Shown: piece by piece, positions 1-44,579 of the stretch | How positions within the stretch are numbered: position 1 is the first letter of the stretch | Layout: every line of letters begins with the position of its first letter | Virus record (IMG/VR): IMGVR_UViG_3300030099_002989 | Location: 1-44,579 of that record | Direction: 5' to 3' (one strand) | Origin: a virus | Length of the DNA: 44,579 nucleotides | The notes under the pieces: model-generated | Database searches by the model: none | Told to the model about the DNA's origin: nothing | The model's input: only the letters and a program-made list of their open reading frames with translations | Position numbers and translations under genes: made by a program

Positions 1-823
1 TGATTTGTTTCTTGCCGCCTGTCATACCCCCGCCGTCGATGTCGATTCGACCGCCAACTTCAGGGCCAATCATTTGCAAAGTTTCACCATTGCGTTGAGT
101 AATTTTAATTGTGCCAAGGTTTTTTGTGATTAGCACATTTGTAGCAGCAGACTTAATAACAATCCGTCTCGAATTTCCACCAAGAATTAGGAAAGGTTCA
201 ACATTGCCACTGCCGTCTGGTGATGTGCTTTCAACTTTTATATCAAGTGGGTGACTGTTTTGACCAATGCTGCCTGAATAGCCTTTGCTCACTCGCAGCG
301 TGTGTAAATCAATGGTTGGGTTGTACAAGCCGTACAGCAGATCATGGTTGCCGCCAGTAAAAAGAACTGTGTCATTAGTTGCTGGAACAGCACTAGGTGC
401 GGTGCCATCAGACTCAACCCAGTTGTCAAGCGTGTTAAAATCGTTTGGCCCTTGGTTAGCGGTTGTAACTGAAACAGCAAAAGTTTGGTTGTCTTGTCCA
501 CCACCACCAGCCTCAGTCGTTGTTTCAGACAGGTAAAAGGGCACTCCGGCTATTCGAGCAGAGACAGTCACATGGCTAGTGCTATCAGTGAATTTGAGTT
601 TTTTGAACAATGTTTGCGTAGAGACAGAGCACTGGGCAACTATTGCATCGCAGACTGCAGCAACAGATGTTCCTCCTGCAGTCACGGCTTCAGTCTGGCT
701 TACGTTTGACTCGTCAGTAAGAGTGACGTTAAAGACATCATCGGCCTCTATTGTGCCGCCGGGTGTCAAGGTTGCAATTTGTCGTACGGCTGCTGCACCG
801 CCAGCCCATCTAAGTGTTGCCAT
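1..823 (-). CDS. virion adhesin or tail-fibre-like protein, N-terminal part (gene crosses the junction)
   Basis: The frame starts at ATG 823 with MATLRWAGG and stays open to base 1. Through the terminal repeat it continues in the same frame to the stop at 43974. The joined gene is 1329 nt and encodes 442 residues. The start, followed by a Thr/Ser/Gly-rich beta-type sequence with a NTLDNWVESDG stretch, resembles phage surface proteins of the beta-helix or adhesin kind (general resemblance, no specific family confirmed). It lies in the late operon, 3 nt after the stop of the 827..1198 gene. A receptor-binding or tail-fibre role is inferred. Confidence 0.75.
   Translation of the reverse strand, partial: MATLRWAGGAAAVRQIATLTPGGTIEADDVFNVTLTDESNVSQTEAVTAGGTSVAAVCDAIVAQCSVSTQTLFKKLKFTDSTSHVTVSARIAGVPFYLSETTTEAGGGGQDNQTFAVSVTTANQGPNDFNTLDNWVESDGTAPSAVPATNDTVLFTGGNHDLLYGLYNPTIDLHTLRVSKGYSGSIGQNSHPLDIKVESTSPDGSGNVEPFLILGGNSRRIVIKSAATNVLITKNLGTIKITQRNGETLQMIGPEVGGRIDIDGGGMTGGKKQI
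3..100. repeat. terminal direct repeat, left copy (circular junction)
   Basis: These 98 bases are identical to 44482-44579. The next base outward (2 versus 44481) differs, G versus A, a silent change in an Ile codon on the minus strand. One long reading frame crosses the junction, so this is best read as the overlap of a circularly assembled phage genome or a terminal redundancy. Sequence alone cannot separate an assembly overlap from a true physical repeat. Confidence 0.95.
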
Positions 824-826
824 AAG

Positions 827-1198
827 TCATCCCATATGCTGCATGTAAGCACGGACTTGGGCTTTTGCGTCCGCATCTTCATCAGCCTTTGTAACTTTGA
901 ACCGCATGGCAAAAATGCCACGCAAGTCAACATTTATCAAAGCAGGGCGACCCCCAGACAGATAGAGGTGTGGCCCATAAAAGTAGTCGGGGTCTGCCCA
1001 GTTTTCCCCATCTACCGTAATTTCCAAACTAATTGTCGCCGAACCGAGCGTGCCACTGCCCTCGTCAGGGTCAGCAAGCAGCACAAAACTCCCAAAAGAG
1101 AACGATCCTGCAAAGAAAGCATCGGAAGTCTCACCTTCGGCGGTTAGGTTGATTAGAGAGAAGCGGGGTTTTACCTCGCCCCTATGTTCGTAAGTCAT
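827..1198 (-). CDS. small late virion-associated protein, unknown
   Basis: This encodes 123 residues beginning MTYEHRGEVK. It is beta-rich, with a stretch reading SATISLEITVDGENWADPD that looks like one immunoglobulin-like or jelly-roll strand set. It has no signal peptide or membrane segment. Its start overlaps the stop of the 1195..1776 gene by four bases (ATGA type), so it is translationally coupled. It precedes the adhesin gene in transcription order. A small tail or fibre accessory protein is likely from context. I do not recognise a family. Confidence 0.6.
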   Translation of the reverse strand: MTYEHRGEVKPRFSLINLTAEGETSDAFFAGSFSFGSFVLLADPDEGSGTLGSATISLEITVDGENWADPDYFYGPHLYLSGGRPALINVDLRGIFAMRFKVTKADEDADAKAQVRAYMQHMG

Positions 1199-1776
1199 AC
1201 CATTTTGCCTTTCTGCGCGGCTTCAGCCCGACGCTTGGCCTCGCAAGGAGCACAGGGCTTCTTGTCGAAAGGGGTGACTCCGTTCACAGTTCTGCTGAAG
1301 TGTGAGGAATCCGGGTGAGCCACGTTTGGCGGCGGCACTGCGTCTGGTCGGTCTGGGGTCCACATTTTCCCTTGAGGCGGCGTAAGCCGTCCTGCACCGG
1401 TCAGCACCCTAAAGAACTTGAACCACACCATGTTGAGCCATGCTCGCCGTTTGCTGCATGCAGAACACATTGGCACAAGTCCAAGAGTCAGGATTTTGAT
1501 TGCGTAGTGGACAAAATCGCCTAGTCCTTTGTGAGGGTATTCCATAATTCTGTATCCATATCTAGTCATGTCCGCAGCGTACTGGTCGCGGTCAAATTTT
1601 GGGTTTTCGGACAAAAAGTTTGCACACTTCATTGTGCAAGTGCCCTTAGAGGGTGCACCTCCAAACAGCCCGGCTTTGCATTTGCCGTGGTATCTAGACT
1701 CAATGTCTTCCCACTGCGAACAGGGGATGGTTGACATGGGAACCATATAGTCAATTGAGTAGTCTTTTTGGCTCAT
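1195..1776 (-). CDS. phage protein with GLGD...CxxCxxR..LN zinc-ribbon-like motif
   Basis: This encodes 193 residues. The middle part reads GLGDFVHYAIKILTLG and then CSACSKRRAWLN. This matches a short motif seen in many phage late genes: Gly-Leu-Gly-Asp, a helix, then CxxCxxR and LN. The motif may bind a metal. Further cysteines flank it (IPC, GKC, GTCTMKC and KPCAPC near the C-terminus), giving about nine in all. The gene overlaps both neighbours by four bases, in one chain with the cysteine-rich 820-residue protein upstream. The function is unknown. The neighbouring cysteine-rich protein hints at a shared extracellular or virion role. Confidence 0.6.
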   Translation of the reverse strand: MSQKDYSIDYMVPMSTIPCSQWEDIESRYHGKCKAGLFGGAPSKGTCTMKCANFLSENPKFDRDQYAADMTRYGYRIMEYPHKGLGDFVHYAIKILTLGLVPMCSACSKRRAWLNMVWFKFFRVLTGAGRLTPPQGKMWTPDRPDAVPPPNVAHPDSSHFSRTVNGVTPFDKKPCAPCEAKRRAEAAQKGKMV

Positions 1777-4235
1777 GTGATAAACACCGTAGGAATAGAA
1801 GAAGGTGCACGGTACTCAACAGATACTCGCTGTGATGCAAGATTAGAACAATCTGGCGGACCAGTAAATGGACCCACATGGTCGTAGTAACACGATCTAT
1901 GAACGTCTGCCCAGTCAGTGCATTTGGCTTGTGCAGGGTCTACGTTTGGTAGATCGGGGCCACCAACAATCCAGCCAGTGCCACCAACCAATCGGTCGTA
2001 AGTACCGAAGATGCAGTTGGTGTCTGTTTGCTCTTCGCTTTGCGCCAACTGGTAAGTGCCAGATCCAGTCCTGTCTATTTGGTTGGTATCAATAACAGCG
2101 TCGCCTCCACCTGCCCACTCTGTAGCAACAACAAACGCACTGCCTGAGTTGTAAAGTTGCCGAGGCGGTCCCTCACCACAAGAGAACCAATCGTTAAACA
2201 CGCCGTCCCAAATGGTGTATTCATCTTCAAGCATCACTGGTTTGCACGCAATAGAAACATGTTGCAGACCCATTTCGTACTCATTTGTACCAGTGGTGTA
2301 GAAAGACATTGGCAGGCTTGGGCACTTTGGGTAACAGTCAGAACACGTTACTGTTATATCTCTTGGGCAATCAGGCCAACAACCAGACCTGTCGCAACCC
2401 CGAGGGTCGCCAGTGTCATCGTTCTCGATCAGAATTAAATCTTCACAAGGATTATCGCCACAGAAAGCGGGATTGTGCGTGGCTGGAAATGGATCGTCAG
2501 GATTGCAAACATGAAAAGGGTCGCCACCGTTCCAACTGATTGCAGGCGTGCATATACCCCTATGGCAAATCATGCCCCGAGGGTTGTGGTCATCGCGCCA
2601 TATGCAATGTTTGTCTGGATACTCGCAATCTGTAAATAGTGGCCCACCTTTGCACTCGTCAACAGTTGGAGCGTTAAGGTTGCTGCACTTTTCTGGAGAT
2701 TGGAATCGACTTGAACGAGGTGTAAAAGGATCAAGAGTGTCTGGGCAGTGACGCGAGTAAATGCCTTGTGGCGGCTTTACAGTACCGAAAGACCTTATGG
2801 AAAGTTCAGGGTGCATCAGTCGAGGTATTTCCCACGAACGCACATCTCCACCAATCGGCCCCGACCCGGAGGGGCAACAAGAATCTTGTCCGTTACACTC
2901 TTGATTACCCCCGTTTTCTAAATCGCGCCTGCAGCCGTCTGCAATCGTGATTCCATTTTCATCGACGCAAGGCCACGGTGGTTTGCTGCATCTTTCGTAT
3001 TCGCCAAGATCGTTTGGCTCTGTTTTCCATCCACCAATTGAGTTGCCGTTCTCATCAACAATGCAGCCGTCTTCGTTGTATTCAACTGTTTCACCAGTCA
3101 ACGGGTTGTAGAGCAATTGGTCGCAGCAACCCTCTTCAAAACAATCAATGTCGCAACACCGCTGGCCTTCACACCCCGCTCCACACTGATGGGTGCAGTT
3201 TATTCTTGCCGAATAGTTTTTCCCAATTGGTTTCGTAAGAAAATAGCAACCCTCTTTTCCATCTAAATCGCTAACGCAACCGATTTCTTGCTCTACGAAA
3301 TCGCCAAAAGGCTCAACAGTTCCAGTCGGATATTTTACTTCTTTGGAGTAATCACAAACTGCTTCAGGAAATTGCGTTGGGCAAGTCTCAATACAAGGCA
3401 CAAGACTAGGAGGCTGTGCGCCAATCTCTTCTTTGGCTGCAGGGTGGCACAAAGCAGGGCAGTTAGATTCCCCACTACCACACTTTTCATCGTCTGGGTT
3501 GTTTGCACAGAAAGCCTCTGCAATTGCCTTTTGTGCTTGACCAAAATCGTACTTGGCTTGTGCTCGGTCGAACGCTGCTTCAGTTTCCTTGCAAGGCCAA
3601 TCAAACTCCAAAGTCATGTTTGTTCCACCAAGGTCTTGGTCTGAGCAACTATCTGGATGCCAGTTCCAAGTTTGTTGCGGCGCAAAACCTTGGGTAAGCA
3701 GGTTTACAAAATAGTCGCACCAAACATCTCTGCAAGGCCATTCGCTATCTTCACGAACACGGCATTCGCAGGCTGCAGCCACTAAGTCCTGATCGGGGTT
3801 GCTGTTGTCTGGTGGAGGGACACAAGGTATATCTAAAGGACTATAACTTTCAGGAGTCACCCCAATCCGAGATCCAACGCTGCATCCAGATAATTTTGAT
3901 TTATAATCTCCAGACCCAAAAGCATCTCCGTACCTCGATCCGTTTCCAAGATAACTGTTGTTGTCTAATACGGGCCTGTTCTTCAATCCAGTCAAACCAT
4001 TCTCGTTGATCTCCTGTAATTCTTTAGCCCAAAAATGTGCATAGCCAACATCAGTCGCACCTCTGGATGTTCCAACACCAACAGACAAATTAGACACCTC
4101 AACGTTTATTGAGGTTACTGGTATTTGACTTTTGCTTTCTTCAGATGGGTTGCACACACATCTGTTTGAGTTGCACTGCTTGCAGGGTATTTCACGAGGC
4201 GAGCAATCGCAGCAAGCCAGTAGTAGGTTTTTCAT
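1773..4235 (-). CDS. very cysteine-rich 820-residue late protein, unknown
   Basis: This is a long open frame of 820 residues with about 60 cysteines spread over its whole length, many as CC pairs or CxxC. Clusters lie near the N-terminus (ACCDCSPREIPCKQC), in the middle (GQRCCDIDCFEEGCC) and near residues 600-640. It is also rich in Pro, Gly, Asp and Asn, and the N-terminus is too short to be a clear signal peptide. Such content points to disulfide bonds or metal binding and to an extracellular position, probably on the virion or for adsorption. The gene sits between two structural-type genes and overlaps both by four bases. No family is recognised. The dockerin-like protein at 18107..19153 has a similar composition. 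Confidence 0.75.
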   Translation of the reverse strand: MKNLLLACCDCSPREIPCKQCNSNRCVCNPSEESKSQIPVTSINVEVSNLSVGVGTSRGATDVGYAHFWAKELQEINENGLTGLKNRPVLDNNSYLGNGSRYGDAFGSGDYKSKLSGCSVGSRIGVTPESYSPLDIPCVPPPDNSNPDQDLVAAACECRVREDSEWPCRDVWCDYFVNLLTQGFAPQQTWNWHPDSCSDQDLGGTNMTLEFDWPCKETEAAFDRAQAKYDFGQAQKAIAEAFCANNPDDEKCGSGESNCPALCHPAAKEEIGAQPPSLVPCIETCPTQFPEAVCDYSKEVKYPTGTVEPFGDFVEQEIGCVSDLDGKEGCYFLTKPIGKNYSARINCTHQCGAGCEGQRCCDIDCFEEGCCDQLLYNPLTGETVEYNEDGCIVDENGNSIGGWKTEPNDLGEYERCSKPPWPCVDENGITIADGCRRDLENGGNQECNGQDSCCPSGSGPIGGDVRSWEIPRLMHPELSIRSFGTVKPPQGIYSRHCPDTLDPFTPRSSRFQSPEKCSNLNAPTVDECKGGPLFTDCEYPDKHCIWRDDHNPRGMICHRGICTPAISWNGGDPFHVCNPDDPFPATHNPAFCGDNPCEDLILIENDDTGDPRGCDRSGCWPDCPRDITVTCSDCYPKCPSLPMSFYTTGTNEYEMGLQHVSIACKPVMLEDEYTIWDGVFNDWFSCGEGPPRQLYNSGSAFVVATEWAGGGDAVIDTNQIDRTGSGTYQLAQSEEQTDTNCIFGTYDRLVGGTGWIVGGPDLPNVDPAQAKCTDWADVHRSCYYDHVGPFTGPPDCSNLASQRVSVEYRAPSSIPTVFIT

Positions 4236-4879
4236 CCACTTGTCCGTTCTATCGGGAAGAACTTTTTGCGTCTACCGTTGCGTGAAAACGCTGCAATAGG
4301 TGCGTCTGTACCGCAAGTAACGTCAAGGTCATTTTTTGCATAGAACCCAATATGCACACCGTTTTCGGGTGTCTTTGTAAATATTGCTAAGACGCTGCCC
4401 GGGCCTTTGGTTGCTTCACCGTCCAGTTTTGCTGCAGGTGCAATATCTAAGATTGCAACTTGACCAGACAATCCGCTGTCTGATGAGATTGGTGCAAGAA
4501 CACCATGCAAATTAGTAGAGCCATTCTCATCGTTATAGCGATGGTCAACACAATTTTTTGCTTTGACTATTCCATCATCATTAAATTCATCAACAACATA
4601 TTGGGGTGCTCCAACAAGTTCCATTTTTTTGTCGAAGTCCCCTACATCACCAACGCCATAAAAATCAAACGCAGGTTCTAAATCGTAGACCTCTCCTTTT
4701 TCACCACCTACTACATCACAGAACAGCGCAAATTGCAGTTGTGCCGCTTCTTGGTTGATGCGGTCGTACATGCTGCCCTGCAATCTAGAAATCTCTTGCA
4801 TTCGTGCATCGAGCATTTCGACAATTGACTTTATTCTGTTGAACTCGCGTTCAAACTCTTGGCTAAATGGTTGGATCAA
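4232..4879 (-). CDS. late structural protein with N-terminal coiled coil, unknown
   Basis: This encodes 215 residues. The first 50 or so (MIQPFSQEFEREFNRIKS and on) form a heptad-like helix that could trimerise. The rest is a mixed beta domain. This layout is common in phage tail spike or fibre adaptor proteins. It overlaps its neighbours by four bases on each side, so it belongs to a tightly coupled string 5763-1195. The function is inferred from context only. Confidence 0.6.
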   Translation of the reverse strand: MIQPFSQEFEREFNRIKSIVEMLDARMQEISRLQGSMYDRINQEAAQLQFALFCDVVGGEKGEVYDLEPAFDFYGVGDVGDFDKKMELVGAPQYVVDEFNDDGIVKAKNCVDHRYNDENGSTNLHGVLAPISSDSGLSGQVAILDIAPAAKLDGEATKGPGSVLAIFTKTPENGVHIGFYAKNDLDVTCGTDAPIAAFSRNGRRKKFFPIERTSG

Positions 4880-5763
4880 GGCGTGTACCAGTTAGGAAAT
4901 CGGACTCGTTGGTACTGGTCAAGATAAATAATCTTGCCTACGTTTTCAGTATCCCCTTCGGAGGTTTCTTCTTCGTTGACTTCAATTGCTTGGTCTACAA
5001 ACTGGGTGCTGCAAATTGTGAAATCAAACTGCGTCATCCAAGCAATGCCTTTGTCTTTAGAAATTAAAGGTTTTGGGACAGTGGTCAAGCCGTTAAGACG
5101 AACTCTATTTGGAGCAGCAAATAGAGGTCCGTAGTCATCTCCCATATAATAGATAAAGGTATTAGCATTTGTCTTGCCAACGACGTTAGCCCAACCTTGT
5201 GCTAACGCACCTCTGTAGTCCAATATAGTTGGTTTGTAAGAAATGAGACCGCGTGTAAATGGTGTTCTTTGAAATGCGTCAATTCTGTGAACTTCAAGAT
5301 TAATGTTCAATGGGTCTTCGCCCTGAACTTGGTTCAACAGACTTTCGTCAGGAAAACCAAAAGGCCCGCCCTGCGCAGCACCATAAAGAGCGTCTACAGC
5401 GCCCTTTGTATAAATCATCACTGTGTCTGAAGAAATACCAGTTGTTTGGGGCTGCTGTGCACTACCGCCGTAGGTAGCCTGCAAAGCAACAATACCGGGC
5501 TTTATGACTTTTGCAGAAATGTTGTCCAGCATGACATAGAGGTAGTCCACGCCGTGCAGGTCAGATTGGATACGCCTTGGATGGGACGAGTCTTCAATCA
5601 AGAAGTTAAGAAATGCATCCTTAGCCTCAGTCAATATGACTTCTTCTTCTGTGCCTACCTCGTACTGGTAGTAGGCGGTTCGCACCCTAGAGTTGCGACC
5701 GCCTACCGACGATGACCAACTAGCAGATGCACCGCTTGCAACACCAGTAAGAAGCACGCCCAT
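4876..5763 (-). CDS. late structural protein, unknown
   Basis: This encodes 295 residues beginning MGVLLTGVASGASASWSS. It has no clear membrane segment and an acidic stretch NEEETSEGD near residue 265. The sequence is mixed alpha/beta with many aromatic residues in the second half. The start codon abuts the stop of the proline-rich gene (position 5763 is shared). Its place between the tail-tube-like gene and the coiled-coil gene suggests a tail or baseplate component. No family is recognised. Confidence 0.6.
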   Translation of the reverse strand: MGVLLTGVASGASASWSSSVGGRNSRVRTAYYQYEVGTEEEVILTEAKDAFLNFLIEDSSHPRRIQSDLHGVDYLYVMLDNISAKVIKPGIVALQATYGGSAQQPQTTGISSDTVMIYTKGAVDALYGAAQGGPFGFPDESLLNQVQGEDPLNINLEVHRIDAFQRTPFTRGLISYKPTILDYRGALAQGWANVVGKTNANTFIYYMGDDYGPLFAAPNRVRLNGLTTVPKPLISKDKGIAWMTQFDFTICSTQFVDQAIEVNEEETSEGDTENVGKIIYLDQYQRVRFPNWYTP

Positions 5764-6224
5764 TAACCATTCCTCAGCGCTTCTGCAATGCGGTCAGGCA
5801 ACTCTCGAATTGCTTCAAGCAAACTTTCCGGGTCTTGCTCCTGCTGTCGTATTTGTCTTGCCTGACGATCAATATCAAAAAAATCTGGTAGACCGCCGCC
5901 CGGCAGGTTTGACGGCTGTTGCGGCGGCAAGTCGGAAGGAAGTGGAGGCGGCAGGTTAGACGGCTGTTGCGGCGGCAAATCAGAGGTAGTTGGAGGCGGC
6001 ATCTCAGACGGCTGTTGAGAAGGCACTTCAAACGGCTGTTGCGTCGGCACCTCAGACGGCTGTTGAGAAGGCATCTCTAACGTCTGTTGCGGCGGCGGGT
6101 CAGACGGCTGTTCTGCCGGGGTTGCGTCCGGCATAGGAAGTTCTGAAGGCAGTGTGAAGATGTCTGGGGTTATATCCTTTAACTGCTCAAACTGATCTTC
6201 TAGATCACGGAATTGCGACACCAC
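5763..6224 (-). CDS. proline-rich repeat protein
   Basis: This encodes 153 residues. Residues 1-40 are mostly helical, and residues 120-153 form a second helical segment (IRQQEQDPESLLEAIRELP). Between them lie about seven 8-residue repeats of the type PxQQPSxx, low in complexity and probably extended. It overlaps the start of 4876..5763 by one base and the end of 6205..6675 by 20. It may be a flexible linker or scaffold in the tail, since proline-rich spacers are common in virion proteins. This is inferred only. Confidence 0.6.
   Translation of the reverse strand: MVSQFRDLEDQFEQLKDITPDIFTLPSELPMPDATPAEQPSDPPPQQTLEMPSQQPSEVPTQQPFEVPSQQPSEMPPPTTSDLPPQQPSNLPPPLPSDLPPQQPSNLPGGGLPDFFDIDRQARQIRQQEQDPESLLEAIRELPDRIAEALRNG
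5901..6095. repeat. 24-bp tandem repeat coding for PxQQPSxx
   Basis: The word GGCTGTTG recurs with 24- or 48-base spacing inside the proline-rich gene. The copies have diverged at synonymous and some non-synonymous sites, so the array is old enough to have mutated but keeps its period. Copy number could vary between relatives. Confidence 0.85.
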
Positions 6225-6675
6225 TTATCCTTCCACTAATTACCACGCCAACAATAGCACTTTGGCGGATTTGGTGTTGTATCTGGATGGAGTCAATGTA
6301 TACCGGCTCATCAGTCAAATTGTTGTTTACGTGACCACCAAAATTAACGGTTAACTTTGCATCTGGTGTTAGAACCGCAGCACCGTTACCACCACTTGCT
6401 GTGTCTTGAGCAACAAGATTTGCAATACCCATTGCAACGTCAACGACCATTGCACCTTGGATTCTAAAAGTGCCAGTTGATATTTTGCCGGTGATGAAAG
6501 TTGCAGCAGTGTCGCCACTACCCGTTACCTCAACAGTCGGAACATTGATGGACAAATCGATTTGAAACGCTTTTATAGCGAACTCAGAGCCGGATGCTGA
6601 AATAACAGCGTCGCCGGTTGTAGCGTACAGACCAGTCCCCAGACCAGTTGTTGGCCTTGCAATATTGGTTGCCAT
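6205..6675 (-). CDS. tail-tube-like or virion protein
   Basis: This encodes 156 residues, almost all beta-prone and rich in Val, Thr and Gly. Segments such as DLSINVPTVEVTGSG and ISTGTFRIQGAMV resemble the strands of phage tail-tube or major tail proteins, in which domains report small offsets from a reference frame. Length fits a small tube protein. The gene is separated by about 10 bases from 6686..6922 upstream. The resemblance is by pattern only; a decoration protein is an alternative. Confidence 0.5.
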   Translation of the reverse strand: MATNIARPTTGLGTGLYATTGDAVISASGSEFAIKAFQIDLSINVPTVEVTGSGDTAATFITGKISTGTFRIQGAMVVDVAMGIANLVAQDTASGGNGAAVLTPDAKLTVNFGGHVNNNLTDEPVYIDSIQIQHQIRQSAIVGVVISGRISGVAIP

Positions 6676-6685
6676 GACTTACTCC

Positions 6686-6922
6686 TTAGTCAGAAAGAGC
6701 GGTCCAAACGCTGTCGTCGCTGCCACCGGGCTGGTGGTTGACGTACAGAACTTCGTTTTTCGCGCTGCCGTCAAGTCGCAGGTAGAGATATGCGTCGTGC
6801 TTGCTCGCACCGCTGTTGTTAGGCGCGCCGTTGCCTACCAAAATAAGCGGCGCAACCAAGTCAAGCCCGTTCACAGCGGCGGCTGACTCAGTAAGTTGTG
6901 AAACAATATTGTGTCCAGACAT
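6686..6922 (-). CDS. small late protein, unknown
   Basis: This encodes 78 residues beginning MSGHNIVSQLTESAAAV. It has a beta-rich middle (DAYLYLRLDGSAKNEVLYV) and no membrane segment or cysteine. The start base 6922 is shared with the stop of the connector-like gene, so it is translationally coupled. Probably a small virion protein. Confidence 0.55.
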   Translation of the reverse strand: MSGHNIVSQLTESAAAVNGLDLVAPLILVGNGAPNNSGASKHDAYLYLRLDGSAKNEVLYVNHQPGGSDDSVWTALSD

Positions 6923-7947
6923 TAGTATTGTGTCCCATTGACTGTGACGCTTACATCCGGCCTACGAAGGATGCGTTTGAAGTTTGCGTCAGTAAATTTA
7001 TGATCCGAGGGGTCTCCGTTGTACCCAAGATTCTCGGTGGTGTAGGCTTGACGATCTAGTTCCACACTTGCACGCAAACGAGCCAAGTAGTGTTCGCGGT
7101 AACGGTGTGGAGAGGACGGAAAAATTACTTGTTCTGCAATGCTAAGACAGGACGCAAGAATGGTTTCAGTGTGAAGTTGACCGCCCAGTGGTATCTCGTT
7201 GCCGGTAATGCTGTCAGGCTCGTTAATCATCTGAAACCGAAGGCGATATACGGCATCTGGAATTGGGTAAATCTGAATCCGGTATCCAGTGCCGGCCGTT
7301 GTAGATGCATCCCCGGCTCCAGTGGTAAAAACTGCGGCAGACAAAGGCTTGTCATCACGGTCATCTAGGTACTGGAATTTGTCACGAAGTTTTGTAATGT
7401 CCGTGACCTCTATGCTCATATCACTGCGTTGAGGATCTGTCCCGAAGAAACTGTCGAAACTTATCAAACCCTCGATGCCACCGAATGTAGCGGGCAGGGC
7501 GTAGGTTCCGTTGAAGTGAACCGTGATTGACCTGCTTACTCCGCTTACTGAACCTTCGAGATAGTTTGAGGAAAGAACCAGTTCTCTTGTGTTGGTGACT
7601 GTTTGAACCAAATATTTTGCAACACTCCCATCTGCTGCGGTAATAGACACATGCGAAATTGAATCGGCTGTGACAGTTGAATCCATCGCGGCCGTGAGCG
7701 TAATGTTTGCGCTGCCGTTTGACACCGTGACAGTTGTGGCAAGGGTTGGCTCAATGGTGTCAAGAGTTTGTTCAGTCTTGAGGAATGACCAGCGGTGAGA
7801 TACTCGTTCGCCCGGAAGAGGTTCTGGGGTGTAGAATTGACGCAAACCACGAGAAATAATTCGTGGCAAAACAGCATCATCTGTGGCAATGCCCAGCGTG
7901 TGCGCGACCTCAATCTTTATATCATCATGTGTCAGTGCAAGGGTCAT
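6922..7947 (-). CDS. head-tail connector or tail-tubular-A-like protein
   Basis: This encodes 341 residues. The N-terminal helices (LTHDDIKIEVAHTLG, then IISRGLRQFYTP) and the C-terminal half match the pattern of podovirus head-tail connector or adaptor proteins. That half runs IYPIPDAVYRLRFQM, then a proline/glycine turn, then a long helix with TETILASCLSIAEQ and a Tyr/Arg-rich tail. The middle (about residues 60-150) is an inserted beta domain. It lies downstream of capsid genes and upstream of tail genes, as expected for a connector. Assignment is by pattern and position. Confidence 0.55.
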   Translation of the reverse strand: MTLALTHDDIKIEVAHTLGIATDDAVLPRIISRGLRQFYTPEPLPGERVSHRWSFLKTEQTLDTIEPTLATTVTVSNGSANITLTAAMDSTVTADSISHVSITAADGSVAKYLVQTVTNTRELVLSSNYLEGSVSGVSRSITVHFNGTYALPATFGGIEGLISFDSFFGTDPQRSDMSIEVTDITKLRDKFQYLDDRDDKPLSAAVFTTGAGDASTTAGTGYRIQIYPIPDAVYRLRFQMINEPDSITGNEIPLGGQLHTETILASCLSIAEQVIFPSSPHRYREHYLARLRASVELDRQAYTTENLGYNGDPSDHKFTDANFKRILRRPDVSVTVNGTQY

Positions 7948-8273
7948 GGTGCAATGTAGACGTAAACGTCAAGAGTTCCTGAAGAACCTGCTGAGTCTGT
8001 TGTAGTTACAGTGATTGTCCCTTGGACAGCGGTTCCGCCCATTTCTGTTTGCTCGTACTGCGCTGTGCCAGTAGAAGAAGAAATTGCAGCAAGCGTTGCG
8101 TTGCCTAAAATGTTCAGACCATTACTGTCTGTGATTGAGGACAAAGTGCGGTTGCCATTGATGTTGTTATCCGCAAAAACGGAAATAACCGCCCCAAAGT
8201 GTTCGTCGCTTGTAGTGGCCGTGCTTGCACCACTATCAACACTAATCTTTACTGCATAAACTTCTGAACTCAT
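7944..8273 (-). CDS. small late beta-rich protein, unknown
   Basis: This encodes 109 residues rich in Ser, Thr, Ala and Val. It starts MSSEVYAVKISVDSG and ends DVYVYIAP, so the chain looks like a single beta sandwich. It overlaps the connector-like gene by four bases and follows the lectin-like gene by six. It may be a head decoration or fibre subunit. No family is recognised. Confidence 0.55.
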   Translation of the reverse strand: MSSEVYAVKISVDSGASTATTSDEHFGAVISVFADNNINGNRTLSSITDSNGLNILGNATLAAISSSTGTAQYEQTEMGGTAVQGTITVTTTDSAGSSGTLDVYVYIAP

Positions 8274-8279
8274 ATTTAC

Positions 8280-9062
8280 CTACGCTTTCGGTGGTTCTGA
8301 TTTGTATGGGTGATCTGACGGAAGGTTGCCATCTAGTCCCCATTTGTGTGCCAAGTAGCCCTCAAGAATTTGTGAAGTGGCTGTATCCAAAGATCCGGCA
8401 CCTGCCAAAACTTCGGCAACATCTCCGTTCATCAAGCCCGCTCCAAGCCCTCTCGCACCCACAGTCCAATCCTCAGTCATACTCAAACTGACGGTGTTAG
8501 AGCCAAGCGTGTTCATGTTAGTGCCGTCGATTGTTCCAATGCATGCAGCAGAATTTCTTCTGCAAACAAGAACAAGAAACCCTGTTCTTGTCCAGTTGCC
8601 ACTGTTTTGCTGCATGTTGCCGCCGCCAATAGCGCAAACCAAAGCACCTTTAGCAGTCACTCGCACACCAAATTTAGTTGCTTCTGCACAATAAATGTCT
8701 TGGAGTGCGCCAGTATTGGTTGATTTGAAAACCGCAGCATGCCAAGCGTCCCCAGTGCCTACATCCAAATCATCAATATCGCCGTCTGTAATAAGGTCGT
8801 TTGCTCCGTCAAAACGCAAAACAGACAATGAGTTCAGTTCTTCTGTTTGTAGTGTTGGCTGACGTTGTGGTGCAGTTTGAGCAAGGTTGTTGCCGCTACC
8901 GCTTGAGTCAGACCATGCATCAACGGCATCGCCGTCTGAACCAGAAATGGTGTCAGCCTTGTACCACAGGGACAAAAGAGAAGAGTCCAAGTTATCTGGA
9001 GACCAGTTAACTTGAGACGAATACCCACAGGGCAAAAAGGTTGTAACACGCCTTGCGCTCAT
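8280..9062 (-). CDS. concanavalin A-like (LamG-type) lectin domain virion protein
   Basis: This encodes 260 residues. The sequence opens with LLSLWYKADTISGSDGDAVD and SWSDSSG-type strands. It ends with GYLAHKWGL followed by LPSDHPYKS at about residues 234-254. That ending is a hallmark of many LamG/concanavalin A-like domains in bacterial and phage surface proteins. Such domains bind glycans, so it may bind host surface sugar. It shares base 9062 with the stop of the small membrane gene. There is no signal peptide, as expected for a virion protein. Confidence 0.75.
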   Translation of the reverse strand: MSARRVTTFLPCGYSSQVNWSPDNLDSSLLSLWYKADTISGSDGDAVDAWSDSSGSGNNLAQTAPQRQPTLQTEELNSLSVLRFDGANDLITDGDIDDLDVGTGDAWHAAVFKSTNTGALQDIYCAEATKFGVRVTAKGALVCAIGGGNMQQNSGNWTRTGFLVLVCRRNSAACIGTIDGTNMNTLGSNTVSLSMTEDWTVGARGLGAGLMNGDVAEVLAGAGSLDTATSQILEGYLAHKWGLDGNLPSDHPYKSEPPKA

Positions 9063-9199
9063 TAGCGAACCTTGCTCATCACCCAGTCATAAAGCGGGCG
9101 ACCAGTCACTCCGCCGAGGACGTAGAAGAAGAAGAATGCTCCGGTGCTGGCGAAGAACGAGTCGAGCCAAGAGGAAATAGTATCCATCGGTGTTTCCAT
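9062..9199 (-). CDS. short single-span membrane protein (holin-like candidate)
   Basis: This encodes 45 residues, with ATG at 9199 preceded by GGAAG. The protein METPMDTISSWLDSFF continues into a hydrophobic stretch (ASTGAFFFFYVLGGV) and ends basic (WVMSKVR). A longer in-frame ORF reaches 9418, but the added part is the shadow of the overlapping lipoprotein gene, so the short start is preferred. It overlaps the 9106..9591 gene by 94 bases in another frame. A holin or lysis role is likely from the membrane cluster but not proven. Confidence 0.5.
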   Translation of the reverse strand: METPMDTISSWLDSFFASTGAFFFFYVLGGVTGRPLYDWVMSKVR

Positions 9200-9591
9200 A
9201 ACTTCCAGCCAGAACCAAGAACTGTTGCTGTTGCCACCACGCCGCTGGCTATCGCCGTGGGGAGCAGGATGTAGTCCGCATAGCGTTCTACGATGAACGC
9301 CAGCAGAATTAAGCCCACCCCTGTAATCATCGGAAGTGCGCCCCTGAGCGGCAGGCCAATGAACCGAGTCACGGTCATTAGCACCAATCCGCCCAGTATT
9401 GAAATCCCCCCGACCCACACAAGTGGGTCGAGGGGGGTTTGTAAAGGGGGAGGCGTTGCCACCTCCGAAATAGAAACATCAGGGATCAGCGGGCTGGTCT
9501 TGCAGGACGCGAGACTCAAGAGCAGAGATGCGAATGTGATGATCCACACTGTGCTTCGCAAGGTTTTCAACTGTGCTGTCAAGACGCTCAA
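9106..9591 (-). CDS. lipoprotein-like membrane protein of the lysis cluster
   Basis: This encodes up to 161 residues from a TTG start; a GTG start 14 codons later is also possible. The N-terminus has a hydrophobic stretch ending LLLSLASCKTSP, a good lipobox with Cys at +1. Then come a short proline-rich linker and about three membrane segments (LVWVGGISILGGLVLM, a second near residue 90, a third near 115-130). The C-terminal tail is Ser-rich. Its 5' part overlaps the TM plus coiled-coil gene 9479..9703 in another frame. That is how i-spanin and o-spanin genes are often nested, but the extra membrane spans are unusual for an o-spanin. Confidence 0.6.
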   Translation of the reverse strand: MSVLTAQLKTLRSTVWIITFASLLLSLASCKTSPLIPDVSISEVATPPPLQTPLDPLVWVGGISILGGLVLMTVTRFIGLPLRGALPMITGVGLILLAFIVERYADYILLPTAIASGVVATATVLGSGWKLWKHRWILFPLGSTRSSPAPEHSSSSTSSAE

Positions 9592-9703
9592 TGCTCCTTG
9601 TCAAAGTTGCCATACTTGCAGAAAGCCTCGCAAATGCCCAGACCACCCCACCTACTACGACAACTATGTTGCCAATCGCAAGTGGGATCTGCCAATCCAT
9701 CAC
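9479..9703 (-). CDS. TM plus coiled-coil small protein (i-spanin-like or holin-like)
   Basis: This encodes 74 residues from GTG 9703 (or ATG 9700). One membrane span (IPLAIGNIVVVVGGVVWAF) is followed by a heptad helix (LSASMATLTRSIERLDSTV and on). This is the form of an inner-membrane spanin or of many small phage membrane proteins. It overlaps the start of the lipoprotein gene and is directly preceded by the small basic gene. The lysis role is inferred from the cluster. Confidence 0.55.
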   Translation of the reverse strand: MMDWQIPLAIGNIVVVVGGVVWAFARLSASMATLTRSIERLDSTVENLAKHSVDHHIRISALESRVLQDQPADP

Positions 9704-9852
9704 ATCTTCTTTTTCTTCAGCATTTTGAGTCGGTCCATCATGGCTTTCTTCTTGGAGGTCTTGCCCCCTTTTGCGTCAGCCATCATGTCCCGCTTCATTG
9801 CGGATTTACCCTTGGCATCGTAGGAATACTTTTTGCCTTTGTAGTTCGGCAT
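9700..9852 (-). CDS. 50-residue lysine-rich basic protein
   Basis: ATG 9852 follows AGGAG with 7-base spacing. The protein MPNYKGKKYSYDAKGKSAM continues with alternating Lys/Met and ends in a run of lysines. Its stop overlaps the start of the spanin-like gene. Very short, strongly basic, Met-rich proteins like this recur in aquatic phage late operons and might bind DNA or RNA in the virion. Function unknown. Confidence 0.65.
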   Translation of the reverse strand: MPNYKGKKYSYDAKGKSAMKRDMMADAKGGKTSKKKAMMDRLKMLKKKKM

Positions 9853-9866
9853 ATCAGACTCCTAGA

Positions 9867-10646
9867 TTAGAGGGCAGTTGAAGAACGTGAACAAGTCACA
9901 AGCACATAGTCAAGCAAGAACTTGCCCTGAGTAGAGCCGTCTGCTTGGCACACAAATGTTGGCTTCAATCGCAGCGAAGTTGGCAAAGTCGAAACCTTGG
10001 AGCCAACTTTTTCGCCGTTCACAAAAGCCTGCGCTTCACCGTTGCGGATGACCAACGCCAATCGGACGTAATCATCAACACCGACACCAGCGTTGGCGGC
10101 AGTGTTCACTTTCACAGCATCGGCAGAGCCGGATGCAGTGCTAGAGGCAGCAGGTGAACCAACCACAGACATAAAGCCAGCGGTAGGTTGTGCCAAGTCA
10201 GAAGTGTTGTCAGCCGAGCAAGATGTGAATCCAACCAGACCAATGTCACTCAACTTGCTTGATGCAATCACAGTGTTGTCTTCTTCGGCAAGGCCGACGA
10301 ACATTTCATCTGTGAACAAGGTAGTTCCGGCAGTTGTTGCAAAACGAACCCGTGCCTCAAAGAAAAGGTCGCTGGCTTCGTCAAGAACGATGCCAGAGTC
10401 CATTTGCATTTGGACACCTTGTGCAGCAGTGCTTGCACCAGCGTCAAACAACAAGCAGCCACCGTGCGACGAAGTGGTAGTGTCGATGGTGACAGTACCG
10501 GACGTTGCGTTGGTGATATCGACTGACTCAGCGTCAGCGATGTTGTATGCGCCTACGAAGTCCTCAAACAACTGAAATTGTCGTTGAGGGTTGATGATGG
10601 GGAACGAAAAGCCCCCAGCCATTCCAGAATCATAACGTACAGGCAT
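9867..10646 (-). CDS. capsid-associated or decoration-like protein, beta-sandwich
   Basis: This encodes 259 residues and lies immediately downstream of the major capsid gene in transcription order. It begins MPVRYDSGMAGGFSFPIINP, followed by beta strands. Segments such as DLFFEARVRFATTAGTT and VRLALVIRNGEAQAFVNG have the shape of concanavalin A-like folds (a strand, a turn, an edge strand with Phe-Val-Asn-Gly). Its position makes a head decoration or fibre protein most likely. The start follows AAGGAATG. The assignment is inferred from fold pattern and place. Confidence 0.6.
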   Translation of the reverse strand: MPVRYDSGMAGGFSFPIINPQRQFQLFEDFVGAYNIADAESVDITNATSGTVTIDTTTSSHGGCLLFDAGASTAAQGVQMQMDSGIVLDEASDLFFEARVRFATTAGTTLFTDEMFVGLAEEDNTVIASSKLSDIGLVGFTSCSADNTSDLAQPTAGFMSVVGSPAASSTASGSADAVKVNTAANAGVGVDDYVRLALVIRNGEAQAFVNGEKVGSKVSTLPTSLRLKPTFVCQADGSTQGKFLLDYVLVTCSRSSTAL

Positions 10647-10660
10647 TAATCATTCCTTCC

Positions 10661-11698
10661 TTATACCGTTTCCAGACGGAAGAGACGACGGCGATCAGTA
10701 CACATGTAGTTCAAAGTGCAGTCAACGAAGACTTGGAACGTGGTGTGTTGACCGGGAACGCTGTTCGGTCCCTCTTCCTTCATCCATTCACCGGACAGGA
10801 AGACGGGCTTGAGAACGCCCCAGTTGATGCCGTAAATCGGGTTAGTAGTTTCTGTGTCCAGTTTAGGAACATAGACAACAGGGTTTTGACGGAATTGCAG
10901 AAGTCCATCCTTGGAAGCAATATCGTTGCCAAGGTTGTCGTTCTGGGCCTCAAGCACCTCTTCCAATCGACCGATGACGGCGTAGTTGGTGTAGTAGCCG
11001 TAGTTGTTGCCGGTGTTGTAGGAAGCGTGTGGAACAGGAGACTTAAAGTTAGTGAAGACAGCAGCCTTACGCCACTTGCGAATCAAGTCAGTCTTGTTGA
11101 TGTTCGAGTAGGCAGCGACGTAGTTTCGCCATCCAGAGAACTTCTCAAGTTCAGAGTTGATACCAGCGGTGTCTGAGAACCCTGATGGGTTTTTACCGAG
11201 GAAGCCCTCTTGGCCGGCGGTAGGAGCCTGAATCCAGTGCGGGATACCGAAAGGCTTAAGAGTGTCGCTTGAAGCAGATGGGGAAGTCCAAAGGTTGGTT
11301 TCCATCAGTTCAGCAAGTGACAACATCGCGTCTGCACGGCGAGTCTTGACAAGTTCAACAATCCGTGCAGGATTGCTGTTCATCTGGATTTCACGACGCT
11401 CGAAAGCGTAGTTGGTTGTGCAGTGTCGCCACGGAATGTTTGCCGTGGTCATAATGTCTGCGATGTTGACGTTGTCAGATTCGTACAGGCCGACGTTCTT
11501 AGCGGCATCGGACTGCGCAAACATGACGTTCCATTGAATCCCGTGACCAGATTGGTACTGAACCTTGTACTTCTGAAGGATGTTTGGGAGTGCGACGTAA
11601 TCCGTAAGGGTAGACGCAATCTCAGTAAACTTCAGACGACCAAGATCCCGCAGAGTCACGGTAATCAAATCAGCGATTTGTGCGGCTTGTAGAGCCAT
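10661..11698 (-). CDS. major capsid protein
   Basis: This encodes 345 residues. The N-terminus (LITVTLRDLGRLKFTEIAS) and the following ILQKYKVQYQSGHGIQW match the start of a widespread group of phage capsid proteins with an HK97-type fold. There is no separate protease domain, and a scaffold gene lies immediately upstream. Order portal, scaffold, capsid is classical. A good Shine-Dalgarno GAGAGG precedes the ATG. The C-terminal part (TFQVFVDCTLNYMCTDRR) looks like the last beta strands of the A domain. Exact family not checked. Confidence 0.85.
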   Translation of the reverse strand: MALQAAQIADLITVTLRDLGRLKFTEIASTLTDYVALPNILQKYKVQYQSGHGIQWNVMFAQSDAAKNVGLYESDNVNIADIMTTANIPWRHCTTNYAFERREIQMNSNPARIVELVKTRRADAMLSLAELMETNLWTSPSASSDTLKPFGIPHWIQAPTAGQEGFLGKNPSGFSDTAGINSELEKFSGWRNYVAAYSNINKTDLIRKWRKAAVFTNFKSPVPHASYNTGNNYGYYTNYAVIGRLEEVLEAQNDNLGNDIASKDGLLQFRQNPVVYVPKLDTETTNPIYGINWGVLKPVFLSGEWMKEEGPNSVPGQHTTFQVFVDCTLNYMCTDRRRLFRLETV

Positions 11699-11716
11699 GT
11701 GATTACCTCTCTAGGG

Positions 11717-12652
11717 TTAGAAGTCTTGGGGGTCATCAATCCCGTTCAGCAATCCAGCCTGCTCCATGTACGACCTCACCGATTGCTTCGCAGCCGCCTC
11801 TGGGGACATGGCTCTTCCGCGTCGTTGGGTCGGGGATGCAGTGAAAGCATCACGGCGACTGTCAATGGCACTGCGCATTTGCTGTGCCGCCAAGGCATCT
11901 CGATCTTGTGTGAACGCACTGGCGATTGCCTTTTGCATGAGGACACCCTCATCAGGCACATCTCGCCCTTGCGCTTCATAACCGGCTGCAAGGGCGTTCA
12001 TTTCCTCGATCAAGAGGACTCGGTTTTCGAGGAAAGGGCTATCGTCGCTCAGTTCCTCAGTGGGTCCAGAGCCGAACAGCCCTGAAAAATTAGAACCCAC
12101 ATCTTCAATCATCTGATCGAACTGAGCCTCTGTTTGCTCAATTTGGGCAGATTCTTGAATATCTTCAAACTCTCCAAACACGCGCTCAAAGCCCGCGAGT
12201 TTTTCTTCGAGTTTAGAAACCAGCCCCTGAACTGCATCTTTGACGTTGTCAGGGGTGTTTTCTGGTAGTTCGTAGTCCAAAGAGAAGTCTGGGCGCTCTT
12301 CTTCTTCGTCAGCCTCAACCTCATTCATTTGACGCTGAGCGATAGAAATGTAGTTTTCAACCGCTTCTAGCGACCCCAACTCGTCAATGTCCTCTGGAGT
12401 CAAACCAACATCAAGAGCCACATCAAGAAGATCCTCAATATCTTGGTCACTGTCATCAACGTCGTCTTCTAAGTCGTAGTCGTCGTCGTCGGACATTTTG
12501 TCTTCAACGTAATCAGCAAGTGCTTCTTGTTGAATGTCGTCATCTGGATCGTCAAAGTCCAGTTGATCCTCTAACTGTTCTTCTGGGGTCATTGCCTCTT
12601 CGACAACTTCTTCCCCTTCGCCAGCCTCAATGTTTTGTTCTTCAGTCGCCAT
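11717..12652 (-). CDS. scaffold protein
   Basis: This encodes 311 residues, extremely acidic in the first 120 (long Asp/Glu runs such as EDQLDFDDPDDDIQQEAL). Helical segments follow, then a basic C-terminal part with RRGRAMSPEAAAKQSV. Acidic helical proteins placed between portal and capsid genes are scaffolds. The basic C-terminus is where scaffolds bind the capsid shell. It overlaps the upstream 12642..13001 gene by 11 bases. Confidence 0.8.
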   Translation of the reverse strand: MATEEQNIEAGEGEEVVEEAMTPEEQLEDQLDFDDPDDDIQQEALADYVEDKMSDDDDYDLEDDVDDSDQDIEDLLDVALDVGLTPEDIDELGSLEAVENYISIAQRQMNEVEADEEEERPDFSLDYELPENTPDNVKDAVQGLVSKLEEKLAGFERVFGEFEDIQESAQIEQTEAQFDQMIEDVGSNFSGLFGSGPTEELSDDSPFLENRVLLIEEMNALAAGYEAQGRDVPDEGVLMQKAIASAFTQDRDALAAQQMRSAIDSRRDAFTASPTQRRGRAMSPEAAAKQSVRSYMEQAGLLNGIDDPQDF

Positions 12653-13001
12653 AGCCGCCGTTCCTATCGTGCATGTTGAAAGCCTTTAGGTGCGCTGCAC
12701 GGTGCGCCCGGCTCGTAAAGATTGCCCGCCCATCCTTGGTGTAGTCAGTGTTGACCCCATGTTTGGCGGCGTGTTGTTTCATTTCATTAACCTGTGATGG
12801 GTGGCATCCAGCACCCTCAGACATGATTGGCTGTCGCCATACGTCGTTAACATCACTGTGGCCACGCATTTCGACATCTACCCGACGTTTAAGAGTTTCA
12901 CCGTCAAGAACAGGGTTTTCGTCAAAAGACTCCATCTCAGAGATGGTCATAATTTTTTCAATGATTTCGCCGTTAGGCTTTTCGTAGCAGTATGTTGGCA
13001 T
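12642..13001 (-). CDS. conserved phage protein near portal (MPTYCYE... / DRNGGYGD)
   Basis: This encodes 119 residues. The N-terminus MPTYCYEKPNGEIIEK resembles FmdB-type starts but without its CxxC knuckle. The C-terminal part runs GAGCHPSQVNEMKQHAAKHG, then FTSRAHRAAHLKAF, and ends HDRNGGYGD. That order is seen in short conserved proteins lying between portal and scaffold genes in many phages. Function unknown. It shares base 13001 with the end of the portal gene. Its order in transcription after portal suggests a minor head role. Confidence 0.65.
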   Translation of the reverse strand: MPTYCYEKPNGEIIEKIMTISEMESFDENPVLDGETLKRRVDVEMRGHSDVNDVWRQPIMSEGAGCHPSQVNEMKQHAAKHGVNTDYTKDGRAIFTSRAHRAAHLKAFNMHDRNGGYGD

Positions 13002-14773
13002 TACTCACTCGGTCTCATTATTGAGGCGGCTTCACTTTCTTGCACGCCTTTACCAGACAACAACAAGCGGCTCATCATTTGATCTTGCCCTTGCTGTGTA
13101 GCACCGGGCCTGTTAATTCTGACTGATTCAGTGCGCTTGTTTACGTTCTTGTTTGCGGCTTGGTCTTTTTCACTTTGCACCGGCTGGCCCTGCTTGGAGT
13201 CTACAACCAACTGTCCAATGTCTGGCATTTGCGTGAACTCTCCGAGCATGCCAACCAAGGCACGAACATCGACGGCCAAGCCTTGCTGTTGCATCATCGG
13301 CATAAGTGGGTTGATAAATTGACCCATAATTTGCGTTAGTGCCTGTAACTTCATACCGGGCGTAGATTGCTGCAAAGTGTGCGGCTGGACTTCGATAACG
13401 TAGTTGACGAAATCGCCCTCACGCCGGGACTTATCAAATACAAACGGCACTTTGATGCGTCCAGACTGGCCGACTGATTTTTCAAGTTCCAACTGAACCA
13501 TGTCGTCTTGGAACAAGTAGTGCGCGATGGCAGTGGACACCTCTTTGACGAAGTCAACCACTTGTGATTGCATGTCGGACACGCGGTTTGAAGCCGATTG
13601 AGCAATAATTTTGTCTTGCCCAACCGTGTCAGACTGTGCGCCAAGCCCACCAAGAGTGTCAAGGTTGCCGCCAAAGTATGTAAACAGGTTCTTGGTCTGG
13701 AGCAAAAAGCCCAAGGTATTCTGGTCAATGCCGCCAAACTTGTAACTTTTGAGGGCATCAGGGTCATCCATGCGAATGAGTTCGCCATCAGCCGCGTTTT
13801 GCAGGGCTTTTGCATCACCCTCGGCAGACCCACGGAAGCCCACAATGTCCTTTTGCCGCTCTGCCTGCCGTCCGAGTTTGCGAAACAGAGTGTTGCCAAG
13901 TTCGTGCAAATCAATCAGTGTTGCAACTGGGGGCAAAGGCATGGTGTTGCCGGGTACATCTGAAAACGTCAGGAAGTGGTATGGCCCTTCGATTGGGCCT
14001 TTGTAGTCCACCTCTCGAATTAGTTTGTGGGGCGCGCCCGTATCGTCAGCAGCAAAGGTAACTATTTTCTTTTCTTGCGGCAGCCACAGTTCCCAGAGTT
14101 CCGCGTACTCATACGCTTCGTCTTTGTCGTAAGCCGTTTCATTCCCAAGGCTAAACGTTTTAGGGTCGCCAGTTTCATTATTCCTTGATCTCCTTACTGC
14201 TTGTAAATCTTCAGTGTCTTTGTACAAATCCGAGTCTTTTACGCTTTGCAGCGGTAGGCGAAAGCGATTTCCCATGAAAGCACACTCGTCCATTCGCTGG
14301 GAGTTCATGTCGTGTACCCAGTCGTCAAGCGGAACGGTTTCGGCAAACGGCTGTCCTGCACGCTGCAAGAACCCTCGCATCGGTTTGGCAGACTCAGAAA
14401 TGCCCACCTTAATGATGCCCATGCTAAACAGAGCATCAATAGTTGCGGTTCGCAGGGTGGTTTCAAAATCCATCTCCTGCAATAGGTGGTTTACCGCGTA
14501 CTCAAATTCTTTTGCAAAAATGCGCAACTCTCGCTGCTTTGTGCCAATATTGACTACTGGCCGGCGGGAGGCAAGTTGACGCGAGTAGATGTTGATTGCC
14601 AACTCGATGAAGTTGACTGGCACACGGTCTGATGCACCCTGATCGGAGTAGTTGCGGCCGACGTACTCACGAACGGCAGCAAGTCTTCGTACACGGTATG
14701 GCTCAAGCCTCCTGCGGCTGTGGTTGACTGCGCTGATAAGGCGAGACACCTTGATGTTGCCGATATTTACCAT
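13001..14773 (-). CDS. portal protein
   Basis: This encodes 590 residues. It starts MVNIGNIKVSRLISAVNHSRRRLEP, followed by YSRQLASRRPVVNI, the opening of a portal wing. A long stretch of mixed alpha/beta and a helical C-terminal part with a Gln/Met-rich tail (MGQFINPLMPMMQQQGLAVD) follow. Length and place right after the large terminase (7-base overlap) fit a portal. It forms the 12-mer ring at the capsid vertex through which DNA is packaged. Confidence 0.85.
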   Translation of the reverse strand: MVNIGNIKVSRLISAVNHSRRRLEPYRVRRLAAVREYVGRNYSDQGASDRVPVNFIELAINIYSRQLASRRPVVNIGTKQRELRIFAKEFEYAVNHLLQEMDFETTLRTATIDALFSMGIIKVGISESAKPMRGFLQRAGQPFAETVPLDDWVHDMNSQRMDECAFMGNRFRLPLQSVKDSDLYKDTEDLQAVRRSRNNETGDPKTFSLGNETAYDKDEAYEYAELWELWLPQEKKIVTFAADDTGAPHKLIREVDYKGPIEGPYHFLTFSDVPGNTMPLPPVATLIDLHELGNTLFRKLGRQAERQKDIVGFRGSAEGDAKALQNAADGELIRMDDPDALKSYKFGGIDQNTLGFLLQTKNLFTYFGGNLDTLGGLGAQSDTVGQDKIIAQSASNRVSDMQSQVVDFVKEVSTAIAHYLFQDDMVQLELEKSVGQSGRIKVPFVFDKSRREGDFVNYVIEVQPHTLQQSTPGMKLQALTQIMGQFINPLMPMMQQQGLAVDVRALVGMLGEFTQMPDIGQLVVDSKQGQPVQSEKDQAANKNVNKRTESVRINRPGATQQGQDQMMSRLLLSGKGVQESEAASIMRPSE

Positions 14774-16371
14774 TGCCTAGCCTTCTTCCTGCTGTTCTTT
14801 CTGTTTTTCCGCCGGTAAGCCAAAGTGCCATACTCAGGCTTTTTGTCCTCTTTTATCATCGGAGCGGGGGCTGTTTCGATCAGTTTTGCCGCCAGACTGT
14901 CTGCGATAACTCGGTCTCCATGGTTGTCTTTTGCTCCAGACGGGTCTGCTGAGTGCCGAGATCGGCTGTGCGCTACGCCGCCAGCCTGCGTAAAGACGTA
15001 TTCTAAACACTCTTTGAGTGCTTCACGACTGCGGTTGATGAACTTTCCGTTTGACAAAAGCCTGCGGTAGTTGCCGAGCAAAGCAATCTTCTCTTCTTTG
15101 GTGCTGTACCAGCCGGGTATGTCGCTGGTTTTAGCAGAAACGGACTTGTCGTTGCGGCGGTAGTAGATATGACCATACCCCACCTCCATGACAACGTCTC
15201 CAAAGATCCGACCGGGGCCATTTGCTTCCCAGATTAGGTACGCCCCTGTTTCGGACTTGCCTCTGAACATTCGACATAACGCCACGACAGCCCGAGCAAA
15301 CTGGTCCGGTCGCATGTTTGCGGTGCAAAATTCTGCAACTTTTTCTCCATCTTTGCGTCTGACCACCGTAGCGACAGAGTTGCTGCTCCCTGTACCCGCC
15401 GCGATGTCCGCACCCACCACATAGTCACAGTCCATTGGTGGATTGTTGCGCTCATCCAGTTCGACCCAGAGTTGTATGGGGGCTTTCGGGTGAGTGGAGA
15501 CGCTGAGTAGTCTGCCACTGTGGTCATGTTCCACTGAAATACATCGCAATGGGTTTTTGATGTTTGCATTGGCTTTGTCCAAAACCTCTTGGGGAAAGAA
15601 TAAATACTCAGATCCAGCAAAGTCTAGGTCAAGTTCTTGCGCAACTTCTACCGGGTGCGTCCGTCTCTTGATTTCGTTTTGGTACCACGGCGAAGTAGGC
15701 TTGCCATCTGGGCCATATGCCAAATCTGCATTTTTTCTGGGATCTTGAGTCCAGTGAAACTTAATCGTTTTTGTCCGACCTGAATGCACGATGTCATAGA
15801 AGACGTTGCCCGACCCTTTCGGGGTGCTAATGAACCATCGGCTGTTAGTTGCATCAGCGGTCGCAGCGAGAACCTGACCACCATTTTCCACTGACGCAAA
15901 CTCATCAAGCGCGATACAGGTCTTACGGTCACCCCGTGCCACATCACCCGTGGTAGATTCGCCAGTGATGGCACTTCCGTTGTCGTCATTGGTTAACCTC
16001 AACTTGGTTCTGGTGTAGTTCGGCGCGAGCCAACCGGGTAAGTGTTCTAGGAAAAAGTCAATCTTGGAAAACAAACTTGCGCTGTTGCCCGGTGAATCTA
16101 CCAAACCCTCTTTACGACTGACAAGCAAAAGTGACTTGTCTGGTTTGAAGTGCCAGTACCAAGCAAACACTGTTGTGGTAAGCCAAGACGCTCCCATGTC
16201 ACGAGATTTAACCATGGCAAGGTCATGGCCAGTCTCAATCGACTCGATCATTGCGTCGATTGCCTGTTCCTGAAACGGGTATAAAATGAAAGGGCGTGCT
16301 GCCGGATCTAGCCGAGGGTCGAGGGTGTAACCAAATGCATTGATGTAAAAGAAGATGTCTCGGTTACACAT
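14767..16371 (-). CDS. terL: terminase large subunit
   Basis: This is the ATPase/nuclease motor that packages DNA. Visible motifs, counted from ATG 16371: a Walker A variant MVKSRDMGASW at 53-63, Walker B CIALDEFAS at 152-160, and a C-terminal RNase H-like nuclease start with YVVGADIAAGTG near residue 310. A conserved Asp lies in the GDRVIADSLA stretch. The ORF stays open for 41 to 46 more codons upstream of 16371. That part (for example LDFRRELLRSAAG, LWKMCNRD) looks like the usual N-terminus of this family, but it has no ATG, GTG or TTG. A rare start such as ATT at 16494, after GAAGAGAG, is possible, giving 575 residues. Confidence 0.95.
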   Translation of the reverse strand: MCNRDIFFYINAFGYTLDPRLDPAARPFILYPFQEQAIDAMIESIETGHDLAMVKSRDMGASWLTTTVFAWYWHFKPDKSLLLVSRKEGLVDSPGNSASLFSKIDFFLEHLPGWLAPNYTRTKLRLTNDDNGSAITGESTTGDVARGDRKTCIALDEFASVENGGQVLAATADATNSRWFISTPKGSGNVFYDIVHSGRTKTIKFHWTQDPRKNADLAYGPDGKPTSPWYQNEIKRRTHPVEVAQELDLDFAGSEYLFFPQEVLDKANANIKNPLRCISVEHDHSGRLLSVSTHPKAPIQLWVELDERNNPPMDCDYVVGADIAAGTGSSNSVATVVRRKDGEKVAEFCTANMRPDQFARAVVALCRMFRGKSETGAYLIWEANGPGRIFGDVVMEVGYGHIYYRRNDKSVSAKTSDIPGWYSTKEEKIALLGNYRRLLSNGKFINRSREALKECLEYVFTQAGGVAHSRSRHSADPSGAKDNHGDRVIADSLAAKLIETAPAPMIKEDKKPEYGTLAYRRKNRKNSRKKARQW

Positions 16372-16435
16372 CTTCCAAAGTTCGGACTGTGTTTCTGGGC
16401 TGCCAGCAGCAGATCGCAGTAACTCGCGCCGAAAG

Positions 16436-16918
16436 TCAAGGTTCTTCTGGAGCGCCGTCGGGACTAGATGGTTGTACGGGTGGTTCGAGATAATTAATCG
16501 CTCTCTTCAAATTCTCTGCGCAGTCTCCCAGAAATCCCAAACCTCTGTTGGTAGAGCCGTTCAGCAAGCCACGAATCTGTCCAGTCCGGTGACAGTGATC
16601 CACATGGCAAGTTTTTGCATCCAACTTTTGGAGCGTCACTGGATCTTTCCCGTCCTGCTGATCCCAAAGATCCCACCACATTTCCTTTGTCATCCCGAAC
16701 TTTTTTTTCATCTTGTCCCATCTCTGGCACTCCTTGCAAATTAAGTTGGGATACGACTTACCATTTTTCTTAGTAGACCAAGAAAACTCACTACTCGGCA
16801 GAACCTTCAGGCACACCCGACACTTGCACTGGTGTTTCTTCTCGCTCAAGCGAAGCCTCCAAGCGCGCGAGGATTTCAAGTTCCTCTTTACCATCATCGG
16901 AAAAGCGCGCTTCGGCAT
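16436..16918 (-). CDS. recombination endonuclease VII-like (His-Me finger) nuclease
   Basis: This encodes up to 160 residues. CxxC pairs near residues 33-36 and 61-64 can bind zinc. The active-site block CHVDHCHRTGQIRGLL at 104-119 followed by NRGLG is typical of endonuclease VII and related HNH enzymes that resolve branched DNA. The usual second Cys pair (LLCxxCN) is replaced by LLNGSTN. Branch trimming before packaging fits its place next to the terminase. The start is uncertain (ATG 16918, or 16897), since no Shine-Dalgarno is seen. The 3' end overlaps the possible terminase N-terminal extension. Confidence 0.8.
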   Translation of the reverse strand: MPKRAFPMMVKRNLKSSRAWRLRLSEKKHQCKCRVCLKVLPSSEFSWSTKKNGKSYPNLICKECQRWDKMKKKFGMTKEMWWDLWDQQDGKDPVTLQKLDAKTCHVDHCHRTGQIRGLLNGSTNRGLGFLGDCAENLKRAINYLEPPVQPSSPDGAPEEP

Positions 16919-17333
16919 CGAGTTGTTGACGGGTAGGCATCAACTTTGACCAGATTTGAGAATAAAAAGTTGCAGAGTTAGAAGGCGAAGTTTGCACCCA
17001 CTTGAGAAGACCAACTGCACCCTTGCTCGGCACACTACTTCTAGGTATCGAACCCACTGGGACGGCTGCGTACTCAAAGACGAAAGCCGCAGCCTCTCTC
17101 TCTGAGCAACTACCCGCCGGGGCAGAGAGGGAAAGTTCAGCGTACGGACACGGAGCCGCCTTTTCAGGAAGTTTGGATCTCTTACCGGGTTGTAAAGAGA
17201 GGACTTCTTCATACGCCTTGGCTGCTGCTTCTTTAGGCTCTAAGCCCTCTCCTTTTAATTTGTCCCTGAGTTCTAGGTATTTGTTCCAGACACCCAGTTC
17301 TGTCAACTGAGCCTTGATGTCCGCTTTGTTCAC
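16791..17333 (-). CDS. putative small terminase or DNA-binding protein
   Basis: This encodes 180 residues. The N-terminus (DIKAQLTELGVWNKYLELRDKLK) has a HTH-like helical feel, and the middle has a short motif AVGLLKWVQTSPSNSATFYS. A helical, acidic C-terminus follows. It lies two genes upstream of the large terminase and overlaps the endonuclease VII gene by 128 bases in another frame. Place and size fit a terminase small subunit, which recognises packaging DNA. No motif proves this. Confidence 0.5.
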   Translation of the reverse strand: MNKADIKAQLTELGVWNKYLELRDKLKGEGLEPKEAAAKAYEEVLSLQPGKRSKLPEKAAPCPYAELSLSAPAGSCSEREAAAFVFEYAAVPVGSIPRSSVPSKGAVGLLKWVQTSPSNSATFYSQIWSKLMPTRQQLDAEARFSDDGKEELEILARLEASLEREETPVQVSGVPEGSAE

Positions 17334-17548
17334 TTTTTGCCCTTTTTACGATTAGCGTCACGAGAAACAACACGCAAATTTTTTGCGCCGTTACCGCCAC
17401 CCTTGGCCAGTGGAGTTTTGTGATCCACTTCACGAGGGTCGCCAACCTTCAGTTTTTTCTTGCGACGAGCCAAGACTCTCAGCGACCGCGCCTTTCTTGC
17501 GCTTGTGCTACTGTGAAACTTCTTGTACTCACGTTTGTAATCACGCAC
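17330..17548 (-). CDS. HNH-like small basic protein
   Basis: This encodes 72 residues. The basic N-terminus MRDYKREYKKFHSSTSARKA is followed by VDHKTPLAKGGGNGAKNL and an Asn-Arg near 66. This is the reduced HNH pattern (DH ... GG ... NL ... N) found in many phages beside the terminase. Only the first His pair is canonical, so nuclease activity is uncertain. It overlaps the 16791..17333 gene by four bases. Confidence 0.65.
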   Translation of the reverse strand: MRDYKREYKKFHSSTSARKARSLRVLARRKKKLKVGDPREVDHKTPLAKGGGNGAKNLRVVSRDANRKKGKK

Positions 17549-17786
17549 GTTTACTTGCCTGCTTTACACCTTTTTTCCAACTAATCCTCGCCGGGCCAGT
17601 CTTCTTTTTCTTTGAAGCGTTGCACTGAGCCATAGTGGGGCGACAGGCTGGGTAGGGTCTTTTTGACCCACCCTTCGCCGATTTGCGCCCACAAGGTTTG
17701 CCGGTTTTGCAATCAACCCAGCCTTTGCCCTTGTTCTGAGCAAACCATTGGCGGAGTCCACCGCCTGTGTTTGCCATGCGTGCCAT
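17541..17786 (-). CDS. DUF5872-like small protein
   Basis: This encodes 81 residues. The pattern WVDCKTGKPCGRKSAKGG, then YPACRPTMAQCNASKKKK (D-C-K-x-GKPCGR ... Y-P-x-C-R-P ... C-N) is that of small DUF5872-type proteins found in aquatic phages and large viruses. Four cysteines suggest a metal site. Function unknown. It overlaps the HNH-like gene by eight bases. Confidence 0.6.
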   Translation of the reverse strand: MARMANTGGGLRQWFAQNKGKGWVDCKTGKPCGRKSAKGGSKRPYPACRPTMAQCNASKKKKTGPARISWKKGVKQASKRA

Positions 17787-17962
17787 TACATGCCTCTACG
17801 CTTGTTTTTCTTTGCACCAGCAATCACATCAGCACGGGTAATCTTGTCCCGTGGTTCTGCCAAAGCAGCCAGTCCCATCTTCATGCGACCACGCATGCCC
17901 TTCTTCTTCTTTTTCATGCCTTCCATGCCGGTGATATCTTTACCGCCCATGCCGTATTTCAT
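17786..17962 (-). CDS. 58-residue Met/Lys-rich basic protein
   Basis: The ATG at 17962..17960 overlaps the stop of the upstream gene (TAATG). The protein begins MKYGMGGKDITGMEG, continues with Lys/Met/Arg blocks and ends AGAKKNKRRGM. A longer in-frame ORF to 18019 is rejected because it would overlap the 17962..18114 gene. Strongly basic and probably virion- or nucleic-acid-associated. Function unknown. Confidence 0.55.
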   Translation of the reverse strand: MKYGMGGKDITGMEGMKKKKKGMRGRMKMGLAALAEPRDKITRADVIAGAKKNKRRGM

Positions 17963-18114
17963 TACTTCTTGCCCTTCTTCCAACCGCCACCTTTGGACTT
18001 GTACCACTTTGCAGCCCATCCGTTGGCGTATGCGGATGGGTACACCTTAAACTTAGATTTAGCCAGCGACTTTGCTCGGCTCCACAACGATGGGTTTGTT
18101 GGTTTGTTAGCCAC
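17962..18114 (-). CDS. 50-residue conserved basic phage protein
   Basis: This starts with GTG 18114. The product begins VANKPTNPSLWSRAKSLAKS and has YPSAYANGWAAKWYKSKGGG near its end. This matches a family of short proteins (N-P-x-L-W-x-x-A-K ... Y-P-S-A-Y-A-x-x-W) common in aquatic phages. The stop TAA overlaps the next start. An out-of-frame ATG sits two bases before the GTG, so the start is slightly uncertain. Confidence 0.6.
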   Translation of the reverse strand: MANKPTNPSLWSRAKSLAKSKFKVYPSAYANGWAAKWYKSKGGGWKKGKK

Positions 18115-19153
18115 ATGCACCCCAGTTTGAAATTACTTTGAGAATGGCATTGAAGCCGTTGTTTGTCTGGTAGTGGTATCGGTAAGAAGCCACATCCCCA
18201 AGAACTTGTAACAAATCTTCAAAACCTACAATTCCGTCTTCGTTAAGGTCAGACGGACACGAGTTGTCTGCGTCGTACTCGACTTGGTATGGCGATGGTT
18301 CGCACGGGTGGTCATTGCCACAAGCAAAGCGCACAACGCCAGAAGAGACGAACCTGTCGGGACCGGTGAACCTAGCGATATGAAACGAACCCGGCCACTT
18401 CTCGCTCATCCAATCAACGTCAGCGTTCCAGCGGATCAGGTCACCGTAGTCATTTTGTGATGGTGCAGAACAGCACCTCTGACCTTGAACCTCACCAACT
18501 GGTATCGGCTCCCAATACTTGATAATCATGCCAAGTGTTGGGCTTGGGCTTATCAAATCCTTGTGCTGCTGCTGCACCAACGGGTACTTGTATTGCTGTG
18601 AGTTCCCGTACTTCTTGCCCAACGGACCGTGCAGAATCCACGAGTCACACCATGCGTACTCAAGGTCAACCAGATCAGCCGTCCGTGGACAGCATCCCTG
18701 TGGGCCTTCAAACACCCAGTTGATTGGGGTGAAGTTCATACCCAGATACATCCAACGCTGGTATGGGTTGGCTTGGATGCAGTCCCAATACTCTCCTGCT
18801 CCGGGGCAAAGAATACCGGTGTCTTGGTTCCAATAGTCGATGCACTCTTGGCAGTTCTCTAGCCAAGGGTAAACGCTGTCAGGTCTGTGGTTCTTGAAGA
18901 CCTCGCCCTGAATCATCCAAGTAAATGCACGGGATGGCGACTCATTGCCACGGGTGCAGCCAATCATGTACGGGCGGCGTGGATCTCCGTTGGGGTACGA
19001 GAAGTCAGGGTCAAACCCAGTCTGGATGTACACGTCAAACGTGCGACCAAACGGAGTCAAACGACCCAGATCATCAATCCACATCGCCACCGCATCGGGG
19101 TCACTTGGTGGCCCAGCCAAAACAGACAAAAAAGACAGCAGGAAAGACATCAT
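18107..19153 (-). CDS. secreted-type protein with C-terminal dockerin-like module
   Basis: This encodes 348 residues. The N-terminus MMSFLLSFLSVLAGPPS looks like a short signal peptide. The main part is rich in Cys, Trp and Tyr, with no known domain. Residues 299-348 run CPSDLNEDGIVGFEDLLQVL and end VISNWGACG. This is the calcium-binding D-x-N-x-D-G loop plus WGxC ending found in secreted proteins of Planctomycetota and some marine bacteria, often with a terminal disulfide. A phage gene of this kind may have been captured from the host. Function unknown; surface display or host envelope binding is inferred. It overlaps its neighbours. Confidence 0.75.
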   Translation of the reverse strand: MMSFLLSFLSVLAGPPSDPDAVAMWIDDLGRLTPFGRTFDVYIQTGFDPDFSYPNGDPRRPYMIGCTRGNESPSRAFTWMIQGEVFKNHRPDSVYPWLENCQECIDYWNQDTGILCPGAGEYWDCIQANPYQRWMYLGMNFTPINWVFEGPQGCCPRTADLVDLEYAWCDSWILHGPLGKKYGNSQQYKYPLVQQQHKDLISPSPTLGMIIKYWEPIPVGEVQGQRCCSAPSQNDYGDLIRWNADVDWMSEKWPGSFHIARFTGPDRFVSSGVVRFACGNDHPCEPSPYQVEYDADNSCPSDLNEDGIVGFEDLLQVLGDVASYRYHYQTNNGFNAILKVISNWGACG

Positions 19154-19296
19154 CCCTTTCTGTGACCGTAGCCCTTCTTCTTCAAGGCCAAGTGTTTTTC
19201 ATAGGTGTTGGCTTTCACAGCCTTGCCATCTTTGTACATCATGTGAACCTTGAATTTTTTCATGGCTTTACCCATACGCTTTTTCATATCTTTCAT
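19150..19296 (-). CDS. 48-residue basic protein
   Basis: This starts at ATG 19296. The protein begins MKDMKKRMGKAMKKFKVHMM, then a Tyr/Lys-rich part, and ends GYGHRKG. The stop overlaps the start of the dockerin-like gene (GGATGATG), so translation is coupled. It is one of a string of tiny basic genes. Function unknown. Confidence 0.55.
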   Translation of the reverse strand: MKDMKKRMGKAMKKFKVHMMYKDGKAVKANTYEKHLALKKKGYGHRKG

Positions 19297-19574
19297 TAGC
19301 ACTTCCATCGCCGTCTAGCAGCGCAAATCCTTTTTTCTGGAGTTTTGGAACAGTTGACGTTGTGCATTTTCATCTGCCCTTTTGACCTTGCACAGTATGA
19401 CGTACGACGCTTTCCGCCACCGGGCTGTGGAGCCTTAAGGTTGCTGCCAGTCGCACGGTTGTATTTGGCTCTGCCCTTGGCAGTAAGTCCAGCACCCTGA
19501 GAAGCAGGTTTCTTTTCTCCACGTTTGATGGAGAGGGAGACTGCTTTCCTCATTCGTTTGCGGGCGCTTTTCAT
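19296..19574 (-). CDS. DUF6321-like protein
   Basis: This encodes 92 residues. It contains GLTAKGRAKYNRATGSNL, KAPQPGGGKRRTSYCARSKG and NCSKTPEKRICAARRRWKC. This order matches DUF6321, a small basic family frequent in aquatic phages. Three to four cysteines suggest a metal site. Function unknown. It shares base 19296 with the next gene and four bases with 19571..19993. Confidence 0.65.
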   Translation of the reverse strand: MKSARKRMRKAVSLSIKRGEKKPASQGAGLTAKGRAKYNRATGSNLKAPQPGGGKRRTSYCARSKGQMKMHNVNCSKTPEKRICAARRRWKC

Positions 19575-19993
19575 TGGGTTCTCTTGCGGGATGGCGTGAG
19601 CATTAGACCAAATAACATCATCGGACCAACCTCTGGAAGAAAGATTGGCTCCAGTGAAGCGTGCTGACCAAGAGTTGGCGTAAGTGCTGGTAAATCAGGA
19701 AATAGGGATACGTTCTGGCTTTGAACCAGCAGGATCTCATTTCCTTGGGTTGGAGTCCGTACGCTCGAAGCAAGGCTTTTTGAGCCTGATGGCTGAGCCG
19801 TTTCTTGGGTGATTGCTTGCTCAACTGATTCCGATAACCCGACCGCATAATCAAACGTCTCCTTGCCGACCAATGTCCCAAGGATTGCCAACACAATGGT
19901 CAAACGCTGGTTGTTGGACTGCAACTTCTCACGCTGCTTCTCACAGTCTGCGAGACCCTGCTGCGTTCGTTTGTCACATACAGGACAACTCAT
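19571..19993 (-). CDS. first late gene: zinc-knuckle plus TM protein with PEP-CTERM-like tail
   Basis: This encodes 140 residues. The N-terminal CxxC (MSCPVCDKRTQQG) is followed by a coiled stretch and one membrane segment (LTIVLAILGTLVG). The C-terminus reads PEVGPMMLFGLMLTPSRKRT: a Pro-Glu, a short hydrophobic part and a basic end, recalling PEP-CTERM sorting tails of bacterial envelope proteins, though the hydrophobic part is short. It is the first gene of the minus-strand late operon after the divergent region. Function unknown. Confidence 0.55.
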   Translation of the reverse strand: MSCPVCDKRTQQGLADCEKQREKLQSNNQRLTIVLAILGTLVGKETFDYAVGLSESVEQAITQETAQPSGSKSLASSVRTPTQGNEILLVQSQNVSLFPDLPALTPTLGQHASLEPIFLPEVGPMMLFGLMLTPSRKRTQ

Positions 19994-20371
19994 AACCCCA
20001 TCATCGGGTCTTACCTAACTTAACACCCCAAAATCCACCGTGTATTTGCATGGGCTATGTAATATGTAGTGCAGGCAGGGGCGTGGATCTGTCTTTGACA
20101 GATCAGCAGCAGAGGCAGCCAAAATCTAGCGTCAGCCCCCTCTAGGGGCTGTTGTGGCCGTGGTTCAAGCGTTCGGTTGGCCATTTTGCTGTGCAAAATG
20201 CACACGCGCGCGCACGCAAGGCTTCGCACAGGTTTGGATGGTATCCAAACCCCATGGGAAGCCCCATGAGTCGGCACGGGGTTTGCCATGCAAACCCTCA
20301 GCGGGGACTACTGAACTGTCGGATCGGAGCAAGGTCAGCCCGGCCAACCTTGAACCCCAAAGGGGTTCATA

Positions 20372-20420
20372 CTCCCATTTCCTTGGGGGGGAGTCTTACG
20401 ACCCCCCAAGGAAATGGGAG
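20372..20420 (+). repeat. AGTCTTACGA-apex hairpin, copy 1
   Basis: A perfect 19-bp stem joins 20372-20390 and 20402-20420, arms CTCCCATTTCCTTGGGGGG and its complement. The 11-base loop is GAGTCTTACGA, in which GTC and GAC can pair further to leave a TTAC tip. No U-tract follows. It lies 68 bases upstream of the first early gene, after an 8-bp hairpin with AAA loop. Confidence 0.9.
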
Positions 20421-20475
20421 GTAGCAGCAAAGTTGCTGCTGTCGAGGGTCGAGTTCATTTTGCTGCTGAAGCAGC

Positions 20476-20488
20476 AGGAGTTTGTACC
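20476..20488 (+). promoter_or_regulatory. initiation cassette AGGAGTTTGTACC-ATG
   Basis: A Shine-Dalgarno AGGAG lies 8 bases before ATG 20489, in a 13-base block that is nearly the same at 21309, 21489 and 23689. It decides the start of the 20489..20896 gene over an upstream in-frame codon at 20414. A 6-bp hairpin ends exactly at the start of the AGGAG. Confidence 0.8.
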
Positions 20489-20896
20489 ATGGCGAAGCCA
20501 TCACAAAAATCAGTCCGTGTCCCCAAAGCCTCGGCTTTGGACATCATCAACGCCGTCCTTGCTCAGCATGCTGAGCAATCAGAAGCAGACCAAGGTCAGG
20601 AGTATCCTGACCGCTGGACTGAAGAAATGAAATTTCTTTCCGAGCGTATCGAGAACCTCCGGTTCTCAATGAACAGAGTTTGCGAAGCAATCGACCGAGC
20701 CGACCAGATTCTTGACGACGATAACATCGTCGGAGGGATCAACGAAGAGGATGCCGTCACTGCTGGATCAGCAGTGATGTCGGCCAGTGATCTTATGGAT
20801 CACTGCTGGGAGGAGATGGAGATCATGGAGAATCGGTTGAACCGATTGGATGCGGCTACATACTCAGCCACGGAGGACGAAGGCTGGGTTGACTGA
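20489..20896 (+). CDS. first early gene, acidic helical protein, unknown
   Basis: This encodes 135 residues beginning MAKPSQKSVRVPKASALD. It is acidic and mostly helical (EEMKFLSERIENLRFSMNRV) with a second helical half, possibly a coiled coil. No family is recognised. It is the first gene after the divergent region, so a host-takeover or regulatory role is plausible. The coding sequence is unusually rich in hairpins: 20523-20540, 20559-20578 (a 20-base palindrome), 20594-20612, 20651-20667, 20716-20732, 20757-20777 (9 bp), 20785-20805 and 20831-20847. Confidence 0.7.
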   Translation: MAKPSQKSVRVPKASALDIINAVLAQHAEQSEADQGQEYPDRWTEEMKFLSERIENLRFSMNRVCEAIDRADQILDDDNIVGGINEEDAVTAGSAVMSASDLMDHCWEEMEIMENRLNRLDAATYSATEDEGWVD

Positions 20897-20927
20897 GCCG
20901 AAGGGTTCAACACCCAAAGGGTGTTGT

Positions 20928-20979
20928 CCCCCTCCTGTGTAGAGGAGGAAGTCTTACGACTCCTCTACACAGGAGGGGG
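20928..20979 (+). repeat. AGTCTTACGA-apex hairpin, copy 2
   Basis: A perfect 19-bp stem pairs 20928-20946 with 20961-20979; the arm is CCCCCTCCTGTGTAGAGGA. The arms share no sequence with copy 1, but the loop again contains AGTCTTACGA. Preceded two bases earlier by an 8-bp AAA-loop hairpin, the same tandem arrangement as copy 1. Confidence 0.9.
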
Positions 20980-21243
20980 TCACCAACCAAAGTGACCTCG
21001 ACAAACCGATTCGATCCGGAGCGATCCGGACACCTCTATGCTACGGCGTTGAGGCTGGCCGACAAACGGCGAAGCCGAAGACGAGCGAAAGAGTCCACGT
21101 CTCCAGTGGTTGGTAACCACTGGGAAGGGCGGCACGACGGTAGCAGGGTGAATTGCACATTTGCTACCAGCAAATGGAGCCGCGTATGGCAACTTCGTTG
21201 CGGTAGGCACCAGCCACGGCTTGGCATGGATCGAAGATCGGTA

Positions 21244-21298
21244 GCCGCTCATGGCAAAGGCTAGAGCCTTTGGTGGGGTTCGATTCCCCTCAGCGGTA
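21244..21298 (+). other. tRNA-like element lacking an anticodon arm
   Basis: Acceptor strands GCCGCTC (21244-21250) and CAGCGGT (21291-21297) pair at six of seven positions (one G-U). A two-base AT linker, a 16-base D-arm-like part (21253-21268, GGC/GCC stem, GG in the loop), a five-base variable part (TTTGG) and a T arm follow. The T arm is GGGG/CCCC around loop TTCGATT, matching the tRNA B-box GGTTCGANTCC. The span equals a tRNA from which positions 26-43 are missing. No CCA is encoded. A competing 8-bp hairpin (CAAAGGCT/AGCCTTTG) covers the D arm. It could be a tRNA mimic, a decayed tRNA or an integration-site tRNA fragment. Confidence 0.5.
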
Positions 21299-21308
21299 TT
21301 CAACAAAC

Positions 21309-21320
21309 GGAGTTTGCACC
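21309..21320 (+). promoter_or_regulatory. initiation cassette GGAGTTTGCACC-ATG
   Basis: This block is the start-site cassette of 21321..21482. It is identical to 23689-23700 and exactly complementary to 22153-22164 further down the same transcript. It fixes the ATG at 21321 rather than an in-frame start at 21270. Confidence 0.85.
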
Positions 21321-21482
21321 ATGTTTGAGTTTGAGATCGTCCTCCGGTGTCGAGACACCGGACACACACACACCATGACCGTAGCAATCCAGTCGGATTG
21401 CACCACGGATGCCAAGTTTGTCGCGGCAGAGAATCTGCCGATGACCGAGACCGAAGAGATCATCAGCGTTCAGCCTTGCTGA
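21321..21482 (+). CDS. small early protein, unknown
   Basis: This encodes 53 residues beginning MFEFEIVLRCRDTGHTHTMT and ending IISVQPC. It is probably a small alpha/beta protein: two strands with a charged helix. No family is recognised. The coding part holds hairpins at 21344-21361, 21384-21401, 21424-21440 and 21468-21484 (over the stop codon). Confidence 0.65.
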   Translation: MFEFEIVLRCRDTGHTHTMTVAIQSDCTTDAKFVAAENLPMTETEEIISVQPC

Positions 21483-21488
21483 ACAGAA

Positions 21489-21500
21489 AGGGTTTGCACC
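21489..21500 (+). promoter_or_regulatory. initiation cassette AGGGTTTGCACC-ATG
   Basis: A variant of the shared cassette with a weaker Shine-Dalgarno (AAAGGG). It can pair with the complement at 22153-22164 at 11 of 12 positions, which would link the start region to the 3' untranslated part of its own gene. Confidence 0.75.
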
Positions 21501-22151
21501 ATGTCCGAAGCAAAAATCATCACCACCGAAGGTGACACTTTTCTCTCCGATGTCTACATCGACTCGGAGTCATGGATCACCTCGGTCACAGACCGAGAGA
21601 TCGAGGCCGACAACGAAAGCGACGAGTTCATCTTTGCTTCTGACGAAGCAGCGGTCGCGTCTTTGCTTGCAAAGACCAAAGGCGAGCCGTATGTCCGAGT
21701 CGGCTCTGGAGCCGACAACACATACAACCACGAGAACAACTTTGCGGAGCAAATCCTGTTCTCGCTTTGGGTTCCCCAAAGCATGATTGACGACCATTGG
21801 TCGTCCAACGGTGGAGTTGACTCCGCCGATTGGTTGTACTGCGACAACTTGGTTGTCGCTTGCAACCTCCACCGAGGTGGAGATGTCCGGGGCAACTACG
21901 GCGATATCCGCCTCTTCGAGGTGGATAGCATCGGCGACACTTCGTTCTTCGATTGGTGCGTTGGATGGCATGTCGAAGACGGCGAGGGCAACGACCTTGA
22001 TTCTCAAGGTAAGTTCCAAGTCGGCTACGCCTCAAGTCCACTCCACGAAGTGGAGATGGAGTTTGGTGAGCGTGGCGAGTGGCGCGAAGGGAAGTTCTAC
22101 TTCGACGCTCATCCCGGCGTGGTGGCTACGCCATACACCATCACTTACTGA
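21501..22151 (+). CDS. early acidic protein, unknown
   Basis: This encodes 216 residues. It begins MSEAKIITTEGDTFLSDVY, has EIEADNESDEFIFASDEAA early, and is rich in Trp, Asp and Gly. The C-terminal part (HEVEMEFGERGEWREGKFYF) is beta-like. There are no membrane spans. I recognise no family. The gene is full of hairpins, such as 21661-21674, 21699-21716, 21841-21859 (8 bp), 21867-21882 and 21995-22009. Its 3' untranslated part contains the complement of its own initiation cassette. Confidence 0.7.
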   Translation: MSEAKIITTEGDTFLSDVYIDSESWITSVTDREIEADNESDEFIFASDEAAVASLLAKTKGEPYVRVGSGADNTYNHENNFAEQILFSLWVPQSMIDDHWSSNGGVDSADWLYCDNLVVACNLHRGGDVRGNYGDIRLFEVDSIGDTSFFDWCVGWHVEDGEGNDLDSQGKFQVGYASSPLHEVEMEFGERGEWREGKFYFDAHPGVVATPYTITY

Positions 22152-22152
22152 C

Positions 22153-22164
22153 GGTGCAAACTCC
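22153..22164 (+). promoter_or_regulatory. antisense-like complement of the initiation cassette
   Basis: GGTGCAAACTCC begins two bases after the stop of 21501..22151 and is the exact complement of GGAGTTTGCACC at 21309-21320 and 23689-23700. In one long mRNA it could pair with these ribosome sites and lower translation. It is observed in sequence; the role is inferred. Confidence 0.6.
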
Positions 22165-22222
22165 CCACCGCGTGAGGCTCTGCCTTGCGTGGTGGGTTTG
22201 CCGAAAAGGCGACAACCGAATA

Positions 22223-22267
22223 CCCCTTTATCTCAGGGGGAGTCTTACGACCCCTGAGAGAAAGGGG
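22223..22267 (+). repeat. AGTCTTACGA-apex hairpin, copy 3
   Basis: A 17-bp stem with one mismatch pairs 22223-22239 and 22251-22267 (arm CCCCTTTATCTCAGGGG). The loop is GAGTCTTACGA, as in copy 1. It sits 73 bases upstream of the ATPase start. Confidence 0.9.
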
Positions 22268-22340
22268 AAAGCAACTGGCAAGTCAGCGATGGTCGTTGGC
22301 TGCCGTAAAACTGGCGCTGCTTTGCAGCAAGGAGATGGCC

Positions 22341-23618
22341 ATGAGCCGACGAGAATTGACCGAGGCTAGGAATCGCATCAAGGCGGTTTGCAACCTCTCG
22401 GGGACGAAGTCCTCGCTGTACAACTACCTTCGGATGCCGGAAGCAAGGTTCTTGCTTCAGGATGATGCAAACGGAGCCAAGATGTGGCTCCAACAGTACG
22501 GTGGTGACGCTGTCAAGGCGGTACTTTCGTACCGATTCGCTGGTGACTGGCCTGCTCTTCTGCAAGAAGAGTGCAAGGAACGATTCGCCGACCCCACCGA
22601 CTTACGTCGGCACTACCGGCTCAAGATGGTCGGCGGCGACCCAACGTTCTTGGAACGTTTGGTCTCATCGTTCGGCGGCGAGCCGCTTGACATGCCCCTT
22701 GGGGCAGAGGATCAGCCCCAGCCTGCTCCGGTTCCACCCCCTCCACCCAATCAGGAATTGCTAAAGCAATCCCCCGACAACCCCTTTGCTAGGGCAAAGG
22801 AGATGATCGAGCAAGCCGTTGCCAATGGCACGATCAAGAACCCACACAAGCAACTCTCCGAGATGCTGACCTGCGTTCTGATGTTCGGTAGGTGCTACGC
22901 CGCTGGTCCCTCCGGGACTGGCAAGTCGTTTGCAGCGAAGCAAGTCGCTGCAATCCTTGGCCGTGAGGACATCTACCATGGCTGCAACAAGAACGACTAC
23001 CCCGAGAAGTATCTCGGCAACCCCACCCTCGACGGCACCTTCAAGGAAGGTGTCGTGACTGGGGCATACGACAAGCCAGTCGTCCTCGTCCTTGACGAGA
23101 TGGACAAGGCAGACAGCGGTTGCACCGCATGTCTCAACCAGTTCGTCAACTTCGATGACAACGTAAACGTTGGTGACCGCAAGGTTCACCGTCACGAAGA
23201 CTTCGTCTTCATCGGTACTGGCAACTCAGCCATGGATGGCCCGGGCGGTAGCGAAGGTGTCTACGACACCGAGCGTCAGTCAGCCGACTTCGTCGCTAGG
23301 TGGGAGCAACTCGGTGTGATGGTTCACTTCGACTACGACCCCGACATGGAGCGTGTCTTGCTCGGCATGTTTGCTTCTGAGTACGACCTCCTTGCTAAGG
23401 CAAGGAAAAACATCAAGGACGAAGGGGTCTCGTCAGCCCGCACCATCCAGACTCGTACATGTCTTGGATGGCAGAAGTGGCGTTCCGCCGGCCTCACCAT
23501 TGGTGAGACAGTCGGCCGGATGTGTCGGCTTTGGTCTCCTACGGAGATCAAGAAGGTGTGGAAGCACCTGACCAAGACGGACTTGGACATGGCCGTGTCG
23601 ATGGTTGGATCATGGTGA
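22341..23618 (+). CDS. AAA+ ATPase (MoxR/CobS-like)
   Basis: This encodes 425 residues from ATG 22341, which follows AAGGAG with six bases. Longer in-frame starts run through hairpin 3 and are rejected. Residues 1-140 are helical with a Pro-rich hinge (QPQPAPVPPPPP). Walker A GPSGTGKS is at 189-196, Walker B VVLVLDEMD at 247-255, sensor 1 FIGTGNS at 290-296, and Arg-finger candidates follow at 312 and 320. This is the CobS/MoxR-like branch, which remodels partner proteins, often with a VWA-type partner. The next gene is DUF7192-like, a pairing known in other phages. Hairpins fill the gene, for example 22440-22458, 22473-22491, 22519-22534 and 22555-22571. Confidence 0.85.
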   Translation: MSRRELTEARNRIKAVCNLSGTKSSLYNYLRMPEARFLLQDDANGAKMWLQQYGGDAVKAVLSYRFAGDWPALLQEECKERFADPTDLRRHYRLKMVGGDPTFLERLVSSFGGEPLDMPLGAEDQPQPAPVPPPPPNQELLKQSPDNPFARAKEMIEQAVANGTIKNPHKQLSEMLTCVLMFGRCYAAGPSGTGKSFAAKQVAAILGREDIYHGCNKNDYPEKYLGNPTLDGTFKEGVVTGAYDKPVVLVLDEMDKADSGCTACLNQFVNFDDNVNVGDRKVHRHEDFVFIGTGNSAMDGPGGSEGVYDTERQSADFVARWEQLGVMVHFDYDPDMERVLLGMFASEYDLLAKARKNIKDEGVSSARTIQTRTCLGWQKWRSAGLTIGETVGRMCRLWSPTEIKKVWKHLTKTDLDMAVSMVGSW

Positions 23619-23640
23619 TCCAACCCAACCAATAACCCAA

Positions 23641-23684
23641 CCCCTCTCCTACTGGGGGAGTCTACGACCCCAGTAGGTGAGGGG
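23641..23684 (+). repeat. AGTCTACGA-apex hairpin, copy 4
   Basis: A 17-bp stem with one mismatch pairs 23641-23657 and 23668-23684. The loop GAGTCTACGA is the family apex with one T lost (GTC-TAC-GAC). It is preceded by a 10-bp hairpin (23603-23625) over the ATPase stop codon and lies 16 bases before the next ATG. Confidence 0.9.
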
Positions 23685-23688
23685 ATAA

Positions 23689-23700
23689 GGAGTTTGCACC
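23689..23700 (+). promoter_or_regulatory. initiation cassette GGAGTTTGCACC-ATG
   Basis: AAGGAG lies 8 bases from ATG 23701, directly after hairpin copy 4. The 12 bases are identical to 21309-21320 and complementary to 22153-22164. Confidence 0.85.
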
Positions 23701-24630
23701 ATGCAATTCACAGCAAAGCACGACGACAACACCATGCTCGAATACTTCGACTCCGTCGATGACTTCGTGCAAAAGGTCACCAAGGAGCGGACGCTCTCCA
23801 TCGACACCGACAACAGCCACGGCGGTTGGGCTGCTGCTCTAAAGAGCAACCCAAACTACAGCGACTCATTCCACACCGGAGGTGTCCGGTTTGCAGATGC
23901 TATGTCGGACATTGAATGCGGCGTTTGCACCAATGAAAAGACTCGCAAATGGTACGACAAGGCACGGCGGGAGGCCGCTAAGGTCTTGCTCGGCAAGACC
24001 GGCAACCGCACCAAGACGTATGCAAAACGGAAACGCAACTCCGTTGCGGCAGGTGGTGGGTCACCGATGATCGACCGCTACCTCAGCGGTACGGAGTACC
24101 ACTGGCGGCGCAAACAGAACGAAGCCTTCCACCCATTGGTGACGCTAGGCGTTGGCATCTCTGCTGCTTGCAGCACTGACGGCAAGAAGTTTGCCGAGTG
24201 TTGGGGACGAGCCACTGCTCTTGCAGAGCAACTTCAGAACGACGGCTACCCCGTCCGCATCGAGGCCGTCATCGGCCAGTCCGGTGACGACAGCCAATTT
24301 TGCACCGGCACGGGGACACGTCACGTTGGCCAAGGTATCTGTGTCAAGCCTGCTGATCGACGAGTCGATCCGCAAGCGTTGATGGCACTGGGTCACCCAG
24401 CGTTCTACAGAACGCTTTGCTTCGAGTCGTGGTGCCAACCGTTGCCAAGAGCCTTGGCCAAGTTCCAGATGTACTCCAGTGGAGGGCTGGGTTCACCTGC
24501 TCGCCGTGCAGCGACATATCAAAAGATCCACGGTGACCGCTACGACATGCTGCTCACCCCGGTCGAGGACATGCAAGACCTCACCGAAGCGTACCTCTCC
24601 ATCGTCAACAAGGGACTTGTTCGTTCCTAA
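23701..24630 (+). CDS. DUF7192-like partner of the AAA+ ATPase
   Basis: This encodes 309 residues. It begins MQFTAKHDDNTMLEYFDSVD and has a conserved-looking block SHGGWAAALKSNPNYSDSFH, then RRKQNEAFHPLVTLGVGISA and a long alternating alpha/beta region (ALAEQLQNDGYPVRIEAVIG). The last reads like a VWA-type or Rossmann-type sheet and may be the site the ATPase acts on. Phage DUF7192 proteins commonly follow CobS-like ATPases. The job of the pair is not known. Gene order and the shared hairpin style suggest they are co-expressed. Confidence 0.7.
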   Translation: MQFTAKHDDNTMLEYFDSVDDFVQKVTKERTLSIDTDNSHGGWAAALKSNPNYSDSFHTGGVRFADAMSDIECGVCTNEKTRKWYDKARREAAKVLLGKTGNRTKTYAKRKRNSVAAGGGSPMIDRYLSGTEYHWRRKQNEAFHPLVTLGVGISAACSTDGKKFAECWGRATALAEQLQNDGYPVRIEAVIGQSGDDSQFCTGTGTRHVGQGICVKPADRRVDPQALMALGHPAFYRTLCFESWCQPLPRALAKFQMYSSGGLGSPARRAATYQKIHGDRYDMLLTPVEDMQDLTEAYLSIVNKGLVRS

Positions 24631-24657
24631 TTGACGACGGTTGAACCACACCTTACA

Positions 24658-24710
24658 CTCCCCTGAATATCTGGGGGGTAATGAAATGAACCCCCAGAGA
24701 TTCGGGGGAG
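24658..24710 (+). repeat. long intergenic hairpin, copy 5 with divergent loop
   Basis: A 20-bp stem with one G-U and one mismatch pairs 24658-24677 with 24691-24710. The loop GTAATGAAATGAA does not contain the AGTCTTACGA apex. The right arm ends GGGGGAG, which could act as ribosome site for ATG 24724, so the stem may hide or expose it. Confidence 0.8.
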
Positions 24711-24723
24711 ATTGGAACCCACT

Positions 24724-25203
24724 ATGAATATCGAACTCATCACTCAACTCAACACCATTCTCGCCGCTGCCTCCAAGGAGGCTGGCATCCCTACCGGCGG
24801 TGACATTGACCCGAAAATTCCGGGACGTGTCCTTGCTATTCGTGAATACGTTGGCGACCTGCTTCGTGAAGCCGAGCGCATCGACAGCGATGCCGACACC
24901 GTTGCAGACAACATGGATCGTATCGACACCGAAGTCAAGGACTTGGCAAGCGAGATCCGCGAGATTGGTGACGCATCACTCAGTGAAGCAAACCAGTACA
25001 TCGACCACGCCGAGTCCCATTGCGAGGGCATCGACGTTGACTACCACGAAGCACGTTGTCTTCGTGATGACATCCAATCACTCACTGAAGGGATGAACAT
25101 CCTGTACGGCAGGCTCGACGACCTTGTCGCTTCGCTGCCCCCCGTCTCCGACGAAGAGACACCCAACGCCGCAAACCCACAAACCGAAGAGGTGCAAGCA
25201 TGA
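24724..25203 (+). CDS. early coiled-coil protein, unknown
   Basis: This encodes 159 residues from ATG 24724 (a TTG in-frame at 24712 is one base from the GGGGGAG and is less likely). The middle (AERIDSDADTVADNMDRIDT and on) is a long heptad helix, acidic. The C-terminus is loose and Glu/Asn/Pro-rich. It may form a dimer or filament. No family is recognised. It overlaps the next gene by four bases. Confidence 0.65.
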   Translation: MNIELITQLNTILAAASKEAGIPTGGDIDPKIPGRVLAIREYVGDLLREAERIDSDADTVADNMDRIDTEVKDLASEIREIGDASLSEANQYIDHAESHCEGIDVDYHEARCLRDDIQSLTEGMNILYGRLDDLVASLPPVSDEETPNAANPQTEEVQA

Positions 25204-25694
25204 ATGAAAAAGACGTAGACGATCTATTCCCCGAATTGGAATCGACCGGTGATCCGGGCGATTGGAAAGATGTCATTGGCACAATGACATTGTTAGGACA
25301 CCTGCCAGTCCCGGCAGATGAGGAAACGGAGCAAATGTTCAAGTTTGCTTGCACCCTCAAAGAGCCGAACGACCAGCGCGGTCTTATGCTCTCGTCCATC
25401 ATCAAGGCGTACGGCTCAAGGTTCAAGAACCTTGGTGAACTGGCTGAGCAACTTGCAGATTTTGCACGGATGGCTGCGGCAGGTGAGCCGTTGGACTACC
25501 GCAAGATTGCGAACGATGCAAACAAGTTTGCAGCACAGAATCAACAGATGGTTGATTTGTGCGACAAGATACTTTCCTCACTTGGAGAGCGGAACCAGCA
25601 TGAGTACCGCAAACGTGTAATCGCACTGCACGAACTCCACACAAGTGTGGCGAGAATATGGTCTGGGGATGACGACTCGGAGGCCAGCGAGTGA
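25200..25694 (+). CDS. early helical protein, unknown
   Basis: This encodes 164 residues: acidic N-terminus (MNEKDVDDLFPELESTGDPG), helical core (GELAEQLADFARMAAAGEPL) and an acidic tail GDDDSEASE. Overlaps with its neighbours by four bases on both sides imply one coupled unit with 24724..25203 and 25691..25810. No family is recognised. It holds the hairpin 25417-25434. Confidence 0.65.
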   Translation: MNEKDVDDLFPELESTGDPGDWKDVIGTMTLLGHLPVPADEETEQMFKFACTLKEPNDQRGLMLSSIIKAYGSRFKNLGELAEQLADFARMAAAGEPLDYRKIANDANKFAAQNQQMVDLCDKILSSLGERNQHEYRKRVIALHELHTSVARIWSGDDDSEASE

Positions 25695-25810
25695 TACAGA
25701 CCATATTCAAAGTGATCGTGGGTACGGCGAAAGCCGTACTCACGGTCTTCGATATCAACGGATACGACCGTGTGTATGGAGACACGGTAGAAAGGCACGA
25801 GGATCGCTAA
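25691..25810 (+). CDS. 39-residue early protein
   Basis: GTG 25691 overlaps the TGA of the previous gene and the stop TAA overlaps the next ATG. The product begins VIQTIFKVIVGTAKAVLTVF and is amphipathic or mildly hydrophobic, possibly membrane-associated, with a charged C-terminus (DTVERHEDR). The exact fit between two genes supports it. A 7-bp hairpin with a GAAA tetraloop (25722-25739) lies inside. Confidence 0.55.
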   Translation: MIQTIFKVIVGTAKAVLTVFDINGYDRVYGDTVERHEDR

Positions 25811-26037
25811 TGACCCGTGATGAACTGGTTCTAAAGACCAAGATAAAGATCGAAATCGAATTGACTGGCAACCAAGTCCGTGCTTTGCAAAGAGTGAAGT
25901 ACGAACACATGACGGATGTCAATGACACGAACTATGAGGCAGGAACTCTAATCACTGTTATCAGTGATATCTATGACGACCACTTTGACAATGACCTAAT
26001 CCGTCCCGACTGGGACGCTGAGATGGAGGAACGCTAA
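25810..26037 (+). CDS. 75-residue early protein, unknown
   Basis: This starts at ATG 25810, right on the previous stop. It begins MTRDELVLKTKIKIEIELTG, beta-like, then helical, with an acidic end (DWDAEMEER). The longer frame from 25645 is a shadow of the upstream genes. No family is recognised. Confidence 0.6.
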   Translation: MTRDELVLKTKIKIEIELTGNQVRALQRVKYEHMTDVNDTNYEAGTLITVISDIYDDHFDNDLIRPDWDAEMEER

Positions 26038-26450
26038 TGACTTCTAAACCTGACGAAACAATCAAGGCAATTCTTTTGCACACCAACGGCACGAAACAAG
26101 AAGTGCAAATTGGGAAGAACAACATCAAAGACATCTACGATTTGATTGGATGTGATGTGTTCACCGTTGTACCAGTGGCGAAGAAGTCGCCAGCAGGTGA
26201 CACTGGCCTATCCGTGTATGTGGATGACGAGGGTTTGCTCAAGCAAAACTCGGTTGTCAATATCTGGAGCATCTGGCTCTCTGGCTTCATTGGCTACAAC
26301 GCACCACTCATGGGCAACATTCTGTTGACTGGCCCAACAGACATTGATGGGTACGACACAGATGTACCTGACAGTCTTGCGGAGCAAATCCCACCAACCT
26401 TACGACCTGACCCTGAACTAGAATTCTTCTTCTACTCAAAGGAAAACTGA
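26037..26450 (+). CDS. DUF3846-like protein
   Basis: This encodes 137 residues. The part VYVDDEGLLKQNSVV, then a hydrophobic stretch, then LMGNILLTGPTDIDGYDTDV matches the layout of DUF3846: a Tyr/Val-Asp-Asp-Glu-Gly, an Asn, and later a conserved G-x-x-x-x-x-G with D-x-D-G. Such small proteins are frequent in phages and plasmids, function not known. It is coupled with 25810..26037 and lies two bases before the sirtuin. Confidence 0.65.
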   Translation: MTSKPDETIKAILLHTNGTKQEVQIGKNNIKDIYDLIGCDVFTVVPVAKKSPAGDTGLSVYVDDEGLLKQNSVVNIWSIWLSGFIGYNAPLMGNILLTGPTDIDGYDTDVPDSLAEQIPPTLRPDPELEFFFYSKEN

Positions 26451-26451
26451 C

Positions 26452-27120
26452 ATGACAACAGACTTCGCTTATGAAATTGATGACGATTTGCTTACGGCAC
26501 GCAAGATGTGCAAGCAAGCAAAAAACATTGTCATATTCTCTGGCTCCGGCCTGAGCAAAGCGAGCGGTGTCCCGACCTATCGGGACATGGACGATCCAAT
26601 ATGGCAAACACACGACCCCAAGATATATGGCAGCAGGCACGGCCTCGTCAACCACACTGACATGGTGCTGGAGCAGTACGAACGGTGGCGTGACGACCTT
26701 GCAGAACTCAAGCCCAACTCTGCACACGAAGCAATCGCCAAGTGTGACAAGGTCACAACCCACATCACGCAAAACGTCGATGACCTCTCGGAGCGTGCCG
26801 GCAAACCTGCCATTCATTTGCACGGCGAGATTATGAAGGACAAACTTGACCCCGAACTTGGGGTCATGCGTCCAGACGTTGTGCTGTTCGGTGAGTGTTT
26901 ACCACTCACCGAGATGGCCATTGCACACGACAGGATGAAGGAGGCCGATCTGTTAATCGCCATTGGTACCTCTCTTGAGGTACAACCTGCGGCCAGTCTT
27001 TGGACTGATATTGCGGGTGACAACTCGATCTTTATCAATCCAAACGTGTCGTCACCCGTTGGTGTTTCAATCGACATACCGGTTGAACATGTGCTGAGCA
27101 AACTCCTATGCAATGCGTGA
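26452..27120 (+). CDS. Sir2-family (sirtuin) protein lacking the zinc site
   Basis: This encodes 222 residues. Sirtuin motifs: GSGLSKASGVPTYRD at 31-45 (NAD-binding GAGxSxxSGIPxFR), TQNVDD at 106-111, a catalytic His in LHG at 123-125, RPDVVLFGE at 140-148 and GTSLEVQPA at 172-180. Normal sirtuins have about 45 residues with four zinc-binding cysteines between LHG and RPxVVxFGE; here there are only 14 residues and no cysteine. Role open: NAD+-dependent deacylation, or NAD+ consumption or protection in host defence (inferred). It overlaps the recombinase by 13 bases. Hairpins at 26569-26586, 26890-26910 and 26966-26983. Confidence 0.85.
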   Translation: MTTDFAYEIDDDLLTARKMCKQAKNIVIFSGSGLSKASGVPTYRDMDDPIWQTHDPKIYGSRHGLVNHTDMVLEQYERWRDDLAELKPNSAHEAIAKCDKVTTHITQNVDDLSERAGKPAIHLHGEIMKDKLDPELGVMRPDVVLFGECLPLTEMAIAHDRMKEADLLIAIGTSLEVQPAASLWTDIAGDNSIFINPNVSSPVGVSIDIPVEHVLSKLLCNA

Positions 27121-27800
27121 TCTACGCCCGCTTCTCCCCCAGACCGGGGGAGAGCGGGTCAATTGAAACCCAGTACCAAGAGTGTGAGCAGTTTGCAAAA
27201 GCAAACGGCTGGACGATCCTCGGCAAGCATGGCGACGAACACAAAAGCGGGGCTGATCCCGAACGCCCCGGCCTATGGGCTGCCATGGAGCAAACACCAA
27301 AAGGCGGTGTGCTGTTGGTTTGGAAGATGGATCGACTTGCACGGGATCTGTATCTGGCTGAGGCTTTGCACCGACATGCTGAGAAGCATGGCTTCCGCAT
27401 TCAGGCTGCACGCGAAGGTGTGCAAGATGACACGGCTGAGGGCAGGCTGATACGTCAGGTGTTATCCGCAGCAGCCGAGTACGAGCGTAGGCTTGTGCAG
27501 GTGCGTACGAGCGTTGCTATGCGACGCTACCAGTCCGAGGGCAGGCGCATGTCGCGGCATCCACCTTACGGTTGGATGCTATGCGATGCAGACCCAACCA
27601 GATTGGTACTCAATCAATCGGAGCAGCAGGCAATTGACAAGATGCTAGAGTGGCGCGAGGCTGGATACGGCTGGCGTTCCATCTGTGATTTGCTCACTCG
27701 GAATGGCTTTGCTCCTCGCGGGAAGGCGTGGGATGCGTCGTCGGTTCGGAGGATCTGTACCAGAACTCCTGAACGGCGCGGGGAAAGTCTACAACCCTGA
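27108..27800 (+). CDS. serine recombinase (resolvase/invertase family)
   Basis: This encodes 230 residues. The catalytic block YARFSPRPG has Ser10 and Arg8; KMDRLARD at 73-80 is the conserved D-R-L-x-R motif; EYERRLVQVRT follows, then a shortened recombinase domain with PYGW near 155. It ends with HTH-like helices (WRSICDLLTRNGFAPRG). It is too short for a large serine integrase (usually 450 or more) and fits an invertase or resolvase. It might resolve multimers, invert DNA, or integrate. No inverted sites were found. Its 3' end overlaps the opposing 27694..28074 gene by 107 bases. Confidence 0.85.
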   Translation: MQCVIYARFSPRPGESGSIETQYQECEQFAKANGWTILGKHGDEHKSGADPERPGLWAAMEQTPKGGVLLVWKMDRLARDLYLAEALHRHAEKHGFRIQAAREGVQDDTAEGRLIRQVLSAAAEYERRLVQVRTSVAMRRYQSEGRRMSRHPPYGWMLCDADPTRLVLNQSEQQAIDKMLEWREAGYGWRSICDLLTRNGFAPRGKAWDASSVRRICTRTPERRGESLQP

Positions 27801-28074
27801 ACGCTACAACCCAATCCCCGTGGTCTTCTCGCATGAAGACTACGGGGATTGTTCCGTCTTTTGCATCTTGCACCGCTTGATCCATGAACCTCATGGCTGC
27901 AATACTTTTGCGCCGCTTAACCTCAACCCATAACTCTGGACATCCTGCGACATCGGGATCTATCGCGCCGTCGCTTTGTCTTGCACGCCTTGCAGATGGG
28001 AAGCCAAGCCCGCGCAAAATACCTACGACCTCACGCTCGCCCCGCTTGCCCTTGTCACGCTGCGCCTTGCCCAT
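27694..28074 (-). CDS. PD-(D/E)XK resolvase-like nuclease
   Basis: This encodes 126 residues. The basic N-terminus (KAQRDKGKRGEREVVGILRG), DPDVAGCPELWVEVKRRK (Asp, then Glu-x-Lys) and IPVVFMREDHGDWVV give the layout of small PD-(D/E)XK enzymes that resemble Holliday junction resolvases. It would resolve recombination intermediates made by the RecE-like pathway. Its coding sequence contains the large hairpin 27812-27851. Confidence 0.7.
   Translation of the reverse strand: MGKAQRDKGKRGEREVVGILRGLGFPSARRARQSDGAIDPDVAGCPELWVEVKRRKSIAAMRFMDQAVQDAKDGTIPVVFMREDHGDWVVAFRVVDFPRAVQEFWYRSSEPTTHPTPSREEQSHSE
27812..27851. terminator. bidirectional terminator-like hairpin inside a coding region
   Basis: A 17-bp stem with a single wobble pairs 27812-27828 and 27835-27851 around loop TCGCAT. 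It begins 11 bases after the recombinase stop, where the plus early operon meets the minus replication block. It also codes for part of the resolvase-like protein. No clear U-tract, so its role as a terminator is inferred from place and stability. Confidence 0.55.
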
Positions 28075-28086
28075 ACCTACACGATG

Positions 28087-28521
28087 CTATGCGATGCAGC
28101 CGAATCTTTCAATTGGGATGTGGTAGACAGGTTCAACGTCGCCGTCGTCGCGTGTATTCACTGTGCGGCCACCAAACTGAAGCCAGTTGTAATTTTCCAC
28201 ACATTCGTTTAGACACACATGATAAATGGTGTCGATGGCGCGCACTATCAACATTGTGCGTAAGCCTGTTGCGTTGAGCAGGGAGTCGGCAGCCTGCACT
28301 TTGCTCAAACTAATCATCACATCTGGGTACTGCCCCCATTTAAAGTTGCGGTGTTTGCACTCTGCAAAAGCCTTTGGCTTGTCTGCGCTCATCAGAATAA
28401 AATCCATGCGATATGAGATTGGCAGTTTGTAATACTGCACGCCCCACTTCGCACTGACATGCGACATCATCTCGTGTTCTCGTGCTAAGTCGGTCGCCTG
28501 TTCGTACATGGGTCTACTCAT
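28087..28521 (-). CDS. PD-(D/E)XK-like nuclease
   Basis: This encodes 144 residues from ATG 28521, which overlaps the previous stop. Longer starts are rejected, since they invade 28514..28690. YRMDFILMSADKPKAFAECK gives Asp ... Glu-x-Lys, the PD-(D/E)XK metal site, followed by a helix (ISLSKVQAADSLLNATGL). A nuclease or repair job is likely. Two such nucleases lie side by side in this block. Confidence 0.6.
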   Translation of the reverse strand: MSRPMYEQATDLAREHEMMSHVSAKWGVQYYKLPISYRMDFILMSADKPKAFAECKHRNFKWGQYPDVMISLSKVQAADSLLNATGLRTMLIVRAIDTIYHVCLNECVENYNWLQFGGRTVNTRDDGDVEPVYHIPIERFGCIA

Positions 28522-28690
28522 CGTCGTCAAAATCCTCTCCGATGCCCTCTTGGTCATGCTCGTACCAAAGTTCAAGCAAAAGCAATTTGATGACACCAAG
28601 AACCTCGTATACAGTCATGTCAAACTCAACCGCAAAGTTCGTGGTTGTTTGTTTGAGGGTTTGGTGCAACTTTTCGGCTGCTGACTTCAT
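28514..28690 (-). CDS. 58-residue protein with acidic tail
   Basis: This begins MKSAAEKLHQTLKQTTTNFA, a helix, and ends acidic (EGIGEDFDDDE). AAGGAG lies five bases before ATG 28690. The ATG overlaps the primase stop. Possibly a small partner or DNA mimic. Unknown. Confidence 0.6.
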   Translation of the reverse strand: MKSAAEKLHQTLKQTTTNFAVEFDMTVYEVLGVIKLLLLELWYEHDQEGIGEDFDDDE

Positions 28691-29508
28691 CGGATCTCCT
28701 TTGCTTGCTCTGCAATGACATCGACAATTGCTTTGGTGGCTCCACGCTGAACCCACTCATTTGCATCGTCGCCGTCCTTCGGTTCGATAACCTTAGCGGA
28801 TCGCTTGGCTTTTGCGAGTTGCGTTGCAACAAGTTTTGCACCATCTCTTCCGGGCTTATCTTTGTCTGCGACTACCACGCACTCATTTGCAAATGGGATC
28901 AGTTCGCACAGGAATTTGCTTCCAGTGTTGCACGATGGTCTGCCAACCGCAACAAGGCCAAGAGAGAGCATGGCGGCTGTGTCTGTTGGTCCCTCGCATA
29001 CATACACCCTGCCTGCCCGTGGCATCTCCACATCTGGATCTAAAAACAGGCCGTTGCGAGAACCTTTAACTGAAGACTTTTTGCCACTGGGATAGCGCAA
29101 ACGTACACCGCAAACCTGCCCCTTGCCGTTCCGCATAGGAAAAGTGTATGCGCCTTTGGATTGCGACCACCCTGCTCTTATGCGACGCAGAGACTCAACA
29201 GTACACCCTGTGTTGGACTTTAAGAAATCCCACTGGTAGTCCTGCATGCCCGCATGGCATGTCTCAACCCTGTCTGCCCACGCCGGTGGTGCAAAGTCAG
29301 GAATTTCAAGGGGAGCAACTTTTGCCAACGGGGTTTGCAATAACTCAGACGGCTTGTGCAGCCACCCTGCGTCACCCACACGTTTTTCCGATGGGGTTCG
29401 TGGACAAATTACCGCAAGCCCATCTTCAGATATCAAACACCAATCAGGCTTGCCGCAAATCGGACACCTGTTGTTTCTGTTCACTCGGCTCCACCCCGAT
29501 GTAGTCAT
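28687..29508 (-). CDS. DNA primase, Toprim type
   Basis: This encodes 273 residues. A zinc ribbon with C15, C18, C24 and C35 (CPICGKPDWC and LAVICP) is followed by a helical linker. The Toprim fold comes next: VYVCEGPTDTAAM (Glu172) and VVVADKDKPGRDGA (Asp215, Asp217). It makes RNA primers or acts as a primase-like protein with the helicase. There is no fused replicative helicase domain, unlike T7 gp4, so the DEAH helicase upstream would have to supply unwinding or the host does. Confidence 0.85.
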   Translation of the reverse strand: MTTSGWSRVNRNNRCPICGKPDWCLISEDGLAVICPRTPSEKRVGDAGWLHKPSELLQTPLAKVAPLEIPDFAPPAWADRVETCHAGMQDYQWDFLKSNTGCTVESLRRIRAGWSQSKGAYTFPMRNGKGQVCGVRLRYPSGKKSSVKGSRNGLFLDPDVEMPRAGRVYVCEGPTDTAAMLSLGLVAVGRPSCNTGSKFLCELIPFANECVVVADKDKPGRDGAKLVATQLAKAKRSAKVIEPKDGDDANEWVQRGATKAIVDVIAEQAKEIR

Positions 29509-29719
29509 CCAAATCTCCTTGGTCTATTCCAGTTTGCTCCATCCAGTTGCGTAGATTGGTCAGGCTTACACGCCGGTGAGTTGATCCGGGGATGCGAAAG
29601 CCTTGAAGGTAGCCCTTGTCAATCTGACGAATGATGGTTTGCTGTGACATTCCACACAGGCTTGCGATTTCGCCCGTGGTTAGGAATCTATTTCGTTCGG
29701 TCTTTCCAGTTGAACCCAT
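29444..29719 (-). CDS. HTH regulator or excisionase-like protein
   Basis: This encodes 91 residues. FLTTGEIASLCGMSQQTIIR followed by QIDKGYLQGFRIPGSTHRRV is a winged HTH of the MerR/excisionase (HTH_17) kind. It overlaps the primase start by 65 bases and the sigma-like gene by 40. It could regulate early genes or direct the serine recombinase. Function inferred from motif. Confidence 0.75.
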   Translation of the reverse strand: MGSTGKTERNRFLTTGEIASLCGMSQQTIIRQIDKGYLQGFRIPGSTHRRVSLTNLRNWMEQTGIDQGDLDDYIGVEPSEQKQQVSDLRQA

Positions 29720-29979
29720 ACGTTTTTTCCGTCGATTCTCCGCCTTACTGCACCATGCAAACGGCGGTACTTATAGTTGACATCCTGAATAATAATTCGC
29801 GTCAGGAACCGCGATAGCGACCCCTTTTGGGGGTCAAATCTTTTATCCACCGCCGGGCGAGCGATCAGATATGTCTCGCTCACCAGTTCGTCCACTGTCC
29901 ACTTCCGGAAGTGGCCTTTGCTCTTTTGCATCCTCGCTAGAAAGAACAGAAGTTTCAGGTTCTCGTCTAGCAGGTGCAT
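29680..29979 (-). CDS. sigma-70 region-2-like protein
   Basis: This encodes 99 residues (a start at 29931 gives 83). TVDELVSETYLIARPAVDKR and RFDPQKGSLSRFLTRIIIQD look like sigma region 2 (core-binding helix, then the -10 recognising helix). Region 4 is missing. It could be a phage sigma-like switch, or a structural remnant. It overlaps the helicase by 137 bases, or 89 with the shorter start. Confidence 0.55.
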   Translation of the reverse strand: MHLLDENLKLLFFLARMQKSKGHFRKWTVDELVSETYLIARPAVDKRFDPQKGSLSRFLTRIIIQDVNYKYRRLHGAVRRRIDGKNVWVQLERPNEIDS

Positions 29980-31600
29980 CGGGTAATTTCCATCCAGCGG
30001 CAGCGATCTCGTCGATCAGTGCTTTTGCCTCGTATGAGGATCGGGCTGTAAGTTTGTATCGGTCAAGGATTGCCTCTTGCTTGAAACTTGGACGGCCAAG
30101 TTTCCTGCGCATCATAATGTCCCCAACCAATCTACCAGCCTGCTTGCGCGTCAATCCTGTCGGATCGACACCATTGTTCATCAACATGGCTTGTTGCTTT
30201 TCGGATGCCTGCTCTCTGGGGTCTGATGGGTGGACTGGGGTCATGTCGAAACGTGCAAAAGGGTCAACCTCTCTGGCGTGGTAATCAGCCTTAAGTTTGA
30301 CTTTTGCTTTGCGAAGGATTTCACGCTGGCGTGCCTCTTCGCGCTGCTTCTCCTCTTCCTCCCGGATCTCCGCCATGCGCAGAGCATCCTCTGGGTCGGT
30401 CACCCCTTCGTCAGCAATGATCCTTTTTGCACGGTCAACCACACCTTCTGGCTTGTTGCCGGCAAGAACATCTGCCATACCTATCAGTTTGTGACGGCCG
30501 GAGTTACCTTTGAAGTCAACAACTGTGCAAAAGGGTTTTTCACTCGACCCGATGGCCGCCACCCGCTGCTCCTTCGTCATCGTCTGCAAAGGTGGAGTGA
30601 TCGGCCTCGTCGCTCGACCCACGCACTGGACGTACTTCGCCCGCACCTTGGTCGCTGTCATCATTACGATTGCGTCGCAACGGGGAGCGTCGAAGCCCTC
30701 GGTAAGCACTCCAACATTCGTCACAAATTGAAGCGACCCACCCGCAAATCGCGCAAGTATGTCCGCCCTCTCCTCTGGGCTGGTCTTTCCATGGACACAT
30801 GCTGCTATGCCCTCCTTGTGTCTGTTAAATACTTCGGCAGCCATTTCAGCCTGCCGCACTGTTGCACAAAACACGATTGCACTCTTGTCCTTGAGTAACT
30901 CAAGGGTTGGTGAAACCATGCCGTGTATGTTCTTTTCTTGCTCCAGCACCTCAGCCAAGTCGCCCCCGCACAGGTCGCCCAACCTTGTCTTGATCTCAGA
31001 GTAATCAAGGCTGCCCACAGTGACGTACTGCTGGCGGATAGGCACAAGCCATCCGTCACGAACAGCATCACCAATTTCGTACTGGAATGGGCAGTCATCG
31101 AAGATTTCCCCAAGACCCAGTTGATCTCCACGGTCAGGAGTAGCGGTTACCCCAATCACTTTGTGCTTGGGGTTTTGCTGAAAGTGATCTATGACGTTTC
31201 GGTACGACTTCGCAAGCGCGTGATGTGCCTCATCAATGATGAGCAAGTCCCATTCGTCGGGCTGAAAACGCTGGTATCTACGGTCTAAAATCCATTTTGC
31301 ATTCATGGTTTGCACCGAAGTGACGAAGACTGGAACCTCACCTTTAGCCCATTGTCCAGCCTTTTCAATCTCTGGCTGCACGCCAGCGATTTGCTCAATA
31401 CGGCTGGCGGCTTGGCGAATCAACTCATCACGGTGCGCCATGACGCAGACACGCTTGCCTTTGCTCAAGGCTCTGCGAATGATTTCGCAAAAGATCGTAG
31501 TCTTTCCTACACCAGTTGCCGCGACCAGCAGGCACGACCGATTCCTTGACAAAGAATTGGACGCAGCAGCGATTGCTTGGTGTTGGTAATCACGAAGCAT
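29843..31600 (-). CDS. SF2 DEAH-box helicase
   Basis: This encodes 585 residues from ATG 31600. Walker A AATGVGKTT is at 27-35, DEAHHA at 123-128, TATP near 153, and motif VI (QCVGRATRP) near 350. After residue 400 there is a highly charged helical part (AEIREEEEKQREEARQREIL). It unwinds DNA in replication or recombination. The start overlaps the zinc-ribbon gene stop by 11 bases. Confidence 0.85.
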   Translation of the reverse strand: MLRDYQHQAIAAASNSLSRNRSCLLVAATGVGKTTIFCEIIRRALSKGKRVCVMAHRDELIRQAASRIEQIAGVQPEIEKAGQWAKGEVPVFVTSVQTMNAKWILDRRYQRFQPDEWDLLIIDEAHHALAKSYRNVIDHFQQNPKHKVIGVTATPDRGDQLGLGEIFDDCPFQYEIGDAVRDGWLVPIRQQYVTVGSLDYSEIKTRLGDLCGGDLAEVLEQEKNIHGMVSPTLELLKDKSAIVFCATVRQAEMAAEVFNRHKEGIAACVHGKTSPEERADILARFAGGSLQFVTNVGVLTEGFDAPRCDAIVMMTATKVRAKYVQCVGRATRPITPPLQTMTKEQRVAAIGSSEKPFCTVVDFKGNSGRHKLIGMADVLAGNKPEGVVDRAKRIIADEGVTDPEDALRMAEIREEEEKQREEARQREILRKAKVKLKADYHAREVDPFARFDMTPVHPSDPREQASEKQQAMLMNNGVDPTGLTRKQAGRLVGDIMMRRKLGRPSFKQEAILDRYKLTARSSYEAKALIDEIAAAGWKLPDAPARREPETSVLSSEDAKEQRPLPEVDSGRTGERDISDRSPGGG

Positions 31601-31859
31601 GGAACTCTTTTGGCTGCATTGCAGCAAACTCTTTGCTCATCCAGCCAGTTTCTTTGCATGCGCGGCAGCCCTGCCCTGAGCAGTAGCCGCACATAACATC
31701 TGGAGATGCAAGTTTGAGATGGTTGTCAACCGCTTGAATGTGAACCATCACTGCCTGTTTGTCCAAGACTGGAGTGTCTAGTTTGGTTGAAAGAAGAGCG
31801 GTGTTTGCAAGCAACGCCCGTATCTCTCGGATCTTGTTTTGCATATCAGTCGCGTCCAT
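31590..31859 (-). CDS. small zinc-ribbon protein
   Basis: This encodes 89 residues. The N-terminus MDATDMQNKIREIRALLANT is helical. CGYCSGQGCRACKETGW is a DnaJ-type zinc ribbon (CxxCxGxGC). It is the first gene of the minus replication block. No Shine-Dalgarno is visible (GTGTTTGC-ATG), and the promoter candidate lies only a few bases upstream, so a leaderless mRNA is possible. Confidence 0.6.
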   Translation of the reverse strand: MDATDMQNKIREIRALLANTALLSTKLDTPVLDKQAVMVHIQAVDNHLKLASPDVMCGYCSGQGCRACKETGWMSKEFAAMQPKEFHAS

Positions 31860-31865
31860 GCAAAC

Positions 31866-31894
31866 ACGGTACAGTATCTATTTTACCCTGTCAA
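31866..31894 (-). promoter_or_regulatory. candidate promoter for the minus replication block
   Basis: TTGACA at 31894..31889 on the minus strand is followed by 17 bases and TACCGT. The -35 is perfect, the -10 weak. It would start transcription close to the ATG at 31859. Confidence 0.4.
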
Positions 31895-31917
31895 CCAAAA
31901 GAATCTGGTTTTTTCTC

Positions 31918-31947
31918 TTGACACGGTCTAGCCATTTTTGGTACAAC
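31918..31947 (+). promoter_or_regulatory. candidate promoter for the RecE/SSB-like block
   Basis: TTGACA (31918-31923) is followed after 18 bases by TACAAC (31942-31947) with a TGG just before it, an extended -10. It lies 31 bases upstream of ATG 31979 and faces away from the minus-strand TTGACA. Confidence 0.5.
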
Positions 31948-31978
31948 CCCTTTCAACCCCAGTTTGGAGGACATAAAT

Positions 31979-32803
31979 ATGGGATTAGTAAACATAGATG
32001 AAGAGCAGTACAGGGCTTTGCCTTTGATGAATCAAAGTGCAATCAAGTACGGCTTGAGAAGTATGGCTCACATGAAGGCTTACCTTGATGGTGAGATTAC
32101 ATACGAAAGTGATGCTCTTTCTCTCGGCTCACTTGTACATGCAGTAGTCCTTGAGGAGGAATACGTCAAAGACATGTATGCAATCATGCCCAAGATTGAC
32201 CGCCGCACAAAAGCGGGAAAACTTGAGTACGAAGATTTCATGCAAGTCAACTCTGATCGTGTGATTTGCAAGCAAGAGGATTGGGATCTTGCCATGAAAA
32301 TGCGGGATTCTGTGCGAAACCACCCTGCTGCTGCACCCCTGTTTAACCGCAAAGGTAAAGTGGAGCAAACTTTGACTTGGCGAGACCCGGACACCGGGGT
32401 AGACTGCAAAGGCCGAATTGACCTTTTGCTTCCGGGCAAGGGGCGACAGAAACCTATGATTGTGGATCTAAAAACCACGCAAGATGCGGGCTTTAAGTTT
32501 GCGAATAGCATTGCCAAGTTTGGCTACCACACGCAAGCCGCCTTTTACAAAGACGGCATGGAACACGGAGAGAAGAAAAACTGCGGTTTTTGTATAATTG
32601 CAGTCGAGAAAACACCCCCATACGCAGTAGGTGTGTACCTATTGGATGGGAAAGCCGTAGAACAGGGGAGAAAAAATTACAAAAGGGTGTTGACACAATG
32701 GACAGAGTGTGTAGCATCTGGGAACTATCCGGCATATAGTCTCTCGCCGGAGACCCTTTCTCTTCCTGACTGGGCTATTGAACACGAACCTCTAACTATC
32801 TGA
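31979..32803 (+). CDS. RecE/exonuclease VIII-like PD-(D/E)XK nuclease
   Basis: This encodes 274 residues from ATG 31979, eight bases after GGAGG. SLGSLVHAVVLEEEYVKDMY has the conserved His54; KGRIDLL at 144-150 carries Asp148; IVDLKTTQDA at 161-170 gives Asp163 and Lys165; YHTQAAFY at 183-190 has the Gln-Tyr motif. This is the DUF3799/RecE-Cas4-like group. It resects double-stranded ends to single strand for recombination. No annealing protein was recognised beside it, although the next gene may bind the ssDNA. Confidence 0.85.
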   Translation: MGLVNIDEEQYRALPLMNQSAIKYGLRSMAHMKAYLDGEITYESDALSLGSLVHAVVLEEEYVKDMYAIMPKIDRRTKAGKLEYEDFMQVNSDRVICKQEDWDLAMKMRDSVRNHPAAAPLFNRKGKVEQTLTWRDPDTGVDCKGRIDLLLPGKGRQKPMIVDLKTTQDAGFKFANSIAKFGYHTQAAFYKDGMEHGEKKNCGFCIIAVEKTPPYAVGVYLLDGKAVEQGRKNYKRVLTQWTECVASGNYPAYSLSPETLSLPDWAIEHEPLTI

Positions 32804-32817
32804 AAAGGAACTTCAAC

Positions 32818-33195
32818 ATGAACATCAACGATGCTTTTCCCGGAACATATTTTAAGGCGGCGGACGTGGCACAGCCACGGCTTCTGACGGTTGCCAGCGT
32901 GTCAATCGAACAGATGCAGGATGGAACCCAAAAACCCGCAATCTCCTTCAATGAATCTCAACAAAAGTTCGTCTTGAACAAGACGAACGCAAACACCTTG
33001 TCCGCTGCTCTCGGTCCTCAAACTGAGAATTGGACAGGCCGTCAGATCGAACTGTATCAGGATCAGGCATCATTCCAAGGAAGGGTTATGCCATGTGTCC
33101 GATGTCGTCTTCCACAGGGGGCTGCACAAGCATCTCCCCCTCCGCAGCCAGTTGCTCCGCAACAACCTGTGAATCAAGACGAAGTCCCGTTCTGA
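32818..33195 (+). CDS. SSB-like phage protein
   Basis: This encodes 125 residues. It begins MNINDAFPGTYFKAADVAQP, with FVLNKTNANTLSAALGPQTE and VMPCVRCRL, a pattern seen in a widely shared phage family. A Pro/Gln-rich linker follows, and it ends NQDEVPF, like the acidic tip of SSB proteins (xDxPF). It could bind the single strands made by the exonuclease. Placement next to RecE supports this. Not proven by a known OB fold. Confidence 0.55.
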   Translation: MNINDAFPGTYFKAADVAQPRLLTVASVSIEQMQDGTQKPAISFNESQQKFVLNKTNANTLSAALGPQTENWTGRQIELYQDQASFQGRVMPCVRCRLPQGAAQASPPPQPVAPQQPVNQDEVPF

Positions 33196-33207
33196 CACAC
33201 CTCCGCG

Positions 33208-33237
33208 CCAAGGGGGGAATCCACCCTCCCCCCTTGG
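33208..33237 (+). terminator. terminator-like hairpin between convergent genes
   Basis: A perfect 10-bp GC-rich stem (CCAAGGGGGG and complement) around loop AATCCACCCT. It sits 12 bases after the SSB-like stop and faces the end of the giant minus-strand gene. The following bases are not a strong U-tract. Confidence 0.6.
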
Positions 33238-33295
33238 TGTTTGCCCCTATAAGGTCCGTGCAAACGGCGGGGCGACATATCCTAATTTGGGGCAG

Positions 33296-33327
33296 CGGCT
33301 CCTAGTCGAGTGTACGGCTAGGAGTCG
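33296..33327 (-). terminator. hairpin at the end of the late operon
   Basis: Arms CGGCTCCTAG (33296-33305) and CTAGGAGTCG (33318-33327), 10 bp with one G-U, spaced by 12 bases. The TAG stop of the giant gene lies within. It is a possible terminator for the long late transcript. Confidence 0.5.
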
Positions 33328-36300
33328 CTTGTCTTTGACGTGAACGCAATGTTTTGAGACGCTTAAGAGCCTCGGCACGTTGTGCCAAGGGCGCGTCAGG
33401 GTTGTTAAGAGCAGCACGCCTGATGTTTCGATCAAGGAATTTCGTGTCGATTTCAACCGGAATGTGTACCCCGCGCATCATTGCCGGAATACGCTTTCGG
33501 GCGATGCCTGCCGAGTACATCAACTCAGACCTTCTGCGTGTTGATATGTTCAGCCGTTCAGCCGCCCGCAAGATTCGCATGAAGCCCTGCAAGTTTTGCT
33601 CACGCGCTGCGTTAACGGTGTCGTAGGCGCGCTCCAACTCCCGCTCAGACACCGTACCTGCCCGGCCGGCAACTCTGGTCAACTGGCCACGCAACTCGAT
33701 TTCCATCTTCGCAAACGTGCGGCAGTGGAATGAGAACGCCTGCTCAGGGTTGATCGGCTGCTGCTTGAACCCGGTTGCGATAGACAATGCGTGGCTGCGG
33801 AAGTTGTACATGTTTCCGTAGTCGTCAGTCTTACCCTGTGCAATCTTCAACGGAATGTCGAGCAATTGTTTGTATGCACCCGGTGCAAAGTCGGTAAAGA
33901 TATGTTCGGCAATCTTCACGATCTTGGTCATACGCTCGTCGGCACGGGCATAGATGGGGCGACCAGTCGCAGTCTTGCCGTTGTACACCTCAAGCAATGT
34001 CCCAAACACCATGTCTTCTTCGATGAATGGTGCAAGAATCTCATACATAGCACCACGCTTTAGACCGTCTGTCGAACCAAACATGGCTTCCTCAAAAGAC
34101 TCGCCTCGCATAAGTGCTTGAACAGGTTTTGCAAAGTATGCAAACGGATCGGTGTACCCGATGTCAATGTAGGTGTACTCACCCTTGTCGTTCTTGTAGA
34201 CAATGAGAGGAGAGTTTTGCGCCCATGGCGGAACCATCTCTCGCAACGCTGAGACCTCATCCTCGTCGATGCCAAGCAGGGCAGTGATCTGTCGAGCCAA
34301 AGCCCATCCCATGTTGTATGCAACAAGTTGACCCATGGCCCGCTTCATGCCGATCTTGCGCAAGACTGGGTCGTTCAGTTCGTTTGCTGTAATTCTTGCG
34401 CGGTTTACACCAGTACGCAGCACCTCAAACGGGAACGACACAAACGTGCCAACAAAAGGAGAACGACGCAAAGCACGGAGCAAACGGCCCGGCATGTTGT
34501 AGTTGGGGTAGGTGTCACGGATCATCACCGCAACTTGCTCGTCAATGTTTGCAGGAATTTCTTGCCCCGCATCTGTGTACGCCTTCTCGTACCGCTTCTT
34601 CTCGAAGGTGAATGCGTAGATTTTCCAAGCATCATCTTCAAACGAGTACAGTCGGTTTGCGGCATCAATAAGTTGTTGCGCTTTCTTGCCTGCAACTTTC
34701 GCTACATCATTGTCTTGCAACTTGCGCAAGAACTGAGGCACATCCATTCCAGCAGCGTTTGCTTGGTCAATCAAATCAATGATGTCCTGAACGCTACCAC
34801 CCTGAACAACCCCAAGTTCTACTAGACGGTTGTACTCCTGCTGCGCCTTTTCTTTGTTGCCACTCCTCCACGACTGAACAAACGGCGCAGCCTCATACAC
34901 AGACTTGAGGGATGCAATGGAACCCATACCAATGTGTCCGTTTGCAATGGCAAACCCAACGTTGCCAAACATGTTTCTCACATGGGTCATCGGAGAACCG
35001 ATGGTTTTGCCCCACTTGACCGCAGCGACCCCACGGTAGTAGAGGGCAGCCATATCACCTGTGTAGCCTTCTGGTGAGTGGGCGGACTCGTACGCCTCCA
35101 TAAATTCAACCGTGGTGTACTTGCCGGCAAGTCCACCGTACCGACCTTTGTCGGTTGGGAACTGAATCACGGCATCACCAGTCGCCTCGTCAAAGATAAA
35201 TGAACCCGCGCCAGCGTCGGCCACTTCGTTTGTGAATCTGAACGTTGCAGCCAACTGTCCCATCTTTTGCATGGACTTGGCGTAGTTGACGTTGGGGTCG
35301 TCGTACTCACCCCACAAGGCTCTAAGTTCCTGCGGGATATTACCGCGCCGCTTCAATACATCAGCAACAACACCACCTTTACCCGATGCGAGCAAAGCAA
35401 CTGGTGAATTAGATTCGCGGCCTGCAAGAAGCAGTTGTTTAATAACAATTTCGGCCTCCTCGTCCGTCATGGTTTTGCCATCCGCCTTGGCTGTGCGGAT
35501 GAGATAGCGTTTCATTTTGTTCCGAACATCTTTCGGAACCTTCTTTGCCCAATCAGGGTCGTCAAACACCCGGTAAGACCTATGAACGTAGAAGCCCTTG
35601 TTTGCTTTGACCGACAGTGCAAGATCACCACTGATTGCTCCAGCGTCAATCAGCAAGTCTGTCATTTTGTCGATGTCATTACGCATACCCTCTGCTGCCG
35701 CTCGGGTTCGTGGCGGTAGTTGTGGCATCAGCCTTGTGTCTTTCATGGCAGCATCAACAAACTGAATCAGTTGTTCTTTGCTAAAGCCAGCCTCTTTGTA
35801 TTCCGCGTCTACAGCAGAGGACAACTGAGAGGCTCGGAAGTTGACTTGATCTTGCGCTGCACGGATTCGTGAGTCCTTGCGGAACTTTGCGTTGAACACC
35901 TTGGGTGGCAAATCACCACGGCTCCGGAGCAAGCCAAGCAAAGAGTTGCCGCCGAGCAAAGACGGATCAAACTTCGGCCCTATTTCCGCAATACCTTGCG
36001 TCATGGATTTCGGAACGCTGTGCGTTACAAAATCCAACTTAATATCAAATGCATTGAAGGGAGGAACTGTGTCACCACTTCTTGCGCCAATTCTTGGGTC
36101 TTGTATCCGTGAAAGTCTGGTCACTGAGTTGGAGTATGCAATCAACTCGTTAATAGAGTCAACCAAACTGTTTCGGGCATTTTTTTGTTCTTCAAAGTCC
36201 GCTTCGTGGTCCGTGTTGGGGTCGCGCAAATACTCCGCTGTGTACTTAGGATCTTGAACAATATCGTGGATTTTTTTTGCGGCTACTTTTACATCGTTGT

Positions 36301-39300
36301 AACGACTTTGCCAGTCTGGATCTGTCAGAAGGGTTGGATCAGCCCCTGATACTTGTTGCCGGATTCCGTCAATAACACGGTTGTTGTTATCAACCATATT
36401 CTGAATCCGGTAATTTTTATCACTGATTGCAGAAGTATCTCCAACTTCTGGAGTTGGCTCAACCATGATGCTTGTGCTTCTTGTGCCACCCTCGATTGGT
36501 GCTTGGTCATATACAAAGTAGGGATTGTCGTGTTGAAGGTGCAAACGTCCCGCTGATGTAAATGCAAACCGGCGGTATGTTTTTGATCGGCCACCAGCGT
36601 ATGTAGATGTAGAGTAGTTGACCTCTCTTTTGCCCCACCCAAGTTCGGACATTCTCTGAATGGTACGCTCCACATGGCCCATTACCAATTTAGTTTGGAA
36701 CGGTGTCATTCCAATGTCTGCCATAACATCGTGGTTACCCGCAATGTCATTGGTAAAAATAATCGTCCCATCGTTGTTCATAACAATTCTGAGTTGAAAG
36801 GTATCTGGCAATACCAAACCGCTTTTTTCGTACTTTTCTCTAGCCTGTTTAGCAATTCTTCTTAATAGTTGATCCCGGGTTTTAGGATTGTTTGGATCAG
36901 GGTTGCCGTTTGCATCTTTGTTGAACAGTCTCTTGTACCTTGGCGATCCGTCTGGTTTAAACTCAGTTTGCTTTTGCTGGATCTCCGCCCACTCGGCATC
37001 TTCTTTTGCCGTTACTTCGGCAAGCGACAGTGACGAGTAGGGCGGAAGAGTCTGTTGGCCCTGTGGAACAGGGTTCTTGGGCAACTCTATTGTTATTGCG
37101 ACATCACTATCCTCTAAGTCAACGTCGATTTCGTCGATATTAGAAAAACTACCTCTTCGTCTAGGGATGGTTTGTTGAGCGATTTTAGCATTTTCAGATG
37201 CCATATATGCAAACGCTGCTTGATCTAAGTCTTGCGCCAACTGCATGTCTGATGCGTCTGCGTTGCCCGCTTGTATTTTCTCTTCAAGTTCTCTGAGTTT
37301 GGTTTCGTTAAGGTTAAATTCCACGCGACCAACAACAGCAACAGCATCCTTAAGTTCTTCAGGAGTTGGAGCAAGTGCGCCGTTTGCGTCAGTGCTGTAT
37401 GGCTTTATAGAACCACGAGTTTGGACTTTGATTTTTGGTTTGCCCGCCTGTTCCCGCACCACTCTAAAAACTTTTTCAGGAACAAAAGGCTTAGTGAAGT
37501 TGGTTTTTAAAAGTGAAGAATCACTGTTGAATTCCCCATCATCAAAGTCATGTTCGTCTGATGTCTTTACCTCTTTTGGATCGTAGTCACTCAGTTGGTT
37601 TTCAATAACGTTTGCAAACTGGCCGGACTCCTCAAATACCACTTCGTCTTCTTGAATGAACTGTTTGTTCTTTGCGCGGACAACAAAGTTTTCAGCATCA
37701 AGTTGCGACATCCCGCCTTCGTCACGAGCGTACCGAATTAGGTCTGACATGATGCCCTCGTACCCTTCTGGATCTTGAGCCAACATGTCTTCAATCATGT
37801 TGCGAACAACCTGCTCCCTCGTGGGTTCGGGGTTGGTCAAACGTTCAGCAATACCAGCAGCATGAAGGTGCGCATTAAGAATCCCCGCAACCTGCCGCTC
37901 TTCAACAACATCTTGTAGAAGGCCAATATCGTCAGCAATTCCCTCCAAGTTTTCACCAAAAATTGGTGAAGTTAAAATGTCGCCGGGGATCTTGTTGCCG
38001 CTTCTTGCTTTTGCTCGGAAAATTGCATTGTCCAAAGCAAACTTGCCATCGGTGCGAAGTTGGTCGCCAAGTTCTTCTGCCTGCTTTTTGCGCGCGCCAG
38101 ACTTGACTCGGTCCATAGTGTCAACGCGAGTCTCAACGGATGCAGGCGCACCCCTTCCTTCAAACGCAGGCCGAGACGGCGCTTCGTCCGGGAAGTCAAA
38201 CTCCATCTGCTGTCCTTGCGGCGCAAGATCGGCAGCCTTGCGTTCAGCAATAGCATCTATGCTGTCTACAGCATTGGCTTCAGCAAAAGCGGCATTCAAA
38301 CCTTCCGCAAGAGTTTCAGCGTCATCGAGGTCAACCGCATCCTGCAAAGCATCAGCCGCCATCGCCGTGGCTGCTCCCTCTGCATCAGCGGTATCACCTT
38401 CAGGCAAAGCGGGTGGCCCGCGTGCATCTGGAGAGTCTAGTTGTGGCCTCGGCTTACCGGCTAGGGCTTGGTCTGTAAATGCTTTGCCTTCAGCACCAGC
38501 CATTTCAAATGCGTCAATCAACGCATCCCAAGACTTCATGGACTTCCAAGCCTTTGACAGGCTGGCGTGCGCCCTAAACGAACTAAACATGTTGCGCAAA
38601 CGGAACACCATCTTGGTAAACTTGTTGCGCTTCATTCCACGGAAAGCATTGGCAAGTGCGCTCATCTGGGATTTGTTTGCAGCGACACCCTCTGCTTCAG
38701 TGCTTTCTTGCACAACCCCACCCTCGGTGGTGTACTCACCGCCTACCAACAACTCAACTGCGTACGGCGCAATTTCTTTCGCCATCCCGGGTTCTTCTTT
38801 GAGCAACTCCAATGCTTCAGCATCTGTGAAGTCTTGGTTTTCAGGTAGATTTATGCCTTGTGATTTTGCTTTTGCTTGGGCGCGACGACGCAAAAACTCT
38901 TTGGCTGCACGCATCATAAGGTCAGGGTTTGCATCCCCTAGACCTTGCACTAACGCAGCGTACGCTTGGGGATGTTCTGCCTGCAAGGTGTGAGTAAACT
39001 CGTGAGCAAACACTGAAGAGATCATTGCGTCTAATCGGCGTTGCATTTCAGGGTTTGCTTCAGTTGCTGCTTCTGCCTCGGCAAAGACTTTTGCGTTGAC
39101 AAGTATCACACCTGTATCTGCATCACGCACAGCAGCGTCGCCAGTTAGTTCTGTAACAAACACCACTGGCACGCCGGCCTGTGCCATAGCGTCTTGCAGT
39201 TCTTGCGCCAGTTCTGTTGGGGGAGGCACCGACTCTCCCTTTACTTTCCCAGCATTTACAGCACGATTAACAACACCTGCAACAACAGTGGCGGGGTCAG

Positions 39301-41929
39301 CCACTCTTTCTTCCCGGAAGTCAGTGTCACCTTGTTTTGGAAGGGGAAGTCTTGCCTCGTTTGCCGCTTGAATAATCCCCTCTGCGCTTGGAGTGCCGGG
39401 GTGCGGTTTTCTTGGGCCAACCTTTTCGTATCGAGAGTCACCTGATTTTGCACGACCCAACCATGCCATTGCGCTAGTCTCACGAGCAATTTCAGCGTCT
39501 ACGTCACGCTCTGCTTGCGCCCTAACTTTTGCCTCGACCATAAGAGGAACAGACCCACCGTACGCTTTTTGGGCTTGGTCAAGCAGTTCCTGTGTTCGTG
39601 CGTCCTGTCTGGTTGTCCTGTTTTCTAGACGGGTTACACTTTCTTGCGCTCTTGCGCGCAACGTGGAACGCTGCTCTTGGTTCAATCCTTTGGCAAGCCA
39701 GCCCAAACCTGCACGCTCAAAGTCTTTGCGCGAGTCTCCTTGCAACGGCTCGAAGCCCCGAGTCCCATTATCAGTCTGATTTTCTCCCAGCCGCTGCTCG
39801 TTGGGAGGCGTTCTTCCTGCCAAAGAATACGCAAGTTCAGCGTCCATACTCGCCAAATCAATTTTGCGCTGACCCTTTGCCGGGCCTTTGCCTTTGTAGA
39901 CCTCAGTAGGGTTTCCAAACATGTCAACATCGACACCTTTCCCCTCTGAAAATGCGCGTAGTTGGTCTACAGCAGCCTTCAAGAACTGGTGTCTCTCAGC
40001 GGTCTGTGACTCTTCGATGTCTTGGCGCACAAAGTTTTGGTAGAACTTTCGTTCCCATTCTCTTTTAAACCTACCTTGGTTTGCCTCAGTTACCTTGGCG
40101 ACTTTGCCTTGACGCAGGCTGCGGCTTTCTCTAAAAGTCCGGCCTGCCTCATCGTTTGGGTCTACCGCATCTGGGTTGTCAATTTTTTCCCCGGTCTTTG
40201 CATCAAAAAAGTCTTTACCGTCAACATACCCCATAGGAGTACCGTCTGGGTATCGCGCTTCTTGGCCCACTGTTGGGAATTTGCCACGTTTGAATTCAGC
40301 ATCAATCGCATTGGTAACAGACACCATGTCAAGTGCAGCACCAAACGTGCCACCAATGACACCGCCAGCAGTTGCAGCGAGCAAAAGTTCTCTTGCACCA
40401 ATCAGGAAGTCACCATCTTCCCGATCACCAAACAAATCGGCTCTGTCTGCAACAGCAGTCAATGCTGTGTGAAAGGCTTCATCCATACCTTCTTGGATTG
40501 CTTCACGGGTAAAACCTGTACCCATAATGTGTGCGGTTTTAAACCGAGCGGACTGAATGAAGGTATCTCTAAAAACCTGATTCTTAAACAGGAAAGATGT
40601 CGTGCCAGCCAGCAACTTTGTAGACAACACGGTTGCAAGCATCCCCGCGCCCGCGTCAAGGTATGCGTTTTGTTTTGCCTGTTCTGGAGTAAGACCTTGC
40701 TTAAGGTATTCGGCCTCAAAGTCTCCTTTGTAGGCAAGGTACGCCATGCCGTTGAAGAACATGCCTTTTGTACCGTTGAGAATGGCACGACCAGCCAATT
40801 GTGTGAGGCCGGCACGAGCAACAGTTCCCGTTGCGAATGGGTTCCGAGTTATGAGCGCAGTGCCAGCAACAGCAGTAAGTGCTGGCAAAGCCTGTGCAAC
40901 TGCTGACCCAGCCTGAGTAGCAAAATCGTCAAAGAAAACGTTTGCAAATTCTCTGCGGTTTGCCATTAGGTCAAAGCCAAGCCGCCCACCAATAAGGTCA
41001 TCAACTACAGAAATGACACTGCCAATTTGGTTTGTAGTCGCAACGGACAACACTCCATCTGTAGGGTTCAAGATATACGACAAGCCATTGCCAAGTCTGG
41101 TCAGAGAGTCGTCTTCCCGCTTGTACAGAATGTCGAGGTCGTGCAAATGTTTTGCATACTGTGCAAGTTTTGTGCCGTCACCGTTGCGGTTTAGATAACT
41201 AAACACCTGTTTCGGCGTAGAGTTTTGATCGAACATGATGAATTCGCCTTCGTTGGCCTTGTGGCCCATTTCATCAAGTTCTTTTTTTGTGACCGAGTTT
41301 GGAATTGCATCGCCGGTTTGGTCAAAGTGTTTCCGATTGAGTCTAGCACGGCCAACGTAGTTGCCGTCGTCGTCTTGCACAGGGACGCTCACAAACTGGT
41401 TAGGGTTGTAGACGCGACCCTCTCGAACTACATCGTCTAACTCGTATCGAGTAGAGACATGTTTCTTGGTCAACTTGCGCAGTTTTTGCGTTTCGTCGTG
41501 CTTCTCAGACTCACTGAGATCAGGGTCAGCGTAGACCTTTTTAATTTTCGAGGATTGCAGGTCAATGTATTCATCTTTGATTATGTTAAATCGGGAGTTC
41601 AGTCGCTCCCGTTCGTTGCGTGCCTGCAACTGGATGTCGCGCTGAAACATTTCTGTTTCAAGCACAGCCTTGTTTTTGGGGTCTTCTACCTTGCGCTGTA
41701 CATTCTGGGCTTCCTCCATACCCCGAGTCATGGCGTTGATCTGAGCCATGCCTGCTGACATCTTGGCTTCAGCAACCTCTTGGTCACCTATGGTGTTTTC
41801 TTGCCCAGTATAAAAACGACGACCTTGCCTTTGTTGCGCAAACGTGTTGACCTTGTCGTCAAACGTTGGGGGAGGTGGCGGAGTGGGTGTCGGTTCTGGA
41901 GTTTGCTCTGGGTTTTGGATTTGGCTCAT
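33302..41929 (-). CDS. giant internal virion (ejection) protein with HEXXH metallopeptidase
   Basis: This encodes 2875 residues. It begins with a Pro/Thr-rich linker (TPTPPPPPTFDD), then helical parts. Hydrophobic, Gly/Ala-rich segments (GSAVAQALPALTAVAGTALI and ATAGGVIGGTFGAALDMVSV) lie at about residues 340-550. AHEFTHTLQ near 975 is a zinc HExxH site. The C-terminal 900 or so is helical, with SPFVGTFVSFPFEVLRTGVN and YPNYNMPGRLLRALRR, typical of large internal virion proteins. These enter the host envelope with the DNA. It takes about a fifth of the genome. The peptidase may cleave host wall-linked protein (inferred). Confidence 0.8.
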   Translation of the reverse strand: MSQIQNPEQTPEPTPTPPPPPTFDDKVNTFAQQRQGRRFYTGQENTIGDQEVAEAKMSAGMAQINAMTRGMEEAQNVQRKVEDPKNKAVLETEMFQRDIQLQARNERERLNSRFNIIKDEYIDLQSSKIKKVYADPDLSESEKHDETQKLRKLTKKHVSTRYELDDVVREGRVYNPNQFVSVPVQDDDGNYVGRARLNRKHFDQTGDAIPNSVTKKELDEMGHKANEGEFIMFDQNSTPKQVFSYLNRNGDGTKLAQYAKHLHDLDILYKREDDSLTRLGNGLSYILNPTDGVLSVATTNQIGSVISVVDDLIGGRLGFDLMANRREFANVFFDDFATQAGSAVAQALPALTAVAGTALITRNPFATGTVARAGLTQLAGRAILNGTKGMFFNGMAYLAYKGDFEAEYLKQGLTPEQAKQNAYLDAGAGMLATVLSTKLLAGTTSFLFKNQVFRDTFIQSARFKTAHIMGTGFTREAIQEGMDEAFHTALTAVADRADLFGDREDGDFLIGARELLLAATAGGVIGGTFGAALDMVSVTNAIDAEFKRGKFPTVGQEARYPDGTPMGYVDGKDFFDAKTGEKIDNPDAVDPNDEAGRTFRESRSLRQGKVAKVTEANQGRFKREWERKFYQNFVRQDIEESQTAERHQFLKAAVDQLRAFSEGKGVDVDMFGNPTEVYKGKGPAKGQRKIDLASMDAELAYSLAGRTPPNEQRLGENQTDNGTRGFEPLQGDSRKDFERAGLGWLAKGLNQEQRSTLRARAQESVTRLENRTTRQDARTQELLDQAQKAYGGSVPLMVEAKVRAQAERDVDAEIARETSAMAWLGRAKSGDSRYEKVGPRKPHPGTPSAEGIIQAANEARLPLPKQGDTDFREERVADPATVVAGVVNRAVNAGKVKGESVPPPTELAQELQDAMAQAGVPVVFVTELTGDAAVRDADTGVILVNAKVFAEAEAATEANPEMQRRLDAMISSVFAHEFTHTLQAEHPQAYAALVQGLGDANPDLMMRAAKEFLRRRAQAKAKSQGINLPENQDFTDAEALELLKEEPGMAKEIAPYAVELLVGGEYTTEGGVVQESTEAEGVAANKSQMSALANAFRGMKRNKFTKMVFRLRNMFSSFRAHASLSKAWKSMKSWDALIDAFEMAGAEGKAFTDQALAGKPRPQLDSPDARGPPALPEGDTADAEGAATAMAADALQDAVDLDDAETLAEGLNAAFAEANAVDSIDAIAERKAADLAPQGQQMEFDFPDEAPSRPAFEGRGAPASVETRVDTMDRVKSGARKKQAEELGDQLRTDGKFALDNAIFRAKARSGNKIPGDILTSPIFGENLEGIADDIGLLQDVVEERQVAGILNAHLHAAGIAERLTNPEPTREQVVRNMIEDMLAQDPEGYEGIMSDLIRYARDEGGMSQLDAENFVVRAKNKQFIQEDEVVFEESGQFANVIENQLSDYDPKEVKTSDEHDFDDGEFNSDSSLLKTNFTKPFVPEKVFRVVREQAGKPKIKVQTRGSIKPYSTDANGALAPTPEELKDAVAVVGRVEFNLNETKLRELEEKIQAGNADASDMQLAQDLDQAAFAYMASENAKIAQQTIPRRRGSFSNIDEIDVDLEDSDVAITIELPKNPVPQGQQTLPPYSSLSLAEVTAKEDAEWAEIQQKQTEFKPDGSPRYKRLFNKDANGNPDPNNPKTRDQLLRRIAKQAREKYEKSGLVLPDTFQLRIVMNNDGTIIFTNDIAGNHDVMADIGMTPFQTKLVMGHVERTIQRMSELGWGKREVNYSTSTYAGGRSKTYRRFAFTSAGRLHLQHDNPYFVYDQAPIEGGTRSTSIMVEPTPEVGDTSAISDKNYRIQNMVDNNNRVIDGIRQQVSGADPTLLTDPDWQSRYNDVKVAAKKIHDIVQDPKYTAEYLRDPNTDHEADFEEQKNARNSLVDSINELIAYSNSVTRLSRIQDPRIGARSGDTVPPFNAFDIKLDFVTHSVPKSMTQGIAEIGPKFDPSLLGGNSLLGLLRSRGDLPPKVFNAKFRKDSRIRAAQDQVNFRASQLSSAVDAEYKEAGFSKEQLIQFVDAAMKDTRLMPQLPPRTRAAAEGMRNDIDKMTDLLIDAGAISGDLALSVKANKGFYVHRSYRVFDDPDWAKKVPKDVRNKMKRYLIRTAKADGKTMTDEEAEIVIKQLLLAGRESNSPVALLASGKGGVVADVLKRRGNIPQELRALWGEYDDPNVNYAKSMQKMGQLAATFRFTNEVADAGAGSFIFDEATGDAVIQFPTDKGRYGGLAGKYTTVEFMEAYESAHSPEGYTGDMAALYYRGVAAVKWGKTIGSPMTHVRNMFGNVGFAIANGHIGMGSIASLKSVYEAAPFVQSWRSGNKEKAQQEYNRLVELGVVQGGSVQDIIDLIDQANAAGMDVPQFLRKLQDNDVAKVAGKKAQQLIDAANRLYSFEDDAWKIYAFTFEKKRYEKAYTDAGQEIPANIDEQVAVMIRDTYPNYNMPGRLLRALRRSPFVGTFVSFPFEVLRTGVNRARITANELNDPVLRKIGMKRAMGQLVAYNMGWALARQITALLGIDEDEVSALREMVPPWAQNSPLIVYKNDKGEYTYIDIGYTDPFAYFAKPVQALMRGESFEEAMFGSTDGLKRGAMYEILAPFIEEDMVFGTLLEVYNGKTATGRPIYARADERMTKIVKIAEHIFTDFAPGAYKQLLDIPLKIAQGKTDDYGNMYNFRSHALSIATGFKQQPINPEQAFSFHCRTFAKMEIELRGQLTRVAGRAGTVSERELERAYDTVNAAREQNLQGFMRILRAAERLNISTRRRSELMYSAGIARKRIPAMMRGVHIPVEIDTKFLDRNIRRAALNNPDAPLAQRAEALKRLKTLRSRQRQATPSRTLD

Positions 41930-43974
41930 CAGCCTCTATCTCCCATTTGCTCTTCGCTGAGGCTTTGCTCAAACCGCATGATTTGCGCAAATCGATCTGC
42001 CGCCTGTCTTCGCAGTTCTTGCGGATCTTGGATAGCCGAGTAACCGTCAGAGCCGGCGGGGTTTTCTTTCTGGATTACGCCTTCAATAGCCTTAATTGCG
42101 CGCATTCTTTTCTCTCGATAAACCTGTTCACCACCGTACTTTTTGCGCTTGTCCATGTTTTTCTCAGACTCGGCAAGTCTGCGCAAATCACCAAGCAGTG
42201 TCCGGTCACCAGTAAGATCCCTGATGTACTCCGGAGAATCAATTCTCGTGGACTGACCAAAGGTCGGACTCATCGGGTTGCTGTCACGCTGCAACATGGC
42301 CTCTCGCGTGGCGAGTTTCTCTGTGCCTCTGGCTACTTCCCTTGTTCCCTCTTGAATTTCTTCTATCTGCCGACCGCTTCGGTAAAGTCCGCCAACAAGT
42401 CCCACCCGCTCCTCTTCTTGCACCCTACGAGACTCGTTGATCGCTTCAAGGTTTCGCGCTTTGCGATCTTGCTGTGCTGCGGCAGACCTGTATTTTTCGT
42501 CATACACCAGTGATTTGCTGTTTACCAAATCTCTGCGCACAGCCTTCATTTCGTTAAGTCGCCGTTTTGCACCAGCAATTCTTGCCGATCTAGTGTTTAG
42601 GTAGTCTTGGAATGCTGCGTCTGCTTCTTCCTGCCTGCCTGCCCCATAAATTTCAGTAAGCGTGTCCCGGTAGGCCATAGGATCTTCGCCCTCTAACTGA
42701 CCTATTTCTGTTTCGATAATTGCAATCCGGCCGTCCGTGTCTCGGATTTGGTCTGAAATCTCTTCGTCTTCGTGCATGCGCCGATAGTGTTGAGCAGTGA
42801 ACTCCTCCATAGAGAGGGGTTTTTCGGATGTATCTGAAAAGAAATCCGTTTCCTGCGTGGCTTCAAACCCTTTCTTGTAATCGGCATACGCCTTGTCAAG
42901 TTCTTGCGTAGTTGCGCTGTGCTTTTGCCTAACCCTTCGGTCTTCGTACCGCGCATTTTCTTGATCTCGACGAATTTTTTCTTTTGCTTCTACAGCCCGC
43001 CGGTTGTCAAATTCCAATTTTTCAGCCTGTTTGACTTTCGCCGCTTGCGATCTTTGCTGTTGTTCTGCTTCAGCAGCAGCGCGCCGGAAACCACTAGTTT
43101 GCTCAAAAGTCGCTGCCCCACGATCAAACAAGTCATTCAGTTGGGCTTCTCTCTCTTCAGGACGCAAATTAGGGTCGCGCAAAACCTCCATGTACTCACT
43201 TTGCAAATCTGAGTACATATCCCCAAACTGTTTGTCTGTATCTGAGAGCCTGCGCAACTCTGCCATCTGTTTGTCAAATTCTTGTTGGGCTTCTTTGGTA
43301 GCCGTACTGAATTTGCCGGGTGCGGTTGGCTCTTCTTTTTTTGGCCCATCAAAATCGTATTGGTTGGTTTCAGGGTTAAACCTTACAGGAGTGAACCCAT
43401 CAATTTCTGCGTCGTAGCGAAAGGCTTGACCATCATCGCTTTTGATAATGGTGTCATCCATGTCGTCAATTTTTCTGTTTGCAGGAGTTCGGACTTCACT
43501 TCGGTCACGTTCTCTGTCCAACCGGTTCAAGTATCGGTTTAAATTTGCAGGGTCTCTGAATACGCGAGTGCCAACTCGTCGGCTATTGCGTCGATCACTA
43601 GCGGTTCTAAACGCTGTCTCTTTCCTTTTTTGGTTTCTTTTTTCCTCAAGCCGTTGTCTAAGACCCGATTGGGTTCGCTGCTGCTCCATTTGTTTTACAA
43701 AGTCTGGAACTGGTGGCAGCCCCTTTGGCGCATCCGGATAATCAGAAGGTAACTCAAATGGTTTTGGATCGGGCCGCTTTGGAACCATGCCGTCTGGCAA
43801 CGGATCAGGAAACTGTTTGACTGCTAGCGGGTTTGGACCCGGATCGTAATCGGGTCTAAATTCACGGCGCAACTCCCTTTTGCCGGTCTGATAGTTGAAG
43901 AAGTACCTTTGGTCCCGGTTAACCTGTTCCGGCTTGCCATCTTTGCCTTTACGCTGTCGGTCTGGTCGTGCCAT
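41929..43974 (-). CDS. large coiled-coil virion protein
   Basis: This encodes 681 residues. It begins MARPDRQRKGKDGKPEQVNR and is very rich in Arg, Glu and Gln with long coiled-coil stretches (for example DLQSEYMEVLRDPNLRPEER). No membrane segment is seen. The place, between the adhesin gene and the giant protein, and the charge pattern fit an internal virion or ejection protein. It overlaps both neighbours by one base. No family is recognised. Confidence 0.6.
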   Translation of the reverse strand: MARPDRQRKGKDGKPEQVNRDQRYFFNYQTGKRELRREFRPDYDPGPNPLAVKQFPDPLPDGMVPKRPDPKPFELPSDYPDAPKGLPPVPDFVKQMEQQRTQSGLRQRLEEKRNQKRKETAFRTASDRRNSRRVGTRVFRDPANLNRYLNRLDRERDRSEVRTPANRKIDDMDDTIIKSDDGQAFRYDAEIDGFTPVRFNPETNQYDFDGPKKEEPTAPGKFSTATKEAQQEFDKQMAELRRLSDTDKQFGDMYSDLQSEYMEVLRDPNLRPEEREAQLNDLFDRGAATFEQTSGFRRAAAEAEQQQRSQAAKVKQAEKLEFDNRRAVEAKEKIRRDQENARYEDRRVRQKHSATTQELDKAYADYKKGFEATQETDFFSDTSEKPLSMEEFTAQHYRRMHEDEEISDQIRDTDGRIAIIETEIGQLEGEDPMAYRDTLTEIYGAGRQEEADAAFQDYLNTRSARIAGAKRRLNEMKAVRRDLVNSKSLVYDEKYRSAAAQQDRKARNLEAINESRRVQEEERVGLVGGLYRSGRQIEEIQEGTREVARGTEKLATREAMLQRDSNPMSPTFGQSTRIDSPEYIRDLTGDRTLLGDLRRLAESEKNMDKRKKYGGEQVYREKRMRAIKAIEGVIQKENPAGSDGYSAIQDPQELRRQAADRFAQIMRFEQSLSEEQMGDRG

Positions 43975-44579
43975 TAACGAACCGATCCAACATTAGAAGC
44001 AAAATTAGCCCCAGACGAACCAGTCTGCTGGGCGTGTGCTTTACTTGTGATGATTTGTCCAGCGTAGGTAACTGCACCAGTATCCTGTTCATTATCAAGA
44101 GTGACAGGCTGGTCTGATGAAATGTCTAGTTCTCCTGCAAAGACTGTTGCAGATCGAACAATAAGGTTGCCTACTTTTTTGTGTTTGGATACATCTACAC
44201 GGCCACCAAAAATATCAAGAAAAGTTGTGTCGTTTGTTCCAATATCTTGGTCACTCTTCCAAAGCAACTCGCCATCTGTAATTTCAGTGCCACCGGGATG
44301 CTGCGCACTGTTTTCAAAGCAAACAGTGCCTCCATTAATAAACAAAATATCTGTGCCGTCAGTGTCTTGTGTCAACTTTGAACTGGTTTCTAGATAGCCA
44401 GAGTTGACTCTTGCAGTCTTAACACCTGCAAAGTTTGCAGCAATTTTTGTGTAAAGGCTCGGGTTCACGCCAACCTGTCTAATTTGTTTCTTGCCGCCTG
44501 TCATACCCCCGCCGTCGATGTCGATTCGACCGCCAACTTCAGGGCCAATCATTTGCAAAGTTTCACCATTGCGTTGAGT
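43974..44579 (-). CDS. virion adhesin or tail-fibre-like protein, C-terminal part (continues at 1..823)
   Basis: The frame is open from the window end to the stop at 43974. Read alone it would start at TTG 44558, but the terminal repeat joins it to the ATG at 823. Joined, the product has 442 residues. The C-terminal part has repeats of strand plus turn (KKVGNLIVRSATVFAG, ELDISSDQPVTLDNEQ), like a beta-helix of a fibre or adhesin. The stop shares a base with the ATG at 43974. Confidence 0.75.
   Translation of the reverse strand, partial: TQRNGETLQMIGPEVGGRIDIDGGGMTGGKKQIRQVGVNPSLYTKIAANFAGVKTARVNSGYLETSSKLTQDTDGTDILFINGGTVCFENSAQHPGGTEITDGELLWKSDQDIGTNDTTFLDIFGGRVDVSKHKKVGNLIVRSATVFAGELDISSDQPVTLDNEQDTGAVTYAGQIITSKAHAQQTGSSGANFASNVGSVR
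44482..44579. repeat. terminal direct repeat, right copy (circular junction)
   Basis: This is the exact copy of bases 3-100. Joining the two copies gives a circle of about 44,479 bp and restores a 442-residue gene that is otherwise cut in two at the window ends. Confidence 0.95.

Follow-up and report, generated by a model that had tools for sequence, protein, structure and literature searches.

Blocks of short perfect hairpins and a recurrent intergenic hairpin element at the 5′ end of an operon in double-stranded DNA phages: a possibly structured early mRNA

What fills one stretch of a phage genome with short perfect inverted repeats? The window analysed here, the whole 44,579-nucleotide stretch of IMG/VR record IMGVR_UViG_3300030099_002989, raises this question at positions 20086-27400, where a preliminary description had noticed hairpins and had offered selection for RNA structure, single-stranded DNA replication or template switching as causes. 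All 12 hairpins that it gave as examples are perfect inverted repeats just where it placed them; the one at 20559-20578, a perfect 10-bp palindrome whose loop is 0, is counted here as 9 bp plus a loop of 2. We found 98 perfect hairpins (arm of at least 6, loop 2-8) in the block versus 11.5 expected from dinucleotide shuffles, and with the same loops and shuffles there are 59 versus 2.9 with arms of at least 7 and 30 versus 0.9 with arms of at least 8. The late operon (1-20085), which by eye had seemed free of such an excess, lies at chance level (29 hairpins versus 31.6 expected, dinucleotide shuffles). With arms of at least 6 and loops of 3-5, the block has 10.80 hairpins/kb, the late operon 0.65/kb and 27401-44579 1.75/kb; the late-operon value confirms the earlier chance estimate of ~0.73/kb.

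The block hairpins begin at the divergent point, and their density drops along the operon: hairpins per kb number 0-2 up to 20.0 kb, where they leap to 23, and the downstream series reads 23, 18, 11, 12, 12, 10, 9 and 5. The densest part is 20086-22100, with 21/kb. The spacing of 30-60 bases described earlier holds for 20086-22150, where the mean unpaired gap is 30 nt, but not later, where hairpins are spaced more widely; regular spacing is weak in the window (P 0.02-0.03) and absent in most other blocks. Genes and gaps carry hairpins alike, as had been noticed (77 in 6068 nt of coding and 14 in 1247 nt of non-coding sequence). The excess also exceeds synonymous-codon permutation, with 12 hairpins versus 1.4 in region 20414-20896 and 17 versus 2.5 in the AAA gene, so that both the dinucleotide and the codon-shuffled controls proposed earlier leave it standing, with its edge at 20.0 kb. 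Of the first four genes compared with synonymous shuffles, three have a minimum free energy z-score of -4.7 to -7.2 on both strands. Between hairpins, AAGA is the only motif that is low in all nine blocks examined (132 versus 221), and we recognised no ribonuclease site pattern in the motif avoidance there. A sequencing artefact is ruled out by near-identical blocks from independent metagenomes (L109, L179 and L189). The features of the window, all on the plus strand and with genes termed early by their position, are as follows.

20086-27400, plus strand: hairpin-dense block with 98 perfect hairpins, covering the first plus-strand genes past the divergent point
20372-20420, plus strand: element copy 1, an 18-bp perfect stem with a 3-nt GGA bulge and a GTC-TTAC-GAC apex
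20928-20979, plus strand: element copy 2, a 19-bp perfect stem of other sequence with a GGAA bulge and the apex of copy 1
22223-22267, plus strand: element copy 3, 15 of the 16 innermost stem positions paired, GGA bulge, GTC-TTAC-GAC apex (ends read from the sequence)
23641-23684, plus strand: element copy 4, 15 of the 16 innermost stem positions paired, GGA bulge, apex GTC-TAC-GAC with a loop 1 base shorter (ends read from the sequence)
24658-24710, plus strand: variant intergenic long hairpin in a like type of position, apex GTAATGAAATGA in place of GTCTTACGAC (read from the sequence, missed by the motif)
20478-20522, plus strand: first-gene translation start (CAGGAGTTTGTACC-ATG, 20489), free of hairpins, an example of an initiation-site gap
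21309-21323 and 23689-23703, plus strand: repeated start signal GGAGTTTGCACCATG
21492-21503 and 20480-20491, plus strand: start signal forms GTTTGCACCATG and GTTTGTACCATG, respectively
20489-20896, plus strand: early gene 1, 135 aa from the 20489 start, no confident family, z = -4.7 on the sense strand (synonymous shuffles)
21501-22151, plus strand: early gene, 216 aa, no family, z = -5.95
22341-23618, plus strand: early gene for an AAA_5 (MoxR-like) ATPase, the AAA gene with the 17 hairpins
23701-24630, plus strand: early gene, DUF7192
26037-26450, plus strand: DUF3846 gene, hairpin density low
26452-27120, plus strand: SIR2-family gene
27108-27800, plus strand: serine resolvase/recombinase gene, inside which hairpin density drops to background

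The long intergenic hairpins have differing stems and one apex, stem-GGA-GTC-TTAC-GAC-stem. This element is repeated between genes and occurs in 1-4 copies per phage; in the window, G001 and G002, its copies point the way of transcription. Rfam (at the gathering score) and ARAGORN gave no match. No T run follows the copies in the window on their 3′ side, in contrast to the GC hairpin plus T run of an intrinsic terminator. We infer a partner for it, the element being probably a binding site for one common factor. Both these hairpins and the wider phage family had escaped the preliminary description.

Searching IMG/VR with the element apex revealed other phages, several of them without protein-sequence kinship. 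Nearly all of these apex-bearing phages have one block of like kind, with 14-26 hairpins in the densest kb, compared with a maximum of 9 among 103 unrelated contigs; one clade has a short hairpin cluster only. In these double-stranded DNA phage genomes the block takes up only the opening 1.5-7 kb of one operon. For the window, G001 and G002, a sharp edge coincides with the divergent point, and in G001 a promoter-like TATAAT was seen by eye just upstream of this edge. The block recurs among phages without common early proteins. We looked for one protein common to all members and found none; independent lineages share only a helicase with its small neighbour (window and G002) and a giant virion protein (window and G008). 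Cultured relatives and T7 have no such block. No relatives were found in viral contigs by the SIR2 or AAA protein, no loci of the hairpin-block family with start signal GGAGTTTGCACCATG as the search key, and no match by Megablast against phages. The 19-mer matches in GTDB (Acidobacteria and Nitrospira MAG contigs) have neither stem nor block and were rejected, two matches being about the chance number.

The hairpins spare ribosome initiation sites. Near 41 gene starts their coverage is 0.077 versus 0.228 at random positions of the same blocks, a value as low as which arose in 0 of 10,000 simulations, and coverage recovers by +20. Any hairpin that forms in mRNA would be expected to keep clear of such sites, no matter what it was selected for.

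Triloops are the commonest loops (184 of the 422 hairpins with loops of 1-5), the mode of loop length being 3 with a steep fall beyond. They are closed by C-G in 132 cases, T-A in 29, G-C in 12 and A-T in 11, with balanced outermost pairs, and GAA is the most frequent. Extrusion of DNA hairpins in N4 depends on a C-G closing pair and on G and A at the two ends of the loop (PMC4496689), and the apex class preferred here, C-GNA-G, has just these; a DNA-level role is therefore a rival. On that reading, early DNA that is supercoiled or single-stranded would extrude small hairpins, much as N4 virion RNA polymerase promoters do, and these would act in the DNA itself, in recognition, supercoil relief or protection of the entering DNA. 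We consider this unlikely, although it is the strongest of the alternatives. The N4 promoter hairpins (Schitoviridae) resemble the blocks in their short stem and loop, C-G closing pair and early location (PMC4496689), N4's own first 5 kb are mildly raised (7, 4, 4, 4 and 6/kb), and the block stems are 97% Watson-Crick with an equal folding-energy excess on both strands. However, the promoter hairpins of N4 are few and conserve bases in the stem and start site, whereas the blocks have ~100 hairpins inside genes, far above promoter need, with stems unrelated in sequence. A giant N4-type virion protein with an RNA polymerase domain was not recognised by sequence: the 2875-aa protein matches phrog_22602 (virion structural), with no PDB chain below E=1 and no Pfam match.

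The strand preference of the apices points the other way. The sense versions are preferred (C-GAA-G 21.6% versus C-TTC-G 11.8%; C-TTT-G 29% versus C-AAA-G 18%; pooled odds 1.73, p=0.008), and on the sense strand only, GNRA prevails over GNYA (C-GNRA-G 8/60 versus C-GNYA-G 0/70). We also tried G-U versus A-C pairs as a strand test. G-U makes up ~1% of stem pairs, and the G-U:A-C ratio over nine blocks is 24:11 versus a coding background of 26:28 (p=0.08); the window alone first suggested DNA, but ssRNA phages have a ratio of only 1.5:1, which makes this a weak discriminator. RNA-structure selection is the best supported of the three causes offered earlier, because the apices prefer the sense strand, C-GNRA-G occurs and C-GNYA-G does not, hairpins keep off the initiation footprint, and the block has its edge where transcription diverges. 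The G-U share, the equal two-strand folding energy and the short loops count against it, and short loops would suit DNA hairpins too.

Transcription control is somewhat more doubtful still than a DNA-level role. Nascent-RNA hairpins behind RNA polymerase would stop backtracking and Rho loading, the element would be a put-like antitermination RNA, and the block would form an anti-pausing, anti-termination system. The element, with its intergenic position, transcribed orientation, bulged long stem and conserved apex, fits this reading. In T7, early RNase III processing sites are long bulged stems between early genes, as the element is; T7 differs in having no hairpin excess, and RNase III sites are not marked by an apex that unrelated phages conserve. 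HK022 put is a structured cis RNA with bulged stems that, like the block, is limited to early operons, and it consists of two stem-loops of ~70 nt, one per operon (PMC9378689). In contrast, each element copy is a single long stem with a GGA bulge and a TTAC apex, matches no Rfam family at the gathering score, occurs 1-4 times and is accompanied by in-gene hairpins. Since one ~70-nt put acts over 10 kb, carpeting the genes would be unnecessary for antitermination; any terminators bypassed in the block are putative.

Individual hairpins turn over between relatives while the density stays high. In the alignment of relatives proposed earlier, G006 and G007 have compensated and shifted hairpins with the protein conserved, which, together with the synonymous permutations, upholds the suggestion that codon choice keeps the pairings. 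The least probable explanation is that quasi-palindromes are perfected by fold-back template switching, either close to an origin or in single-stranded DNA under transcription, and that the hairpins are functionless by-products. Arms that are almost perfect, short loops, a density that holds steady despite turnover, the slight preference for G-U and the gradient from one edge agree with it, but it predicts that one arm is overwritten, whereas changes in 13 gained or lost hairpins are evenly split between arms (chi-square ~12 on 13 df, which leans against it with low power), L053 and L056 have few or no stem changes among 15 differences, coding and non-coding densities are alike, and the sense strand is favoured.

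We return to selection on RNA structure. The ssRNA phages (Leviviricetes) resemble the blocks in having many local coding-RNA hairpins with short loops and C-G as the commonest closing pair, a closing-pair order reached without a DNA stage. They differ in that their RNA genome is structured throughout, with far more mismatches and longer loops; measured in the same way, MS2, Qbeta, PP7 and AP205 have 4.6 perfect hairpins/kb versus 12.7 in the blocks (~2.8 times). The excess beyond codon and composition controls agrees with pervasive coding-RNA structure of the ssRNA phage or GORS type, but there is one block per genome and not whole-genome coverage. We found no matching system of like kind in the literature searched, and the first operon of the block phages, written with one small perfect hairpin roughly every 50 bases outside the sites of ribosome initiation, looks like an undescribed manner of structuring early phage mRNA.

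We give an even chance to the proposal that diffuse selection acts on early mRNA to form local hairpins, which would shield it before takeover. The block would be the 5′ part of the first operon, early by its position, and its messenger RNA would fold in vivo into many small, local, very stable hairpins, leaving ribosome initiation sites open. Hairpin positions are not fixed: single hairpins vanish and arise anew through changes that are mostly synonymous or conservative, and in some cases a change on one arm is compensated on the other. The hairpins would most likely protect the early transcript, be it against host ribonucleases specific for single strands, against RNA defence of the RNA-guided or toxin type, or against Rho; this would be needed in the time before the phage disables the host, and later operons would do without it. 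The long hairpin with its GGA bulge and GTC-TTAC-GAC apex would be a companion RNA element of the early mRNA, and it serves as a search key for further members.

Extended across unrelated groups, the proposal becomes a recurrent strategy of double-stranded DNA phages, to which we give slightly less than an even chance: first-operon mRNA would be armoured by a carpet of short hairpins, with openings only at ribosome initiation sites, and by a common cis RNA element, and so survive host RNA decay or RNA-directed defence. If true, this would mean genome-encoded protection or control of mRNA via codon choice across a whole operon, and not by a protein or a single leader. It would open to testing the pressures that early phage RNA has to survive in uncultured hosts, and would offer a natural design rule for structured but translatable mRNA.

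Perfect hairpins (arms of at least 6 bp, loops of 2–8 nt) were counted per kilobase across the window. Up to 20.0 kb there are 0–6 per kb; the count rises suddenly to 23 at 20.0–21.0 kb and then runs 18, 11, 12, 12, 10, 9, and 5. The preliminary description had held that short perfect hairpins pack 20086–27400, and all 12 of its examples are present as described. This block lies on the plus strand at the beginning of the main operon there (20.0–27.8 kb), which is divergent from the late operon. It contains 98 hairpins against 11.5 predicted from dinucleotide-shuffled controls, and 30 against 0.9 for arms of at least 8 bp, whereas the late operon (1–20085), as had also been proposed, is without excess (29 against 31.6 expected). 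The further claim that codon choice keeps the pairings is borne out by permuting synonymous codons within each gene, upon which the count collapses, from 12 to a mean of 1.4 in the first gene and from 17 to a mean of 2.5 in the AAA ATPase gene. With pairing spans limited to 100 nt, the folding z-scores were −4.7 to −6.4 for the sense strand and −5.1 to −7.2 for the antisense strand in the same three of the four first genes tested.

The gaps between the block genes hold long hairpins with wholly different stems and a constant apex; this element consists of the stem, a 3–4 nt bulge GGA(A), and then GTC-TTAC-GAC.

20372–20420, element copy
20928–20979, element copy
22223–22267, element copy
23641–23684, element copy
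24658–24710, fifth intergenic long hairpin, with a different apex

Rfam has no family matching the element. Among 16 stem-borne copies from 11 records, 224 of the 256 stem positions are paired and the bulge ends in GGA or GGAA in every copy; 15 copies were taken into the alignment. The constancy of the apex across phages of 35–62% GC suggests a conserved, putative partner. Seven AT-rich contigs (L087, L094, L098, L104, L129, L132, and L144) carry the same GGAGTCTTACGACTCC core on a simple bulge-free stem, some with terminator-like T runs after it, and have no hairpin block.

Scanning IMG/VR for the apex gave chance matches and contigs with the apex inside an element-type stem. One hairpin block of ~1.5–7 kb, with the element inside or adjoining it, occurs in each of the phage records G001/G003, G002, G005/G006, G007, G008, G009, G010, and G011 (the weakest). 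The densest kilobase of the family blocks holds 14–26 hairpins, against no more than 9 (median 5) in 103 unrelated contigs of at least 5 kb. The clade L061, L062, and L228 has the element and just 6–9 hairpins in the preceding 800 nt, so blocks differ in size. G006, G007, and G001 are mutually related, as are G009 and G010; beyond these groups, only a helicase with its small neighbor (window and G002) and a giant virion protein (window and G008) are common. The structural genes of G001 resemble those of Zobellviridae, and the giant protein of the window resembles one of Pseudoalteromonas phage Pun_Y3.

33302–41929, virion protein of 2875 aa that resembles phrog_22602 in its C-terminal part and is shared with G008 and Pun_Y3

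The block is absent from Celeribacter P12053L, Salinivibrio CW02, Pun_Y3, and T7. N4 (L209, 1–5000) has 4–7 perfect hairpins per kb, ~2 times the rest of the stretch read, and this mildly raised early region may represent the trait in weak form.

Other features of the window were also recorded.

21237–21300, tRNA-like piece, CCGCT ... GGGGTTCGATTCCCC TCAGCGG
18107–19153, 348-aa protein with a dockerin-like DLNEDGIVGFEDLLQVLG repeat at its end
16436–16918 and 27694–28074, Holliday-junction nuclease pair, endonuclease VII-like and RusA-like

The tRNA-like piece has an apparent acceptor stem and T arm around a hairpin resembling an anticodon arm; it lacks a D arm, and ARAGORN finds no tRNA there. 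Dockerin-like repeats are typical of secreted proteins of Planctomycetota, a hint of the host. Two Holliday-junction nucleases are encoded by a phage rich in short inverted repeats.

Apex statistics were drawn from nine blocks of the window and family (35 kb in all). Loop lengths peak at 3 (184), followed by 2 (80), 4 (79), 5 (37), and 6 (11); 3-base loops are closed by C-G in 132 cases, T-A in 29, G-C in 12, and A-T in 11, whereas the outermost stem pair is balanced in composition, which indicates that the apex is chosen for stability. Hairpins extruded from DNA, as in N4, are a rival explanation and follow the same apex rule (PMC4496689). Per available apex, the sense version of complementary loops is preferred (pooled odds ratio 1.73, p = 0.008; GAA > TTC, GTA > TAC, TTT > AAA, CTTG > CAAG), and C-GNRA-G is used 8/60 times against 0/70 for C-GNYA-G, with no such contrast in the reverse-complement classes. 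This bias, from small numbers and loop classes picked post hoc, speaks for the sense strand and for RNA over DNA. G-U makes up ~1% of stem pairs, and its excess over A-C is a trend (24:11, background 26:28, p = 0.08). Unpaired stretches of the sense strand are poorer in AAGA than the coding background in 9/9 blocks (132 against 221), and CCCC is enriched in them.

In five known ssRNA phages, C-G is likewise the commonest closing pair, but they have 4.6 hairpins per kb against 12.7 in the blocks. Their G-U to A-C ratio, taken with 23 contigs bearing a GDD replicase motif, is 1.5:1. As a control these phages serve only in part, since each of their two RNA strands is important. The GDD contigs of the control set, IMG/VR contigs of 2–4 kb with a long ORF (L082, L085, L086, L095, L106, L126, L140, L150, L159, and others), are apparently ssRNA phages and mostly have 3–7 hairpins per kb.

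Gene starts preceded by a Shine-Dalgarno-like sequence (41 in all) were compared with random positions of the same blocks. Between −20 and +15, the coverage by hairpins is 0.077 at the starts and 0.228 at the random positions (0/10,000 simulations as low). Coverage is 0.32 at −30 to −20, falls to 0.03 at the start, and regains 0.2 by +20. The initiation footprint is kept clear, which argues that the hairpins form in mRNA readily enough for their exclusion there; by itself this sparing does not prove selection as RNA, being also compatible with hairpins not so selected.

The compensated changes sought in relatives are present in kept hairpins of G007 and G006, which are mostly 72–86% identical in aligned parts: CACTTCC-AAA-GGAAGTG corresponds to CACTACC-AAA-GGTAGTG, and CCCCAGT..ACTGGGG to CTCCAGT..ACTGGAG. 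Other hairpins have shifted inside the same protein segment (EFYGLPLVDDEG against EFYGLPLIEDEG). L053 and L056 show 15 differences, at most 1–2 in a stem. In 13 shifted or lost hairpins, the changes are equally spread over both arms (a low-power test), as stepwise selection predicts. The other rivals are a template-switch mutator and antitermination of the HK022 put kind (PMC9378689).

The simplest reading is that the mRNA of the first operon is under diffuse selection to fold locally. No description of such blocks was found in the open-access full text searched, and we provisionally regard them as new. Candidate hazards would be ribonucleases that attack single strands, defence systems of the RNA-guided or toxin type, or Rho. 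The restriction of the block to the first operon suggests that the hazard is present only before host takeover.
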